A stretch of 64,000 nucleotides of DNA. It comes from Heloderma charlesbogerti (taxonomy: Eukaryota; Chordata; Lepidosauria; Squamata; Helodermatidae). How positions within the stretch are numbered: position 1 is the first letter of the stretch; each line of letters opens with the position of its first letter. Positions 1-64,000 of the stretch are shown here, piece after piece. The stretch is taken from NCBI GenBank assembly GCA_026122225.1, contig JANEZZ010000982.1, positions 553,501-617,500 on the forward strand. The letters are read 5' to 3'. Made by a program: the position numbers and the translations under genes. The notes beneath the pieces were generated by a model that had not been told where the DNA came from, did no database searches, and saw only the letters and a list, made by a program, of their open reading frames with translations.

Positions 1-582
1 TGCCTGGATCAGTGTGAGGACTTGGCATTCACAGGCCCATTTCTAATTAAGTTCTAATGTGGCACAGTGAGCTGTTGTGTGGGCGAATATTGTCACATGT
101 ACACTAAGGCCATCACTCAATGCGATACTAATTAACCAAGTTTTCATGAGAGGTGACAAAAGGGAAAAAAAAACACTCTTCCAACTATGTTCTGGTATTT
201 TTATCTTTGCTGAAAATATTATAAATAGGAAAAGTGAGAAATCTTGACATGCTTATTATTTAGTAAAAGCAAACTCTCTTTCCCCCCCCCTCCCTTCTAA
301 CTTTGCCCTATATCTTATCTTCCATTCCTGTCCAAAGATGCGGGGACATGGGAAATGTGACACTGTTGTAGTGACTTGGAACCTCATGTGCACACAGGAA
401 CTTCCCATGGTCCTCCATGAAAGGGAAGTATCTCCCAAGCCACAGATCCTCATGGGCAGCTGGGGATTGCAGACGAGGCTGTCTTGGCTGAATGGTCCCC
501 CTACCTGAATAGATAGTGCCATCTGGGGAAGACTGGGCCCTGGATTCAGTGTGACTCCACCATCCCACACACACTAAGATGA
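1..582. other. unique sequence, no gene seen
   Basis: No coding, RNA or repeat signature recognised. It holds short homopolymer runs, including a C-rich run near 281-290. Open frames here are short, lack start context and show no recognisable domain. Confidence 0.5.
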
Positions 583-847
583 GAGCCAGTGTGGCATAGT
601 GGTTAGAGTCTTGACTGGCACGCAGGGGACCTGGGTTCTAGTCCCTACTCAGCCATGACGCTCACTGGGTGAATTTGGGCCAGTCACTGACTCTTAGCCT
701 AACCAACCTTGCAGAGTTGCTGTGAGGATAAAATGGAGAGGAGGAGGATCATGTAAGCTTCTTTGGGTTCCTTGCAAGAGGAAAAAAAAGTGGGAGATAA
801 ATGCAACAACAACAACAACAACAGCAACAGCAACAACAACAACAACA
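583..847 (+). repeat. tRNA-derived SINE with (AAC)n tail
   Basis: A pol III internal promoter is visible: box A-like TGGCATAGTGG at 592-602 and box B-like GGTTCTAGTCC at 634-644. A body follows with the GGGTGAATTTGGGCCAGTCA and TTGTGAGGATAAAA-type blocks seen again near 48.9 kb and 36.4 kb. The 3' tail is an AAC/AGC repeat at about 804-847. Squamate tRNA SINEs of this type are mobilised in trans by LINEs; the AAC tail resembles the BovB tails in this window. The family name (Sauria-type SINE) is inferred. Confidence 0.8.
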
Positions 848-1069
848 AATCTACTCTTTGTTAGTCCCAAAGTTTATCCATTTCACCGGTATAATTTAGG
901 GCAGGGAAGGGAGAGGGAGTTATTTCATTACTGCTGTTGTGAAATTACTTAGTTAGAAATTCTTGACCAACCTACTGCAAAATCCTCAGAGATTTACCAG
1001 TAGATCCAGATCTGCATTGTTCCCAGCCATGAGCTAGCCTATGGATCCAGGGGGGCAGGTAGGTCTAGA

Positions 1070-1290
1070 CATCAGGGCCAAAGTCCCAGGCCCCACAGGC
1101 CAGCCTTCCCCCATGACTACCCAGAAAGCAGCAAGTGCAGAAGTAAACTCCATTTTATTTCTGTAGCCATGATAGTGCTATTATTTAAGTGAACCTGAAA
1201 TACAAAATTGCACATTTTGTTTTATCAGTATGGCAAACGGTTTTGTTGTTTTTCTAATATATCAGGAATTAGAAATAGGTAAGGGCAAAC
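1070..1290. repeat. unclassified dispersed repeat, copy 1
   Basis: About 220 bp that resembles 48400-48620. Shared blocks include GCAAGTGCAGAA, GTGCTATTATTTAAGTGA and GGCAAACGGTTTTGTTGTT. No termini or coding potential recognised. It could be part of an LTR or a LINE 3' end in reverse orientation. Confidence 0.5.
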
Positions 1291-1433
1291 ATGCAATGTT
1301 CAAGTTTGTGGAGGTTCTCTGAATTCTTCCTCAAACCTCATTTTGCCTCATTTGCATCCCCCCAAACGAGCATCTTTTTTCCCAGTCTGGAAAAAGATAT
1401 GCATTTTTCAATTGAGCAGAATGCATATTTTTC

Positions 1434-3106
1434 TTGTTGTTTATTCGGTCAGTCCCTTCCAACTCTTCGTGACTTCATGGACCAGCCCATGCCAGAGCTT
1501 CCTGTCGACCACCCCCAGCTCCCCCAAGGTCAAGTCACCTCCAGAATATCATCCATCCACCTTGCCCTTGGTCGGCCCCTCTTCCTTTTGTCTTCCACTT
1601 TCCCTAGCATCAGCATCTTCTCCAGGGTATCCTGTCTTCTCATGATGTGGCCAAAGTACTTCAGTTTTGCCTTTAAGATCATTCCCTCAAGTGAGCAGTC
1701 TGGCTTTATTTCCTGGAGTATGGACTGGTTGGATCTTCTTGCAGTCCAAGGCACTCTCAGAATTTTCCTCCAGCACCATAGTTCAAAAGCATCTATCTTC
1801 CTTCCCTCAGCCTTCCTTATGGTCCAGCTCTTGCAGCCATAGGTTACTACGGAGAATACTATTGCTTGAACTATGTGGACCTTTGTTGTCAGTGTGATGT
1901 CTCTGCTCTTAACTATTTTATCAAGATTTTCATTGCTGTCCTCCCAGGAAGTAAACATCTTCTGATTTCCTGGCTGCAGTCAGCTTCTATCTTTCTACCT
2001 GGCTTCTATTTTTGCACCTAGAAAGACAAAGTCTGTCACTGCCTCCACATTTTCTCCCTCTGTTTGCCAGTTATCAATCAAGCTGGTTGCCATAATTTTG
2101 ATTTTTTTGAGGTTTAACTGCAACCCAGGTTTTGCACTTTCTTCTTTCACCTTTGTCATGAGGTTCCTCAGCTCCTCCTCACTTTCAGCCATCAAAGGGG
2201 TATCATCTGCATATCTGAGATTGTTAATGTTTCTTCCAGTGATTTTAACTCCAGCCTTGGCTTCATCAAGCCCAGCACGTCGCATGATGTGTTCTGCGTA
2301 CAGGTTGAATAGGTAGGGTGAGAGTATACAACCCTGCCGTACTCCTTTCCCAATCTTAAACCAGTCCGTTGTTCCGTGGTCTGTTCTTACCATTGCTACT
2401 TGGTCATTATACAGATTCCTCAGGAGGCAGACAAGATGACTTGGTATCCCCATACCACCAAGAACTTGCCACAATTTGTTATGATCCACACAGTCAAAGG
2501 CTTTAGAATAGTCAATAAAACAGAAATAGAAGTTTTTCTGAAACTCCCTGGCTTTCTCCATTATCCAGTGGATATTGGCTATTTGGTGTCTAGTTCCTCT
2601 GCCTTTTCGAAACCCAGCTTGTACATCTGGCAATTCTCATTCCATGAATTGCTGGAGTCTACCTTGCAAGATCTTGAGCATTACCTTACTGGCATGTGAA
2701 ATAAGTGCCACTGCTCGATAGTTTGAACATTCTTTGGTGCTTCCCTTTTTTGGTATGGGGATATAAGTTGATCTTTTCCAATCTGTTGGCCATTCTTGTG
2801 TTTTCCAAATTTGCTGGCATATGGCATGCATCACCTTGACAGCATCATCTTGCAAGATTTTAAACAGTTCCGCTGGGATATCGTCATCTCCTGCTGCCTT
2901 GTTATTAGCAATGCTTCTTAAGGCCCATTCAACTTCACTCTTCAGGATGTCTGGCTCTAGCTCACTGACCACAACATCAAATCTATCCCCAACATTATTT
3001 TCCTTCCTATACAGATCTTCCATATATTCTTGCCACCTTTTCTTGATCTCTTCTGCTTCTGTTAGGTCCTTGCCATCTTTGTTTTTGACACATTTTACAG
3101 TCCACA
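1434..3106 (-). pseudogene. old 5'-truncated RTE-clade LINE (BovB-like), broken ORF
   Basis: On the minus strand the conceptual protein carries reverse-transcriptase blocks: KAFDCVDHNKLW, GVRQGCILSPYLFNLYAEHI and LRYADDTPLMAES, where YADD is the polymerase motif. A C-terminal WTIRKAEGRKIDAFELWCWR block shared with BovB follows. The frame is broken into three pieces (2637-3266, 1995-2633 and 1530-1958, each including flank or frameshift sequence). The N-terminal endonuclease half is missing, as expected for 5' truncation. The 3' tail lies at 1434 (AAACAACAA on the minus strand). A 7-bp direct repeat ATTTTTC at 1427-1433 and 3107-3113 fits a target duplication. It differs at many residues from the two young BovB copies, so it is an older or separate RTE subfamily. 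Confidence 0.85.
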
Positions 3107-3113
3107 ATTTTTC

Positions 3114-4004
3114 CCAATTGAAACAAAAGTAGCTATTTTGAAAAAATCCACATTTCCCCTGCCCCCAAATGTGCATTTCCTCCCATAGACTTAATAAAAG
3201 CTTGAAAATGTGGATTTGGGGGGATTTACGCAAATGCACATTTTGGGGGCAGAAGTTCAGGCACATGTTAAGAATTGCATTCCTGCTTGCATTTGGGGTA
3301 ATGAATGGGGCATGTTCACATCATATGTGAACAGGAACAAAATGCTTATGCATCTCTATGTAGAAATAGTTTTAAACAATACAATGGTGGTTGGAGAGGG
3401 GAAAGAGATATGTTAGTTGTGTCCTCCCCAACTGAAATAAAGCACCAACTGGGCAAAACACAGTTCAATCCTCTTGATGTAGTTTTATCTGTGTATGTAG
3501 TTTTATCTTCTCCTTATTTTCATTCTCATACATATCTATGGCACTGTTTGGATCTCAGATTTGATTTGTTGGATGTGTTCAAAGAATGGGAGGGGGGAGC
3601 GATTTCACATTTTATTATATCTCCACCCTGCAATCTTCTTGTAGACCTTGAAATTGAACCTGGCATATTTGTAAATATGATTTTCTTCCTTGGATTTTTG
3701 GAAAGTTGATGGTCTCTGTAGCTAAATTAACCTATGATTTTCAGCAGTGAGAAAAGATTTTCATGGTATGGAATCATTGTATGTATACTTCAGAGCTCTG
3801 GGTGAATGATTATTCCATTGTAAACATTCCTTACAAATCTTTCTAGGTGTTAATTGTTTACAAAATGACACCTTACACTATAATACAGATATAAAGGACT
3901 CTTGATAAAGGACCCGATGCTGATCAAAAAGGCAACCAGATTTAAACCCCATATGGGTTTCAGTGGAACTAAATGCATGTGTGTGTGTATTCATTGTATA
4001 AAAA
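3114..4004. other. AT-rich flank and unique sequence
   Basis: The first ~190 bp repeats words such as AAATGTGCATTT and AAAATGTGGATTT. With 1320-1433 it looks like the remains of an AT-rich hAT-like element into which the RTE LINE inserted, but no termini were found. From about 3300 onward no gene or repeat is recognised. Confidence 0.4.
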
Positions 4005-4012
4005 CAAAAGTG

Positions 4013-4274
4013 TAGGGATGTGCAAAGCAGCAAAACAAGCTTGTTGAGGCTCTCCAAATTCCACCTTGAAACTGATTAAAATGTGTCTTTGTACACTTTT
4101 TTCAGAAGTACGCATTTTCCCTACGCATTTTTTCAAATGTACACATTTTTGGTGTATTTTTGTTGCTCTTTCTGGGAATTGCATCACAAACTCAGAAATG
4201 TTTGGTTCCGGGAGGTGCCAATTCAGCAAATTGGGGTCAAGAATGAACTGAAAAGAATTTCTTATACGTCCCTA
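4013..4274. mobile_element. short hAT-like nonautonomous element (family G)
   Basis: It begins TAGGGATGTGCAAAGC and ends CGTCCCTA, the terminal words shared by many elements here. The interior is rich in TACGCATTTT/ACACATTTTT words and encodes nothing. The flanking octamers (CAAAAGTG and CAAATATA) match at only part of their positions, so the target duplication is weak. Confidence 0.6.
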
Positions 4275-4459
4275 CAAATATATGAGTGTGTATATGCTTG
4301 GGTACATATAAATGCATGTATGTTGTGATTTTTGTGAGATCAGTGGAGAATGTGTATAAACACAAAGGACCATGCACATTCACATAAAAGTGTATAGACA
4401 GTGCACAGTCAGAATGAACTGGGTATTTCCTGTTACTAGGTCAATAGTATATTCATATG

Positions 4460-4989
4460 TGTCAGGGTGGACACTGAGCCCATAGAATCCCAGAGTAGTT
4501 CTGATTCTGAGGAAGAGCAGTCGCTCCTGGGAGAGGAGCGTGCTCCTCTTTCCCAGGGCCCACAGCTGACGGAGATTCCTCCCACCAGCATTCCTAGCTT
4601 AAATAGCAGTCCAGGGAGTGACAGAGCGCGGGAAGCAGACTTGATGGACGCACGACACCGATGCAGAGAGTGGCGCCAGATGGAGGGCGCGGAAAGGAGG
4701 CGCAGTGCCCGGTTGGCACGCAAACAATGGCTGCGCCCTGAAAATCCAAGGGAAAAGGGGAGGGACTCTCCCTAGTCCTTAAGTTCAGGGGTCTGCCAGT
4801 AATTCCCTTTCAAACGGGGACCAACTGTTTCAACTTAGGGCATAGGTACTCTGCTGCTCAGATCTAGTTGCTACCTGTAAAGCTGTTAAGTTGTAAAAGA
4901 AGAATAAAGCTTTGAAAGGAATCCCTTTGTCTGTGTCTAGACTTGGCTATTGGATTAGACTGAGAGAGGCCTCCAAGGAGCCCTTGACA
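4460..4989 (+). mobile_element. solo LTR, copy 1
   Basis: 530 bp bounded by TGTCAGGG and CTTGACA, i.e. TG...CA ends, with a perfect 5-bp target duplication ATATG (4455-4459 and 4990-4994). A polyadenylation signal AATAAA lies at 4903-4908. There is no internal retroviral or Gypsy sequence on either side, so it is a solo LTR left by recombination. Three other copies of the family lie at 11627, 22455 and 24787. A 5-bp duplication fits Gypsy elements or some endogenous retroviruses; the source class cannot be decided from the LTR alone. Confidence 0.9.
4467..4775 (+). other. conserved open frame inside the LTR (no ATG at its start)
   Basis: A 102-codon frame, open from the first base of the LTR. 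Its first listed codon is GTG, not ATG. The N-terminal half is acidic and Ser-rich (SSSDSEEE), and the C-terminal half is basic (AERRRSARLARKQ). The LTR at 24787-25342 keeps the same frame at the same length without gaps on its own plus direction; the copy at 22455 keeps the frame but has two in-frame stops. It may be the C-terminal tail of an internal polyprotein that reads into the 3' LTR, or a remnant with no function. Confidence 0.45.
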
Positions 4990-5059
4990 ATATGCTCCTA
5001 TGCATGGTCAGATCAGTCTATTTCTTGACTCTATCACTTTCACAAGTGTTTACTCATAA

Positions 5060-5382
5060 ATCTGTTCCATCTCGTTTCTGTATTGATCTACAAATTTCTT
5101 TTTAAAAATTCTGCATGAACATTTGCATTCATATATGTATTTAAATATATATTTTCTCTCAAAATATGTGTTACTACATTTTTTTTCTCAAAACACACAC
5201 ACACGTGTCGAGCAATGCACACAGACAGACAGTTTTTTTTAATCCAGAAATCCACTGCAAAATTTGGGGAAAACTTTAATCCAAAGGATAACTACTTTCT
5301 GATCCACACATTCAAAAGGGAGGTGTGCATCATGCCAGCTTGTATCAGATTTTGTGAAGATTGAATTCCTTGAGCATCCCTA
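5060..5382. mobile_element. probable remnant of a hAT-like element
   Basis: AT-rich sequence with ATGCATTTGCATTC and ATTTTTTCTCAAAA words that ends GAGCATCCCTA, a family-type right end. No matching left end was found, so the left boundary is a guess. Confidence 0.35.
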
Positions 5383-5734
5383 AAAGCTCCATGTCATGTT
5401 GGAGAATATGCAACACTGGACCATGTTAATCACTTAGCGTTCATAATTGTCCAGTTGAGGTATGGGCTCCCCACTTGTGCGATTATGCAGATTGACTGGG
5501 CAGTGTATGAAACTGATGTGGAGGGTTGATAAATATTAATTTGCATACCCCAGACACCTTCAAAATCTGCTCCAGAGTGCTGGGGGACTCTGTGGAGCAG
5601 ATTGGGAGCAGGCGCTGAAGAGAGGAGGAGAAACTCCCATTGTTGGCGCAACATTGGTTTCTGCCTGTTGAGCCCAAGGCACATACACCCAAGGGGACAG
5701 GGTTTGATGGAGTGGTCTTTTTCTGATCCATGTC

Positions 5735-6350
5735 AATTTTGCTTAGATACAGAGATGTGGACTATAGTGTGACCAATATGCAGACAACACCCACCTCTTG
5801 CGTTCTCCCTCCTTTCTCTCTCCCCTTTTCCATCAAAACTTCCATCAAGTTCAGAACAGTGAGTGCTCTCTGAATAACTGCCTGGGTGTGGTAATGGACT
5901 GGATGAGGGCCAATAAACTGAGACTCAGCCCAAATAAGATGGATGCAGTGTGACTGGGTGGGTCTTCTGACTAGCTCAGTGATATTCAACCTCTCTGGAT
6001 GTTGCTCTGTCTCAGCACAGGGGGCCTCAGAGGCATGGAGTGCTTTGTATCAGCTTAGGCTGATATAACAACTATGACCCTGTCTTGACAGAGAGAGCCT
6101 TGCGACAGTTAGCCTGGCCATGCTCTGGTAACCTCACATTTGGATGACTGCAATGTATCATATGCAGGGCTGTCTTTGAATACAGTCTGGAATCTTCTGC
6201 CAAGTCCAAAATTTTGTCTCTCCAAAATACGGCAGCAACATGGTTAACAGGGACTGACCAATTTGATCTTATTACACCAATGCTTTATGATCTGCACTGG
6301 CTGCCAGTCTATTTCAGGGCCCAGTTCAAAGTGCTGGTACTAACCTACAA
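5735..6350 (+). mobile_element. L2-type LINE fragment, RT region (5' part of split copy)
   Basis: The plus-strand translation shows a decayed RT palm, DQYADNTHLL, at 5771-5800. It is followed by GVVMDWMRANKLRLSPNK near 5886 and, near 6290, DLHWLPVYFRAQFKVLVLTY, the characteristic C-terminal block of L2/CR1-group LINEs. The copy is interrupted at 6350 by a full-length BovB and resumes at 9585 with KALNGLGPGYL-type sequence. Stops and frameshifts show it is dead. Confidence 0.8.
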
Positions 6351-9300
6351 CCCCTTCATGGATCACTGCCTTGTTGTGGTGAAGGGGCTTGCGTAACTCA
6401 GTGAAGCCATAAGCTATGCCATGCAGGGCCACCCAAGATGGACAGGCCATGGCAGAGAGTTCTGACAAAATGTGGTCCACTGGAGAAGGAAATGGCAACC
6501 CACTCCAGTATTCTTGCCAAGAAAACCCCATGGAACGTATCACAAGGCTAAAAGATATGACGCCGGAAGATGAGCCCCTCAGGTCGGAAGGTGTCCAATA
6601 TACTACTGGGGAAGAGCAGAGGGTATTTCCAAGTAGCGCCAGAAAGAGTGAAGCGGCTGGGCCAAAGCCGAAAGGACACTCAGCTGTGGATGTGTCTGGT
6701 GGTGAAAAGAAAATCCGATGCTGTAAAGAACAATATTGTTTAGGAACCTGGAATGTCAGATCAATGAATCAAGGTAAGCTGGAGGTGGTCAAACATGGCA
6801 AGATTGAACATCGACATCTTGGGAATCAGTGAACTAAAATGGACAGGCATGGGCGAATTTAATTCAGGTGACCATCATATCTACTATTGTGGGCAAGAAT
6901 CCCTTAGAAGAAATGGAGTAGCACTCATAGTCAACAAAAGGGTGGGAAAAGCAGTACTGGGGTACAATCTTAAACATGATAGAATGATCTCAGTACGAAT
7001 CCAAGGCAAACCATTCAACATCACAGTAATTCAAGTCTATGCCCCAACCACTGATGCCGAAGAAGCTGAGGTTGATCGGTTCTATGAAGACCTACAACAC
7101 CTTCTAGAACTAACACCAAAAAAAGATGTCCTCTTCATCATAGGGGATTGGAATGCTAAAGTAGGAAGTCAAGAAATCACTGGGATAACAGGCAAGCATG
7201 GCCTTGGTGTACAAAATGAAGCAGGACAAAAGCTAATAGAGTTTTGCCAAGAGAACACGCTGATCATAGCAAACACTCTTTTCCAACAGCACAAGAGACG
7301 ACTCTACACATGGACATCACCAGATGGTCAATATCGAAATCAGATTGATTATGTCCTTTGCAGCCAAAGATGGAGAAGCTCTATACAGTCAGTCAAAACA
7401 AGACCTGGAGCTGACTGTGGCTCAGATCATGAGCTGCTTCTTGCAAAATATTTCGGCTTAAATTGAAGAATGTAGGGAAAACCACTAAACCATTCAGGTA
7501 TGACCTCAATCATATCCCTTATGAATATACAGTGGAGGTGAGGAATAGCTTTCAGGGATTAGACCTGATAGACAGAGTGCCTGAGGAACTATGGACGGAG
7601 GTCCGTAACATTGTTCAGGAAGCAGCAATGAAATCCATCCCAAAGAAAAAGAAATGCAAGAAAGCCAAGTGGCTGTCTGATGAGGCTTTACAAGTAGCTG
7701 AGGAAAGAAGGGAAGCGAAAAGCAAGGGAGAAAGGGGAAGATATATCCAACTGAATGCAGAGTTCCAGACAATAGCAAGGAGAGACAAGAAGGCCTTCTT
7801 AAATGAACAATGCAAAGAAATCGAGGAAAACAACAGAATGGGAAAGACTAGAGATCTCTTCAAGAAAATCGGAGATCTCAAGGGAATGTTTTGTGCAAAG
7901 ACGGGCATGATAAAGGACAAAGAAGGCAGGGACCTAACAGATGCAGATGAGATTAAGAAGAGGTGGAAAGAATACACAGAAGAACTATACAGGAAAGATC
8001 TGAATGTCCCTGATAGCCATGATAGTGACGTCACTGGACTTGAGCCAGACATCCTCGAGAGTGAAGTCAAGTGGGCCTTAGGAAGCATTAGTAACAACAA
8101 ATCTAGTGGAGATGACACTATTCCAGCTGAGCTATTTAAAATCCTAAAAGATGATGCTGTTAAAGTGCTGCATTCAGTATGCCAACAAATTTGGAACACT
8201 CAACAATGGCTGCAAGACTGGAAAAGGTCAGTTTACATTCCAATTCCAAAGAAGGGCAACGCCAAAGAGTGTCAAACTACCGCACAATTGCTCTCATTTC
8301 ACATGCCAGCAAGGTGATGCTCAAAATCCTACAAGCTAGGCTTCAGCAGTATGCGAACCAAGAACTACCGGAAGTACAAGCTGGGTTTCAAAGAGGCAGA
8401 GGAACGAGAGATCAAATCGCCAACATTCGCTGCATCATGGAGAAAGCAAGAGAATTCCAGAAAAACGTCTATTTCTGCTTCATTGACTACGCTAAAGCCT
8501 TTGATTGTGTGGATCACAACAAACTGTGGCAAATTCTTAAAGTGATGGGAGTACCAGACCACCTTACCTGTCTCCTGAGAAACCTGTACGAGGGTCAAGA
8601 AGCAACAGTAAGAACCAGTCATGGAACAACCGAGTGGTTCAAAATTGGGAAAGGAGTACGACAAGGCTGCATATTGTCACCCTGCTTATTTAACTTATAT
8701 GCAGAGTACATCTTGAGAAATGCCAGGTTGGATGAATCAGAGGTTGGAATTAAGATTGCTGGGAGAATTATCAGCAACCTCCGATATGCAGACGATACCA
8801 CCCTAATGGCAGAAAGCGAAGAGGATCTAAAGAGCCTCTTGTTGAGGGTGAAAGAGGAGAGTGCAAAAGCTGGTTTGAAACTCAACATTAAAAAAACTAA
8901 GATCAGGGCATCTGGCCCCATCACTTCCTGGCATATAGAAGGGGACGAAATGGAAGCAGTGACAGATTTTACTTTCTTGGGCTCCAAGATCACCGCAGAC
9001 GGTGACTGTAGCCATGAAATTAAAAGACGCTTGCTCCTTGGGAGGAAAGCTATGGCCAACCTAGACAGCATAGTAAGAAGCAGAGACATCACCTTGCCGA
9101 CGAAGGTCCATCTAATCAAAGCTATGGTTTTCCCAGTAGTAATATATGGCTGTGAGAGCTGGACTATAAGGAAGGCTGAGCGCCGAAGAATTGATGCTTT
9201 CGAACTGTGGTGCTGGAGAAGACTCTTACGAGTCCCCTGGACTGCAAGGAGGTCAAATCAGTCAATCCTCAAGGAAATCAACCCTGAGTGCTCATTGGAA

Positions 9301-9572
9301 GGACAGATACTGAAACTGAAGCTCAAATATTTTGGCCACCTAATGTGAAGAGAAAACTCTCTGGAAAAGACCCTGAATCGCTGGGAAAGACTGAAGGCAA
9401 AAGGAGAAGGGGACGGCAGAGGATGAGATGGCTAGATAGCATCACCGATGCAATGAATATGAACTTGAGCACGCTCCGGGAGAGAGCGCAGGACAGGAAG
9501 GCCTGGCGTGCTATGGTCCATGGGGTCACGTAGAGTCGGACACGACTGAACGACTGAACAACGACAACAACA
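6351..9572 (+). mobile_element. full-length BovB LINE, inactivated
   Basis: About 3.2 kb, collinear with the intact minus-strand copy at 55790-59007, with the same 5' start (CCCCTTCATGGATCACTGCC) and the same ACAACAACAAC-type tail. A 12-bp target duplication ACTAACCTACAA flanks it (6339-6350 and 9573-9584); it split an L2 LINE. BovB is an RTE-clade retrotransposon found in squamates and, by proposed horizontal transfer, in ruminants. The complete 5' end and clean duplication suggest recent insertion in spite of the broken ORF. Confidence 0.95.
6416..9533 (+). pseudogene. BovB endonuclease/reverse transcriptase, frameshifted copy
   Basis: Same domain order as the intact copy: endonuclease (SELKWTG, IIGDWNAKVG, QIDYVL, SDHELL) then RT (FIDYAKAFDCVDH, GVRQGCILSP, RYADDTTLMAES) and the C-terminal RRGRQRMRWLDSI block. 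Comparison with 55798-58941 shows five disabling changes: a 5-bp loss near 6797, a 2-bp gain near 7450, a 1-bp loss near 8271, a CGA-to-TGA stop at 9346-9348 and a 2-bp gain near 9375. The reading frame is thus cut into blocks 6416-6832, 6795-7466, 7463-8317, 8179-9348 and 9288-9533. Catalytic residues are still readable, so decay is recent. Confidence 0.93.
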
Positions 9573-9584
9573 ACTAACCTACAA

Positions 9585-10040
9585 AGCCCTAAATGGCTTG
9601 GGGCCAGGTTATCTGAAGGATAGTCTCCTCCCATATATACCTGCCCAGAAACCAAGATAATCTTCAGAGATCAGTCTCCAGGTATCCCTTCTGAATGAGG
9701 TGAGGTGGGTGCCTATTAAAGGGAGGGCCTTTTCAGTGATGGCTCTCCAGTTATGGAATGTCCAAAGAGGCTCGCCTGCCACCTACATTGTGGTCTTTTA
9801 GGCACTGGGTGAAAACCTGTTTTTTATTATTTTCCCAAGTTTTCCAGTCTTAAAATCTTTTAGTGCGCTCTATATTCTTTGTGCTATTATCTCATCATCT
9901 TGAGTTTATTTTGGTTTTATGTGGTTGCCAGTTATATCCTGCTTTAGAGTTCATTTTGAATTTTTTGTTTTGAATTTTTACTTCTTTGTATTTTACTACT
10001 AACACAGAGAGAGAAAGATTAAGTAAATAAATTACTATTA
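9585..10040 (+). mobile_element. L2-type LINE 3' end (3' part of split copy)
   Basis: It resumes the L2 protein directly after the BovB target duplication (KALNGLGPGYLKDSLLPY), then an untranslated tail ending in AAGTAAATAAATTA near 10022-10034. Together with 5735-6350 it makes one L2 copy of about 1.05 kb before interruption. Confidence 0.8.
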
Positions 10041-11045
10041 TAAATACAAACGAAATCGTAGAGTGTGTGCTTGATTTCTATTGGAGTCTAGAGGCTTTAC
10101 AATGGGGTGTGTGTGTGGTGGGGGGGATCATTTATATTTCATGTGTGTGCTTTGGAGCATAGAATCTGGAACCTTCCTGATAATCATTGCTTTCATTTAC
10201 TTGAGAGGTATAATAACAACCACCACCACCACCAAAGGAGTACTGTAGTCCTCAGGGTTTACAGAATACTCCTATAACCGTGAGGACTTCAGCATGATCA
10301 AAACTTGGAATTTGTTGAATGGTTCATCCAAGCAGGAATTCCCAAATGTAGCCAAATGTTTCAGTTCTGGTGAAAGTCACTGCCAGGTCTCGTCCCAGAT
10401 CTTTTCAGTGCTGGCTTCTGGTGAAATGCTGTTCCTCACCAGCTCTGGATTCCAGTAACACAACATCCAGTAATAGGAACCACTATTGGGAAGCCTCTTT
10501 AGTGCCTGCTGCATCATTAAAATGAGTGGGGGAGGCACATTTCATGCCTGCAAACAGCTCTTTTCCACACGAGAACTGTTATCAGGGTAAGATCAACGCT
10601 GTGCATCAGACGCTGGCCAGTTCTGAGACTGGAATCTGAAAAAGCTGCCCTAGAAGAGGCCGTTGACTGCTGATTCTCAATGGGATTTTCTTCCTCTCTT
10701 TCTGAGCAGCAGAACCCCCCTCCCCTCCCCATGCCAAACCATTTTTGAAACTCTGCACAGCCTTACCATCTGGCAAGGGGGACTGCTGTGCAAAACATAG
10801 AAATAAAGTGTGTGTCCCCCACCCCTTGGGTGAGCAGAACTAATTGTGTGATTTATTTAAATCCTGGCCAAAAAACAAACAAAAACGTTTTAGGGTTTTT
10901 TTGTTTTTGTTTTTTGATAGCACTTCATAGTAATACAAAATATTATTTTTAAATGTGTAGTAGAGGATATTCTGTTCACTGCCTCCTGCTGCCACTCTTT
11001 GGAATTTAGGAATACGTTAAGCATTTAGGTGCATGCCCTGAACGC
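10041..11045. other. unique sequence, no gene seen
   Basis: Contains a CAC trinucleotide run near 10208-10233 and a GT-rich stretch near 10108, otherwise single-copy-looking sequence. No frame with a recognisable domain. Confidence 0.45.
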
Positions 11046-11049
11046 ATTA

Positions 11050-11463
11050 TTTATTGTCACTGTTATTGTCATTATTTAATAGATTTAGATACCGCTTACA
11101 ATATTTTTTAAAGAAATGTTTATAGGGAGATTAAAATACATCATAATATACATGAAAATGCATATTAACAAATGCAAAACCATTCATATAAAAATTGATA
11201 AAAAATATTAAAAATGATGCTCTTGGCAGCATAATTAGCAAATGAACCAAGCAGCACCATCACTCAAGAAAGGATTTGGTAAAGCGATTATCTCTAATTG
11301 GTGCTTAAAATATGCCACAGTTAGCACCTCCCAAATACCAGGGGGGAAAGCATTCCATAAGGTGGGTGCTACCACAAAGGAGGCCCGCTTCTGAGTTGCC
11401 ACAAGACGGCAGTCTGCAGGTCATGGTACAGCCAGCAGGGCCTCCTCCAATGATCTTAATGAT
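11050..11463 (-). mobile_element. L2-type LINE 3' region (reverse), part 1
   Basis: Reverse-oriented L2 3' sequence: a RATTTAGATACCGCTTACAA-type tail followed by blocks such as AAGCATTCCATAAGGTGGGTGC that recur in the L2 copies near 16.6, 23.1 and 30.4 kb. It is broken by a BovB fragment (11464), a solo LTR (11627) and a hairpin element (12228), with short L2 pieces between them (TCTTCAGGGCTTTATGTGCC at about 12201-12220). Confidence 0.7.
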
Positions 11464-11585
11464 TTGTTGTTGTTGTTGTTGTTGTTGTTCAGTCGTTAAG
11501 TCATGTCCAACTCTTCGTGACCCCATGGACCATAGCATGCCAGGCCTTCCTGTCCTCTGCTCTCTCCCGGAGTGTGCTCAAGATC
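11464..11585 (-). mobile_element. 5'-truncated BovB 3' end
   Basis: About 120 bp matching the BovB 3' terminus in reverse. It starts with TGTTGTTG repeats (the AAC tail) and then GTTCAGTCGTTAAGTCATGTCC. It is flanked by the direct repeat GATCTTAATGATT at about 11452-11464 and again at 11583-11595, a LINE target duplication of 13 bp. It sits inside the reverse L2 copy. Confidence 0.9.
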
Positions 11586-11626
11586 TTAATGATTACACAG
11601 GTCTATATCCGGGAAGGTGATCTACC

Positions 11627-12176
11627 TGTCAGAAACACCCTTGCTGACTTCTGAAATCCTCTAGTAGCCAGTATCAACACGCAGCCGAAAGGGCTCTTTT
11701 CCTGTTTCCAAGCCTTTATTTCTATTCAACCTAATGACTCTTACAGATGCTAATTGCCTTTGACTAAGTGGAAAACTCAAAAGAGCAGCCTACCAGGGGA
11801 GTCTAAGCTTCAGAAAGTTAGTTGGTCTCCATTTGGGAGAAAAGTGCAGCAAGTCTCTGTACTTAAGGAGTAGGAGGGGAGACTCCCCCCTTTCCCATTG
11901 GGCATCAGGGCACAGCTGTTGTCATCACGCCAAGCAGGCTGAGTGCCTCCTCTCGGTACCTGCAACCTCCCGCTTGTCTCTCACTTCTAGAAGCTCAAGT
12001 TGTCCCTCCCTCTCCCTGCCAGGGTCACTGTCGCTCCCAGGAATGTGAGCGGGGGGAGGCTCTCCCTCCAGCTGCGCCTCTGAAAGATGAGCGGGTTCCT
12101 CTTCTTTCAGAGACTGTAACTTTTCCTCAGAGTCAGAGCTGCTGTGGACTCTATGGGCTCAAATTCAACCTTGACA
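11627..12176 (-). mobile_element. solo LTR, copy 2 (most decayed)
   Basis: 550 bp from TGTCAGAAACACC to CAACCTTGACA, with perfect 5-bp duplication CTACC (11622-11626 and 12177-12181). It reads on the minus strand. The coding-like frame seen in copies 1 and 4 is no longer continuous. It inserted into the reverse L2 copy. Confidence 0.88.
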
Positions 12177-12227
12177 CTACCCAGTAACCTGGTCCCAAGC
12201 TCTTCAGGGCTTTATGTGCCAACAGCA

Positions 12228-12978
12228 TAGGAATGTAGAAAAGTCACTTACCTATTCGCAGGGGTGATTCGCGGTGGGGGGGAGGCGCTTCGCTTCTCCC
12301 CTCGAAGTTCAGGCGAGGGGGGGCAGGCATCCCGCCTCGCCCGGCCGAAATTCAGGCCGGGGGGGGAGGCGCCCCACCTCGCCTGGCCGAAATTCAGGCC
12401 GGGGAGAAGCGCCCCGTCTCCCCGGCCACAAAAGAAAAAGTAAAAAAACAAACAAACCCTGTGAAATAAGGGAACGCTATTTGCGTTGCCCTTATTTTCA
12501 CCGTAGTCTACGTAAATCTTTATGTAGACTAGACGTGCCAAAATAAGGAACGCAAATGGCGGCGCCCATGGGCCGCCGCCATTTGCGTACGCGCTTTTTT
12601 TTTCCCCCCAAAGTCACCCATGATAGTCTACATGACGATTTACGTAGCCTATCACGGCTGACTTTGGAAATCTAGCCGTGATAGGCTACGTAAATCGTCA
12701 CATAGCCTATCACGGGTATTTGTGTGTTTGTTTGTTTTTACTTCTTTATTTTGTAATGGCGGCGGCGGCAGCTGGTCAGGAGACCGGTCACCGCCCCCGA
12801 CGAAACTCCACTGAAACGCCGCCAGGACCCGCCACCAGGAGGGACATTCACTGAAGGTAAGTCCCATCCCGGGGGGTGGCAGGGGGCCGGCGGAGAATTT
12901 CCCCAACACTTTTGGGGGGCCGAATGCCTCGGCACTCGGCCTCCCGAAGATTCATGGGGAAATTCTCCACCATCCCTA
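12228..12978. mobile_element. family A hairpin element, copy A1
   Basis: 751 bp flanked by a perfect 8-bp duplication CAACAGCA (12220-12227 and 12979-12986), with ends TAGGAATG and CATCCCTA. From the left it holds a splice-donor-like motif facing left (12246-12251), a GC-rich tandem block (about 12290-12425), then palindromes at 12504-12531, 12551-12587, 12619-12657 and 12675-12715. Next come ATGGCGGCGGCGGC at 12756 and a right-facing AAG/GTAAGT donor-like motif at 12857. A 32-codon frame from that ATG stops just before the donor. No transposase. An 8-bp duplication points to hAT. Confidence 0.9.
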
Positions 12979-12986
12979 CAACAGCA

Positions 12987-13302
12987 AGCTGCCAGCTCCG
13001 GACCTTAGTTTAACCTAATTGTTTAACCAAATTGCAGGTTACGGCCATTTACGGCTGCATTTAGGTTAAACTAAGCGCTTTATAGCTGTAAGTGGCATCC
13101 ACTACACCATTTGTGGCTGTATTCCTCAGAGCAATGGTGGCTGCCATTACCATATTGCAAGTGGTCCGGATCCGGCGTGCCATTCCAGAGGGTATCCTCG
13201 GGAGGCAGAGGTAAGGGATCCATTCCGCTGCGGATTCTGGAGGCCAGATTCAAAAGAATCCGGCCTCATTTGGGTCCACGGCAGAATTCTTGGCCATCCC
13301 TA
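12987..13302. mobile_element. family A-related element, left end missing
   Basis: It ends GGCCATCCCTA like other copies and shares with 13492-13959 a palindrome around TTAGTTTAA...TTAAACTAA, here near 13010-13075. The left TIR is absent and no target duplication could be assigned. Confidence 0.55.
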
Positions 13303-13491
13303 GTTGCAGCAGACAAGAGTGGGCCAGTGGTGTGAATGTAAAGCAGCTTCCACCACTCAACCAGGCCAGCAGAGATGACTGCGTGCCCAATGTCAAATTT
13401 TAGAGTTCTCTTACTCTGTGCTATGCGGTTCCTTTTTGGACATGTATCCAGGAAACAAAACATCCAGGTCAAGGTGATGGCCTCTTTTTGA

Positions 13492-13959
13492 TAGGGATGG
13501 CGGAGAATTCTGCCACAGACTCCAATGAGGCTGGATTCTAAAGAATCTGGCCCCCTGGAGTCCATGGCAGAATGGAAGACTTACCCCTGACTCCACGCGG
13601 AATCCTCTTTGGCCAGAACCTCCGGCTCCGGATTTCCAACAATATGGCTGCCATGCCATATTGCTGGCTGAAGGGGACTGACTGCAGACGCAGATGGCAT
13701 CCGGGATGCTATTTGCAGCCATAAAGGCCTTAGTTTAAGGTAAAAGCAGCCATTTATGGCTGCCTTTGCCTTAAACTAAGGCCTTTAGGTCCACGAATGG
13801 CATCCCAGATGCCATTTGCGTCCGCAATCAGTAGTCCCCTTCAGCCAGCGATACAGCATGGCAGCTCTGCAGAGCGGAGCCAGCCGAAGAGTATTCCGGG
13901 GAGAGGAACGGATCGTCGACCCCCCCTGCGGACCACCCTCCCCTGGACTGGCAGGTAGG
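13492..13959. mobile_element. family A-related element lacking its right end
   Basis: It starts TAGGGATGGCGGAG and is flanked by a perfect octamer CTTTTTGA (13484-13491 and 13960-13967), yet the right end stops at GCAGGTAGG without the CATCCCTA terminus. The interior has a long palindrome built on GGCCTTAGTTTAAGG near 13727-13792. Either the last ~15 bp were deleted precisely up to the duplication, or the octamer match is coincidence. Confidence 0.65.
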
Positions 13960-14150
13960 CTTTTTGATGACTAATTACAAAACATCCCATAGGACTGTGA
14001 CTTTCTAAGATCAACAGACAGCCACTGAACACTAGGGATGCTGGAGAAATTCAAGACAGACTAAAATGAGGTCAGATTTCTAAGAATCAGACCTGCAGAA
14101 TCCGCTGCAGAGCCACCCCTCAGGCCGCACGGGGTCCGTGGACTTCCAGA

Positions 14151-15238
14151 TAGGGATTTAGGGATGGCAGAGAATTCCGCCATGGATTCCAGCCCACTAT
14201 GCTATTTGTGGTTCCTTTTTTTTCACCATAATTGCCTACGTAAATATTTATGTAGGCTAGAACGGCGAAAAATAGGGAACGCAAATGGTGGCCACCGTAG
14301 CTACCGCCATTTGCGTACGCCATTTTTTGGGGGGGGGTAGCCATGATAGGCTACATAAATTCTTACTTAGCCTATCACGGCAGCCTGGAAGGACACAAAG
14401 GCCGTCGCTATGGCGGCCACCATTTGCGTCCGCAGCAGCCCGTTCGTGGCTGGAAGTCCGGCTGCGGATGGACCTGGCCAGCTGCTCTGCAGAGCCGCCG
14501 CAGAGCAGAGCCAGCTGGGCAGGATCCTGGTGGGGGGAGGACCGGATCGCCTCCCCCCTATTGAGGATTCCAGGGGGAGAGACAGAGCACCTCTCCCCCC
14601 CAGCGGATGCCCCAATCAGAACAGGTAAGGGATTCGTACATCCCTATAGGGATGTTAGAGAATTCCGCCACGGATCCCAGGGGGGCCAAATTCCAGTGAA
14701 TTTGGCCCCCCAGAATCCATGGCAGAATGAAGCCCCCCACCCCATCACCCTGCAAAAGCCCTGTGAAACAGAGCCCAACCTGGCTGCGGCTCTGGTGGCG
14801 GCAGCTCTGGCCACTGCCAGGCTGCTGCAGCTGCAAATGGCGGCCGTCATAGCGGCCCCCATTTACATCCCTACGCCGGCCCATAATAGGCTATGTAAAT
14901 ATTTACGTAGCTTATCACGGCTAAAGTGGAGACGCAAATGGCGTAAGGGACACCGTTTGCATCCCTGCTTTAGCCGTGATAGGCTACGTAAATATGTACA
15001 TAGTATATCACGGGTTTGCGTAGGGACGCAAATGGCATCCCCTACGCAGGACACCATTTGCGTCCAAAGCAGCCCAGCAGCGGCTGGAGGCCCCACTGCG
15101 GGTTGGCCTGGCCGGCGGCTCTGCAGCCTGGCCGTGGAGCAGAGCCAGCCAGGCAGGATTCTGGTGGGAGGAACAGATCGCCTCCCCCCACCTGTGGAAC
15201 CCGGCACAGCCAGGTAAGCGGGGTTTCGTACACCCCTA
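14151..15238. mobile_element. family A element (nest level 2)
   Basis: It begins TAGGGAT at 14151, is cut after 8 bp by another element, resumes at 14647 and ends CACCCCTA at 15238. Flanking octamers CTTCCAGA (14143-14150) and CTTCCGGA (15239-15246) match at 7 of 8 positions. Interior palindromes include GTGATAGGCTACGTAAATAT-type hairpins near 14884-14922 and 14977-15012. Net length without the insert is about 600 bp. Confidence 0.8.
14159..14646. mobile_element. family A element (nest level 3) inserted in a terminal repeat
   Basis: 488 bp, TAGGGATGGCAGAG to CGTACATCCCTA. The duplicated octamer is the host element's own terminus: TAGGGATT (14151-14158) and TAGGGATG (14647-14654), 7 of 8. It contains GTGATAGGCTACATAAAT-type and GCAAATGG/CCGCCATTTGCG modules and a right-facing ACAG/GTAAGG motif near 14625. 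Confidence 0.85.
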
Positions 15239-15769
15239 CTTCCGGATGATTTTTTTTTTTACTTTCCTGAAATTTATGTATATAAAATTCATAGGAAAAT
15301 ACATAAGCTTCTTCTGAGGAAACGTTGAATGGAATGCGGGACTATGCGCTAAATGTTAGGTGCTAAGGTAAATTATGTAAATACTTATGTAAATACTTAC
15401 ATAATTATTTGCATATTTTTCCGCAAGACAAAAAAAAAATGCATCTGTCTGTGAACGGACGGTGGAACAAAAGGCACCTGACAATCTGCGAAACACAGAT
15501 GGAGCGGATTTTACACAGTTTTACTAACCACTCTAGCAATAGTGACATATTTGATTATTGATGACAGCATTGCTTTTAATAAATGGCTCTAAATGGCTTT
15601 TGCTGTTGAGAAATATTGTTTTGTGCAATTGTGCTGTGTTCAGGTAGCACTGTTTTGTTAATTGGATTAGGGGGGAAAGGCTCACTGAATTGAATATAGA
15701 TCGATTGTTGCTTTATTTGCAAGTGCAACTCTTTCAGGTCCCCATTCATTACCGGAGTCTTAGATTAGG

Positions 15770-15942
15770 AGGGCTGGTCCCAGGGCATAGTCTGAAGGCA
15801 CATGAGGCAGCCACCTTGCTGAAGCTAAGCAGGTTTGGGTCTGGTCAATACTTGGAGGGGAGACCCCCTGGGAACCACATGTAGCCACCTTGAGTTCTAT
15901 AATGGAAGAAAGGTGGAAATGGGATATAAATGTAACAGTTAA
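15770..15942 (+). repeat. 5S-rRNA-derived SINE
   Basis: The head keeps recognisable 5S rRNA blocks: GAAGCTAAGCAGG at about 15820 and GTCAATACTTGGAGGGGAGAC at about 15843, matching the intragenic promoter part of 5S genes. The body then reads GTAGCCACCTTGAG...GGATATAAATGTAACA, a SINE tail also present at 42616-42674. It is not a functional 5S gene: the 5S 5' third is poorly kept. 5S-headed SINEs are known from squamates. Confidence 0.85.
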
Positions 15943-16430
15943 AAAATGTGTATCTGAGACTACTGAGAGCTATGGGAAATGCTATCTCCATGGTTTCCAA
16001 CCTCCCTGAATGATGTTGTCCTCTCTTACCTTGGCCATTATGGGAAGGTAAGGAGGGCAGTAAAGAATGGGTGTCAGGGTAAAAAAATGGATCCATTTCA
16101 GATCTGCCTGGACATATGGCCCCTATCCAAAATAGGTCTGGGTTGGATCCATGAAATTAGGTGCCCAGACCATCAAATGTGGATTCCACCCTGTCACAAA
16201 CTGCTAGATTTAAAAGTGCTTGATATGACCAGGGTGGATGGGGTATGGTTGTCTTTTAATGGTTTCCCACCCCCACCCCCTACCCTCTGGGCTGCATCAT
16301 TCCCTTTTTTAGCTTGATCTTAGTGCTAGTTAAGCATAAATCCACATGCCTTTAAATTAATCTTTGCCTATATATACACATCAGCCTTGCAGGAAGGTCT
16401 GAAAAATTGCTGGCACACAGCATTCCTCGT
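15943..16430. other. unique sequence, no gene seen
   Basis: No feature recognised. The longest open frame (15979-16317) shows no domain and is low in coding character. Confidence 0.4.
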
Positions 16431-16434
16431 ACCA

Positions 16435-16765
16435 GTCATTCATTCATTATATTTCTGCACCACCCCATAGGTGAAGCTCTCTGAGCAGTTCACAAAAAAT
16501 TAAAAACCATTGAAATGCATTATATAAAATATAAACCCATTCACATAATGACACAGAACAAATAGCACATACAACAACAACATAGATCTAAAACACTTTA
16601 TAACTATCGGCCAGAGACAGTCACAGAGACTCGTCATACACTGCCAAATGCCTGAGAGAAGAGGGCAGTTTTAACCTGGCGCCAAAAAGATGACCATGTT
16701 GGTGCCAGGCGGGTCTCATCGGTATTCCATAAATGGGGGGCCACCCACTATCCTGACTGAAATGA
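16435..16765 (-). mobile_element. L2-type LINE 3' end (reverse)
   Basis: The L2 tail in reverse: ATATTTCTGCACCACCCCATAGGTGAAGC-type start, AGCAGTTCACAAAAAATTAA, then GGTGCCAGGCGGGTCTC and GGTATTCCATAAATGGGGGGCCACC near 16700-16745. The same order occurs in the other reverse L2 copies of the window. Confidence 0.7.
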
Positions 16766-16922
16766 AAACAACCACAAACTTTTCCAAAGTTGCCCTGCTT
16801 TGTTGTTGAGAAGAGAATCTTGCTTGCTGTCAGTAATCAGAGAAGTAATAAAGGACCTGGAGCACACAAGTGAGACCATATTGTGGCTGCTTTCCTCAGC
16901 CTTTGGGACACTTCTTCTCATG

Positions 16923-17352
16923 TAGGGCTGTTTGAGAAATTCATTTCAGTTTGTTTTGTTTTTTAAAATCAGGATTTACCCAGCTCACACCTCCCAGACT
17001 GAACACAGACTCAAATGCAACCTGTGCTCCAAGTCTGTACATTTCTGAGCTTGCTATGTAATTCCCCCCCCCAATGTTTCTCATGGCATGCATACATTTG
17101 AAAAGTGTGCATAAAAATCCATACATTTGGGAAATGTACACAAACACAATGTAATCAATGGGAGAAGAATGCATACATTTCAAAGATGTGCACAATTGAT
17201 GCATACATTTGGGGAAATACTCTCAAAAATATGCAAGAATTTTCACACAAAACAAAAACAAGACCACAGTCTTTAGAGACACAAGGTGGATTGAGCTTGA
17301 AGGTGAATTTGGAGAGCATTGAACTTGAGTTTTGTGTGTATGCACATCCCTA
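16923..17352. mobile_element. hAT-like AT-rich element (family G)
   Basis: 430 bp, TAGGGCTGTTTGAGAAATTC to GCACATCCCTA, flanked by TTCTCATG (16915-16922) and TTTTCATG (17353-17360), 7 of 8. The interior repeats ATACATTTG-type words; noncoding. Confidence 0.78.
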
Positions 17353-17360
17353 TTTTCATG

Positions 17361-17821
17361 TGATAGAGCAATGTGGGAAGATGTGACACTGCAGCAGTTT
17401 CCACATTGCTGAGGTAACCTAAGAAATGTGCCTGAGAGAAATAAATTCTGGGGGAGGATTCTTGGTGCCTTTTGGATCCAAGATTCCATTTATAAATCAC
17501 TTAGAGCAGAAGCTGTGAGTCACAGCCTGCTGGCAAGACAAGAGGGAAAGATTGCAGCTTCTCTGTGGTGCACAGGAAAAATAGCGTCCCTGAAACTGGA
17601 TAGTACAGGACTTCCGCCTTATGAAGCACAGTGAAATGGCCGCTAATGGCGGCAGTTGGAGGAGGGGAGGAGCCAAAGGGCAGTTAGTCCCAGGTAGGCC
17701 AAAGGAGGGGTCCTTGCTGCCTTATTTCACACACCGATGCAGCCAGGAGGAATAGCTGGGAGGGTAGGCAGTTCTGGGTGAGGAGAAATGCTCCCAACTT
17801 CCCAGCCTTGATATGAGCCAT
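17361..17821. other. unique sequence, no gene seen
   Basis: Nothing recognised. One CTAATGGCGGCAG word near 17643 resembles the YY1-like motif of family A but no family ends flank it. Confidence 0.4.
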
Positions 17822-17829
17822 GGCTTTAT

Positions 17830-18197
17830 TAGGGATGTCCAAACCCACCCCCATGTGAGAAAATGTGCATTTTTCCAAAATGTGCATTTGTGTGCTTACG
17901 CAAATACAAGCACTCGTAAAATGTGCATTTTGCATACCAAAAATGTGCATTCGCAAAAATGTGCATTTTCATGCATATGCAAATATGTGTGTTTTGCCAT
18001 CACCATTTCATTTTTCAAAAAATGGTGACCGCGGAGCTTGATGAGGCTGCTGGGATGAGTGTGGGCCACTCGCCAAGCACAGGCAAGGGGCCAGCCGTGC
18101 AAGGGGCGAGCAGGGGCTTGGCAAGCAGGGCTCAGGGGTGCAGGCAGGGGGGTTCCGCCGGATTCCCGGATGGAATCAGGCACCCATGCCAACCCTA
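17830..18197. mobile_element. hAT-like element (family B)
   Basis: 368 bp, TAGGGATGTCC to CCAACCCTA, perfect 8-bp duplication GGCTTTAT (17822-17829 and 18198-18205). The left half is a tandem of AAAATGTGCATTTT words; the right half is GC-rich (GGCTTGGCAAGCAGGG, shared with 38409 and 46625). Noncoding. Confidence 0.88.
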
Positions 18198-18238
18198 GGC
18201 TTTATTTTGCTATTTCTTCATTCCATTTTCTGAAGTCT

Positions 18239-18383
18239 AATTTTTATGGGTTGGATCCAGACTGACTCATACTTTAGTCCTATTGGTAATCAATGGGACT
18301 TAAGTTAGTTATGACTAACTTAAGTCCCATATTGATTTCAGTGAAACTAAAGCATGGTTAGGTTCATCTGGATCCAACTCCAT
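18239..18383. repeat. palindromic MITE-like repeat
   Basis: An imperfect inverted repeat: TTGGATCCAGAC at the left, CTGGATCCAAC at the right, and a core AAGTTAGTTATGACTAACTT. A related block lies at 41900-42030. Too small to encode anything. Confidence 0.6.
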
Positions 18384-18778
18384 ATGATATCTAGCCCTAG
18401 TCCCTAAATACGAGATCTATTGCGTACATATGCATTCCTCCCTGTCTACCATTTATTAAATGCACTTGAGCTATATAAAACTGTGCCTCATTTGATTTGA
18501 TGTCCTGGAGGGAGGGCTAGTAAATATGAGCCACCCCTTTATTCTCATCGTTTTACCTCACAGTTTTAGGCGAATCTCCAGTGGAGGCACCATGCCAGTT
18601 GTTAGAACCAGGTCAACTTGTCCCCTCTTCTTTCCCTGCATGGGGGCCAGATCATGCATCTCCCCAGTTTAGCTGATGAAAAGGGGAGTTAACATTTTAT
18701 TTCCCTGGACACAGCAAGATAAGTAGTTGGCTTAAACTCAAACTAGTGCCTCAAACTAGTTTGTCCATCTAGCCCAGT
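18384..18778. other. unique sequence, no gene seen
   Basis: No repeat family or coding signature recognised in this stretch. Confidence 0.4.
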
Positions 18779-18786
18779 GCTATCTA

Positions 18787-19144
18787 TAGGGATGTATGAG
18801 GTCTTTGTTTATCTTTGCAAGTCATCTGCAAATGTCATGTTCTCAATCCTGAGCATGAGCAGCGGAATTTTTTTCAAGAAATTTTCACAAATTCACAAAA
18901 ATTGCAACCATGTTTTGTTTTTGTTTTTAAAAAAAGTACATTGTTATCCTTTAGTCAATATGGGAAAGTGCACACTTTGGAAAAATATGTACAGAGATGC
19001 ACATTTCTCCAGTTTGAAATGCAGACTTTTCCCATCCAAGCAAGCCTAAAAAGAGACAAAGAATGGGGGCGAGATGAAACGAGCTTGTAACTACATTTCA
19101 GAGAATTTTGGCAAGCTTGAAAATCACTGGTTCTTCTTTCCCTA
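18787..19144. mobile_element. hAT-like AT-rich element (family G), eroded
   Basis: It starts TAGGGATGTATGAGG and shares with 39185-39586 the block TTAGTCAATRTGGGAAAGTG and the GTGCACACTTT/AATATGTACAG region. The right end reads TTTCCCTA near 19144. No duplication survives. Confidence 0.6.
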
Positions 19145-21343
19145 CTTGTGAACTCTGACTAACAGCAGCTCTGCAGGGTTTCAGGTGGAGCAAGGCCTTT
19201 TCCATCACCTCCCGCCTGATCCTTTTACACTCAAACGTTCATGTGACTCATGTATGTGCCAAATATTACTAGCCAAGCCGGTTTGACTAACACCAACTCG
19301 AGTCATATCGTATATACTAATGTGTCCCCCCACTCCACACCAAAAGACAACAGAGTTAAAGGAGGACTAGTCTTCATTGGCTTTCTGGGGATTCCCCCCA
19401 AGTTTTCTTCCCCCTAAAGGTTTTTTGTACTTCTGCAAAGTTTGTGGCTCCCCAGAGCCTGCCAATACCCCCTTCTTCTTGTGCATGATTGGTGCTGTTT
19501 GGGCCACAGAAGGATTCATGCTTGGAAGATGAGTTTGCAATTTGCATATCTGAATGAATAATGTGCCACTACAGAGAAATATGAAAAGCTGACCACTGCT
19601 TCTGCCTTCCTCCTCTCAGGTAAGAAACAGGTGCAGCTATTTCTGACTGTCAGCCCTTTCTGTGTGTGTGTATTTCCCTTCCTCCCATGTTGTTTCACAG
19701 TTATCTGTTAGTAATAGCAGTATTATTACCCACAGATTAGAAGCTGGGAGGCTTTTAGGCTCCCTGACAGTTGGCCAGAGCAGAGATTAGAGATAAAAGT
19801 TAATCCCATGAGGTAATAACAACAAAAGAAAAGTACAAAGACAGAAGATGAGCTGATAATGATTTGTTTAGGTAAGGCGGGTTCCCTTCTGAGGGTGGTT
19901 GGCTCTTGCTCCGTACAGGCCACCACTGGGTGATCACTTTCCAAATCCTTTAAGGTTTATAACATCTAGCTGAGAAATGGAGGAAGCAATGGGGCAAGAA
20001 ATAGGGTCGCTAACAGGGATGGACATAAATAAATAAGGATATTAAATCGGTACAGCCGTGAACAGAAGGTGGCGGACCGTTTATGGTGTGTTTGCTTGTG
20101 TAACTGCAGGATTGCCAGTCAGTTAACACCTTGAATCAGAAAAGATTAGAACAGTTTCCCTCAGCTTGGACTAAAAGTATCAGGAGAGGAAGAGAGGGAA
20201 AAGAGAGAAAGCATGTTTCTATGTTGCAAAATCACAGTAAATCGTGATTCCTGTGACTTTTGATACAGATTATTTGAGGTATATTAGAAATAGAATCTGC
20301 TTCGACTTCAGCCAGTGCTTTTCCTAAATGAACGGCAAGAACCGTTTAAGGTATTGTTATCCGCATATTATATATCGGGGGCTGATTTGGACTAGAAGCA
20401 TCCACCTCAGAGCACTTGCTTTTAACCACATCACTTTGTAAAGAATAAAATATACCAAAGCAGAGAGCAGTACCTGTCATTCGCCCATTAAATACTAGCT
20501 TCAGAAATAAACCAGATACAGAAATTTCTGGAATAAGGGTCAATAGAATCAGCTCATCCCCCCTCCACCCCATTCCTCTTCCTGCTGTGGAACTGGACAA
20601 CAGCAGTTGGAAGAGGTGACACTGATCTCCAGAGCAGCACTTTCTCCCAAGCAATGCATGCACCTGACTTTTCTACCCAGGGAAATTCAGTAACTGGAGG
20701 GATAGGGAATCTATCTAATATATTCTTGTTATCCTTCCCCTCTCCATGGGAGAAGACAGAATAGAGACAGGGGAAACCAAGTCCATGCATTCAAGTCAGA
20801 TTCTCTCTGCAATCTAAGTTCAGCAAACGATGAGTATCATAAATCTCAGGGTTACCCATCATTTGCTTTATCTCCATTTTTTTTTAAAAAAAAAATATTC
20901 TACCTAAGAAAATTTGAGAAAAAATATTTAATTTGCTACATGCTTTTTCAGAGGGTTTGCTTGTTTACTGTTGTGTCTCCTCTTCAGGACCTGTCAGCTT
21001 ATGGGGTAGGGTGGAGGGAAAGGAAAACAAGGAGTGTGTGTGTGCGTGTGTGTGTGTGTATGTTTTTCCTCCAAACCATTGTATCCCTTACAGTACATAC
21101 TCTCTGACTTCTGTCTTTTCCTGGCAGTCTTGTCTGGAGGGCAACAATACAACTTCCATGCCAAAAGCATCATGATGAATGGTATTTTTATAGAGTGATC
21201 ATAAAGATTTGTTCCATTCAGACACCTCTTTCTGTAATCTCACAATCCCTTTTATCCTAAAGCGGTGTGGCAAGAATCCATTCCAGGTGGCCACAGAAAA
21301 TCCAGACCTGTTTTTCTGTCAGGATGACTTGCTCGGGGCAGGT

Positions 21344-21404
<61 letters not shown>

Positions 21405-21655
21405 CTATAGAATGAGAAAATCTGCTCAGACGAATGGTATTGTTTGATGCTAAACCAACTTTCTTGTTTTACACTTTTAAACATCTGGCTCTCTAAAAGG
21501 TCTTTTCAGAATTGTTCTGTTGCCCCAGTAGCCCAGAATGAAGACACAGGATATTTTTGATTATTGCCTTCGTGCATTTGATTTTTTTTTTTTAAGTCCA
21601 GAATGATCCCATCTCAACTCCACCTGCTTTCCTAATCTTGAAGCTAAAGGATCCT
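19145..21655. other. longest unique stretch of the left half
   Basis: No gene found. The only repeats seen are a GT-rich run near 21036-21060 and a GT/GA microsatellite at 21342-21399. About 20000-20260 looks like undisturbed single-copy sequence and is a possible place to look for conservation. Confidence 0.4.
21342..21399. repeat. compound microsatellite (GT)n(GA)n
   Basis: Pure GT repeats to 21368, then GA repeats to 21399. It produces spurious open frames on both strands. Confidence 0.95.
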
Positions 21656-21660
21656 TCTCC

Positions 21661-22046
21661 TAGAGATGGGCAAGAAAATAATGTTCCTAATCACCCAGAT
21701 AATCTGAACATCACTTTGACACTCTCCTCTTCTCGTTTTCTGCTTTCATTTGTGTTCTTTACTCATTTTGCTTGAGTGGGAAAAGTGTGCATTTTGAATG
21801 GGAAAAAATGCATGGTGTTTTTTTTAAGGGCATCAAAATATGCACTTTTCTCCCATTGAGCATGAAAATATGCATTTTAAAAAATGTGCACTTCTAAAAA
21901 TGTATTTTCTAAAAATGTGCACATTTGCAAAGAATTTGCAAAGAAAATCAGAGAAAGTGTTCTCCTGCTCATGCTCATGTTCAGGGTTGTGAATAGGTCA
22001 TGCTTGCGTGATTTGTGGATATAAACAAAATTCTTCTACCTCCCTA
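21661..22046. mobile_element. hAT-like AT-rich element (family G)
   Basis: It begins TAGAGATGGGC and ends CTCCCTA; the flanks CCTTCTCC and CCTTCCCT agree at 6 of 8. The interior consists of AAAATATGCA/AAAAATGTGCA words with local inverted symmetry. Confidence 0.6.
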
Positions 22047-22269
22047 CCTTCCCTTAACCAAATTCTACTCCTGGCAACTACCACCCTCCAAAGAAGGAAC
22101 CATTGGCATTCTAATCCCCCATCCTACTGTAGCTAACTCCAAACTCCTGGTTTGCCACTGAACTAGCCTCTTACATTTATCTTCTGTTATAAGTGAAGTA
22201 GCCTTTTTAATTTTTGAATCTAAAATGGCACACCCTGTGTTTCCATCAGTTTGGAAACCTCAAACTGGA

Positions 22270-23395
22270 GAAGCTGTTGTTTGTTTATCTATTTCCCTGG
22301 CCAATTAACAATACCCTCTGGCCTGTTAACAATAACAGTTAAAAACGATTTTAAAAAACCACAGTTTTTTAAAGCCTTAAAAATCAAACACAAGAAAACT
22401 AGCCAGAGTACAAACTAATTAAATAAAATGCACAACAGGAAAGCATTAACACAGTATCAGGGTGGAAACTGAGCCCATAGAGCCCCAGAGCAGTTCTGAT
22501 TCTGAGGAGGATTAGCAATCCGTGGGAGAGGAGCGCGCTCATCTCTCACAAGCACAGCAGCTGGCAGAGATTCCTCCTGCCAGCATTCCTGGGATAGATA
22601 GTGACCCTGGCAGTGAGAGAGCACTGGAGGGGGGCTTGCTGGATGCTCGGCACAGACGCAGGGAGCAGTGACAGATGGAGGGCGCCGAAAGGAGGCGTAG
22701 CGCTTGTTTGGCGCTCAAACAACGGTCATGTCCCGAGGACCCAAGGGAAAGAGGGAGGATCTCTCCCTAGCCCATAAGTTCAAGGTCTTCCCGTGGTTCC
22801 CCTTCAAACGGGGACCAACTGCCTTACCTGGAGCTTAGGCTACTCTGCTATCTTTCCCCAGTGCTGCTCCTTGCTTAGTCACTAGTGATTAGTATCTGAA
22901 AGAATCATAAAGGAATAAAGGAATAAAACCTTGGAAAGAATCCTCGTCGTCTGTATCCTGAGTTGGCTATTGGAGGGGGCTGCAAGAGGCAGCTAGGGCG
23001 CTCCTGACACACAGCAAAGCTAAGACAAAATTTATTTTGTTTAAATTATCTTAAAACATCTGGGAAAATAAAAAGGTCTTCACCTGACATTGAAAAAGCC
23101 ATGACGTAGGTGTCGAGCCTCTCTGAAAATGGTATTCCACAATTGGGGTGCCACCGTCAGAAAGGCCCTTTCTGTAGTAGCCACCAGCTGTAGCTCATTT
23201 GTCAAAGACACCCTGAGAAGGGCCTCTGAAGATTATGTTAGAGTATGGGAAGGTAAATATGGGAAGAAGGGATACTTCAGGCTAAAACCAGTACTTGGAA
23301 TTGGCCCCATGGCCTGCTTGCATGATAATTTCATGGGATGTTCGCTTGCTGGTGCCAACAGCCAGTATGAAGATGGACCCCACAGAGTCCTCCTC
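22270..23395 (-). mobile_element. L2-type LINE 3' region (reverse), split by an LTR
   Basis: Reverse L2 blocks: GTTTATCTATTTCCCTGGCC at 22280, AAAAAGGTCTTCACCTGACA near 23070, ATGGTATTCCACAATTGGGG near 23128, AGAAAGGCCCTTTCTGTAGT near 23158, then CCAGTACTTGGAATTGG near 23288. The solo LTR at 22455-23009 splits it, and a family A element inserted at 23404 next to its end. Confidence 0.72.
22455..23009 (+). mobile_element. solo LTR, copy 3
   Basis: 555 bp, ends TATCAGGG (TG mutated to TA) and CTCCTGACA, perfect 5-bp duplication CACAG (22450-22454 and 23010-23014). Polyadenylation signal AATAAA at 22914-22919. The frame homologous to 4467-4775 is collinear but has an in-frame TAG near 22508 and a TGA near 22669. 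Confidence 0.9.
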
Positions 23396-23403
23396 CTCCT
23401 GGA

Positions 23404-24049
23404 TAGGGATGTACGAAACACCTACCTGGCTCCGCACCAGGCAATCCGTGGGGGGGGGAGCTCCATCCCTCCCCCTGGAATCCTGCCTGGCCGGCTCCGC
23501 TCTGCAGCCAAGCCGCAGAGCTGCTGGCCGGCTCCAGCCGCCCGCAGCCAGACATCTGGCCACTGGGCAGCCCTGCAGGGACGCAAATGGCAGCTGTCGT
23601 AGCCGCCGCCATTTGCGTCCCTGTGTTGAGCCGTGATAGGCTACGTAAATGGTAGCCACTGCCATTTGCGTACGCTGGGTTTTTTCCCCCCTGCCGTGAT
23701 AGGCTACGTAAATGCTTACGTAGCCTATCACGGCCTCTGCAGGGATGCAAATGGCGTCCCTGCATTAGCCATGATAGGCTACGTAAGGATTTACGTAGCC
23801 TATCACAGCTATGAAGACGAAGCGAATGGCAGCCGCAGGACGGCCGCCATTCGCAAAGCAGCGCGGACGGGAGCAGGTAAGTGCTCCATTTCGCGCGCCT
23901 TTCGTGGGGTGGGGGTGGTGGGGACTTCGTCCCGTGCGCCTTTTGTGGGGTGGGGGGACGGGGCTTCATTCCGCGATGGATTTCGGGGGGCCAAATGCAC
24001 TGGCATTCAGCCTCACCGAGATCCGTCGCGGAATTCTCTGACATCCCTA
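23404..24049. mobile_element. family A hairpin element, copy A23
   Basis: 646 bp with perfect 8-bp duplication CTCCTGGA (23396-23403 and 24050-24057). It starts TAGGGATGTACGAAAC and ends CTGACATCCCTA. Hairpins built on GTGATAGGCTACGTAAATGC and its complement lie near 23694-23733 and 23769-23808; GCAAATGG/CCATTTGCG modules lie between. Near the right end GAATGGCAGCCGCAGG leads, open for 17 codons, to a CAG/GTAAGT donor-like motif (gtaagt 23877-23882). Confidence 0.92.
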
Positions 24050-24057
24050 CTCCTGGA

Positions 24058-24736
24058 GCCAGAGCTGGGGCAGTGGTGGTGACAATGAGGGAAGCAGCTA
24101 AGGAGACTGCTTCAAGTACATTTCAGGGGAGCTCTAGGTGGTTGGATGACTGAAAGTGCGATTCACAGAAGTAGGAACTATTTTTCCTTTGAATGTGGTG
24201 TGATTGTCTTTATGTGTCAGAGTGAGAGTCCCAGATATTTTTCATGTCCTTTCTACTTTTGGCTTCATCATTTTTCTGCCTTTTCCTCTTTCTAGTCTGG
24301 TTATGGCATGACAGAAGGTAAATGGTAGCAGCCCACTGCCTCAGTTGCATTGAGACATCAGCTTCCTCTCGTATTTGAGATACTCCAGTAATCCTCTCCC
24401 TTAGCATTAGAAGAAAGTGATGTGGTTTTATTGGTACATGTTTTGTTTGTGCAGAAAGAATGTGGGAGTTTCATGATCTAAGTAGGGATGAGAAGTAATT
24501 CTAGAATGTGAAGCTTTTCATATCTGTCATATAAACATTGCCTCTGCTGACTGGGGAAAATAGGGGCGGCACTGAATTTGTAGATCAGCACATGGGCATC
24601 ATTCTTCCAATAGTTTCATGAGGATGGGTGCAGAGGTAAATACTTTCTAGACTGCACAGCTTGAGATTTGCCACAAAATTCTAGTTGTGAGTTGGTTTTC
24701 ATGTGGGCAATGACAAATTTGGCAGGTCTGAAAGCA
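24058..24736. other. unique sequence, no gene seen
   Basis: No recognisable coding or repeat content apart from the flanks. Confidence 0.4.
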
Positions 24737-24786
24737 GTCTTGGATAGAGATGGACAAACCCACCCCCATCCGGTATCGGCAGGTAC

Positions 24787-25342
24787 TGTCAGGAGTGCCC
24801 TAGCTGCCTCTTGCAGCCCCCTCCAATAGCCAACTCAGGACACAGACGACGAGGATTCTTTCCAAGGCTTTATTCCATTATTACTTTATGACTCTTTCAG
24901 ATACTAATCACTAGCGACTAAGCAAGGAACTGCACTGGGGAAAGATAGCAGAGTAGCCTAAGCTCCAGGTAAGGCAGTTGGTCCCCGTTTGAAGGAGAAC
25001 CACGGGAAGACTCTGAACTTATGGGCTATGGAGAGATCCTCCCTCTTTCCCTTGGGTCCTCGGGACGCGACCGTTGTTTGAACGCCAAATCAGCGGAGCA
25101 CTTCCTTTCAGCGCCCTCCATCTGGCACCGCTCCCTACGTCTGCGCCGAGCGTCCAGCAAGCCCCCCTCCAGTGCTTTTTCACTGCCAGGGTCACTATCT
25201 CTCCCAGAAATGCTGGCAGGAGGGATCTCTGCCAGCTGCTGTGCGTGTGAGAGATGAGCAAGCTCCTCTCCCATGGATTGCTGATCCTCCTCAGAATCAG
25301 AACTGCTCTGGGGCTCTATGGGCTCAGTTTCCACCCTGAACA
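24787..25342 (-). mobile_element. solo LTR, copy 4
   Basis: 556 bp, minus strand, perfect 5-bp duplication GGTAC (24782-24786 and 25343-25347). Ends TGTT...TGACAGTA-side read as TG/CA. A 102-codon frame (25334-25026) is open, the same length as in copy 1. It inserted into the family B element, so this LTR is younger than that element. Confidence 0.9.
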
Positions 25343-25455
25343 GGTACCTTCTGAAGCACTGCCCCTTCTCTAGCCCCCCCCCAGCCCATGCTCAAGCCTC
25401 CACAAGCTCGCTGAGCCACCCACACTCACTCCGGATCCCATCTGCATGTGCCCAC

Positions 25456-25686
25456 CATTTTGCCAAGCTTATTTTTTACGGAAAAAGGAGGTCATTAAAA
25501 ATGTGTATATTCAAATATGCAAAAATTCCAGCTGGGACAGGTTGATCTATGCACTATTAGAGCCACAAATGAGACATTTGTGCCTCTAATATTGCATAGA
25601 TCAGCCTTTCCCATCCGAATTTGTGCATATTTAAATATGCACATTTTTAATGACCTTTTTTCTGTAGAAATAAGCTTGGCAAAACG
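25456..25686. repeat. large palindrome inside family B element
   Basis: Arms of about 100 bp. The left arm begins CATTTTGCCAAGCTTATTTT and the right arm ends AAATAAGCTTGGCAAAACG. The centre is ACAAATGAGACATTTGT near 25563-25579. The arms differ at several positions, so they have diverged since formation. Confidence 0.85.
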
Positions 25687-26479
25687 GCGGACACTTGTGG
25701 ACGGGTCCCAGTGAGCATGGGGAACGTCTGGGAGGGTGAAAGCAAGGGTGAGAGAGGCCAAATGCTTGGTGGGCATGGTCCAGGGATGCAGGCAGAGGGA
25801 GCCTGATGGACTCCCAGACCCAATCAGGTGTCCACACCATCCCTAGTTTTGGATGCCCCATAGCCAGGGTTGGTGTGGCTTTCTATCAGTTGCACTCATT
25901 TCAATCAGAGGTGGTCTGAATGTCTATTAGAGTGTCCATGGGTACAGGGGAAAGAAGGAAGTTTAGCCATGTTAGCCATTTAAAAAAATCCAAAATCAAT
26001 ATTAGTGTGATATTTGTATTAGGACACCCAAAATATCAAACAAATTATGCAAGCTTTTGAGGTCTCCAGATCTCTTCATCAGGATAGTACAAAAAGCAGG
26101 TTGCACATTTGGGGTGATCTTTTGATGGACCTAATAAAAGTTGACATAATGAAGTTATTGCACTATGGACGTAGGAGCAAGGGTCCTTTCTGCCTTAAGA
26201 AAGCAAGCTCCTTGAGAATACTCACTGGTCACCCCCTTCCAATCCAAGGAGGGAGTTCATCATATACCTAGTGAAACAGGTTCTCATTCTGTCACGTATG
26301 GGAAGGACTTGCATCATCCTTCCCCCTCCCCCCAAAGTGGGCAGATCACATGGGTGTATATATCTACAGCCCACCTCACATTTTATATTATGCATATATT
26401 TGGACAATATCCAACAGGGCTGCTTTGCTGGTTTCGTGGCACTCGTGGCATCCACCTTCTGCACTTCTAAAAATAATCA

Positions 26480-26574
26480 TCCAGATGTTTTGGATGATGA
26501 CCTGACCATTGGCCATGCTGGCTTGGGCTTATGGGAGTGGTAGTCCATCTGGAGAGCACAGGTTATCCACCCCT
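26480..26574. repeat. fragment of a palindromic hAT-like MITE
   Basis: Words such as GACCATTGGCCATGCTGGC, TGGGAGTGGTAGTCCA and CCACCCCTGG are shared with 55350-55468 and 48735-48805. They derive from an element with GGTTGGGGAA-type ends common in reptile genomes. Only part is present. Confidence 0.55.
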
Positions 26575-26714
26575 GGAAGGCATGGAAGTGATGCAAACCA
26601 AGCTGAATGTAGCCCACCTGCCTGGTGTGGCAGCCCCCTATACCTGGGACACCTGTTTTTACTGCCTGTCTGGGACTGGGGAGGGGGAATGGGCAGGGAG
26701 AGGAAAGGCCATGC

Positions 26715-27322
26715 TTCTGGACTACCATTTGAACTACCATAGCATGCTCTACATGGGGTTGCCTTTGAAAACTCTTCAGAAACTTCAGCTGGTCCAGAAT
26801 GCTGCAGCCAGACTGTTGCCTGGGGCCAGTTACAGAGAGTAACTCCCTTGTTACAACTGCTTCACTGTCTCCTGGTCTGTTTCCAGGAATAATTCAAAGT
26901 GCCAGTTATGAGCTATAAAGGCTTGGGACCAGGTTCCCCAAAATAGCACCTTCCCCCATATGACCCTGCTGGGTCTTAAGATCTTCAGGAGAGGCCCGCC
27001 TCTTGAGACTGCCACCTTCAGAGGCAGCGCAGAAGAGGGCCTTCTCAGGGGCTGCTCCGTCACTGTGGAACTCCCTGCCAAAGGAGGCTAGCTTTGCTCC
27101 CTCTCTGCTGTCTTTCCACTGGCAGGCAAAGACTGCTTCATTCAAGCGGGACTTTGGTGTGTAAGCAGGTCTGTTGAGCTGGATGCTGTTTTTACTCTGC
27201 TGTTATTGTGTTTTAGGTTGTGTTTTACTGTATTTGCTTATTGTTTTTAGCAGTGATTAGAAGCCACTCTGAGTGCCATTTTTGGTAGAAAGTCCAGGTA
27301 CAAATTAAATAAATTAATAAGC
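26715..27322 (+). mobile_element. L2-type LINE 3' end
   Basis: Plus-strand translation shows LQLVQNAAARLLPGASYRE (about 26788-26840), the usual L2 C-terminal block. Later come GPGSPK-type and FRGSAEEGLLRGCSVTVELP-type remnants, then GAGTGCCATTTTTGGTAGAAAG and an AAATTAAATAAATTAATAA tail at about 27301. Frameshifted. Confidence 0.78.
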
Positions 27323-28719
27323 TTCTGGCAGGCTGCAACGTGGGGCTTAACAAGTCACAGGTTGCATAGGCCTGACTTGAACATGTGTAAAAAACAAAAA
27401 ATGTTAATGTGTCTTGACATAATGTCAGCAAAGGGTTTCAAGCTTATATATGGGTGCTGTTTAAAATTTCAAAACTTGATAAAAATCTAATTTATCCCTC
27501 GGCTACATCATTTCCCCACTTTTAGAACTATGATAATCTTAAAATCGTCCTTGAGGGTTGGAATGGTTGCCACCAGATTTTTATTTATGTTTTGGTCCTT
27601 GATCTCCACTGGACTTGCCAGATCTGCACTCTACCTCCCGTTCCAACTGAGCATGTATTCAGACTGTAAGACTTAACTTTTGGGACTTCCAACATCTGGC
27701 CTTTTGAGATCTGGCTACCTGTCCTGCACATGTTCACAAATTTGAGTTGCTCATTTATTTTAACTCTCCAGATTTCATTTTCTATCTGGAGGAGTTTGTA
27801 GAGCTCCTTACATTCTTGTTAGGAACACATTTCACATTGCTGTACTAAATAATGTGTGTAGATATGTTGGTGTGTGTGTGTGTGTGTGTGTGTGACAGAG
27901 CGAGAGACAGAGAGAGAAAGAGAGAGAGAGAGGTGCCTGTACGAATTGCACCAGCCAGGAGTATGGATGCTGAATAGCATCATTTAGGCACTCACTGTGA
28001 CATTGTATTAACCTTTTTTAATGGATGTATGTAATAAAATGACATGTAAATGGAGCACAAGGGGAGATATGACACTATATCTGGAAAAGGATAAAACAGC
28101 CAGTTGAATACTGGGCTATTATAGCAGTTTGCAAACCTTGGATAAACTCAGTCAGCGGTTGTATAATTGGTTATTCAATCCCGACCCTTGTTCACAGCTC
28201 AAAGCCAGGAACACTGAGACCTGTTGCCAATTTGAGTGAATGCGGTGACTGTGCTCGGCCGGGGCCTAACACTGGAGCCAGGCCTTTTCCTGTGGGCTGG
28301 TTTCCACCATGTCTGGGACTGGCGGAGTGACAGTAGCTCTTTTGTTGTCAAAGCCTGGCTGGTACTCCCCTCCTTTGCAAAATGTCTAACAGCTACACAA
28401 ATATAAGAAAATAGGAGGGTGGGGGGAGAGGGGAAAAAAAGAGGCTTAGTGTAGCTTTTCTCTTACACTGTGGAGGTATTGAGAAAGGAGGTAGTGGTCG
28501 AAGGAGAAAGGCGAGCTGGGTGTGATATGAAAAGTTACAGTGAACGATAAGCAAAAGCGCCATGATGTCCCAGTGTACGGTGGAAGCAACGAGGGAGAGA
28601 TCGAGGGCTCTCTTGAAAACACAGATTGTTCTCCCAGACTAAAGCCATTGTTTTAGGGCTTCCTCTCTCTCAAACCTTGGCGTAGTGAATGGATTCTGTC
28701 GAAAGTAGCAATGAATGGC
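27323..28719. other. unique sequence with one microsatellite
   Basis: A (TG)n/(GA)n microsatellite lies at 27870-27934. The block 28100-28400 is repeat-free and of mixed composition with no reading frame; it is a reasonable place to test for noncoding conservation. No gene recognised. Confidence 0.4.
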
Positions 28720-29489
28720 TTCTAATTTATGCTTTCGGTGGAGGTTGTCTCCCAGGGCCAGCCCAAAAGTTATGTTTTTGCAGACGCGGGACTAGAGATG
28801 TGTGACATCCCCTGTCCCCCTCTGAGAAATGCTATGAGCCTTTCCAAGCTCCTTCTAACTGTTGGTGAAATGCCTAGATTACAATGCTATGTTTTACTGG
28901 ATGTGAATAATACTATTTAATTTAAACAATAACATTATCTGTTGTTGTTTTTGTTGTTGCTGTTGCTGTAGTTGTTAATGGTATAATACACCATTTTGGG
29001 TGCCTTTGAGTAGATCAGAAAGAAATGGCTTGCCTCAGCAGGACCCTTGCAATTCAACTCAATTTGGCTTTAGGTGAAATTCATTGCTAACTCCAAAAAC
29101 ATGCAAAACCTCACTCCTGACCATGTTTTACTATTCTTATCAACATTTTTTTTTAATTCCCTCAAATTTGTATTTATTTCTTTCATTTCTATACTGCCCA
29201 ATAGCCAAACATCTCTGGGCGGTTCACAAAAATTAAAACCAAAAAGCATACAGTAAAACAATACAAAAATATAAAAGCATTAAAACCACATTATAACAAT
29301 ACAACCAGAATAAAACCAGAATAAAACCGAGCAGCAATGCAGAAATTTAAAATACAGATTTAAAACAGCAAAGCTAAAAGACTAGAAAGCTAAAATGATA
29401 AAATGCCTGGGAAAATAAAAAGTTCTTCACCTGGATCTGGAAGGAATACAATGTAGGTGACAGGCGAACCTCACTAGGGAGCTCATTCC

Positions 29490-30408
29490 TAGGGATGGCG
29501 GAGAATTTCTCCACGAATCTTCGGGAGGCCGAGTGCCAACGCATTCGGCCCCCTGAAAGTGTTGGGGAAATTCTCTGCCAGCCCCCCGCCCCCCCCCCCG
29601 GGATGGGACTTACCTTCAGCGAATGTCCCTCTCGGCGGCAGGTCCCGGCGGCATTTCGGCGGCGTTTTGGCGGGGGTGGCGGCCGGTCTCCTGACCGGCC
29701 GCCGCCATTACAAAATTAAAAAGTAAAAAAACCCCCCCACACACACCCGTGATAGGCTACGTGATGATTTACGTAGCCTATCATGGCTAGATTTCCAAAG
29801 TCAGCCGTGATAGGCTACGTAACTCGTCACGTAGCCTATCACGGGTGACTTTGGGAAAAAAAAAAAGCGCGTACGCAAATGGCAGAGGCCAATGGGCGCC
29901 ACCATTTGCGTTCCTTATTTTGGCACGTCTAGTCTACGTAAAAATTTACGTAGACTACGGCGAAAATAAGGGCAACACAAATAGCATTCCCTTATTTTCG
30001 CCGTAGTCTACGTAAATCTTCACATAGACTAGACGTGCCAAAATAAGGAACGCAAATGGCGGCGCCCATAGGCTGCCGCCATTTGCGTACGTGCTTTTCT
30101 TTTCTTTTTTCCAAAGTCACCCGTGATAGGCTACGTGACGATTTACGTAGCCTATCACAGCTGACTTTGGAAATCTAGCCGTGATAGGCTACGTTAATAA
30201 TTACGTAGCCTATCACGGGTTTTTTTTTTCCCCACTTTTTCTTTTGCGGCCAGGCAAGGTGGAACGCCTCCCCCCCCGGCCTGAATTTCAGCCGGGCAAG
30301 GCGGGGCGCCTCCCCCCCCGGCCTGAACTTTGGGGGGAGAAGCGAAGCGCCTCCCCCCCACTGCGAAGCAAGCTGCGGGACAAGGTAAGTCCCTTTCGTC
30401 CATCCCTA
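29490..30408. mobile_element. family A hairpin element, copy A29
   Basis: 919 bp, perfect 8-bp duplication CTCATTCC (29482-29489 and 30409-30416). Ends TAGGGATGGCGGAG and CGTCCATCCCTA. A left-facing donor-like motif (complement at 29608-29613) is preceded on the minus strand by ATGGCGGCGGCC starting at 29708. A right-facing AAG/GTAAGT lies at 30385-30390. The middle is a two-scale palindrome (29746-30219), and a GC-rich tandem block lies at about 30245-30355. No protein. Confidence 0.93.
29746..30219. repeat. self-similar palindrome of copy A29
   Basis: A ~474-bp imperfect palindrome centred near 29981 (AACACAAATAGCATT). Each arm contains, outside to inside, two GTGATAGGCTACGT...ACGTAGCCTATCAC hairpins, a GCGTACGCAAATGGC module and a TAGTCTACGTAAA...TTTACGTAGACTA hairpin. 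Every sub-hairpin is palindromic on its own. Confidence 0.9.
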
Positions 30409-31218
30409 CTCATTCCACAGCTGGAGTGCCACAGCAGAAAAGGCTCTCCTCCTAGTGGCCACCCTCCCTTTGGCAGGGACTCACAGAGAAGGGCCGCTGA
30501 GGATGATCTTAAGGTCTGGGCAGGCACATATGGGAGGAGGCATTCCTTCAGATAACCTGGCCCCAAGCCATTCAGGGCTTTGAATGTTAATACCAGCACT
30601 TTGAATTGGGCCCAGAAATCCCTACATTCAACACACTTTGGCAAGACCACAAAATTAAACTCAAATGTCACCTTACACAGGACTCTTTCCAGGGTCTTAC
30701 ATACCCAGGGTTGTATCTATTATTAGTCCTATTTAGAGTAGATCTATTGAAATGAATAGTAGTTCAGTTAGACAAATATTGGATACAGTCCACAGAAGAC
30801 AAAAGTCTAATACACAAGCCTGAAGACCAATTCACATAATCAATCCCTTAGATTTGGTTGGGATGATAAGCAAGTTGTTGTGTTTGAATATTTTCAAGTG
30901 TGCACTGTAACATGTGAATGTGACTAACAGGTATTTGAAAATGTGTATTGCGCAGGTACTTCTGTTAGAGAGTGGGAAGTGGCCAAGGTTCCCTGTCATG
31001 CAAACACTTTAGAATTTATCCTGAAAGGCAACCTAAAACTCCATTAAATAAATAGAAATGAAATAAGAAATGTTGCTTTGGAGTGGGAGACATGACCCAA
31101 GGAGAGCTAAAGGGAAAACGGAAGGCTTCATGTTCTGAGCCAAGGCCATGGTGTGAAGCTTAGCATATGTGGCATGTTATTTGTGGTTCAGGTCTGTGAT
31201 ATGCTGATTTGGAAATAG

Positions 31219-31640
31219 ATAAGAACATAAGACCATAAGAAGAGCCCTGCTGGATCAAAACAAAGGTCCATCTAGTCATAGAATCATAGAATAGTAGGGC
31301 TGGAAGGGGCCTACAAGGCCATCGAGTCCAACCCCCTGCTCAAGGCAGGAATCCAAGTCAGAGCATCCCTGACAGATGGCTGTCCAGCCTCAACTTGAAT
31401 GCCTTCTGTGTGGGAGAGCCTGCTACCTGCCTAGGTAATGGGTTCCATTGTTTGTTCCAATTGGTAGTCCAGCATTCTGTTCACACAGTCGCCAAGCAGC
31501 TGTCGACCAGGAACCCACAAGCAGGGCATGAGCACAACAGCACCCCCCCCACCCATGTTCCCCAGCAACTGCTGTAGATAGGCTCACTGCCTCTGGTACT
31601 GGTGGTAGCACCTAGCCATCAGGACTAGCAGCCATTGATA
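31219..31640. repeat. squamate-type dispersed repeat interrupted by CR1
   Basis: The left part AAGAACATAAGACCATAAGAAGAGCCCTGCTGGATC (31219-31254 region) resumes after the CR1 insert with GTCCAGCATTCTGTTCACACAG near 31468 and GGAACCCACAAGCAGGGCATGAGC near 31508. I recognise the pattern as a common reptile dispersed repeat but not its class. Confidence 0.55.
31278..31466 (-). mobile_element. CR1 LINE 3' end (reverse)
   Basis: It starts with the ATAGAATCATAGAAT octamer-type repeats that end CR1 elements, then GGGCTGGAAGGGGCCTACAA and ATCGAGTCCAACCCCCTGC. Read on the minus strand it ends as a CR1 should. 5'-truncated, about 190 bp. Confidence 0.85.
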
Positions 31641-31746
31641 CATTGTGACGGCTGTTTCTGTACATTCAAATAATGGCTTGAGGCTGCTGTCATTGAGTGA
31701 ATGACATGCATGTCTGAACTCTACCAAACTAGACGTGACTCTAAAT

Positions 31747-32709
31747 TAGGTTGTGGACGAAAGTCACTTACCTGTCCTCGAAGATTTCCCGCGGTGGGGG
31801 GCAGGAGCTTCGTTGCTCCCCCTCCAAAGTTCAGGCCGGGGGGGGGGAGGCTTCCCTCCTCGCCCGGCCGAAATTCAGGCTGGGGGGGAGGCTTCCCGCC
31901 TCGCCCGGCCGAAATTCAGGCCGGGGAGGAGGCGCCTCGCCTCGCCCGGCCGCGAACTAAACAGTTAAAAAAAAAAACGCCCCCGTGATAGGCTACGTGA
32001 CGATTAACGTAGCCTATCACGGCTAGATCTGCAAAGTCAGCCGTGATAGGCTACGTAAATCGCCATGTAGCCTATCACGGGTGACTTAAAAAAAAAAAAA
32101 GCGCGTACGCAAATGGTGGCCCCCATAGGGAGCCACCATTCGCGTTCCTTATTTGGTCGCTGTAGTCTACGTAAATGTTTACGTAGACTACGGCGAAAAT
32201 AAGGGCAACGCAAATAGCGTTCCCTTATTTTCGCCGTAGTCTACGTAAACATTTACGTAGACTACAGCGACCAAATAAGGAACGGGAATGGCGGCTCCCT
32301 ATGGGGGCCGCCATTATCCATACGCGCTTTTTTTTTTAAAAGTCACCCGTGATAGGCTAAGTGATGATTTACGTAGCCTATCACGGCTGACTTTGCAAAT
32401 CTAGCCATGATAGGCTACGTTAATCATCACGTAGCCTATCACGGGGGCGTTTTTTTTTTCTTTTATTGCAATGGCGGCGGCGGCAGCCAGTCGAAAGATC
32501 GGCTGCCGCCCCTGCCCCTGACGAAGACCTGACAAACCGCCGGCCGGACCTGCCACCGGGAGGGACATTCGGCAAAGGTAAGTCCCGTCCCGGGGGGGGT
32601 GCGGGGGGTGGGGGGTGCGGAGAGTTTCTCCCTGAAACTTGTTCGGGGGGCCGAACACGTTGGCGCTCGGCCCCCCAAAGTTTCGGGGATAAATTCTCCG
32701 CCATCCCTA
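31747..32709. mobile_element. family A hairpin element, copy A31 (longest)
   Basis: 963 bp with perfect 8-bp duplication CTCTAAAT (31739-31746 and 32710-32717). The left end is TAGGTTGTGGACGAAAG, the right end CGCCATCCCTA. A left-facing donor-like motif (complement 31766-31771, CAG/GTAAGT) lies 20 bp inside the left end. Next come three GC-rich tandem units (about 31795-31955), the two-scale palindrome (31982-32447), ATGGCGGCGGCGGCAG at 32471 and a right-facing AAG/GTAAGT (32578-32583). The frame from that ATG stops after 16 codons. No transposase; must be mobilised in trans. Confidence 0.93.
31982..32447. repeat. self-similar palindrome of copy A31
   Basis: A 466-bp palindrome centred at 32214 (AACGCAAATAGCGTT). 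The arms mirror each other module by module: two GTGATAGGCTACGT hairpins, an A-rich or T-rich GCGCGTA spacer, a CAAATGG/CCACCATT module, and one TAGTCTACGTAAA hairpin flanked by CGGCGAAAATAAGG. Six short hairpins are thus contained in one large one. Confidence 0.92.
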
Positions 32710-32717
32710 CTCTAAAT

Positions 32718-33202
32718 GCATCACTTGAGGTACCATGCTAGTTTTCTAATTGTTAACAGCCACTGTGTGTAGGTAGTGGGGATGATCAGGACTGCAGTGT
32801 ATGTGTGGGGGGCGTAGCCCTTTCCTCTCTTGTTGTGGTCCATGAAAATTACATCCCTGCGGTGGCTATTAGCCCCAGAAGGAAAGCTGCCATAGCTGCC
32901 ATGGAGGGCAAAACAGCAGGGGAGAAGAGGTTTAACCCCCTCCCCCCTATTGTACACCGTGGACCTGATGAAACTTCCCTTCCTCCATTGGAGCTGTTAA
33001 CAATTAAAGAAGCACTTCAGGTTTAGCATTGCAATCTGCCGGTTGCTTGAACTCCATGAACTGTAATGCTTGTGCCTAGATATTAGAGATAATTTTTATT
33101 TATCATTTTACCCAAGCACTACCTAGGCTCTTGGTCTTTATTCCTTGTATTCTGGACTATAAATCTTCATTGAATGGCAATGTCATTCCACATCAGATAG
33201 TT
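32718..33202. other. unique sequence, no gene seen
   Basis: Open frames of 70-78 codons on both strands carry no domain and overlap each other. Nothing else recognised. Confidence 0.4.
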
Positions 33203-33210
33203 GTATAGCA

Positions 33211-33732
33211 TAAGGATGTGTCAACTGGAAAAGAAAAATGGGGGGGGTAGGGGAGTGGAATGGGCTCCTAACAGTGTGCAAATGCATGGCTTGCTAGCTG
33301 GAACCCTGAACAGAACTCTTCCTGTTATAAAGGAGCAAGTTTAATGCAAAGTTATCTAATTTGCACTTTCGAACTAATATGTGAACCAGAAACTCTGTTA
33401 TCCTTTGAAATTTACACACGTCTCTGAATTTTGCAATAGGGTTCTGCAATCCAAAAATGACCACAGAAATGCATGGGTTAGAGAAAAGTGTACACGGAAA
33501 TGCAAAAATAATGGTCAAATGCATTCTGTTCAGAAAATTGCTTGCAAAAATGTATAGATGAGGCAAAAGTGTATACAAAAATGCATGTAGTGGGAGAATG
33601 CACAGAGAATTCATACACATTTTCATGTAAACTTAAAAAAAAAAACCCCTCAACATTCAGGTTGAATCGAACTTTAGTTCAGAAAAATGAGAAACCGAGA
33701 GAAATGGAAATTGAGAGATTTGTCCATCCCTA
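33211..33732. mobile_element. hAT-like AT-rich element (family G)
   Basis: It starts TAAGGATGTGTCAACTGG and ends TTTGTCCATCCCTA. Interior words AAAATGCATG/GTGTACACGGAAATGCAA recur. No convincing octamer duplication. Confidence 0.55.
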
Positions 33733-35420
33733 TTAGAAGGTGGAGATATACTGTAGCATTTTAACATGCTCTGTGTGTAAGAGACTGTTGGGCAAGGATG
33801 TTCACATCTCTTACATCTTTCTGACAATTACTCTCCTGGCCATACCTGTTGAGCAGTTCTGGAGGAGGTGGCATATTTGTATGCTCACAGATATCTGGAA
33901 CATTATTATAGAGATGAAAGTTGCCCTTTCCAGTTTCTGATTTTGTATCTAGTCTAAGTCTACATTAGCTTTTTACATCTGACTGTGTCCTGATATTTGA
34001 CTACTGACACATCTGTGTGTACAGATCTACAGCACTTCAGCTTACAAGGACTGGTGAATGGACAGGAGCAATCTTTTTGCCATCCCAGTGCTAAAAATAC
34101 AGCCAACTAGCTGATTAAATGAATGGCTGCAATTCAATTAAGAATGTTGCAGTGGGTTCATATAATATAAATGGATCTAGCACCTTTTTGCCTGAGTTAC
34201 AGCTTTGATCATTCAGGGCTTGCTCTTTGGTTATTTACGAGGGCAACGTCTTGAAGCAATCTGCATAGCTCCTGCCATAAACCACAGTGGAAACATTTCA
34301 CCGTGATGTCACGGCAGACGTTTTTCTTTTCTTTCCATTTCATCCCATCACCTTGCTTCCCAGAGTAAAATAAAAATGATTGGCGGCAGGCGGGGGGGAC
34401 CTGGTGAATTTGGAGATGGAAGAACACATTGTTTTAGAATAAACATGAATCAGTTGGTACTGGACTGGTAATGACAAAGCAATTGTGGAAAGAATATTGA
34501 ACTTGCAATAGACAGGGGGAGGAAAAGACATGAAGCTTTATTGAAAGTCTCGAAGGGAAGGTACATTCTGCTGTCTCATTTATGCATTACATACTGTGAT
34601 CCTTAAAAATACTTATGTGAAGGACATCGGGAGAACGATCTGATACTCCCTTTACCCTTGGTCTACAGATTTGCTGCAGTTATCCCAGCAAAGTTTTACA
34701 CCAGGGTACTCTGGCATAAATGCCATGGTAGTGGTGTAACTCGCTGCATCTATCACAGCAAAACAGGGCTCACATCAGTTCTCTGTGCCCCTCAGACAGC
34801 AGATCTGGAATATAGGATTGCATCCTAAATGTTCTATATAGTTATAACACGTTTGAGTGTGTGTTCATTAAAAACAACAACCAGCAACTATAAGCAGTGA
34901 GAGATATAGATAGGGAGGCATGGTAAATGCTCGTCTGTAGTAATGCTGCAAAACACCAATCGGAAAAATAGCAACATCAACCAGCATGCATGTCTATATA
35001 ACTATTTATCTATTTATTTACATTACAATGCGATATTGTATTCCAGAGTCATGTACCGTTGCCGTCCTTAGGTCTGGGTTTCCAATTTAGTCTGGCTGGA
35101 GAGAAGACACGGGGGGGGGCAGCTGAAGACCGAATTTTTAGGATACCTCATTAATTTAATGTAGCTACACGGCTCGTGGGGCTTAAGGGATTTCATAATA
35201 GTCCCATTGAGAAAGATCCGAACGTGATTCTAATGAGTTAAAGAAAACTCTCTTCCACACACACCCCTTCTCCTCCATTTTTTTTTCTTTTCTCTTCTGA
35301 GTTGTGCAATCTCACTGCATTCTCAGGTCTTGAGAAGATGCACCAACCCATGTGTCTCATCCTGGGCAAGGGGGAGACTTCTATTACTCTATTGTGATAA
35401 ATGTTTAAAAATAGCTGAGC
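33733..35420. other. unique sequence, no gene seen
   Basis: 1.7 kb of single-copy-looking DNA. No domain in any frame, no family repeat recognised. Confidence 0.45.
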
Positions 35421-35426
35421 TGTATT

Positions 35427-35838
35427 TAGGGAGGGATGCTGCATAAATTCAAGACAGACTAAAATAAGCTCAGATTTCTGAGAATCCAACCTGCAGAATC
35501 TGCTGCAGAGCGACCCCCTCAGGCCGCGCGAAGTCCATGGAATTTCGGGTGATTTTTTTTTTTTACTTTCCCAAAATGTATGCATATAAATTCGTAGGAA
35601 AATATGTAAGTTTCTACTGAGGAAACACTGAATGGAATGGGGGACAATACACTAAATGTTACATACTAAGGTAAATTATGTAAATAATTACATACACACT
35701 AACGTAATTATTTGCGTACTTTTCCGCTTGATGGAAAAAAATATTCACATCCATCTGTGGGCAGACGACAGAATAAAAGGCACCCGACAATCCATGAAAC
35801 ACAGATGGAGAGGATTTTACACAGTCCATACATCCATA
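35427..35838. mobile_element. family D element, uninterrupted copy
   Basis: GGGATGCTGCATAAATTCAAG start, then CAGACTAAAATAAGC, a TTACTTTCCCAAAATGTATG block, AATTATGTAAATAATTACAT near 35675 and ACACAGATGGAGAGGATTTT near 35800, ending CATCCATA. It provides the intact reference for the nested copy at 14033. No target duplication found. Confidence 0.7.
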
Positions 35839-36013
35839 CATTGTAATAAAAGTTTAAATGACATAATTCCCCACCACCACACACACACACACAGCACCAC
35901 TGCTCTTACGTACTTAATATTTTTACTCAAGATACCTAAACAAATCCATATGGAGGTCTCATGGCAGATAACTATCGAAATAAACGTATCCCCGCGATCT
36001 ATCCAGTGCATTG

Positions 36014-36440
36014 TGGGTTTGGTGTAGTGCTTAGAGTATTGGACTCTGACTGGGTTGAAATCCCAACTCACCCACGAATCTCACTGTAGTCTCTGCTTTT
36101 ATGGTGGTTCAGGTGTGTTTTGCCTGTTCAGGTTTTTTTAGCTCTCTGTAATCAGGTTATTTTCTCTGTTCTGGTTTTGGCTTTGGTATTATTTGATACA
36201 GATAGTGTATTGTGATTGTACTTTATGGATTCTCTCTCTTAATTGTTTTAAATGGTTCAGTTATACATTGCCCAGATAATCCAGGTTATTAGGTGACTCA
36301 TAAACAGAATGAATGAATGAATGAATGAATGAATGCTAAACAAACTGGGTGACTTTGAGCATGTCACTATGTCTCCACCACACATACCCCACAGGGATGT
36401 TTGTGAGGATAAAATTGGGAGGGAGACTATGTACATCATG
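36014..36440 (+). repeat. tRNA-derived SINE split by a LINE tail
   Basis: The head, TTTGGTGTAGTGCTTAGAG with box B-like GGTTGAAATCC near 36054, runs to about 36082. The body resumes at about 36343 with CTGGGTGACTTTGAGCATG and GGGATGTTTGTGAGGATAAA. Between them lies a LINE 3' tail-like stretch ending in (GAAT)n at 36307-36335. Confidence 0.7.
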
Positions 36441-36790
36441 TTTGTTTATTATTTTAAATATTTATGTACCACTCTTCATTAACACATTCCGTGACGATGT
36501 ACTAAATTGGTTAAAACAATGATGTGATTGAAATAAAAATCCACAATAAAAACAAAAAGTCCCACTAAGCTACACTCAGCAAATGCTTGGTTAAACAAAT
36601 ATGTTCTTAACACCACTGAAACATCATCAGGATTGGCACCTATTATACTGGGGGAGGGAGAGAATGCCAAAGAGGGGATACCACAACCAAAAAGGCCCTC
36701 CTCCTGGTTGCCATCAAATGTACTTGTGCAGGTGATGGAACAACCTGGTGGGCCTGAACTGTAGATCTCAGTGAATGGTCAGGTTGAAAT
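36441..36790 (-). mobile_element. L2-type LINE 3' region (reverse)
   Basis: ATTTATGTACCACTCTTCATT start, then GAGAATGCCAAAGAGGGGATACC and AAAGGCCCTCCTCCTGG at about 36660-36705, the same order as other reverse L2 copies. Confidence 0.6.
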
Positions 36791-36988
36791 CCCAGACACA
36801 ACAAAGCTGGGTTCCTTGGTGAAGCACCAAGTGGACACTCTGGTTGCCCAGTGCCATTTGGGGACCAAATGACATCGGGGGTGTGGCTCCGCCCCTGACA
36901 TCATGCAGCTTAATTTTTTGTTGTTGTTATGATTCCTGTTCTGTGAAATGTGGTTTACTGGATTTGAATTTCAGTTTTGTTTAACTGC

Positions 36989-37086
36989 TTTGTTTGTTTG
37001 TTTGTTTGTTTGTGTGATTCCTTGTTCATTGTGTGATGCCTTGTTTGTTTGTGTGATGCCTTGTTCATTGTGTGATGCCTTGTTTC
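36989..37086. repeat. TTTG run grading into a ~20-bp tandem repeat
   Basis: (TTTG)n followed by four units of TGTGTGATKCCTTGTT with variable spacers to 37086. Confidence 0.85.
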
Positions 37087-37371
37087 TGTTTTGGAGGAAG
37101 CAGGAGAAAGGTTTCAAAATGAAAATAACAATAAAAGCAATACACCGTTAACATTTTCTCTTTGAAATCGACTGACTGTGTAACTTCTACTAGATTTGCC
37201 ATAGGGTTCCAAATAAAGTACATGTTTGCTCAATATTTCCGTTTCTGATGGGTCAGACTTTGGGGCCTTGTGCTTTTGAGGTGGCTCCTGGCATTGCATG
37301 ATTCCTTCATTCCCAGGGAGTATCTGTGCCCCAAATGCAGGGTGTAGGTTGCATTCAGTGGAAACCAAGAA

Positions 37372-37489
37372 TAGGGATGGATGGACGCCACTGTGTTGTG
37401 TCTGTCTGTAGGTGGACTACAGAACAGAAGGCACTTGACACTCCACAAAACACAGACAGAGCGCATTTTACACAGTCCATACATCCCTA
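37372..37489. mobile_element. family D short internal-deletion copy
   Basis: 118 bp: TAGGGATGGATGGACG start, ACACAGACAGAGCGCATTTT then CCATACATCCCTA end. It matches the end block of 35427-35838. Flanking octamers do not match. Confidence 0.55.
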
Positions 37490-38034
37490 ACTGGGCCCTG
37501 GGTTGGTTTCTAAAATCCCTACCATTGGTGCCACTAGAGCACAGGGTGCTGCTCAGCAGGTGGGGTGGGGGATCCTGCAACCATCACACAGTTCCTTTCT
37601 CTACTTCACACCCTCCTCACCCTCCCTGAGCTGTCCTGTTTCAATGCAATCCAAAAAAATGTGTCCTTGATAAACTCTTCCAGTTGTCTTGGTTTCAGCC
37701 TTCATGGTTATTCAGAGGGCGGAAGGGGAGGGAGAGAGAGATGGTTCCAATATAATATTCCCCAGCTCTAGGGGGGGAAAAAGACAGATTCTCAAAAGCC
37801 AAGATGCCATGATGCAACTAAAACTATGTATAGCCAGTGAATTCTGCACCTATTTGATGCAAAGTTCTGATGCTGTGGTCCTGTGATCACTGATTAGGAA
37901 CTCTTAGGGAACTCTTGTGACTGACCAAATAGAGGATGAAAGAGGCACCAATTTGAATGAAATCTGCAGATTCTGATTTATATGTATTGATGCAAATTTA
38001 GAAGTAATTATTATACTTTAAATAGAAATACGGT

Positions 38035-38273
38035 TTTGTTGTTCAGTCATTCAGTCGTGTCCGACTCTTCGTGACCCCATGGACCATAGCACGCCAGGCC
38101 TTCCTGTCCTGCGCTCTCTCCCGGAGCGTGCTCAAGTTCATATTCATTGCATTGGTGATGCTATCTAGCCATCTCATCCTCTGTCGTCCCCTTCTCCTTT
38201 TGCCTTCAGTCTTTCCCAGCATCAGGGTCTTTTCCAGAGAGTTTTCTCTTCGCATTAGGTAATTAGGTATTAG
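38035..38273 (-). mobile_element. 5'-truncated BovB 3' end
   Basis: About 225 bp of BovB 3' end in reverse, nearly identical to 55790-56020, flanked by the 10-bp duplication GAAATACGGT (38025-38034 and 38274-38283). Between the LINE and the right duplication lies a short ATTAGGTA-type stutter at about 38254-38273. Confidence 0.92.
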
Positions 38274-38408
38274 GAAATACGGTACCACTCACCATAGTAT
38301 GGAAGACTGTGACCAGGTGACCTGTGTGCCTTGCTCACTCTGCTATCCAGGGGCTAATGGTTGATGGGCAACTTCAAGGCCCAGCTTTTCCTTCTGATGG
38401 TTCTTTAT

Positions 38409-38803
38409 TAGAGATGTGCGAACCCATCCCGATCCAGGTTCTCCGGGCGCCCGCCCAGCCCCTGCCCCCACTTGCTGGTCCCCAGACCGCGCTCAAGCCC
38501 CTCTCATGCTCAGCGAGTGTCCCACGCTAACCCTGGTGGCCTCATTGAACTCTGTGGTCGCCATTTTTGAAAAATAAAATGGCAGTCGCAAAAATCTGCA
38601 TTTCTGCGCATAGGCAAATATGTGTGTTTGCAAAAATGCGCATTTTCGCAACCACCATTTTATTTTTCAATGATTGGCGACTGTTGAGCTCAATGAGGCC
38701 ACTGGGGTGAGTGTGGGTCCCCCATCGAGTGTGGGCAGCGGGTGAGCGGAGGCAAGGGCTCGGCAAGCAGGGCTCAGGTGTGCGGGCGTCTGTGCCATCC
38801 CTA
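38409..38803. mobile_element. hAT-like element (family B)
   Basis: 395 bp, TAGAGATGTGCGAACCC to GTGCCATCCCTA, perfect 8-bp duplication TTCTTTAT (38401-38408 and 38804-38811). A central inverted repeat uses ACCATTTTATTTTTCA and its complement TTGAAAAATAAAATGG. Confidence 0.9.
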
Positions 38804-39184
38804 TTCTTTATAGGGACTTTGGGCTGCACAGCCCTTTAAATAGAGGATGTTTTCAAAATAATGGGCAATCTTCTGACAGCCCTTCAAATAGAAGCCTGCA
38901 CAAGGAGAGAAACTAGATGTTCGCCTCCTGGCACCCTTTCTCTCCACCCTTCGTCTTTCCCCTTACCTGGTCCCACCACATCTCTCAATGAACATGTTTG
39001 GGAAGCAACACTGTTTCCAGTTCTCTGATGCCCTCTGCTGATGTGGCACCATCTCCAGACTAGCAGGCAGTGGAACCAGACCAGCATCTTTAGGTACTAG
39101 CATCAGACCAGGTAGCTCGACGTTCTTCCATCCCTGACATTTAGCCTCCGCAGGAAGGATCCTGGAATAGTGCTCACCTCTGAA

Positions 39185-39586
39185 TAGGGATGTATGAGAA
39201 TTTCATTTCAGTTTGCCAAATCATCTGAACTTGCCCTGTTCACAACCTCGACTGCAAACAGGAGCACTTCTTTTTCTTTCAAAAGAATATTCACACTCCC
39301 AAACTTGCAATCATGTTCGAAAAATATGTTTAGGGCTTTGGTTTGTTTTGGTTTTGGTTTTTAAGAATGTGCAGTTTGAAATGCACATTTTTAAAAAAAT
39401 TACACATGCTCACGCGTTAGTCAATGTGGGAAAGTGTGCACTTTGAAAAACTGTGTACAGAAATGTGCACTTCTTCTATTCGGATGAAATGAAAAACATG
39501 CTGCAAACAAGTGAGCCAAGGCAAACTTCAGAGTGACGTTTGGAGAACTTTACTGGGCTCAAACATCTCTGGTTCTCCCATCCCTG
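39185..39586. mobile_element. hAT-like AT-rich element (family G)
   Basis: 402 bp, TAGGGATGTATGAGAATTTC to CTCCCATCCCTG, perfect 8-bp duplication CCTCTGAA (39177-39184 and 39587-39594). Best-preserved member of its family here; noncoding. Confidence 0.88.
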
Positions 39587-39647
39587 CCTCTGAATGCACA
39601 TTAAAGTCTCTTGTCCAAACAGATCATCCACCCATGTTGCTTGTAGA

Positions 39648-39918
39648 TCAGGGTTGCACAACCTTTTCAGATTTGGGGGTCATTTGCGATGTGGGATCAG
39701 GAGCAACATGTGCACACGTAAACACAAGCATGCACTCATATCCTGGCAATCGTGTTACAGGGTGCTCTTTCCTCACTGCTGGAAGAGTTGTCTGCATGAG
39801 GATCTCTGGGGGAGGAAATCCAGCAGCATTGGCGGGGGTATCTGGACACCTTTGGGGGCTGCAAGTAAGGCCTGGGGGGGCTGCATGCAACCTCTGAGCC
39901 AGAGGTTATGCACCCCTC
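39648..39918. mobile_element. probable hAT-like element with GATCAGGG/CCCCTC ends
   Basis: Starts ATCAGGGTTGCACAACCTTT and ends AGAGGTTATGCACCCCTCTT, an inverted terminal pair of about 15 bp. The interior is unrelated to families A-G. No duplication assigned. Confidence 0.45.
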
Positions 39919-40980
39919 TTGGAGACAGTCCTGTGTGCAAAGTCTTGAGTCTTAGCTAATACAAGGTTATCAATGAGCAAACACAGCAAAGTGCTAATGT
40001 GAGTGAACCCTTGAGAAGACTTTACATGAAACAGGGTTCCAAGTGTAGAAAAGCTCTGCTCTTTGTCCTTTCACTTCCTTGATCTTTTGTCTTCCTACTC
40101 TGCTTGTCTCTCTGGGGCATATTCTGCTATATACTTTCCTTTATGCAGATCCACACTGATGGCTCAGAGACTGAGCTGGAAACCAAGGAGTTCTGTGTTC
40201 GGATGTTGCTTCACAAATGAGCTTATACAAGCTATGAATTCTTAACCCACTGATGAAGTGGGGAAAGCATTTTGTTGTTCCTTGTTTGGTTGGTTTCGGA
40301 GGGGCGGGAATTGAATGTCAGGTTTGGGGTGAACTTCCCCCACTGGTGGCTGCCATTTCCCCCCAGAATGATCTCCTCTGAATGATGTTATACAGTCATG
40401 TAGCATGACCGACAGAGCCATCATAGAAGAAACAAAATGCACGCAAACTGGGAGCCAGCAGTTCTGAGAGAGCTGTAATCTGGCCAGGAGGAACTCTCCT
40501 GTCTACCATGGAACAGGCAGTTGCAGCAGACACATGTATAAGTTTGTCCACCCTTTCACCCCCAAGAACACCACCATTTGGGCTGAAATGTTTCCAAACG
40601 TTTTTGAATGTTTGAACTCTTGGTCCAGGCTTAACAAAAAACACTTTGTCCAGTCTTAAAATAACAAGGGTGCAATCCAGTCCTGTCCAGATGCTCATCA
40701 GCTTCTGAACTCAGAGGTTGACAGGCATCGTATGCAAAGCAGGAGGAGCACAGAGGTGATATTTACCTCTGTGCTTCCCCCGCTCTGCATTTTTGTCTAT
40801 CTAGCTAGAGCTCTGCAGAGTGGGAGGGAAGGAGGCTGGGGAGGGCTGGGGATAGCTCATATCCCCACTTCCCCAGTCCCCTCCCCTCCCACAGAACTGA
40901 CCCCTTTCCCTCCTTTCTGAGGTCACTTTTCAAACTCAGAGAGGCAGCCAGTGTGGTACTCTCTGCACTGCCTGTGAGGT
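39919..40980. other. unique sequence, no gene seen
   Basis: No coding domain or known repeat recognised in about 1.06 kb. Confidence 0.4.
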
Positions 40981-40988
40981 GAAGGGAG

Positions 40989-41596
40989 TAAGGGTGTATG
41001 AAACCCCACTTACCTGGCTCCGCTGGGTTCCATGGCGGGGGGGAGGCGATCCGGTCTTTCCCCCCGGAATCCTGCCTGGCCGGCTCCGCTCCACAGCCAG
41101 TCCATGGAGCCACCGGCTGGGCCAATCCACAGCGGGGCCTCCATCCGCTGCCGGGCTGCTGTGGACACAAATAGCATCCTGCGTAGGGGACGCCATTTGC
41201 GTCCCTATGCTGGGCCATGATAGGCTATGTAAATATTTATGTAGCCTATCACAGCTAAAGCAGGGACACAAATGGTGGCCGCTACGCCATTTCCGTCCCT
41301 GTCTTTTGCCATGATAGGCTACATAGATACTTACGTAGCCTATCACGGCAAAAGCAGGGATGCAAATGGCATAGCAGCTGCCATTTGTGTCCCCACTTTA
41401 GCCGTGATAGGCTACGTAAATATTTACGTAGCCTATCACAGCCCAGTGTAGGAACGCAAATGGTGTCCCCTATGCAGGTAGGAGCCGCCACCAGGTAGGT
41501 CCGTTCCGGGGATTTCAGGGGGTGGCAGGGGGGGAGTCCGTTCCGCCATGGACTCCGGGGGGCCAGATTATGTGGTGGAATTCTCCAACATCCCTA
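40989..41596. mobile_element. family A hairpin element, copy A41
   Basis: 608 bp, TAAGGGTGTATGAAACC to CCAACATCCCTA; octamers GAAGGGAG (40981-40988) and GAAGGGGG (41597-41604) agree at 7 of 8. Hairpins near 41215-41255, 41310-41350 and 41400-41440 are of the GATAGGCTACGTAAATAT type, several with CpG-to-TpG changes. A left-facing donor-like motif (complement 41008-41013) is present. Confidence 0.88.
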
Positions 41597-41757
41597 GAAG
41601 GGGGCAGGGTGGGGAGCCTGGACTCAGGATCTGGGGTCGGAGTGCTGTCTCCACCCTCAGATCCAGGAATCTGAACTATCGTATGGCCACTCAGACGCTG
41701 CGTAGGGGACAGAGGATTGCTCTCCCCATCAGTGCTAAGTAATGACTATTATGTATG

Positions 41758-42220
41758 ACAGGGGTGGGAAACTCCAAGGTGCTTGAGGGTGTACCCCCCT
41801 CCCCCACTGCTGAATTCATTGATATGCCAGCCAAAATTGTGGCAATTTCGAAGGGAAGCAAGCTTTACCCTTTGGATAAAATCCAACACAAGACCTACTT
41901 AAAATCCAACACAAGACCTACTTAGACTGGACCCATTAATATGAATGAAACTTAAGTTAGTCATGACTAACCTAAGCCCCATTCATCACAATGGATCTAC
42001 TCTAAGTAGGACTTGCATTGGAGTTCGCCCTTTATTTCCAAGCAGAAGTATGCTCCCTGCATGCCTTATTTCCCTGCAAAATCACCTTGAGTTTTGCCGC
42101 AAATTTTGCCAGCAGCATAATTTTGGTGGCTGTGGTGGTGGCAGCAGCAGCAGGGGAATACAGTGGAGGTTGCAAAAACAACCATGGGTCACATGTGGCC
42201 CATTTGTGGCCCACCCCTGG
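41758..42220. mobile_element. probable hAT-like element (CAGGGGTGG ends)
   Basis: ACAGGGGTGGGAAACTCC at the left and TGTGGCCCACCCCTG at the right form short inverted ends of the Charlie-like type. Inside is a direct duplication of about 22 bp (AAATCCAACACAAGACCTAC, at about 41878 and 41900). The target duplication is unclear. Confidence 0.5.
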
Positions 42221-42604
42221 TATATGGGGATGGTTGCAACCATGTTGCGTTACGGGAATGGCTCAGCCTGTTATCTAGGTAGTGCAATTCCTGAGACAGA
42301 TATACAGATGAAAAACCGGGCAAACACACTGGTGTAGCGATCATGGCATTATACTTCTTGAGTGTTGCCAAAAGCAAACATTCTTGGCACATTTTAAAGA
42401 GTCTACACAGTCCAAATATCTCAGAGAAGTCCTAAGGAAGACAAAATAGTTTCAATAGTATGAGTGTAACCACATGTTCCCAGTGAATTTTCTCATTAGG
42501 TAAAGTTCGAAGCCAATTTCGAGGTCCATTTTAAGGCGAAACATCGGAGGAATGTTGGGGGAAGCCCAGCAACTTTCAATAGGACTCGAAAAATGCATTG
42601 GAAG

Positions 42605-42674
42605 CAGGGGAAATGTAGCCACCTTGAGTTCCATGATGGAAGAAAGGCGGAATATCAATGTAATAAATAAATAA
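42605..42674 (+). repeat. SINE 3' tail fragment
   Basis: GTAGCCACCTTGAGTTCCAT...AATGTAATAAATAAATAAAA, the same tail as the 5S-derived SINE at 15770-15942; the head is missing. Confidence 0.65.
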
Positions 42675-42932
42675 AATTAACCTTCCCCCTTCCTTCTTCT
42701 CTCTCACACTCCTTTTAGCACAAATCCCACATTTATGACAGCATTCCTAATTATTTCTGTTCATTTGCTCAGTGACAACTCGTTACAATGATTTGGGGGT
42801 TGCCCTGCTCACCTATTTTTTGCCATTTCCTTACTCATCATACTCTCTCAAAGAAGATAGGAACTATATTTTCACTCTTTATCTACACCAGAAATAATGC
42901 TGCCCCCCCGTATGTGTGTGTGTGTGTATGTA

Positions 42933-42983
<51 letters not shown>

Positions 42984-43785
42984 TCTAATAAATATGAATG
43001 GCAACAAGTGCAAACGAATGGATGGAACAAGTTGCCAAAGCAGATGGAACACTGTACTTTGTGGAGAAGCTCATGAGCAAATCTTGCAAGATTTTTTCCC
43101 CCCACTCAAGCAAATTCAAAGCTGACATTTGCTTTAATAATTTCTACTTAATTTGACATTATGATTTCATGCAAATACCATCTACATTTAAAACACACAC
43201 ACACATCCTGATTTACTGTGAAACTACCTTGCTCTTCACTAGGTCTGATTTATGGAGGATGTGTTGTTGTTTTTAATTGTTCATCTCTTCCGGCATCTGG
43301 CACAATAAAGATTGCGATTTTGTTTTCACATATGTTATGCAAGAGGAGTTCAGGATGTGGAGTTGTTTAGCATCAGGCGTGTGTGGTTTAATTCTCACTT
43401 CCAGTGGCAAAACATTCTGTCATATTTTCAAGACGGCTAGAAAGCATTTCATCCTGGTGTGTATTTCTTGATTATGATTTTAACCTTCTGTTCTTGGCTT
43501 TAAATCACACACACACACACACACCACCACCACCACCACCAAAACCCTCTGCGTTTTCAAAATCAACTTTATTAACTGATCCAATAACCCCCCTCACATT
43601 ATTTCGGTAATTTTATTATTGCATTTGACTGCCAACAGACACAGTAATACACAATCGAGTATAGCTTCTCTAATAACTTGAGTTATATAGTGCCAGACTG
43701 TTTCATTTTATGGATATGCATATCCCAGGGGAAATGCAAATATAAGAGTTTGGACCTGATAGCCCAGCCTCCTTGAAGGTGAAGA
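42675..43785. other. unique sequence with microsatellites
   Basis: Includes a long (GT)n at 42911-42976 and a (CA)n(CAC)n at 43506-43542. No gene recognised. Confidence 0.45.
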
Positions 43786-43790
43786 ATTGC

Positions 43791-44335
43791 AGCTGTGCGG
43801 TGGAGCACATGCTCTAGATGCAGAAGGTCCCGGGTTCATCTGTGGGTACAGTTGGGCATAATGGCTGTATGAAACTCTGGAAAGCCACTGCCAGTCAGTG
43901 TAGAATACAGGCAGGACTGAGCTAGTCGACCAGTGGTCTGACTCACTGGTGGCTCCAGGTTTTTGACGGCCTAAGATACCCACAATGGGCCCCCTCCCTC
44001 AGTAGGTTGACCTTCTCACTGCCATTGTCAGCAGCTGCTGTTGCTCCTCATCTTCTTTCCCATCATTGCTACCACTTGCTTGCCTGATGGGCAGAGAACC
44101 AGTGAGGAAGTAGGCAGTGGAATCTACTGCTTCTCCTTCTCGTCCCCACTGTTGTCCAGGCCAGAGACAGAGGCAAGTGGACAAGTAAGTTGCAATGGTG
44201 AAGAGGAGGAGACATTCCAGGGGGCTCTTGTCAGTGGGCCCCTGCTGGGGTGTGAGCCCTCAGCAGATGCCTGACCATGCCTACCCTTGACGCTGGCCCT
44301 GGTCTGACTCTATATAAGGCAACTTTTTATATTCT
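43791..44335 (+). repeat. tRNA-derived SINE split by a 355-bp insertion
   Basis: Head with TGTGCGGTGGAGCACATGCTC and box B-like GGTTCATCT (43833-43841), then GCCACTGCCAGTCAGTGTAG and GGTCTGACTC. The tail TATATAAGGCAACTTTTTAT follows the insert. The 11-bp word TGGTCTGACTC is duplicated at 43934-43944 and 44300-44310. Confidence 0.75.
43945..44299. mobile_element. unclassified insertion with 11-bp duplication
   Basis: 355 bp between the two copies of TGGTCTGACTC. It has CCTAAGATACCCACAATGGG and CAGTGGGCCCCTGCTGGG blocks. The duplication length fits a LINE-mediated insertion, but no A-rich tail is visible. Class unknown. Confidence 0.55.
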
Positions 44336-44487
44336 TTTTATGAGAAAAACATTAGCTCCCTTCCCCACACATCATGTTTGCCCCAAAGGCCTATTATAAA
44401 ACACATCAAACCACATGTCACCTGAGCTACTTTCTCATGATGCTATTCCACATGGCTTTGGTGAATGCCACTCTAGGAGCCTTTTTT

Positions 44488-45162
44488 GGCTGAAGAGTGG
44501 GGTAAAAATGCTGTAAATAAACAAATACAAATACAAATAAATGCCATGCCACATGGGAGGGGGTAATTGCATGGGTCTTTTCTTCTCCCTTCTGGGAGAG
44601 CATTTGTCTGTTAGTTCATTTAGGAAGGCATTCCCGGAGCTGCGATTTCAGACCATGCCCTCTCAATCTCTAGAGGGACACTGTCATAACTTACCAATAG
44701 AACAGCGTCTGTGTATATGTGGTGCTCAGGTAGTAGAAGACCTTTATCATTATGTATTATATTGTTCTCTTTATTCTGAACCAAGGGTGAATTTTATTTT
44801 GAATTTGGTGAAGGATATGTCTGGGGATGACCAAGCTAAGATTGAATATTTGTTGTCTGATTCGGATAAGTTTGTGACAGATAGAGTTGCTTGCGAGGTT
44901 TGCAGTGGCTGCCCAAAAATTGAGAGGAGTTTTGCCGAATCTAATGTAACGAATTGTAAAGAAGTTGCTTAATTTTTATTAATGATTACCTATTGTATTA
45001 TTGATCATATTTTTAAGATACACTAATTTAATGTATGTCTTTAAAAAATTATGTATATGTCTAAAATGTATTTTATATGTCAAGTTGATATGACCATAAC
45101 GGCTGAAGAGTGGGGTAAAAATGCTTTCAGTAAACAAATAAAAATACAAATAAATGCCATGC
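44488..45162 (+). mobile_element. LINE 3' fragment with duplicated tail
   Basis: A 432-base frame (44541-44972) includes CICGAQVVEDLYHYVLYC, a C-x1-C-x9-H-x4-C motif typical of the C-terminus of several non-LTR RT clades. The 3' tail GGCTGAAGAGTGGGGTAAAA...AAATGCCATGC occurs twice, at 44488-44549 and 45101-45162. This suggests that a second copy inserted at the tail of an older one. The clade is not decided. Confidence 0.6.
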
Positions 45163-45432
45163 ATTTGCTGATGAGGAGGGAAAGATCCATGCAACTGCCC
45201 CCTACCATGTGATTGTAGGATTCATACACATTAGAGAGAGATGTGGGATAACATCTTGGAGAAGCAGCTCCCATGCCCTCTGGTGTCTCCTGAAATAAGC
45301 CCAAATCTGTGATATTAGATCAGTAACATATGCAGATCTTTCTTACTTCCAATAGATTTATTATCCTTCCAAGATCCGAGTGTGTGTGTGTGTGTGTGTG
45401 TGTGTATTTAAGTGGGGCATGATGCAGCCAAA
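45163..45432. repeat. unique flank with (GT)n microsatellite
   Basis: GT repeats at about 45380-45405. The segment 45170-45214 is the inverted complement of 44549-44590 (CACATGG.AGGGGG..TTGCATGG), so the LINE lies between inverted arms. Confidence 0.55.
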
Positions 45433-45440
45433 GTTAAGAA

Positions 45441-45673
45441 TAGGGGTGGATGAACTTACTGGGTCCCGCACTGCTGCCACTCTCTAGACCCCTGCCAGCC
45501 GGCCGCCTCTGCTCACCATGTGTTGCAAGCCACTAGGAGAACTGCAGGCACTCAGTTGCCCAATCCCTCGCCAAGCCACCATTTTACATGAAAGTGCCGG
45601 ACTGGCCTTTTTCATAAATCTTCATTTACACAAATGGCAGCTGTAAAGGAGCCATTTACACAAGATTACGGAA
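45441..45673. mobile_element. family B-related element, right end lost
   Basis: TAGGGGTGGATGAACTTACTGGGTCCC start. The octamer GTTAAGAA flanks it (45433-45440 and 45674-45681), but the expected CATCCCTA end is absent. Confidence 0.45.
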
Positions 45674-45681
45674 GTTAAGAA

Positions 45682-46616
45682 TATTGAAATGTGCACCCCA
45701 AACTAGAACACTTCTCACAGATCTCTGCAATGCACAGGGATTCCTTTGCAAACACCCTGATGTGGAACAGTAGAAAGTTTGACCATCTCCATGGTCAAAT
45801 CTTGCATTATCTTTCAAAACTGCCCTAATCAATCTCTCTCTCTCTCTCTCTCTCTCCCCCCTACCATTCTTTTCACTCACTTTCTCCTCCCCACTTTGTT
45901 CTTTCAGTGCTTGCCATGCAACTAATGCTTAGGTTCTGGTTCCAACTCCCCTCCTCTCCCACACTCTGCTGACATCATAAATTATCCAGATCTAAATGGA
46001 CAACATTCATTAGCCAGGCACTTTACCGAAGAGCTTGCTCAGGAGCTGTGCACGCTCTACCCTTTATTAAAAGTTAAAATGCTCCTGGCTGTCACAGAAT
46101 GAAGGGAGGGGGAGGGGGTGAAGGCAGGTTAGAGGACAGTGCCGCAGAACTAATAAATAAAAATAATAGCGATTACCGTTGGCTGAGTGACCCGGGGAGA
46201 AGAGCAGCGCCGGGCCATTTGTTGTTTCCTTTTCACTTGTCAACAGCCAGTGGCTTAAAAGCCTTAGCCTTTGTTTGGGGCCTAATAGCACCTGTTGGGA
46301 TGATGGGAAGACAGCTGTCAAAGAGAGGGAGGGAGGGAGGGAGAAAGGGAAAGAGAGAGAAAGAGGGAGAGAGAGAGGTATGAATGGGTGGCGGCAGGGG
46401 GATGACCGGCAAGGAAGAACAGGCCCCTGATTAGTCAAAATAGTATATGCCTTGGAACAACAGCAACTGGAGATTCCATCTCATGAGGGAAATAAGGTGA
46501 GACTTCTCTTTCTCTGCACATGCCTTGTCTCATTCCCTTCTTTTTCCTCCCAAGAAATGGGGGCACTCGTTGGAAACTGCTGACAAGAGGCAACACGGTC
46601 TAGAGCAGGGGTGGAC
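45682..46616. other. unique sequence with simple repeats
   Basis: (TC)n at 45831-45857 and GA-rich at 46324-46378. The part 46020-46320 is mixed-composition single-copy DNA with no reading frame and looks like a candidate conserved noncoding block; this is only an impression. Confidence 0.35.
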
Positions 46617-46624
46617 CATTTGTG

Positions 46625-47124
46625 TAGGGATGGCGCGGGTGCCCAATTCAGTCTGGGAATCTGTCAGAATTGCCCCTGCCCACACCCCAAGCCCTGCTCG
46701 CCGAGCCCCTGCCCCTGCTCGACCCCTGCCCACACTCGGCTAATGGCCTGCACTCACCCCAGCAGCCTTGTTGAGTTTCACAGTCACCATTTTTTGAGAA
46801 ATCGCAAAAATGCACATATTAGTGCGTGCATGAAATGTGCAAATGTGCACATTAGTGTATGCAAAAATGCACATTTTTGCAAATGTCTATATTTGCGTAT
46901 GCACAAAATGCACAATTTTGCATATGCGAATGTGCACGTTCATAAAATGAGCATTTTCGCACATTCAAAAATATGTGCATTGTTGTGATCACCATTTTAT
47001 CTTTCAAAAAAGTGGTCTCTGTGGAGCTCAACGAGGCCGCTGGGGTGAGCTGGGGGACCAGCAAGCAGGGGCAGGGGCTTGGCGGGTGTCCAGAGAACCC
47101 AGGGGGTGAGTTCGCACATCCCTA
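46625..47124. mobile_element. hAT-like element (family B) inserted in another DNA element
   Basis: 500 bp, TAGGGATGGCGCGGGTGCCC to TTCGCACATCCCTA; octamers CATTTGTG and CATTTGCA (6 of 8). The flanks GCAGGGGTGGACCATTTG and CAGCCCTCCAAACATTTTGG belong to a different MITE, so this is a nested insertion. Interior tandem of AAAATGTGCAAATG words. Confidence 0.8.
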
Positions 47125-47355
47125 CATTTGCAGCCCTCCAAACATTTTGGTCTACAACTGCCATCATTCCTTACCGTAGGCCAGTGGTGCAGCTAGGGCT
47201 GGACTATGGGGCCGAAGTCCTAACCTTACAGCTCAGGGGTGTTCCAAATTTGGTGGATTGCACCTTATAGAATCAAATAGACTGCTTTCTAAACAGACTT
47301 TGATGTTATATTTAAGCAAAGGGTTTTCCACCAAGCTCTGTCAACCTATGGCCTC

Positions 47356-48290
47356 TAGGGATGTTGGAGGAATCCATCTGGGTGGTGCAGCTTGCTGAGC
47401 TTTCATCACCCCCCCCCCGGGACTTCGGCTTGCTTCTCCATGAGCTGGCCAGCTCAATCTGCATTATGTTGGGCCAGCTCGCAGATTTTTTGGTATGTTT
47501 TCCATAAGTAGGAATGTGTACAAATTCACATTCATGAATTGCAGCTGCGATTTGTGTAGTTTGTGCATGTTTCGACCATAATTTGGTGAATTTGAGGAAA
47601 TCATGGCCAAATTTTGTACAAATTACAACCGGAATTTGCACAAATTATGCAGTTGCAGCTGCAATTTGCATAAATTTATATTTATGCAGGTGGGGGGACA
47701 GAAAATGTTCCTGGGTTTTCGGAAAAACCTAGGGATGTTAGAGGAATCTGCCGCGGATTCGAATGAGGCAGATTCCAAAGAATCCACCCTCCGGAATCCG
47801 CAGCAGGATGGCCCCACTTACCTCCACTCCAGGAGGATTCTGCGCGGAACGAATCTCAGCTGCTTGCTTAACTGGAGCTGTTCACCTCTGTGCCAATTGC
47901 CTTTTTTTTTTTTTTTAAGGCAATCGGCAGGATGTGTCCATAGACTTATACGCAAGATTTACAGCTCTATTTTGCATACAAGTCTATGGGCACATCCTGC
48001 CGATTGCCATCTTTTAAAGCAATATGGCAATCAATGTGGAAGCGAACGGATCCAGGACAGACCAGGTAAGCAGCCCTCAAGCCGGGTAGCTCTGCGGAAT
48101 CCTCCCAGAGCAGAGCCGCTCTGGAGGATTCTGGGGGGGGGGAGGGAGGAACGGATCCCCCCCCCCGGGTGGATTCCCCACCGGAACAGATGGTGGGGAA
48201 TCTGTACATCCCTAGAAAAACCTGTGGCTTGGCTTGTGAATACAGTGGGAATCCGTTGAGCCGAAAAAGGGCCAGATGTGCAAACAATGG
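47356..48290. mobile_element. hAT-like host element, right end unclear
   Basis: TAGGGATGTTGGAGGAATCC start; interior has inverted blocks around GAATTGCAGCTGCGATTTGTG and GCAGTTGCAGCTGCAATTTGC (47540-47670). It hosts the element at 47730. No right terminus seen; the end given is approximate. Confidence 0.5.
47730..48214. mobile_element. family A-related element with long single inverted repeat
   Basis: 485 bp, TAGGGATGTTAGAGGAATC to CTGTACATCCCTA, perfect 8-bp duplication GAAAAACC (47722-47729 and 48215-48222). The interior is a simple inverted repeat (GGCAATCGGCAGGATGTGTC near 47919 with its complement ending near 48008) instead of the TACGTA hairpins. Confidence 0.9.
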
Positions 48291-48399
48291 ACAGTGGCTT
48301 CTGTCTCCTCACGCCAGAAAAAGTAGATGTTGCCTTTAACTACTTCTTTGCTCCTCCCAGGAAGCACAACCCCTTTAAGCTGAATCTAATAGTTCTTTC

Positions 48400-48620
48400 A
48401 TGGTGTTACAAGCCCCCCCCCCCAATGACCACCAGGCAGTGGCAAGTGCAGAAACAAACTCAGTTTTATCCCTGTAGCTATTGTGGTGCTATTATTTAAG
48501 TGAGTTTGAAATGCAAAGATGCACATACCCAAATAATTCCTTTTTTGGTCAGGGCTGGCAAACAGTTTTGTTGTTGTTCTAACATATCTGGAATGTGGAA
48601 GCAGTTTAAAGCAGGGGAGA
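48400..48620. repeat. unclassified dispersed repeat, copy 2
   Basis: Partner of 1070-1290 (GGCAAGTGCAGAAAC, TGGTGCTATTATTTAAGTGA, GGCAAACAGTTTTGTTGTTG). No termini or coding potential recognised. Confidence 0.5.
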
Positions 48621-48734
48621 GGAGAGAAATGTGTGTTATGTGCTTCATGACTGAAGTAATACACGTGACCATCTAAAGGGGGGGGGGATATAAGACCATT
48701 ACATCCAGGGTCTAAAATTACCTAACCATTAGTT

Positions 48735-48806
48735 ATGCTGACTAGGGATGATGGAAGTTGTAGGCCAAAACATCTGGAGGGCCCCAAGTTGCCCATCCCT
48801 GGTCTA
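48735..48806. repeat. fragment of the CCATCCCTGG-ended MITE
   Basis: GACTAGGGATGATGGAAGTT...AACATCTGGAGGGCCCCAAG..CCCATCCCTGG. Same element type as 26480-26574 and 55350-55468. Confidence 0.55.
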
Positions 48807-48812
48807 GGGGTT

Positions 48813-49045
48813 GAGAGACAGTGTGGCATAGTGATTAGAACTACTGAACATGTAGTTCTACATGTTTAGAGATCCCCAGTCAACCATGAAGGTGGTTGGG
48901 TGACCTTGGGCCAATCATACACTCTGTCATCCTAACCTATCTCACAGGATTGTTGTGATGATAAAATGCAGTGTGTGGGGGGGGGGACCATGTACACTGC
49001 CTTGGAGGAAGGGCAGGATAAAAATGTAGTCAATCAATACAAAGC
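48813..49045 (+). repeat. tRNA-derived SINE
   Basis: Box A-like TGGCATAGTGA near 48823, body GGGTGACCTTGGGCCAATCA near 48899 and GGATTGTTGTGATGATAAAA near 48947, tail ending ATAAAAATGTAGTCAATCAA. Box B is mutated. Confidence 0.78.
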
Positions 49046-49083
49046 ACATGCTGTGTTCATGGCCAGGGACTCATCTCATAATC

Positions 49084-49170
49084 TCAGAGCCAGCATGGTA
49101 CAGTGATCGGAGGGCTGGATTTGGAGTAGGTAGCTCTGGATTCAGTTCTGTGCTCTGCAATGCAACTCAG
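49084..49170 (+). repeat. tRNA-SINE head fragment
   Basis: CAGAGCCAGCATGGTACAGTG start and GATTCAGTTCTGTGC near 49139; a 3'-truncated copy directly following another SINE. Confidence 0.6.
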
Positions 49171-50090
49171 AGCCAAAGCGGATGTAACATAGGAGTTCCA
49201 TGTGCATATCTTTGACTTGTCCTCCTTGCTTGAAAGCAGTGTTGCGATTGGGATCAGGGCTGTGGTTCTCTGGGAGAACTACTCATTAAAACTTTCCCCT
49301 GTTCCCTTCCCACAACTTAAATCCTCCCTGAAGCTGTTCTTACCTTTATTGTACCTGTCTCTCTCTCCCCCCGCCTTCCGTAACTAGTATAAGCTCACAA
49401 GTCAGTGAAATAGAGTGGGGGGAAGGGCGAAAACCTCTCCCCCAGTGCAGCAGTCTTTAGCCACCCTCCACCCCACCCCCATGCATTACAGCTGCCTTTG
49501 ATCAAAGAAAAAGATGGCTGGAGATCTGATCATGGACCTCCCGTATTACCTCCAGTGCTCTTGAGCAAGTCACAGTGTTTTAGCCTGACATCTGCCAGGA
49601 ATGTGCTCCACAAAACTCACGTGGTACCCACTGCCCTTCTCTTCCTTCAAATCCCTCCTCCTCAAAGCACAGATTCCTGTGCCTTAGATCTCTGAGTTTT
49701 CACCCTCAGCCAGGGTCAGCAGCCTCAGATTTTTTTTTTTTCTGATTGAGATAAAGGACAAGATGGCACACACACACCCTCCATTTTATATACAGAAGGT
49801 GACCAGACTGCCAGTTTAATCTTACCTCGACATTAGTCATTGACCAGCATCCTCCCCTGCACATGAGGACACCAGACCAGCTTAGGTTCTACCACATAGG
49901 CTGCATGGCACACACAGCCCCATCTTCCAACACCTTGCCACCACTCCTCACCCTCCAGCATCTGCTGCTTTAGGTGGTCACTCTTCCGCTAAACTGAAGC
50001 CAAATAGAAGTGACCACATTTGCTCAGATTCCTGTCTCATTGTCCTTTCTCCCAGCTTTTGCTCCCTTCCCTTTAGTTTGTATGTTCCTC
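49171..50090. other. unique sequence, no gene seen
   Basis: Nothing recognised apart from short homopolymers. Confidence 0.4.
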
Positions 50091-50571
50091 CGTTCAGAGT
50101 AGTGTTGCGCCAAAAATTCATCCCACATTGTTTTCGACCATTCTCACTCAATTTGATAGAAAAGAAATTGCTTTTGAAAAGAAATTCAAAGGAGGAGAAA
50201 TTTTAGAGAAATTCTTATGAGTCGGGTTTGGAGTTCTTGTCCTTTCCTTACTTATGAGGTGGCTGAGGAGTGTGCATGAGTGTCCTGTCTGTCATTGTAC
50301 AGTAATCTCTGTGGCAGCCTGTAGTCTCCTTGGCTTCCCACACTTCAATTAAAGCCATTATGAGGAAGATATCATGAGGCAATTCCTCCCATGGAGCTTT
50401 TTCAGTTCAGCAGGTGGCCTGGGAGGCTACAGAGCAATGGAAAAATGTGTAATAGAGACAGAAAACACACACAGCACCCTCGGCCAACTCACAGTGATTA
50501 GGTGAGCTCAAAAATCAAAAGAAATTCAAAATTCTGCCTCAGAAACATGGAAGCCTCAACATAGTTGATGT

Positions 50572-51263
50572 TAGGGATGTACGGAAGTGACTTACCTTTC
50601 GCAGATTATGTTGATGGTGGGGAGGGGAGGCGCTCCGTCCCTCCACCTGGAATCCTGGCCAGCCGGCTGTGCTCTGCAGGGATTCTGTGGAGCCGCCAGC
50701 CGGCTCTGCCAGCAGCCGAACATCCAGCCGCTGGCTAGCAGGGATGCAAATGGTGGCGGCCATAGCCGCCGCCGTTTGCGTTCCTGTAGTCAGCCATGAT
50801 AGGCTACGTAAATCTTTACGTAGCCTATCACGTCTGACTTTTTTAAAAAAACCACGCGTGTACGCAAATGGCGGCGGCTATGGCCACCGCCATTTGCGTA
50901 CACGCATGTGGTTTTTTTAAAAGTCAGACGTGATAGGCTACGTAAAGATTTACGTAGCCTATCACTTTTCTTTTTTTACCTAGCCGTGATAGGCTACGTA
51001 AATCTTTACATAGCCTATCACGTCTTTTTTTTTTTTACATGGGAAATGGCGGCGGCAGCAGCCGGTTGGAAGACCGGCTGCCGCCGCCGCTGAACCGCTG
51101 CCGCAGCCACCACCACCCGGAAGATCCGCCCCAGGTAAGTCTCATCCCAGGGGGATCCGCGGGGGGGCGGGAGGGCAGGCCGTTCCACCACAGATTTCGG
51201 GGGGCCAAATGTGCTGGCATTCAGCCTCCCCGAGATCCATGGCGGAATTCTCTGACATCCCTA
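50572..51263. mobile_element. family A hairpin element, copy A50
   Basis: 692 bp, perfect 8-bp duplication GTTGATGT (50564-50571 and 51264-51271). Ends TAGGGATGTACGGAAG and CTGACATCCCTA. Left-facing donor-like motif (complement 50590-50595), palindrome 50793-50965, a further hairpin near 50985-51022, ATGGCGGCGGCAGC at 51046 and a perfect right-facing CAG/GTAAGT (gtaagt 51135-51140). The frame from the ATG stops after 15 codons. Confidence 0.93.
50793..50965. repeat. two-scale palindrome of copy A50
   Basis: A 173-bp palindrome centred near 50879. Outer hairpins GATAGGCTACGTAAATCT at each side, then ACGCGTGTACGCAAATGGCG mirrored by CGCCATTTGCGTACACGC. Confidence 0.9.
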
Positions 51264-51748
51264 GTTGATGTTGTTGCCACTTACAGAAGCAGTGCAATAA
51301 ACCAAAAACCCTATCTGTGAGAAACTGTTGGAGAATTTCAGTGAAATTGTCCCCCCCAATTTCTCTGCTCACAAATAGTCTGAGGGATTTTGAGAGGCTC
51401 TTTGCACACAGCTCTAGTTCCTTTGCTTATGTTGATCTGTAAAGTGCCTTGTTGTTCACTTCTAACGGGGCTGCAGAACGTCTTTCAGCCCACGGACAAA
51501 ATTCTGTTTCAGAGAAGGTCTTCGGGGTGGGGGTGGGGATTCCGGCTGTCGTGGATAGTGTCAAAGACAAAAAGGGGTGGAGCCAAAGTCAAAGGGGTGG
51601 AGCCAAACTACCAGCATATTTGAACTTAACTAAGCCTTCAGAGAGGCTTAGCTAGAAGGGGGGGTGGATAGGACTACACAAGTGATTGGTGGTGTGGGGA
51701 AGCTTTCACACTCTTTTCTGGCATTTTGGTTGGTCCTAGTATACGTAT

Positions 51749-52537
51749 TAGTGCCATGCCCAAAATTTCTCCCACATTTTTTTCAACCATTCTCATTCAA
51801 TTTGATAGAAGAGAAATTGCTTTGGAAAAGAAATTCAATACTGAAGAAATTTCGACGAAATTCTCAAGGGTTGGGTTTGGGTGTCTTGGGCTTACCTTCT
51901 TTAGAGGTGGCCAAGGAATGAGCACAAGTGTCCTGTATTTCATTGTACAGTCATATCTCTGGCAGCCCTTAGCCTCCTCAGCTTCCTACACTTCAACTGA
52001 AGCCCAGCGGCATCATGAGCTATTTCCTCCCTTAGGGTTTTTTCAGATCAGGAAGTGCAGGCAGCCTGGGAGGCTAGCTGCAATTAGGTACACTCAAAAA
52101 CACCACCAAAAGAAATTCAACATAAATTATAGACTGTCCTGAGAATGAGGCAGAACAATGAAAGCCCCCTTCATGGGAAGAAAACTTTCTGGAAATTGGA
52201 AGACCGATTTTGGCCAAGCATTAACTCCACCTCATCCTTGGAGCTTGATACAACACTGCCCCCACCCCCAACACACACACACACCTGCATAGTGGTGGAT
52301 GCAAAATGGGGGCCAGCCTGCCAACGCAGTTGATGCTGTTGCAGCACGAAGACCCCCAAAACCCTTAGGGAAAAAGAAAGAAGCTGTGCTACAAGCCCTG
52401 CCAATGGGGAGCCCCACCTGGGAGGAACTGTGGAGAATTTCTCCTTCCCCTGGAGAAATTCGGTGAAATTACCTCCCAGATTTCTTTGCCCACAAATAAG
52501 GGGGAGAATTTTGAGAGGCCATCTGTTCACAGCTCTA
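51749..52537. mobile_element. family H DNA element (copy 2)
   Basis: TAGTGCCATGCCCAAAATTTC to GTTCACAGCTCTA, octamers ATACGTAT (51741-51748) and GTATGTAT (52538-52545), 6 of 8. Noncoding; 789 bp. The TAG...CTA ends and the octamer fit a hAT-like element. Confidence 0.68.
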
Positions 52538-52545
52538 GTATGTAT

Positions 52546-53465
52546 TGCTGAGCTTCAGATAATTAATAGCAAAGTTTGTGAATCATTGTCAACACACGCA
52601 CGCCCCCTAGGAATTTTGAATTTGCTCAGACCAGTCAAATAGAGATGTTGTTGTAGGTTCTGATGTTCTTTTATACCTTTCAAGGCAAACCCTGGCCTAC
52701 ATCTGTTGATGTCCCAACCCAGGCTACTGTTGCTTTAACAGTGCAAGTTACACAGAAGTCTTCTGTTTCTTTAGGAGCGCACTAGGGTGAATATTTTGTC
52801 TAGCTGCAGGGGAAAAGCTTTGTCATGGACTTTGCTGACAATAGACTGAGAAGTGAAATGGTCTACGTTTGGTGCCTGGAGGTTCTGTAGTCTATTGTTT
52901 GTTCACAACAGATTTCTATTGCTGCATTCCTGCTTTGCAAAGGTTTGTTAGCTTTTAATGACTGACAGTCTTCTACTGCAAATACCATGGTATTCTGGCC
53001 TGTTTACTTACTACTCAATGATTTTGTTGTTGTTGTTAAGGAACAGCAGAAAGGGAGGGGGAAAGAAAATTGCAACGTTTATGTAACCTATGCAAGTTTT
53101 TTGTTTTAGTTTTAATGATGACATATTCACTAAGAAAATACTAACGTTGAGTGTATTTGTTAGTGAGGCAATGGGAATCTTCACTGATATATACGTACCG
53201 AATGCTTAGATCAACTCTGGTGGCTTTTGGCCAAGTCCATCCCTACACTCCCATCTGAGGCATGGTGAGTTGCCACCCAAGAGGGGTTTTCCTCAGTCAT
53301 GGCATTGCAGATCAGGAATGCCCCCTGAAAGGAGGCCTCCCTGACTCCATTATTTTCGGCCTTTCGTCATGCAGTAAAACCAGGGAGGGCAGACTTTAGG
53401 TTTGCAGGATCTACGTTGTTGTTGATAATGATGTTGGTGTTTTACTAGAAGCCTGAGATCAACCA
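52546..53465. other. unique sequence, no gene seen
   Basis: No gene or family repeat recognised. Confidence 0.4.
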
Positions 53466-53757
53466 ACCAGAGCCTTGTTCAAAAGACATACATCTGGAAT
53501 TAAATAATTTTGAGGCCAGGAATTTGTTTTGAATAACAGAACTGAATGGACTGAATCTGGAGCGCTGGGCAAAAAACAACAGAAAGAAATTTAATAGGGA
53601 TAAATGACAAGTTCTGCACCTAGGAAAAAGAAACCAAATGCACAGTTACAAGATGGGACATACGTGGCTCAACAACAATACAAGCGAGAAGGATCTTGGA
53701 ATTGTTGTCTATCACAAGCTGAATATGAGCCAACAATGTGATGTGGCTGCAAAAAAG

Positions 53758-54638
53758 TAGGGATGCATGAAAGTGACTTACCTTTCCGCGGATTATGTTG
53801 ATGCTCCGTCCCTCCCCCTGGAATCCTGGATGGGGGGGAGGCACTCCGTTCCTCCCCCCCGGAATCCTGGCCGGACGGCCGTTCTCCACAGCGATTCTGC
53901 AGAACCGCTGGCCGGCTCTGCCAGCAGCCGGACATCCGGCCGCTGGCTAGCAGGGACGCAAATGGCGGCGGCTGTAGCCGCTGCAGTTTGCGTCCCTGCA
54001 GTCAGCCGTGATAGGCTATGTAAATGTTTACGTAGCCTATCACGGCTGATTTAAAAACAAAAACGCGCGTACACAAATGGCGGCAGCCATGGCTGCTGCC
54101 ATTTGCATTCTTGATATTGGCACGTTTTAGTCTACATAAACATTTATGTAAACTAAGACAGAGAAAATAAGGGGAACGCAAATAGCGTAGTGTCTACGCT
54201 ATTTGCGTTCCCCTTATTTTCGCCATCTTAGTCTACGTAAATGTTTACGTAGACTAAGACGTGCCAAAATAAGGAACGCCGCCATTTGCATACGTGCATG
54301 TGTGTGTGTGTGTGGTTTTTTTTTTAAGTCAGCCATGATAGGCTACGTAAACATTTACGTAGCCTATCATGGTGTTTTTTTTAAATCTAGCCGTGATAGG
54401 CTACGTAAATCTTTACGTAGCCTATCACTTTTTTTGTTTTCTTAACTGGAAATGGTGGCGACGGCAGCCGGTTGGAAGACTGGCCGCCGCCGCAGCCGCC
54501 AGGAAGATCCGCCCAAGGTAAGTCCCGTCCCGGGGGTGGCGGGGGGGTGGCGGGCCGTTCCGCCACTGATTTCAGAGGGCCGAATGCACTGACATTCAGC
54601 CTCCCCGAGATTCGTGGCGGAACTATCGTACATCCCTA
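53758..54638. mobile_element. family A hairpin element, copy A53
   Basis: 881 bp, perfect 8-bp duplication CAAAAAAG (53750-53757 and 54639-54646), inserted inside the CR1 coding region. Left-facing donor-like motif (complement 53776-53781), palindrome 54003-54372, further hairpin near 54388-54427. An ATG at 54452 opens a frame of 22 codons that runs exactly to an AAG/GTAAGT motif (54518). Confidence 0.94.
54003..54372. repeat. two-scale palindrome of copy A53
   Basis: About 370 bp, centred near 54192 (TAGCGTAGTGTCTACGCTA). The arms carry GATAGGCTAYGTAAATGTTT, CAAATGGCGGC/GCCGCCATTTGC and TAGTCTACRTAAAYATTTA hairpins in mirrored order. The right arm has gained a TG microsatellite (54298-54314). 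Confidence 0.88.
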
Positions 54639-55282
54639 CAAAAAAGGCAAATGCTCTTTTGGGCTGCATTAATAGAAGCATAGCTTCCAAATCCCGGGAA
54701 GTACTAGTTCCCCTCTACTCGGCACTGGTTAGGCCTCATCTGGAGTACTGTGTCCAGTTCTGGGCATGACATTTTAAGAAGGATGCAGACAAACTGGAGA
54801 GGGTTCAGAGGAGGGCAACAAAGATGATCAGGGGATTGGAAACAAAGTCCTATGAAGAGAGACTGAAAGAACTGGGCATGTTTCGCCCTGAGAAGAGGAG
54901 AATGAGGGGAGATAGGATAGCGCTCCTCAAGTACTTGAAAGGTTGTCACAGAGAGGAAGGCTGGGATCTCTTCTTGATCATCCCAGAATGCAGGACACAG
55001 AATCATGGGCTCAAGTTACAGGAAGCCAGATTCTGGCTGAACCTCAGGAACAACTTCCTGCCTGTTAGAGCAATATGACAATGGAACCAATTTCCTTGGG
55101 AGGTGGTGGGCTCCCACTGGAGGCATTCAAGATGCGGCTGGACAGCCATGTGTCAGGGATGCTCTGACTTGGATTCCTGCACTGAGCAGGGGGTTGGACT
55201 CGATGGCCTTGTAGGCCCCTTCCAACCCTACTATTCTATGATTCTATGATTCTATGGTTACTGCACTAATTAACTAATGATA

Positions 55283-55665
55283 TCTTATATAAGAACATAG
55301 GAAGCTGTCTTATACCAACTCAGGTCATTGATTTGTCTAGCTCACTACACCTTCTCCAACCTGGTGCCCTCCAGATGTTTTGAACTTCAACTCCCATCAA
55401 GCCCAGCCAGCATGGCCAATGGTCAGGAATTCTGGAAGTTGTCATCTACAGCAGCTGGAGGTTGGGGAAGGCATTGCTTGTCTGCATTGACAAGCTGGAG
55501 GTTGAGGAAGGCACATCTGCACTGACAAGCAGCGGCCTTCCAGGTTTTCAGACCCAGGGCTTCTCCAGTCCTACCTGCAGATGCCAGGGGTTGAATCTGG
55601 GACCTTCTGCATGCAAAGCAGGTACTCTACCACAGAGTTATGTCTCTCTTCAGTTCTTTTCCAGT
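55283..55665 (-). repeat. tRNA-derived SINE (reverse) with a MITE inserted
   Basis: Reverse tail ATAAGAACATAGGAAGCTGT, head with GGTTGAATCTGGGACCTTC (box B on minus) and CATGCAAAGCAGGTACTCTACCAC (box A side) near 55610-55635. The MITE fragment ACCTGGTGCCCTCCAGATG...GGTTGGGGAAGGC occupies about 55350-55468, and a short GCTGGAGGTTGAGGAAGGC duplicate follows at 55493. Confidence 0.7.
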
Positions 55666-55789
55666 TCATTTCCATCATGTCAAAAGCAGAAAGCTTATAT
55701 TTCCTAGTTGCTGTCATCTGTTCTTAACTTTGTAAATAGCTAACAGGTGGATCAAACCTATTTATGGCAAAGTGCAGTACCCTACACTT

Positions 55790-58700
55790 GTTGTTGTTCA
55801 GTCGTTCAGTCGTGTCCGACTCTTCGTGACCCCATGGACCATAGCACGCCAGGCCTTCCTGTCCTGCACTCTCTCCCGGAGCGTGCTCAAGTTCATATTC
55901 ATTGCATCCGTGATGCTATCTAGCCATCTCATCCTCTGCCGTCCCCTTCTCCTTTTGCCTTCAGTCTTTCCCAGCATCAGGGTCTTTTCCAGAGAGTTTT
56001 CTCTTCGCATTAGGTGGCCAAAATATTGGAGCTTCAGCTTCAGTATCTGTCCTTCCAATGAGCAGTCAGGGTTGATTTCCTTTAGGATGGACTGATTTGA
56101 CCTCCTTGCAGTCCAGGGGACTCGTAAGAGTCTTCTCCAGCACCACAGTTCGAAAGCATCAATTCTTCGGCGCTCAGCCTTCCTTATAGTCCAGCTCTCA
56201 CAGCCATACGTTACTACTGGGAAAACCATAGCTTTGATTAGACGGACCTTTGTCGGCAAGGTGATGTCTCTGCTTCTTACTATGCTGTCTAGGTTTGCCA
56301 TAGCTTTCCTCCCAAGGAGCAAGCGTCTTTTAATTTCATGGCTACAGTCACCGTCTGCGGTGATCTTGGAGCCCAGGAAAGTAAAATCTGTCACTGCTTC
56401 CATTTCTTCCCCTTCTATATGCCAGGAAGTGATGGGGCCAGATGCCATGATCTTAGTTTTTTTAATGTTGAGTTTCAAACCAGCTTTTGCACTCTCCTCT
56501 TTCACCCTCAACAAGAGGCTCTTGAGATCCTCTTCGCTTTCTGCCATTAGGGTGGTATCGTCTGCATATCGGAGGTTGTTGATAATTCTCCCGGCAATCT
56601 TAATTCCGACCTCTGATTCATCCAACCCGGCATTTCTCATGATGTACTCTGCATATAAGTTAAATAAGCAGGGTGACAATATGCAGCCTTGTCGTACTCC
56701 TTTCCCAATTTTGAACCACTCGGTTGTTCCATGTCTGGTTCTTACTGTTGCTTCTTGACCCTCGTACAGGTTTCTCAGGAGACAGGTAAGGTGGTCTGGT
56801 ACTCCCATCACTTTAAGAATTTGCCACAGTTTGTTGTGATCCACACAATCAAAGGCTTTAGCGTAGTCAATGAAGCAGAAATAGACGTTTTTCTGGAATT
56901 CTCTTGCTTTCTCCATGATGCAGCGAATGTTGGCGATTTGATCTCTCGTTCCTCTGCCTCTTCTAAACCCAGCTTGTACTTCCGGTAGTTCTCGGTTCGC
57001 ATACTGCTGAAGCCTAGCTTGTAGGATTTTGAGCATCACCTTGCTGGCATGTGAAATGAGCGCAATGGTGCGGTAGTTTGAACACTCTTTGGCGTTGCCC
57101 TTCTTTGGAATTGGAATGTAAACTGACCTTTTCCAGTCTTGTGGCCACTGTTGAGTGTTCCAAATGTGTTGGCATATTGAATGCAGCACTTTAACAGCAT
57201 CATCTTTTAGGATTTTAAATAGCTCGGCTGGAATACTGTCATCTCCGCTAGCTTTGTTGTTACTAATGCTTCCTAAGGCCCACTTGACTTCACTCTCGAG
57301 GATGTCCGGCTCAAGTTCAGTGACGGCACTATCATGGCTATCAGGGACATTCAGATCTTTCCTGTATAGTTCTTCTGTGTATTCTTGCCACCTCTTCTTA
57401 ATCTCATCTGCTTCTGTTAGGTCCCTGCCTTCTTTGTCCTTTATCATGCCCATCTTTGCACAAAACGTTCCCTTGAGATCTCCAATTTTCTTGAAGAGAT
57501 CTCTAGTCTTTCCCATTCTGTTGTTTTCCTCGATTTCTTTGCATTGTTCATTTAAGAAGGCCTTCTTGTCTCTCCTTGCTATTCTCTGGAACTCTGCATT
57601 CAGTTGGGTATATCTTCCCCTTTCTCCCTTGCTTTTCGCTTCCCTTCTTTCGTGAGCTACTTGTAAAGCCTCCTCAGACAGCCACTTGGCTTTCTTGCAT
57701 TTCTTTTTCTTTGGGACGGATTTCGTTGCTGCCTCCTGAACAATGTTACGGACCTCCGTCCATAGTTCCTCAGGCACTCTGTCTATCAGGTCTAATCCCT
57801 GAAATCTATTCCTCACCTCCACTGTATATTCATCAGGGATATGATTTAGGTCATACCTGAACGGTTTAGTGGTTTTCCCGACGTTCTTCAATTTAAGCCG
57901 AAATTTTGCAAGAAGCAGCTCATGATCTGAGCCACAGTCAGCTCCAGGTCTTGTTTTTACTGACTGTATGGAGCTTCTCCATCTTTGGCTGCAAAGGACA
58001 TAATCAATCTGATTTCGATATTGACCATCTGGTGACGTCCATGTGTAGAGTCGCCTCTTGTGCTGTTGGAAAAGAGTGTTTGCTATGATCAGCATGTTCT
58101 CTTGGCAAAACTCTATTAGCTTTTGTCCTGCTTCATTTTGTACACCAAGGCCATGCCTGCCTGTTATCCCGGTGATTTCTTGACTTCCTACTTTAGCATT
58201 CCAATCCCCTATGATGAAGAGGACATCTTTTTTTGGTGTTAGTTCTAGAAGGTGTTGTAGGTCTTCATAGAACCGATCAACCTCAGCTTCTTCGGCCTCA
58301 GTGGTTGGGGCATAGACTTGAATTACTGTGATGTTGAATGGTTTGCCTTGGATTCGTACTGAGATCATTCTATCATTTTTAAGATTGTACCCCAGTACTG
58401 CTTTTCCCACCCTTTTGTTGACTATGAGTGCTACTCCATTTCTTCTAAGGGATTCTTGCCCACAATAGTAGATATGATGGTCACCTGAATTAAATTCGCC
58501 CATGCCTGTCCATTTGAGTTCGCTGATTCCCAAGATGTCGATGTTCAATCTTGCCATCTCATGTTTGACCACCTCCAACTTACCTTGATTCATTGATCTG
58601 ACATTCCAGGTTCCTAAACAATATTGTTCTTTACAGCATCGGATTTTCTTTTCACCGCCAGACACATCCACAGCTGAGTGTCCTTTCGGCTTTGGCCCAG

Positions 58701-59007
58701 CCGCTTCACTCTTTCTGGCGCTACTTGGAAATACCCTCTGCTCTTCCCCAGTAGCATATTGGACACCTTCCGACCTGAGGGGCTCATCTTCCGGCGTCAT
58801 CTCTTTTAGCCTTGTGATACGTTCCATGGGGTTTTCTTGGCAAGAATACTGGAGTGGGTTGCCATTTCCTTCTCCAGTGGACCACATTTTGTCAGAACTC
58901 TCTGCCATGACCTGTCCGTCTTGGGTGGCCCTGCACGGCATAGCTTATGGCTTCACTGAGTTACGCAAGCCCCTTCGCCACAACAAGGCAGTGATCCATG
59001 AAGGGGC
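55790..59007 (-). mobile_element. full-length BovB LINE with intact ORF
   Basis: 3218 bp on the minus strand with an 11-bp target duplication ACCCTACACTT (55779-55789 and 59008-59018). The 3' terminus is the GAACAACAACAA tail at 55790. It carries one uninterrupted 1047-codon ORF. A short 5' UTR of about 66 bp precedes it (58942-59007). A complete 5' end, clean duplication and intact ORF make it the youngest-looking LINE in the window. Confidence 0.96.
55798..58941 (-). CDS. BovB endonuclease/reverse transcriptase (ORF2-type)
   Basis: A 1047-residue retrotransposon protein that nicks target DNA and reverse-transcribes its own RNA from the nick (target-primed reverse transcription). The APE-type endonuclease covers about residues 107-345: TWNVRS at 111, catalytic Glu in SELKW (E141), GDWNAK (D247), QIDY (D313) and SDH (338-340). 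The RT palm covers about 600-870: FIDYAKAFD with D692, GVRQGCILSP at 748-757 and YADD at 792-795. A C-terminal region (RRRGRQRMRWLDSI near 997-1010) ends in KSRTRLND. Residues 1-100 are poorly characterised. The start ATG at 58941 is the first in the frame; whether translation begins there or further in (M129) is open. No stop or frameshift is visible, and all named catalytic residues are present, so the element may be competent. Expression would start from the element's own 5' end; nothing here shows it is transcribed. Confidence 0.96.
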   Translation of the reverse strand: MPCRATQDGQVMAESSDKMWSTGEGNGNPLQYSCQENPMERITRLKEMTPEDEPLRSEGVQYATGEEQRVFPSSARKSEAAGPKPKGHSAVDVSGGEKKIRCCKEQYCLGTWNVRSMNQGKLEVVKHEMARLNIDILGISELKWTGMGEFNSGDHHIYYCGQESLRRNGVALIVNKRVGKAVLGYNLKNDRMISVRIQGKPFNITVIQVYAPTTEAEEAEVDRFYEDLQHLLELTPKKDVLFIIGDWNAKVGSQEITGITGRHGLGVQNEAGQKLIEFCQENMLIIANTLFQQHKRRLYTWTSPDGQYRNQIDYVLCSQRWRSSIQSVKTRPGADCGSDHELLLAKFRLKLKNVGKTTKPFRYDLNHIPDEYTVEVRNRFQGLDLIDRVPEELWTEVRNIVQEAATKSVPKKKKCKKAKWLSEEALQVAHERREAKSKGERGRYTQLNAEFQRIARRDKKAFLNEQCKEIEENNRMGKTRDLFKKIGDLKGTFCAKMGMIKDKEGRDLTEADEIKKRWQEYTEELYRKDLNVPDSHDSAVTELEPDILESEVKWALGSISNNKASGDDSIPAELFKILKDDAVKVLHSICQHIWNTQQWPQDWKRSVYIPIPKKGNAKECSNYRTIALISHASKVMLKILQARLQQYANRELPEVQAGFRRGRGTRDQIANIRCIMEKAREFQKNVYFCFIDYAKAFDCVDHNKLWQILKVMGVPDHLTCLLRNLYEGQEATVRTRHGTTEWFKIGKGVRQGCILSPCLFNLYAEYIMRNAGLDESEVGIKIAGRIINNLRYADDTTLMAESEEDLKSLLLRVKEESAKAGLKLNIKKTKIMASGPITSWHIEGEEMEAVTDFTFLGSKITADGDCSHEIKRRLLLGRKAMANLDSIVRSRDITLPTKVRLIKAMVFPVVTYGCESWTIRKAERRRIDAFELWCWRRLLRVPWTARRSNQSILKEINPDCSLEGQILKLKLQYFGHLMRRENSLEKTLMLGKTEGKRRRGRQRMRWLDSITDAMNMNLSTLRERVQDRKAWRAMVHGVTKSRTRLND

Positions 59008-59107
59008 ACCCTACACTTATGTGATTATTAAAAAGTTCTGTAGGAATTTTCAAAAGTGTTATAGATTTTATATGAAAGTTGTACCTGGTGCTAAGGACAC
59101 TTAGGAC

Positions 59108-60425
59108 TAGGGACGTACAGACTGTGTAAATTCCATTCCATCTGTGTTTCATAGATTGTCAAGCACCTTTCATTCTGTTGGCCACCCATAAATGGAATTG
59201 GATTTATTTATTTATTTTAGTTTCTGAACTTGTGCAAATGTGCATTTGCACCAATGTGCGTGAGAGAAAATGCGTAAATTCACCCAAAATTCATAAAATT
59301 CCCCAAAATGTGCATTTTCATGCTTTAGCCTATGGAGAAAAGTGCATTTTTGACCACTTTATCATTTTCTGCATATTTTTCTATGAGGAAATTTTAGGGA
59401 TGTCAGAGAATTCCGCCATGGATCTCGGTGAGGCCGAATGCCAGTGCATTAGGCCCCCCCGAAATCCATGGCAGAACGAAGCCCCCCGCCCCCCCACCCC
59501 ACGAAAGGCGTGCAAAACGGAGCACTTACCTGCTGCTGTCCGCGCTGACTTGCAAATGGCGGCCGCGTCTGTGGCCGCCATTTGTTTCCTCATTGTAGCC
59601 ATGATAGGCTACGTAATTATTTACGTAGCCTATCACGGCTAATGCAGGGACGCCATTTGCATCCCTGCAGAGGCCGTGATAGGCTACATAAGTATTTTTA
59701 CGTATACTACGTAAGTATTTTGCCTATCATGGCAAAAAACAAACAAACAGTGGACGCAAATGGCGGCAGCTATGGCGACCGCCATTTGCGTTCCCTTTTT
59801 TTGGCCATTTTAGCCTACATAAATATTTACATAGGCTATTACGGTGAAGAAAAGGGGGAACACAAATGGCGTAGTGGCCGCCATTTGCATTCTCTTTTTT
59901 TTCGCCGTAATAGCCTACATAAATATTTACGTAGGCTAAAACAGTGGGAAAAAAAGGGAATGCAAATGGCGGCTGCCGTAGTCACTGCCATTTGCGTCTG
60001 CTGCTGTTGTTGTTTTTTTGCCATGATATATTTATGTAGCCTATCACGGCAAGATACAGGGATGCAAATGGCGGCGGCTACGGCAACCGCCATTTCCATC
60101 TCTGCAGACTGCCCAGCGGCCGGATGTCCAGGTACGGGTGGCCCCAGCCGGCGGCTCTGCAGAATCTCCGCGGAGTTGAGCTGGCTGGACAAAATTTCAG
60201 GGGGAGGGATGGAGCACCTCCCCCCCACCGCAAATGTCACCCTTCAAAAAGATAAGTGACTTTCGTACATCCCTAGGAAATTTGCACACAAAATCAAGAA
60301 AGTTTGAAAAAATGGTCTGCAAGCTGGCAGAATCCACCTGACAGGGTCCGCTGCAGAATCTGCCAGCCGGATTCATCAAAATCCAACCTCATTTGGTTCC
60401 ATTGTGGATTTCTCTGACATCCTTA
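59108..60425. mobile_element. family D/G-type host element with nested A59
   Basis: TAGGGACGTACAGACTGTG at the left (complement of the family D end) and TTTCTCTGACATCCTTA at the right; octamers CTTAGGAC (59100-59107) and CTTAGTAC (60426-60433), 7 of 8. Its own sequence is AAATGTGCATTT-rich; 59395-60275 is a younger insertion. Confidence 0.8.
59395..60275. mobile_element. family A hairpin element, copy A59
   Basis: 881 bp, perfect 8-bp duplication GGAAATTT (59387-59394 and 60276-60283). Ends TAGGGATGTCAGAG and TTCGTACATCCCTA. Left-facing CAG/GTAAGT motif (complement 59524-59529), preceded on the minus strand by an ATGGCGGCC open to the donor. Hairpins GATAGGCTACGTAATTATTT near 59598-59638 and TAGCCTACATAAATATTTAC near 59810-59840 and 59908-59940. 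Several CAAATGGCGG/CCGCCATTTG modules. Right donor degenerate (GATAAGTGAC). Confidence 0.93.
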
Positions 60426-60433
60426 CTTAGTAC

Positions 60434-61300
60434 TCCATGTCCGTTTAACCACTTGTGTCCTGGTAGATGCATTTAGTATGAGGGCACTAATGTGATGACA
60501 GGCAGGTTAGGGTGTAATAGTTTATCCAAGGATATTCAGTGTGTTTTGCAGTAGAGTACTTAAATCTGGATCTCCCACATCCATAGCCAACATTCCAATG
60601 CATCACAATGGCTAGAGATGAACACTTTAAAATGCATTCAGACCAGCTCCTTAGGCAAAATCTGCCAAAAAGCACAATTTGATTTGACTATTTTTGGTTC
60701 TAAAAAGGACATAGGACTTAACTGCTGGGAGCTGTTTATTTCTCATCTGTGATTTTAATAGATCTGTTTTATGTTTTGATTAACCTTTTGCATTTTGTGT
60801 CATAGGTTACTATCGTTAGCCACTTTGAGCACTATTTTGTGCAGCCAACCCCAACCTGGGTCCCCACTCCCAACATCCCTCCCCAAAGCCATGCACATAT
60901 CCAGAGGGCACCAGGTTGGGGAAGGCTGATTTAGGGGGAAAGGTGGGAAATAAATAAATAATACATTTAGAGAAAAATTGAATACTCTAATGGTGTTACT
61001 GAGTCAGAGGGTTGTCAGACACCCAAGTATTTCCATCAGAAGTAGGTAGAATACACACACACACACACACACACAGTCAGACAGACAGACTGACAGACAT
61101 GGTTTTCAGGCGGTGATTCTTATGTGACTGCCTAGTCTTGTGAAATGTAAATCACATACTGGTTCTTATCAGTGGTATCTCCCCACCCCACCCCAAGCAC
61201 TGACTATAGTGGGAAAGGATCCCCCTCTAAATAGATTTTTGCCTCATGAATATGTCACCTGAAATCACTTTGGGTTGCCAATTGTGCTATCAGTCTTCCA
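60434..61300. other. mostly unique, with LINE tail and microsatellite
   Basis: Contains an L2-like tail (about 60740-60835 and 60930-60965, ending AAATAAATAAATAATAC) split by a MITE piece (CCAACCTGG...CCAGGTTGGGGAAGG, 60850-60930), and (AC)n(CAGA)n at 61051-61100. No gene. Confidence 0.5.
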
Positions 61301-61302
61301 GT

Positions 61303-61984
61303 TCGAGATGCTGGAGAAATCTGAGATGGACTAAAATAAGCTCAGATTTCTAAGAATCCTAGGGATGGCGGAGAATTCCACCATAAATTTCAGTGAGGCC
61401 GAATGCACTGGCATTTGGCCCCCTGAAATCTGTGGCAGAATGGCCTGCCCCCCCGCCCCCCCGCGGATTCCCCCCGGGACGAAGCTTACCTGGGGCAGAT
61501 GTTCCGGACGGTGGCGGCGGCGGTGGCGGCGGCGGCTGGTCTTTTGACCGGCTGCCGCAGCCACCATTTGCATTTTGGTCTTTGCCATGATAGGCTACGT
61601 AAGTATTTATGTAGCGTATCATGGCAGGCCAAGAAAAAAAAAGCAGCGTACGCAACTGGCAGCGGCTACAGCGGCCGCCATTTGCGTTCCCTATTTTTCG
61701 CCGTTTTATCCTACATAAATATTTACGTAGGCTTTTATGGTGAAAAAAAAAGAAACACAAACAGCACCCACCACGCTATTTGAAGTTCCCTTTTTTTCGC
61801 TGTAATTGCCTACATAAATATTTACGTAGGATAAAACGGTGAAAAATAGGGAACGCAAATGGCGGCCGCCATAGCTGCCGCCATTTGCATACGCTGTTTT
61901 TTTTTAATTTCGGGGGGGGGCATGCCGTGATAGGCTACGTAAATACTTACATAGCCTATCATGGCAGCCTGGAAGGATGCAAAT
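61303..61984. mobile_element. family A element A61 in a family D remnant, 3' truncated
   Basis: 61303-61359 is a family D left end (GAGATGCTGGAGAAATCTGAG). At 61360 a family A copy starts (TAGGGATGGCGGAG). On the minus strand an ATG at 61567 opens 26 codons (MVAAAAGQKTSRRR...) that end exactly at a CAG/GTAAGC donor-like motif (exon side ends 61490). Hairpins lie near 61587-61625 and 61925-61963, with CGTTTTATCCTACATAAATA and CCTACATAAATATTTACGTAGG modules between. The copy ends near 61984 without its right TIR. Confidence 0.78.
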
Positions 61985-62747
61985 GTCTTAGACTGGCCCT
62001 GGTCCAACCCAGCAGTTTCATATGCTCAAGCTATCACCCTACCAGCTTGGGTGATCCCTCTGTTAGACCCGATATGGCAAAGAAGAGGTGCACACACAAA
62101 TGAACTCTGCGGATCACAAGTTGCTCCCATATATTTTACACCCACACATTGTGTCCCTGACTCCTGAATGCATTTAGCAGGCATGGAGTGGGGTGTGGGC
62201 TGGGGGGGGGTGGCATGCAAAAACTCCAGTGAGTCAAGGTAATGAAAGCTCCTTGTAATGCATTTTTATTTCTGCAGAGGAAATTAACCAGTTGCTAATA
62301 ACTGTATGGTCTCTAGGCCAGACGGTCCCTTTGAAAAGTTAACATGTACTCTCTTTCAGTTCCTAGTAGGGGGTAAACAAATGCCAGAGCAAATACACAT
62401 AAGCACAAAAGTGGAGAATAGCAGTTCTATGTCTTAGATTGAGATAGTAAGTATGGCCATTGTTATTTAGATGGAACATACTGGAGCACTTATCTTTTAG
62501 TACACTCCATTTCCAAACTGAATGCAGCCCTAATCGCAGGATTGAAAGCTATTGTAATTGTGCACCCTTCTAAATGCTGACAAGAATATACAATTACATT
62601 GTTTGGAACCGAGTTTAATGTCCCCTGGGTTGTATTAGCATTTGTATTTTACTTATGCATTAAAAAAATCTGCACAAAAAACAAGGTCAGAGTGTAAGAG
62701 TTATAAATATTGAACAAATACACACACACACACACACACACACACGT

Positions 62748-62786
<39 letters not shown>

Positions 62787-62980
62787 GTATATATGTATAT
62801 ATATATTCCCTAAAAATCCTGAATATGATATGGATATGAAATAAACAAATAGTGAGTTTCCATATACTGTTTGTGGGTATCTGTGAGGCCGTGGATAGTA
62901 GGAATCCTGGACTAGAGGGACACTTGGTCTGCTCTAGCAGAGTTCTTCTTCTATGGGGCTGGTGCACCATCTAGTCATGT
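61985..62980. other. unique sequence with compound microsatellite
   Basis: (CA)n 62720-62745, (CT)n 62748-62770 and AT-rich repeats to 62806. No gene recognised. Confidence 0.5.
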
Positions 62981-62981
62981 T

Positions 62982-64000
62982 TAGAGATGTTGGAGAAATC
63001 CTCCACGGACCCCAATATTCGATTCTATTGAATCCAGTCCCCCAAAGTCCGTTGAGGATCGGATCTCCTACCTCCTCCTCTATCGAGAAGTCCTCGCCGG
63101 CGGATCCTGTCTGCCGCCAGCTCGAAAGCCCCAGCGATACAACCACCATTGCTGTATTGCTGGCTGGACTGACTAACTGCGGATGCAAATGGTGTCCAGC
63201 GTAGCAGATGCCATTTGCGTCCCTATTCTTTGCTGTGATAGGCTACATAAAGTTTTACGTAGCCTATCACAGCAAAGAGCAGGGACGCAAATGGCGTATT
63301 TGGCTACGCCATTTGCATCCCTGCTTTTTGACGTGATCGGCTACGTAAATCTTTACATAGCCTATCACGCATAGGGATGTACGGACCCCTTACCTGGTTC
63401 TGGTCGGGGCATGCTCTGGGGGGGGAGGCACTCTGTCCCACCCCCCAGAATCCTCGACGGGGGGGAGGCGATCCGGTCCTCCCCCCTGGAATCCTGCCCG
63501 GAGCAGCTGGCCAGGGCTGTCCACAGCCGGACTTCCGGCCACGGACAGGCTACTGCGGACGCAAATGGCGGCCGCCATAGCGGCCACCATTTGCATCCTT
63601 CCAGGCTGCCATGATGGGCTACGTAAGCATTTACGTAGCCTATCATGGCATGCCCCCCCAAAAAACAAAAAAAACCCAGTGTACACAAATGGCGGCGGCT
63701 ACGGCAGCCGCCATTTGCAGTCCCTATTTTTTGCCGTTCTAGCCTACATAAATATTTACATAGGCAATTACGGCAAAAAAAAGGGAACCACAAATAGTGT
63801 AGTGGGCGCTATTTTCATTCTTTTTTTTTCGCCGTAAAAGCCTACGTAAATATTTATGTAGGATAAAACGGCGGGGAAAAAAGGAACGCAAATAATGCCT
63901 ACTATGCTATTTGCGTTCCCCTTTTTTCGCCATAATAGCATACATAAATATTTACCTAGGCTAGAACGGCGAAAAATAGGGAATGCAAATGGCGGCCGCT
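62982..64000. mobile_element. nested family A elements running off the window
   Basis: The outer element starts TAGAGATGTTGGAG at 62982 and has hairpins near 63233-63275 and 63333-63371. The inner one starts TAGGGATGTACGG at 63372 and is still open at 64000, with a GATGGGCTACGTAAGCATTT hairpin near 63611-63650. It also has several CAAATGGCGGC modules and TAGCCTACATAAATATTTAC-type hairpins. Right ends and duplications lie outside the window. Confidence 0.85.

Follow-up and report, generated by a model that had tools for sequence, protein, structure and literature searches.

Palindromes within palindromes in a family of small, probably hAT-mobilised elements of Heloderma charlesbogerti, with arms that tend to evolve in concert

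How a short mobile element comes to carry hairpins inside larger palindromes, and whether such symmetry is written by copying or kept by selection, is the question raised by one element in the 64,000-nucleotide stretch of DNA analysed here (contig JANEZZ010000982.1; hereafter the window). The making and keeping of long palindromes is usually inferred from single repeat pairs. In a family of many copies with symmetry at nested scales, successive stages of arm copying, of spacer inversion and of palindrome growth could be followed, and one could ask if hairpins acquire compensatory changes even in the absence of selection. We take the family of this element, copy A31, to consist of non-autonomous, probably hAT elements in which the two arms of a copy's palindrome tend to change together.

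A31 is a whole non-autonomous element of 963 bp (31747-32709, + strand) with ends TAGG...CCCTA inside a perfect 8-bp repeat, CTCTAAAT, at 31739-31746 on the left and 32710-32717 on the right; the extent and the duplication given in an earlier note on this DNA were both borne out by reading the sequence. A G+C-rich 41-bp tandem repeat of 2.7 units, detected with Tandem Repeats Finder, lies left of the core (31841-31952, + strand). The core is a palindrome bounded by inverted arms, for which we obtained 492 bp (31968-32459) and a centre at 32213.5 instead of the 466 bp and 32214 first proposed. Its outer arms (31968-32099 and 32328-32459, 132 nt) are 93% alike and its inner arms (32112-32205 and 32222-32315, 94 nt) 97% alike. 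The modules run Y Y X Z W Z X Y Y, that is, six 44-bp Y or Z hairpins, two X palindromes and, in the middle, W, which is nearly symmetric. Y and Z are two versions of a single 44-bp hairpin with an 8-nt loop, and a GCAAAT-GCG half-site is common to X and W. From left to right the modules are Y1 (31981-32024, the mirror-copied outer module, from module search and flank comparison), Y2 (32039-32082, module search), X (32107-32145, inverted-repeat and module search), Z (32155-32198, with a derived shoulder, from hairpin comparison), the 22-nt W (32203-32224, from comparison of centres), Z again (32229-32272, hairpin comparison, a 100% mirror of its partner), X (32284-32318), Y2 (32345-32388) and Y1 (32403-32446), the last three placed by module search. 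The mirrored order of short palindromes thus stood, with eight or nine modules where six had been counted. Since each Y-Y pair is itself palindromic (31982-32081, 43-nt arms, 93%), A31 has three scales of symmetry: the 44-bp hairpins, the hairpin pairs of ~100 bp and the entire 492-bp palindrome. Mirror partners are 91-100% alike and Y and Z non-partners 55-61%; Y non-partners also reach 91%, Y1 and Y2 being alike as inverted copies, a likeness that the middle scale of symmetry requires.

The mirror design is real and common to sister copies. By inverted-repeat search the nested arrangement was found, as had been claimed, in A29 (palindrome 29745-30220), A50 (50797-50964) and A53 (54006-54372), and also in A61, A41 and A63 and, weakly (77%), in A59. 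A29 (29490-30408, - strand, with a perfect duplication) has the order YYXZWZXYY. Searches for ends, inverted repeats and modules gave X Y X Z W Z X Y Y with the second X halved for A53 (53758-54638, + strand), X Y X Y Y for A50 (50572-51263, + strand), X Y x Y X z W z X Y X, read on the + strand, for A59 (59395-60275, - strand), and W Z X Y Y for A12 (12228-12978, + strand), which has lost the left half of its palindrome. A61 (61360-61990, - strand; module and inverted-repeat searches) misses one end and has the core Y X z W z X Y. The simplest state, an X/Y alternating array with a period of 94-98 bp, is seen in A41 (40989-41596, + strand, 94-bp period; ends by eye, with flanking 8-bp repeats GAAGGGAG/GAAGGGGG that differ by one mismatch) and in A63 (63372-64000, + strand, cut by the window end, with an extra z-W unit and a z hairpin as palindrome centre), both delimited by tandem, module and inverted-repeat searches. 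The X/Y array A23 (23404-24049, + strand) was recognised by end and module searches; at 23583-23735 one half of a Y hairpin abuts one half of an X palindrome, the pattern expected had a deletion fused the centres of two hairpins.

The earlier note had each copy carrying its own mix of modules; orders do vary, but Y X Z W Z X Y, with symmetric changes, forms the core of A29, A31, A53, A59 and A61 alike. As X and Y/Z kinds mostly alternate, mirror order is partly automatic, and the argument built on it therefore loses some force. In A41 and A63 mirror partners are hardly or not more alike than other module pairs. Copies with similar ends and other interiors include A17 and A39 and also A47, A25, A38 and A13; the inverted-repeat search covered the last four, and all four have central palindromes of different sequence. 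A13 (13492-13957) has CTTTTTGA on both flanks, misses the right terminal TAGGGATG tip and contains a nested palindrome (13647-13865) of sequence unlike the A31 family. Two sites have the appearance of insertions into or beside other copies: A63 has X and Y modules immediately beyond its left end (63180-63371), as though it had landed in or next to another copy, and within 14151-15238 A14 (14159-14646) seems to lie in the outermost 8 bp of A14b, its 8-bp duplication, TAGGGATT/TAGGGATG, being the tip of A14b and the outer pair being CTTCCAGA/CTTCCGGA.

Chance palindromes were ruled out by folding. As single-stranded DNA, A31 reaches -419.5 kcal/mol compared with -167.5 (sd 7.5) in 20 shuffles (z -33.8), far beyond its shuffles in the folding check that had been suggested. 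In a scan of the window in 200-nt steps with RNA energies and 12 shuffles per step, z fell below -4 in 74.3% of the 101 steps belonging to marked copies (A13 and A47 included). The share was 13.6% for the 22 steps from four other hAT-like copies and 3.3% for the 515 from background. Marked copies accounted for 53 of the 60 steps that folded most strongly, other hAT-like copies for two and background for five. The background stretch 18180-18700 gave one 17-nt pair in an inverted-repeat search. A known RNA family was set aside, the sole match in the window being a tRNA at 55584-55640, outside the element.

The elements are likely mobilised by hAT transposases, as had been proposed, because of their 8-bp duplications and TAGGGATG ends. 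In the window, TAGGGATG-like ends were found in 15 pairs whose flanking 8-bp repeats match, ten of them perfectly and five with one mismatch; the repeats of A14, A14b and A41 have one mismatch. The terminal pattern was TAGGGATG...CATCCCTA-like, with up to two mismatches allowed in the search; the left end of A31 is degenerate (TAGGTTGT). Perfect duplications total 11 with A31 included, and seven of these belong to X/Y arrays (A12, A23, A29, A31, A50, A53 and A59), copies of 646-963 bp. hAT terminal repeats begin T/C-A-R-N-G, as do the ends of the copies. The hAT target consensus nTnnnnAn was not clearly visible among the 11 perfect duplications, with T at position 2 in 5/11 and A at position 7 in 5/11 (by eye), and a hAT transposase domain was absent from the ten ORFs, of 75 in the window, searched against Pfam, a set that did not include small ORFs inside copies. 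Helitrons were set aside given the target duplications and inverted ends. Exact-pattern scans of viral and prokaryote contigs gave no match, as expected for animal DNA. No such family was described in a literature search of titles and abstract beginnings, excluding subscription journals and Repbase; the family may already have a named entry in catalogue libraries.

Non-autonomous hAT elements and hAT MITEs resemble these copies in being short, with no coding frame identified, TAGGGATG ends, 8-bp duplications and several copies; they differ from the A31 family in that its interior is a hierarchy of palindromes, and no transposase was seen. The ends of the A31 family match each other for only a few bases. 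Foldback elements such as Galileo (PMC4168063) and Tetris (PMC4079207) also have long inverted arms, internal repeats and variously expanding arms, but their long arms are terminal repeats, whereas the A31 palindrome is internal, lying 221 and 250 bp inside the ends instead of reaching them. In two of the three complete copies of Tetris in D. virilis the repeats cluster by element, which the authors see as possible homogenisation (PMC4079207), a precedent for the grouping described next.

Simple inheritance of an ancestral palindrome would make A31 and A29 alike left arm to left arm. A four-point test of A31 against A29 gave instead 11 within-copy sites, which set the copies apart in both arms together, one same-side and one crossed (222 columns), and was stable under four aligner settings; A31 against A53 gave 14:0:1 and A29 against A53 gave 8:1:1. 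Gap columns were dropped, as were arm ends beyond AAATAAGG next to the centre where present, because an inverted centre would otherwise count (before this trimming A31/A29 stood at 11:1:4, with three crossed sites in the centre). Both arms of A31 differ from those of A29 at the same place at 14 sites, compared with at most nine in 212 circular shifts; for A31/A53 the number is 21, matched by none of 148 shifts, and for A29/A53 it is 12, matched by one of 149. Parallel CpG decay fails as a cause of the shared changes, since eight of the 11 in A31/A29 are transversions.

Relative to the outgroup arms 29L, 29R and 12R, A31 has 11 two-arm and eight one-arm changes (196 columns), and random placement of its single sites produced at most seven two-arm changes in 100,000 trials. 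Ten of the 11 fall within one 58-column stretch (alignment columns 148-205) over X and Z, so this control overstates them and they may reflect one or two rewriting events. A29 has no two-arm changes of its own (0 of 187 columns) against ten one-arm changes, and A53 has five against 29 one-arm or unlike changes (124 columns), part of the 29 being in its damaged second X. Outside the palindrome A31 is the fastest-changing copy, with 55 own sites in 393 terminal columns compared with 19 in A29 and 27 in A12. When the core arms of six copies were compared, within-copy sites exceeded both side patterns combined in 14 of 15 copy pairs, comparisons that share copies; the exception, A61 against A59, showed no preference (6:5:6). 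The arm tree paired 31L with 31R (99) and 50a with 50b (91) and, weakly, the arms of A59 (60) and A53 (50); arms of A29 and A61 were unpaired, 29R joining 12R (56) and 61b joining 63a (79).

The centre and the flanks of the core have also changed. A31 and A12 have every letter of the 22-nt centre in common, but in opposite orientation relative to the element ends; that of A29 has the A12 orientation with two mismatches. This inversion is one case within one window. Left of the core, A50, A53, A59 and A63 carry an X module (mutual match 73-89% over 38-90 nt); the flank of A61, with 19 nt matching A63, is too short to assign. In A31 and A29 the left flank instead repeats the right flank in mirror image (31L/31R 95.8% over 71 nt). 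Because the X flank is common to more distant copies, we read the mirrored flank as probably derived, that is, as growth of the palindrome.

These observations are best accommodated if the palindromes of source elements are remade now and then by fold-back or template-switch arm copying, to which we assign a probability of roughly one half (0.52). The elements, small, non-autonomous and probably mobilised by hAT transposases, would have palindromes arrayed through their interior, and in source elements one arm would now and then be rewritten as the reverse complement of the other, as synthesis folds back or switches template at the scale of the whole arm and probably of the 44-bp hairpin too. 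Such rewriting would homogenise the arms, invert the centre and extend the palindrome into the flank; repair of the gap left by transposon excision could offer the opportunity, and after insertion the copies seem simply to decay. Since homogenised arms and inverted spacers are published marks of template switching, we favour fold-back copying, acting episodically, as the way in which the palindromes are remade. Switching between inverted repeats is reported to homogenise arms, invert spacers and make clustered changes (PMC8604942), and template switching to make compensatory changes and to create or repair hairpin stems (PMC8794818). Homogenised arms were found in A31 and between subfamilies and were not found in A29's own lineage; an inverted spacer between kept arms was found once, in A31 relative to A12 and A29. 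Clustered multi-base changes and compensatory pairs are further points of likeness to those reports, which deal with coding DNA of yeast, where the arms are short and the inverted spacers have 2-5 substitutions, and with RNA genes (PMC8604942, PMC8794818), whereas in the A31 family the process would operate in mobile elements, on several nested scales and around a centre of 22 nt. Of the two ideas in the earlier note, repeated templated inversion and selection for cruciform structure, the four-point tests, arm tree, centre and flank favour the former, although the events may be few. A broader version, in which the lineage palindromises itself, with arms rewritten during excision repair or replication and the three-scale symmetry arising from the transposition cycle and not from selection on sequence, is tentative, and we regard it as possible but doubtful.

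Selection could instead keep the hairpins, as cruciforms, single-strand folds, binding sites for transposase or host factors or sources of dsRNA, with compensatory substitutions restoring pairing. The hairpins are indeed kept across subfamilies, the 44-bp length and 8-nt loop occurring in 45 of 47 Y/Z pairs, and the right-end hairpin (32614-32709, the last 96 bp of A31, + strand) folds in all 11 copies examined with 33-41 pairs and shows two-sided changes at 12 of 26 consensus pairs, a raw count with no shuffle control. Copying at the hairpin scale was examined in the 45 Y/Z hairpins of equal length; the two with other loop lengths, one of them outside any copy, were dropped. One stem position was Watson-Crick in 43/45 (28 GC, 8 CG, 7 TA) compared with 21.4 expected, while several others had either no surplus of pairs or a deficit. 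Two-sided cells numbered 45 compared with 23.0 (sd 3.7) in shuffles (0/500 as high) and 7-22 in slid structures, and two pairs out of 18 held 27 of the 45. No excess was seen in the number of pairs showing a two-sided change (9 compared with 8.2 in shuffles, 202/500 as high) or of further pair types (24 compared with 26.6, 455/500 as high). Because these measures, the least disturbed by relatedness, do not rise above the shuffles and the cells concentrate in two pairs, the case for copying at this small scale is suggestive only. In the Z hairpins of A31 a non-pairing shoulder has taken on a form that mostly pairs with the opposite shoulder, in both big arms. A wobble test of the Y/Z hairpins in element orientation, which skipped the two outermost pairs, found no excess of G-U (29) over A-C (36), hence no sign of selection on that RNA strand; in the right-end hairpin G-U outnumbered A-C (30 against 11), but 17 of the 30 were at two pairs common to most copies. 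Selection alone explains neither the inverted centre nor the mirrored flank, and we consider it unlikely as the whole cause; it may also be at work on the hairpins alongside copying.

Arm copying by template switching has a close counterpart in recombination of one arm with the other, whether by gene conversion or by crossing-over and whether within a chromosome or between sisters, which would homogenise the arms and flip the centre without any switch of template. It predicts the same arm homogenisation and centre inversion and leaves similar marks, by which the two processes are indistinguishable here; it has no obvious way to extend a palindrome into non-homologous flank or to pair a hairpin's own shoulders, and we think it quite improbable. 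About as improbable is that the palindrome of each subfamily was born once, by a fresh inverted duplication of half an element, with no later copying between arms. Such births would yield arms grouped by copy, and a half-palindrome, A12, does exist. However, A12 retains both outer arm flanks (28 nt, 71%), which suggests that it arose by deletion; A29, A31 and A53 have Y X Z W Z X Y in common, which points to one origin; and the shared changes of A31 lie mostly in X and Z, as partial rewriting predicts. Decay of an ordinary ancestral palindrome with no special process fits the changes of A29 after its split, all one-sided (10/10), but is very improbable given the 11:1:1 of A31/A29, the within-copy grouping in 14 of 15 copy pairs and the eight transversions among 11 shared changes.

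Several minor features were recorded in and around the copies. The motif AGGTA[AG]G, which we liken to a splice donor, points outward 23-27 bp from one end in 9/12 copies and lies 104-175 bp from the opposite end in 8/12; in A47 it is at 151 and 93 bp, in A13 there is none, and it may belong to the terminal repeat. Many X modules contain ATGGCGGC, presumably YY1-like, and many Y modules contain TACGTAA, presumably bZIP-like (12552-12717, 29745-30220, 31981-32446 and other X/Y arrays). Elsewhere in the window, a 1048-aa ORF with endonuclease and reverse transcriptase domains by Pfam (55798-58944) is what we take to be a likely BovB/RTE-type retrotransposon, and broken frames that resemble it by eye lie at about 1530-3320 and at 6413-9348.
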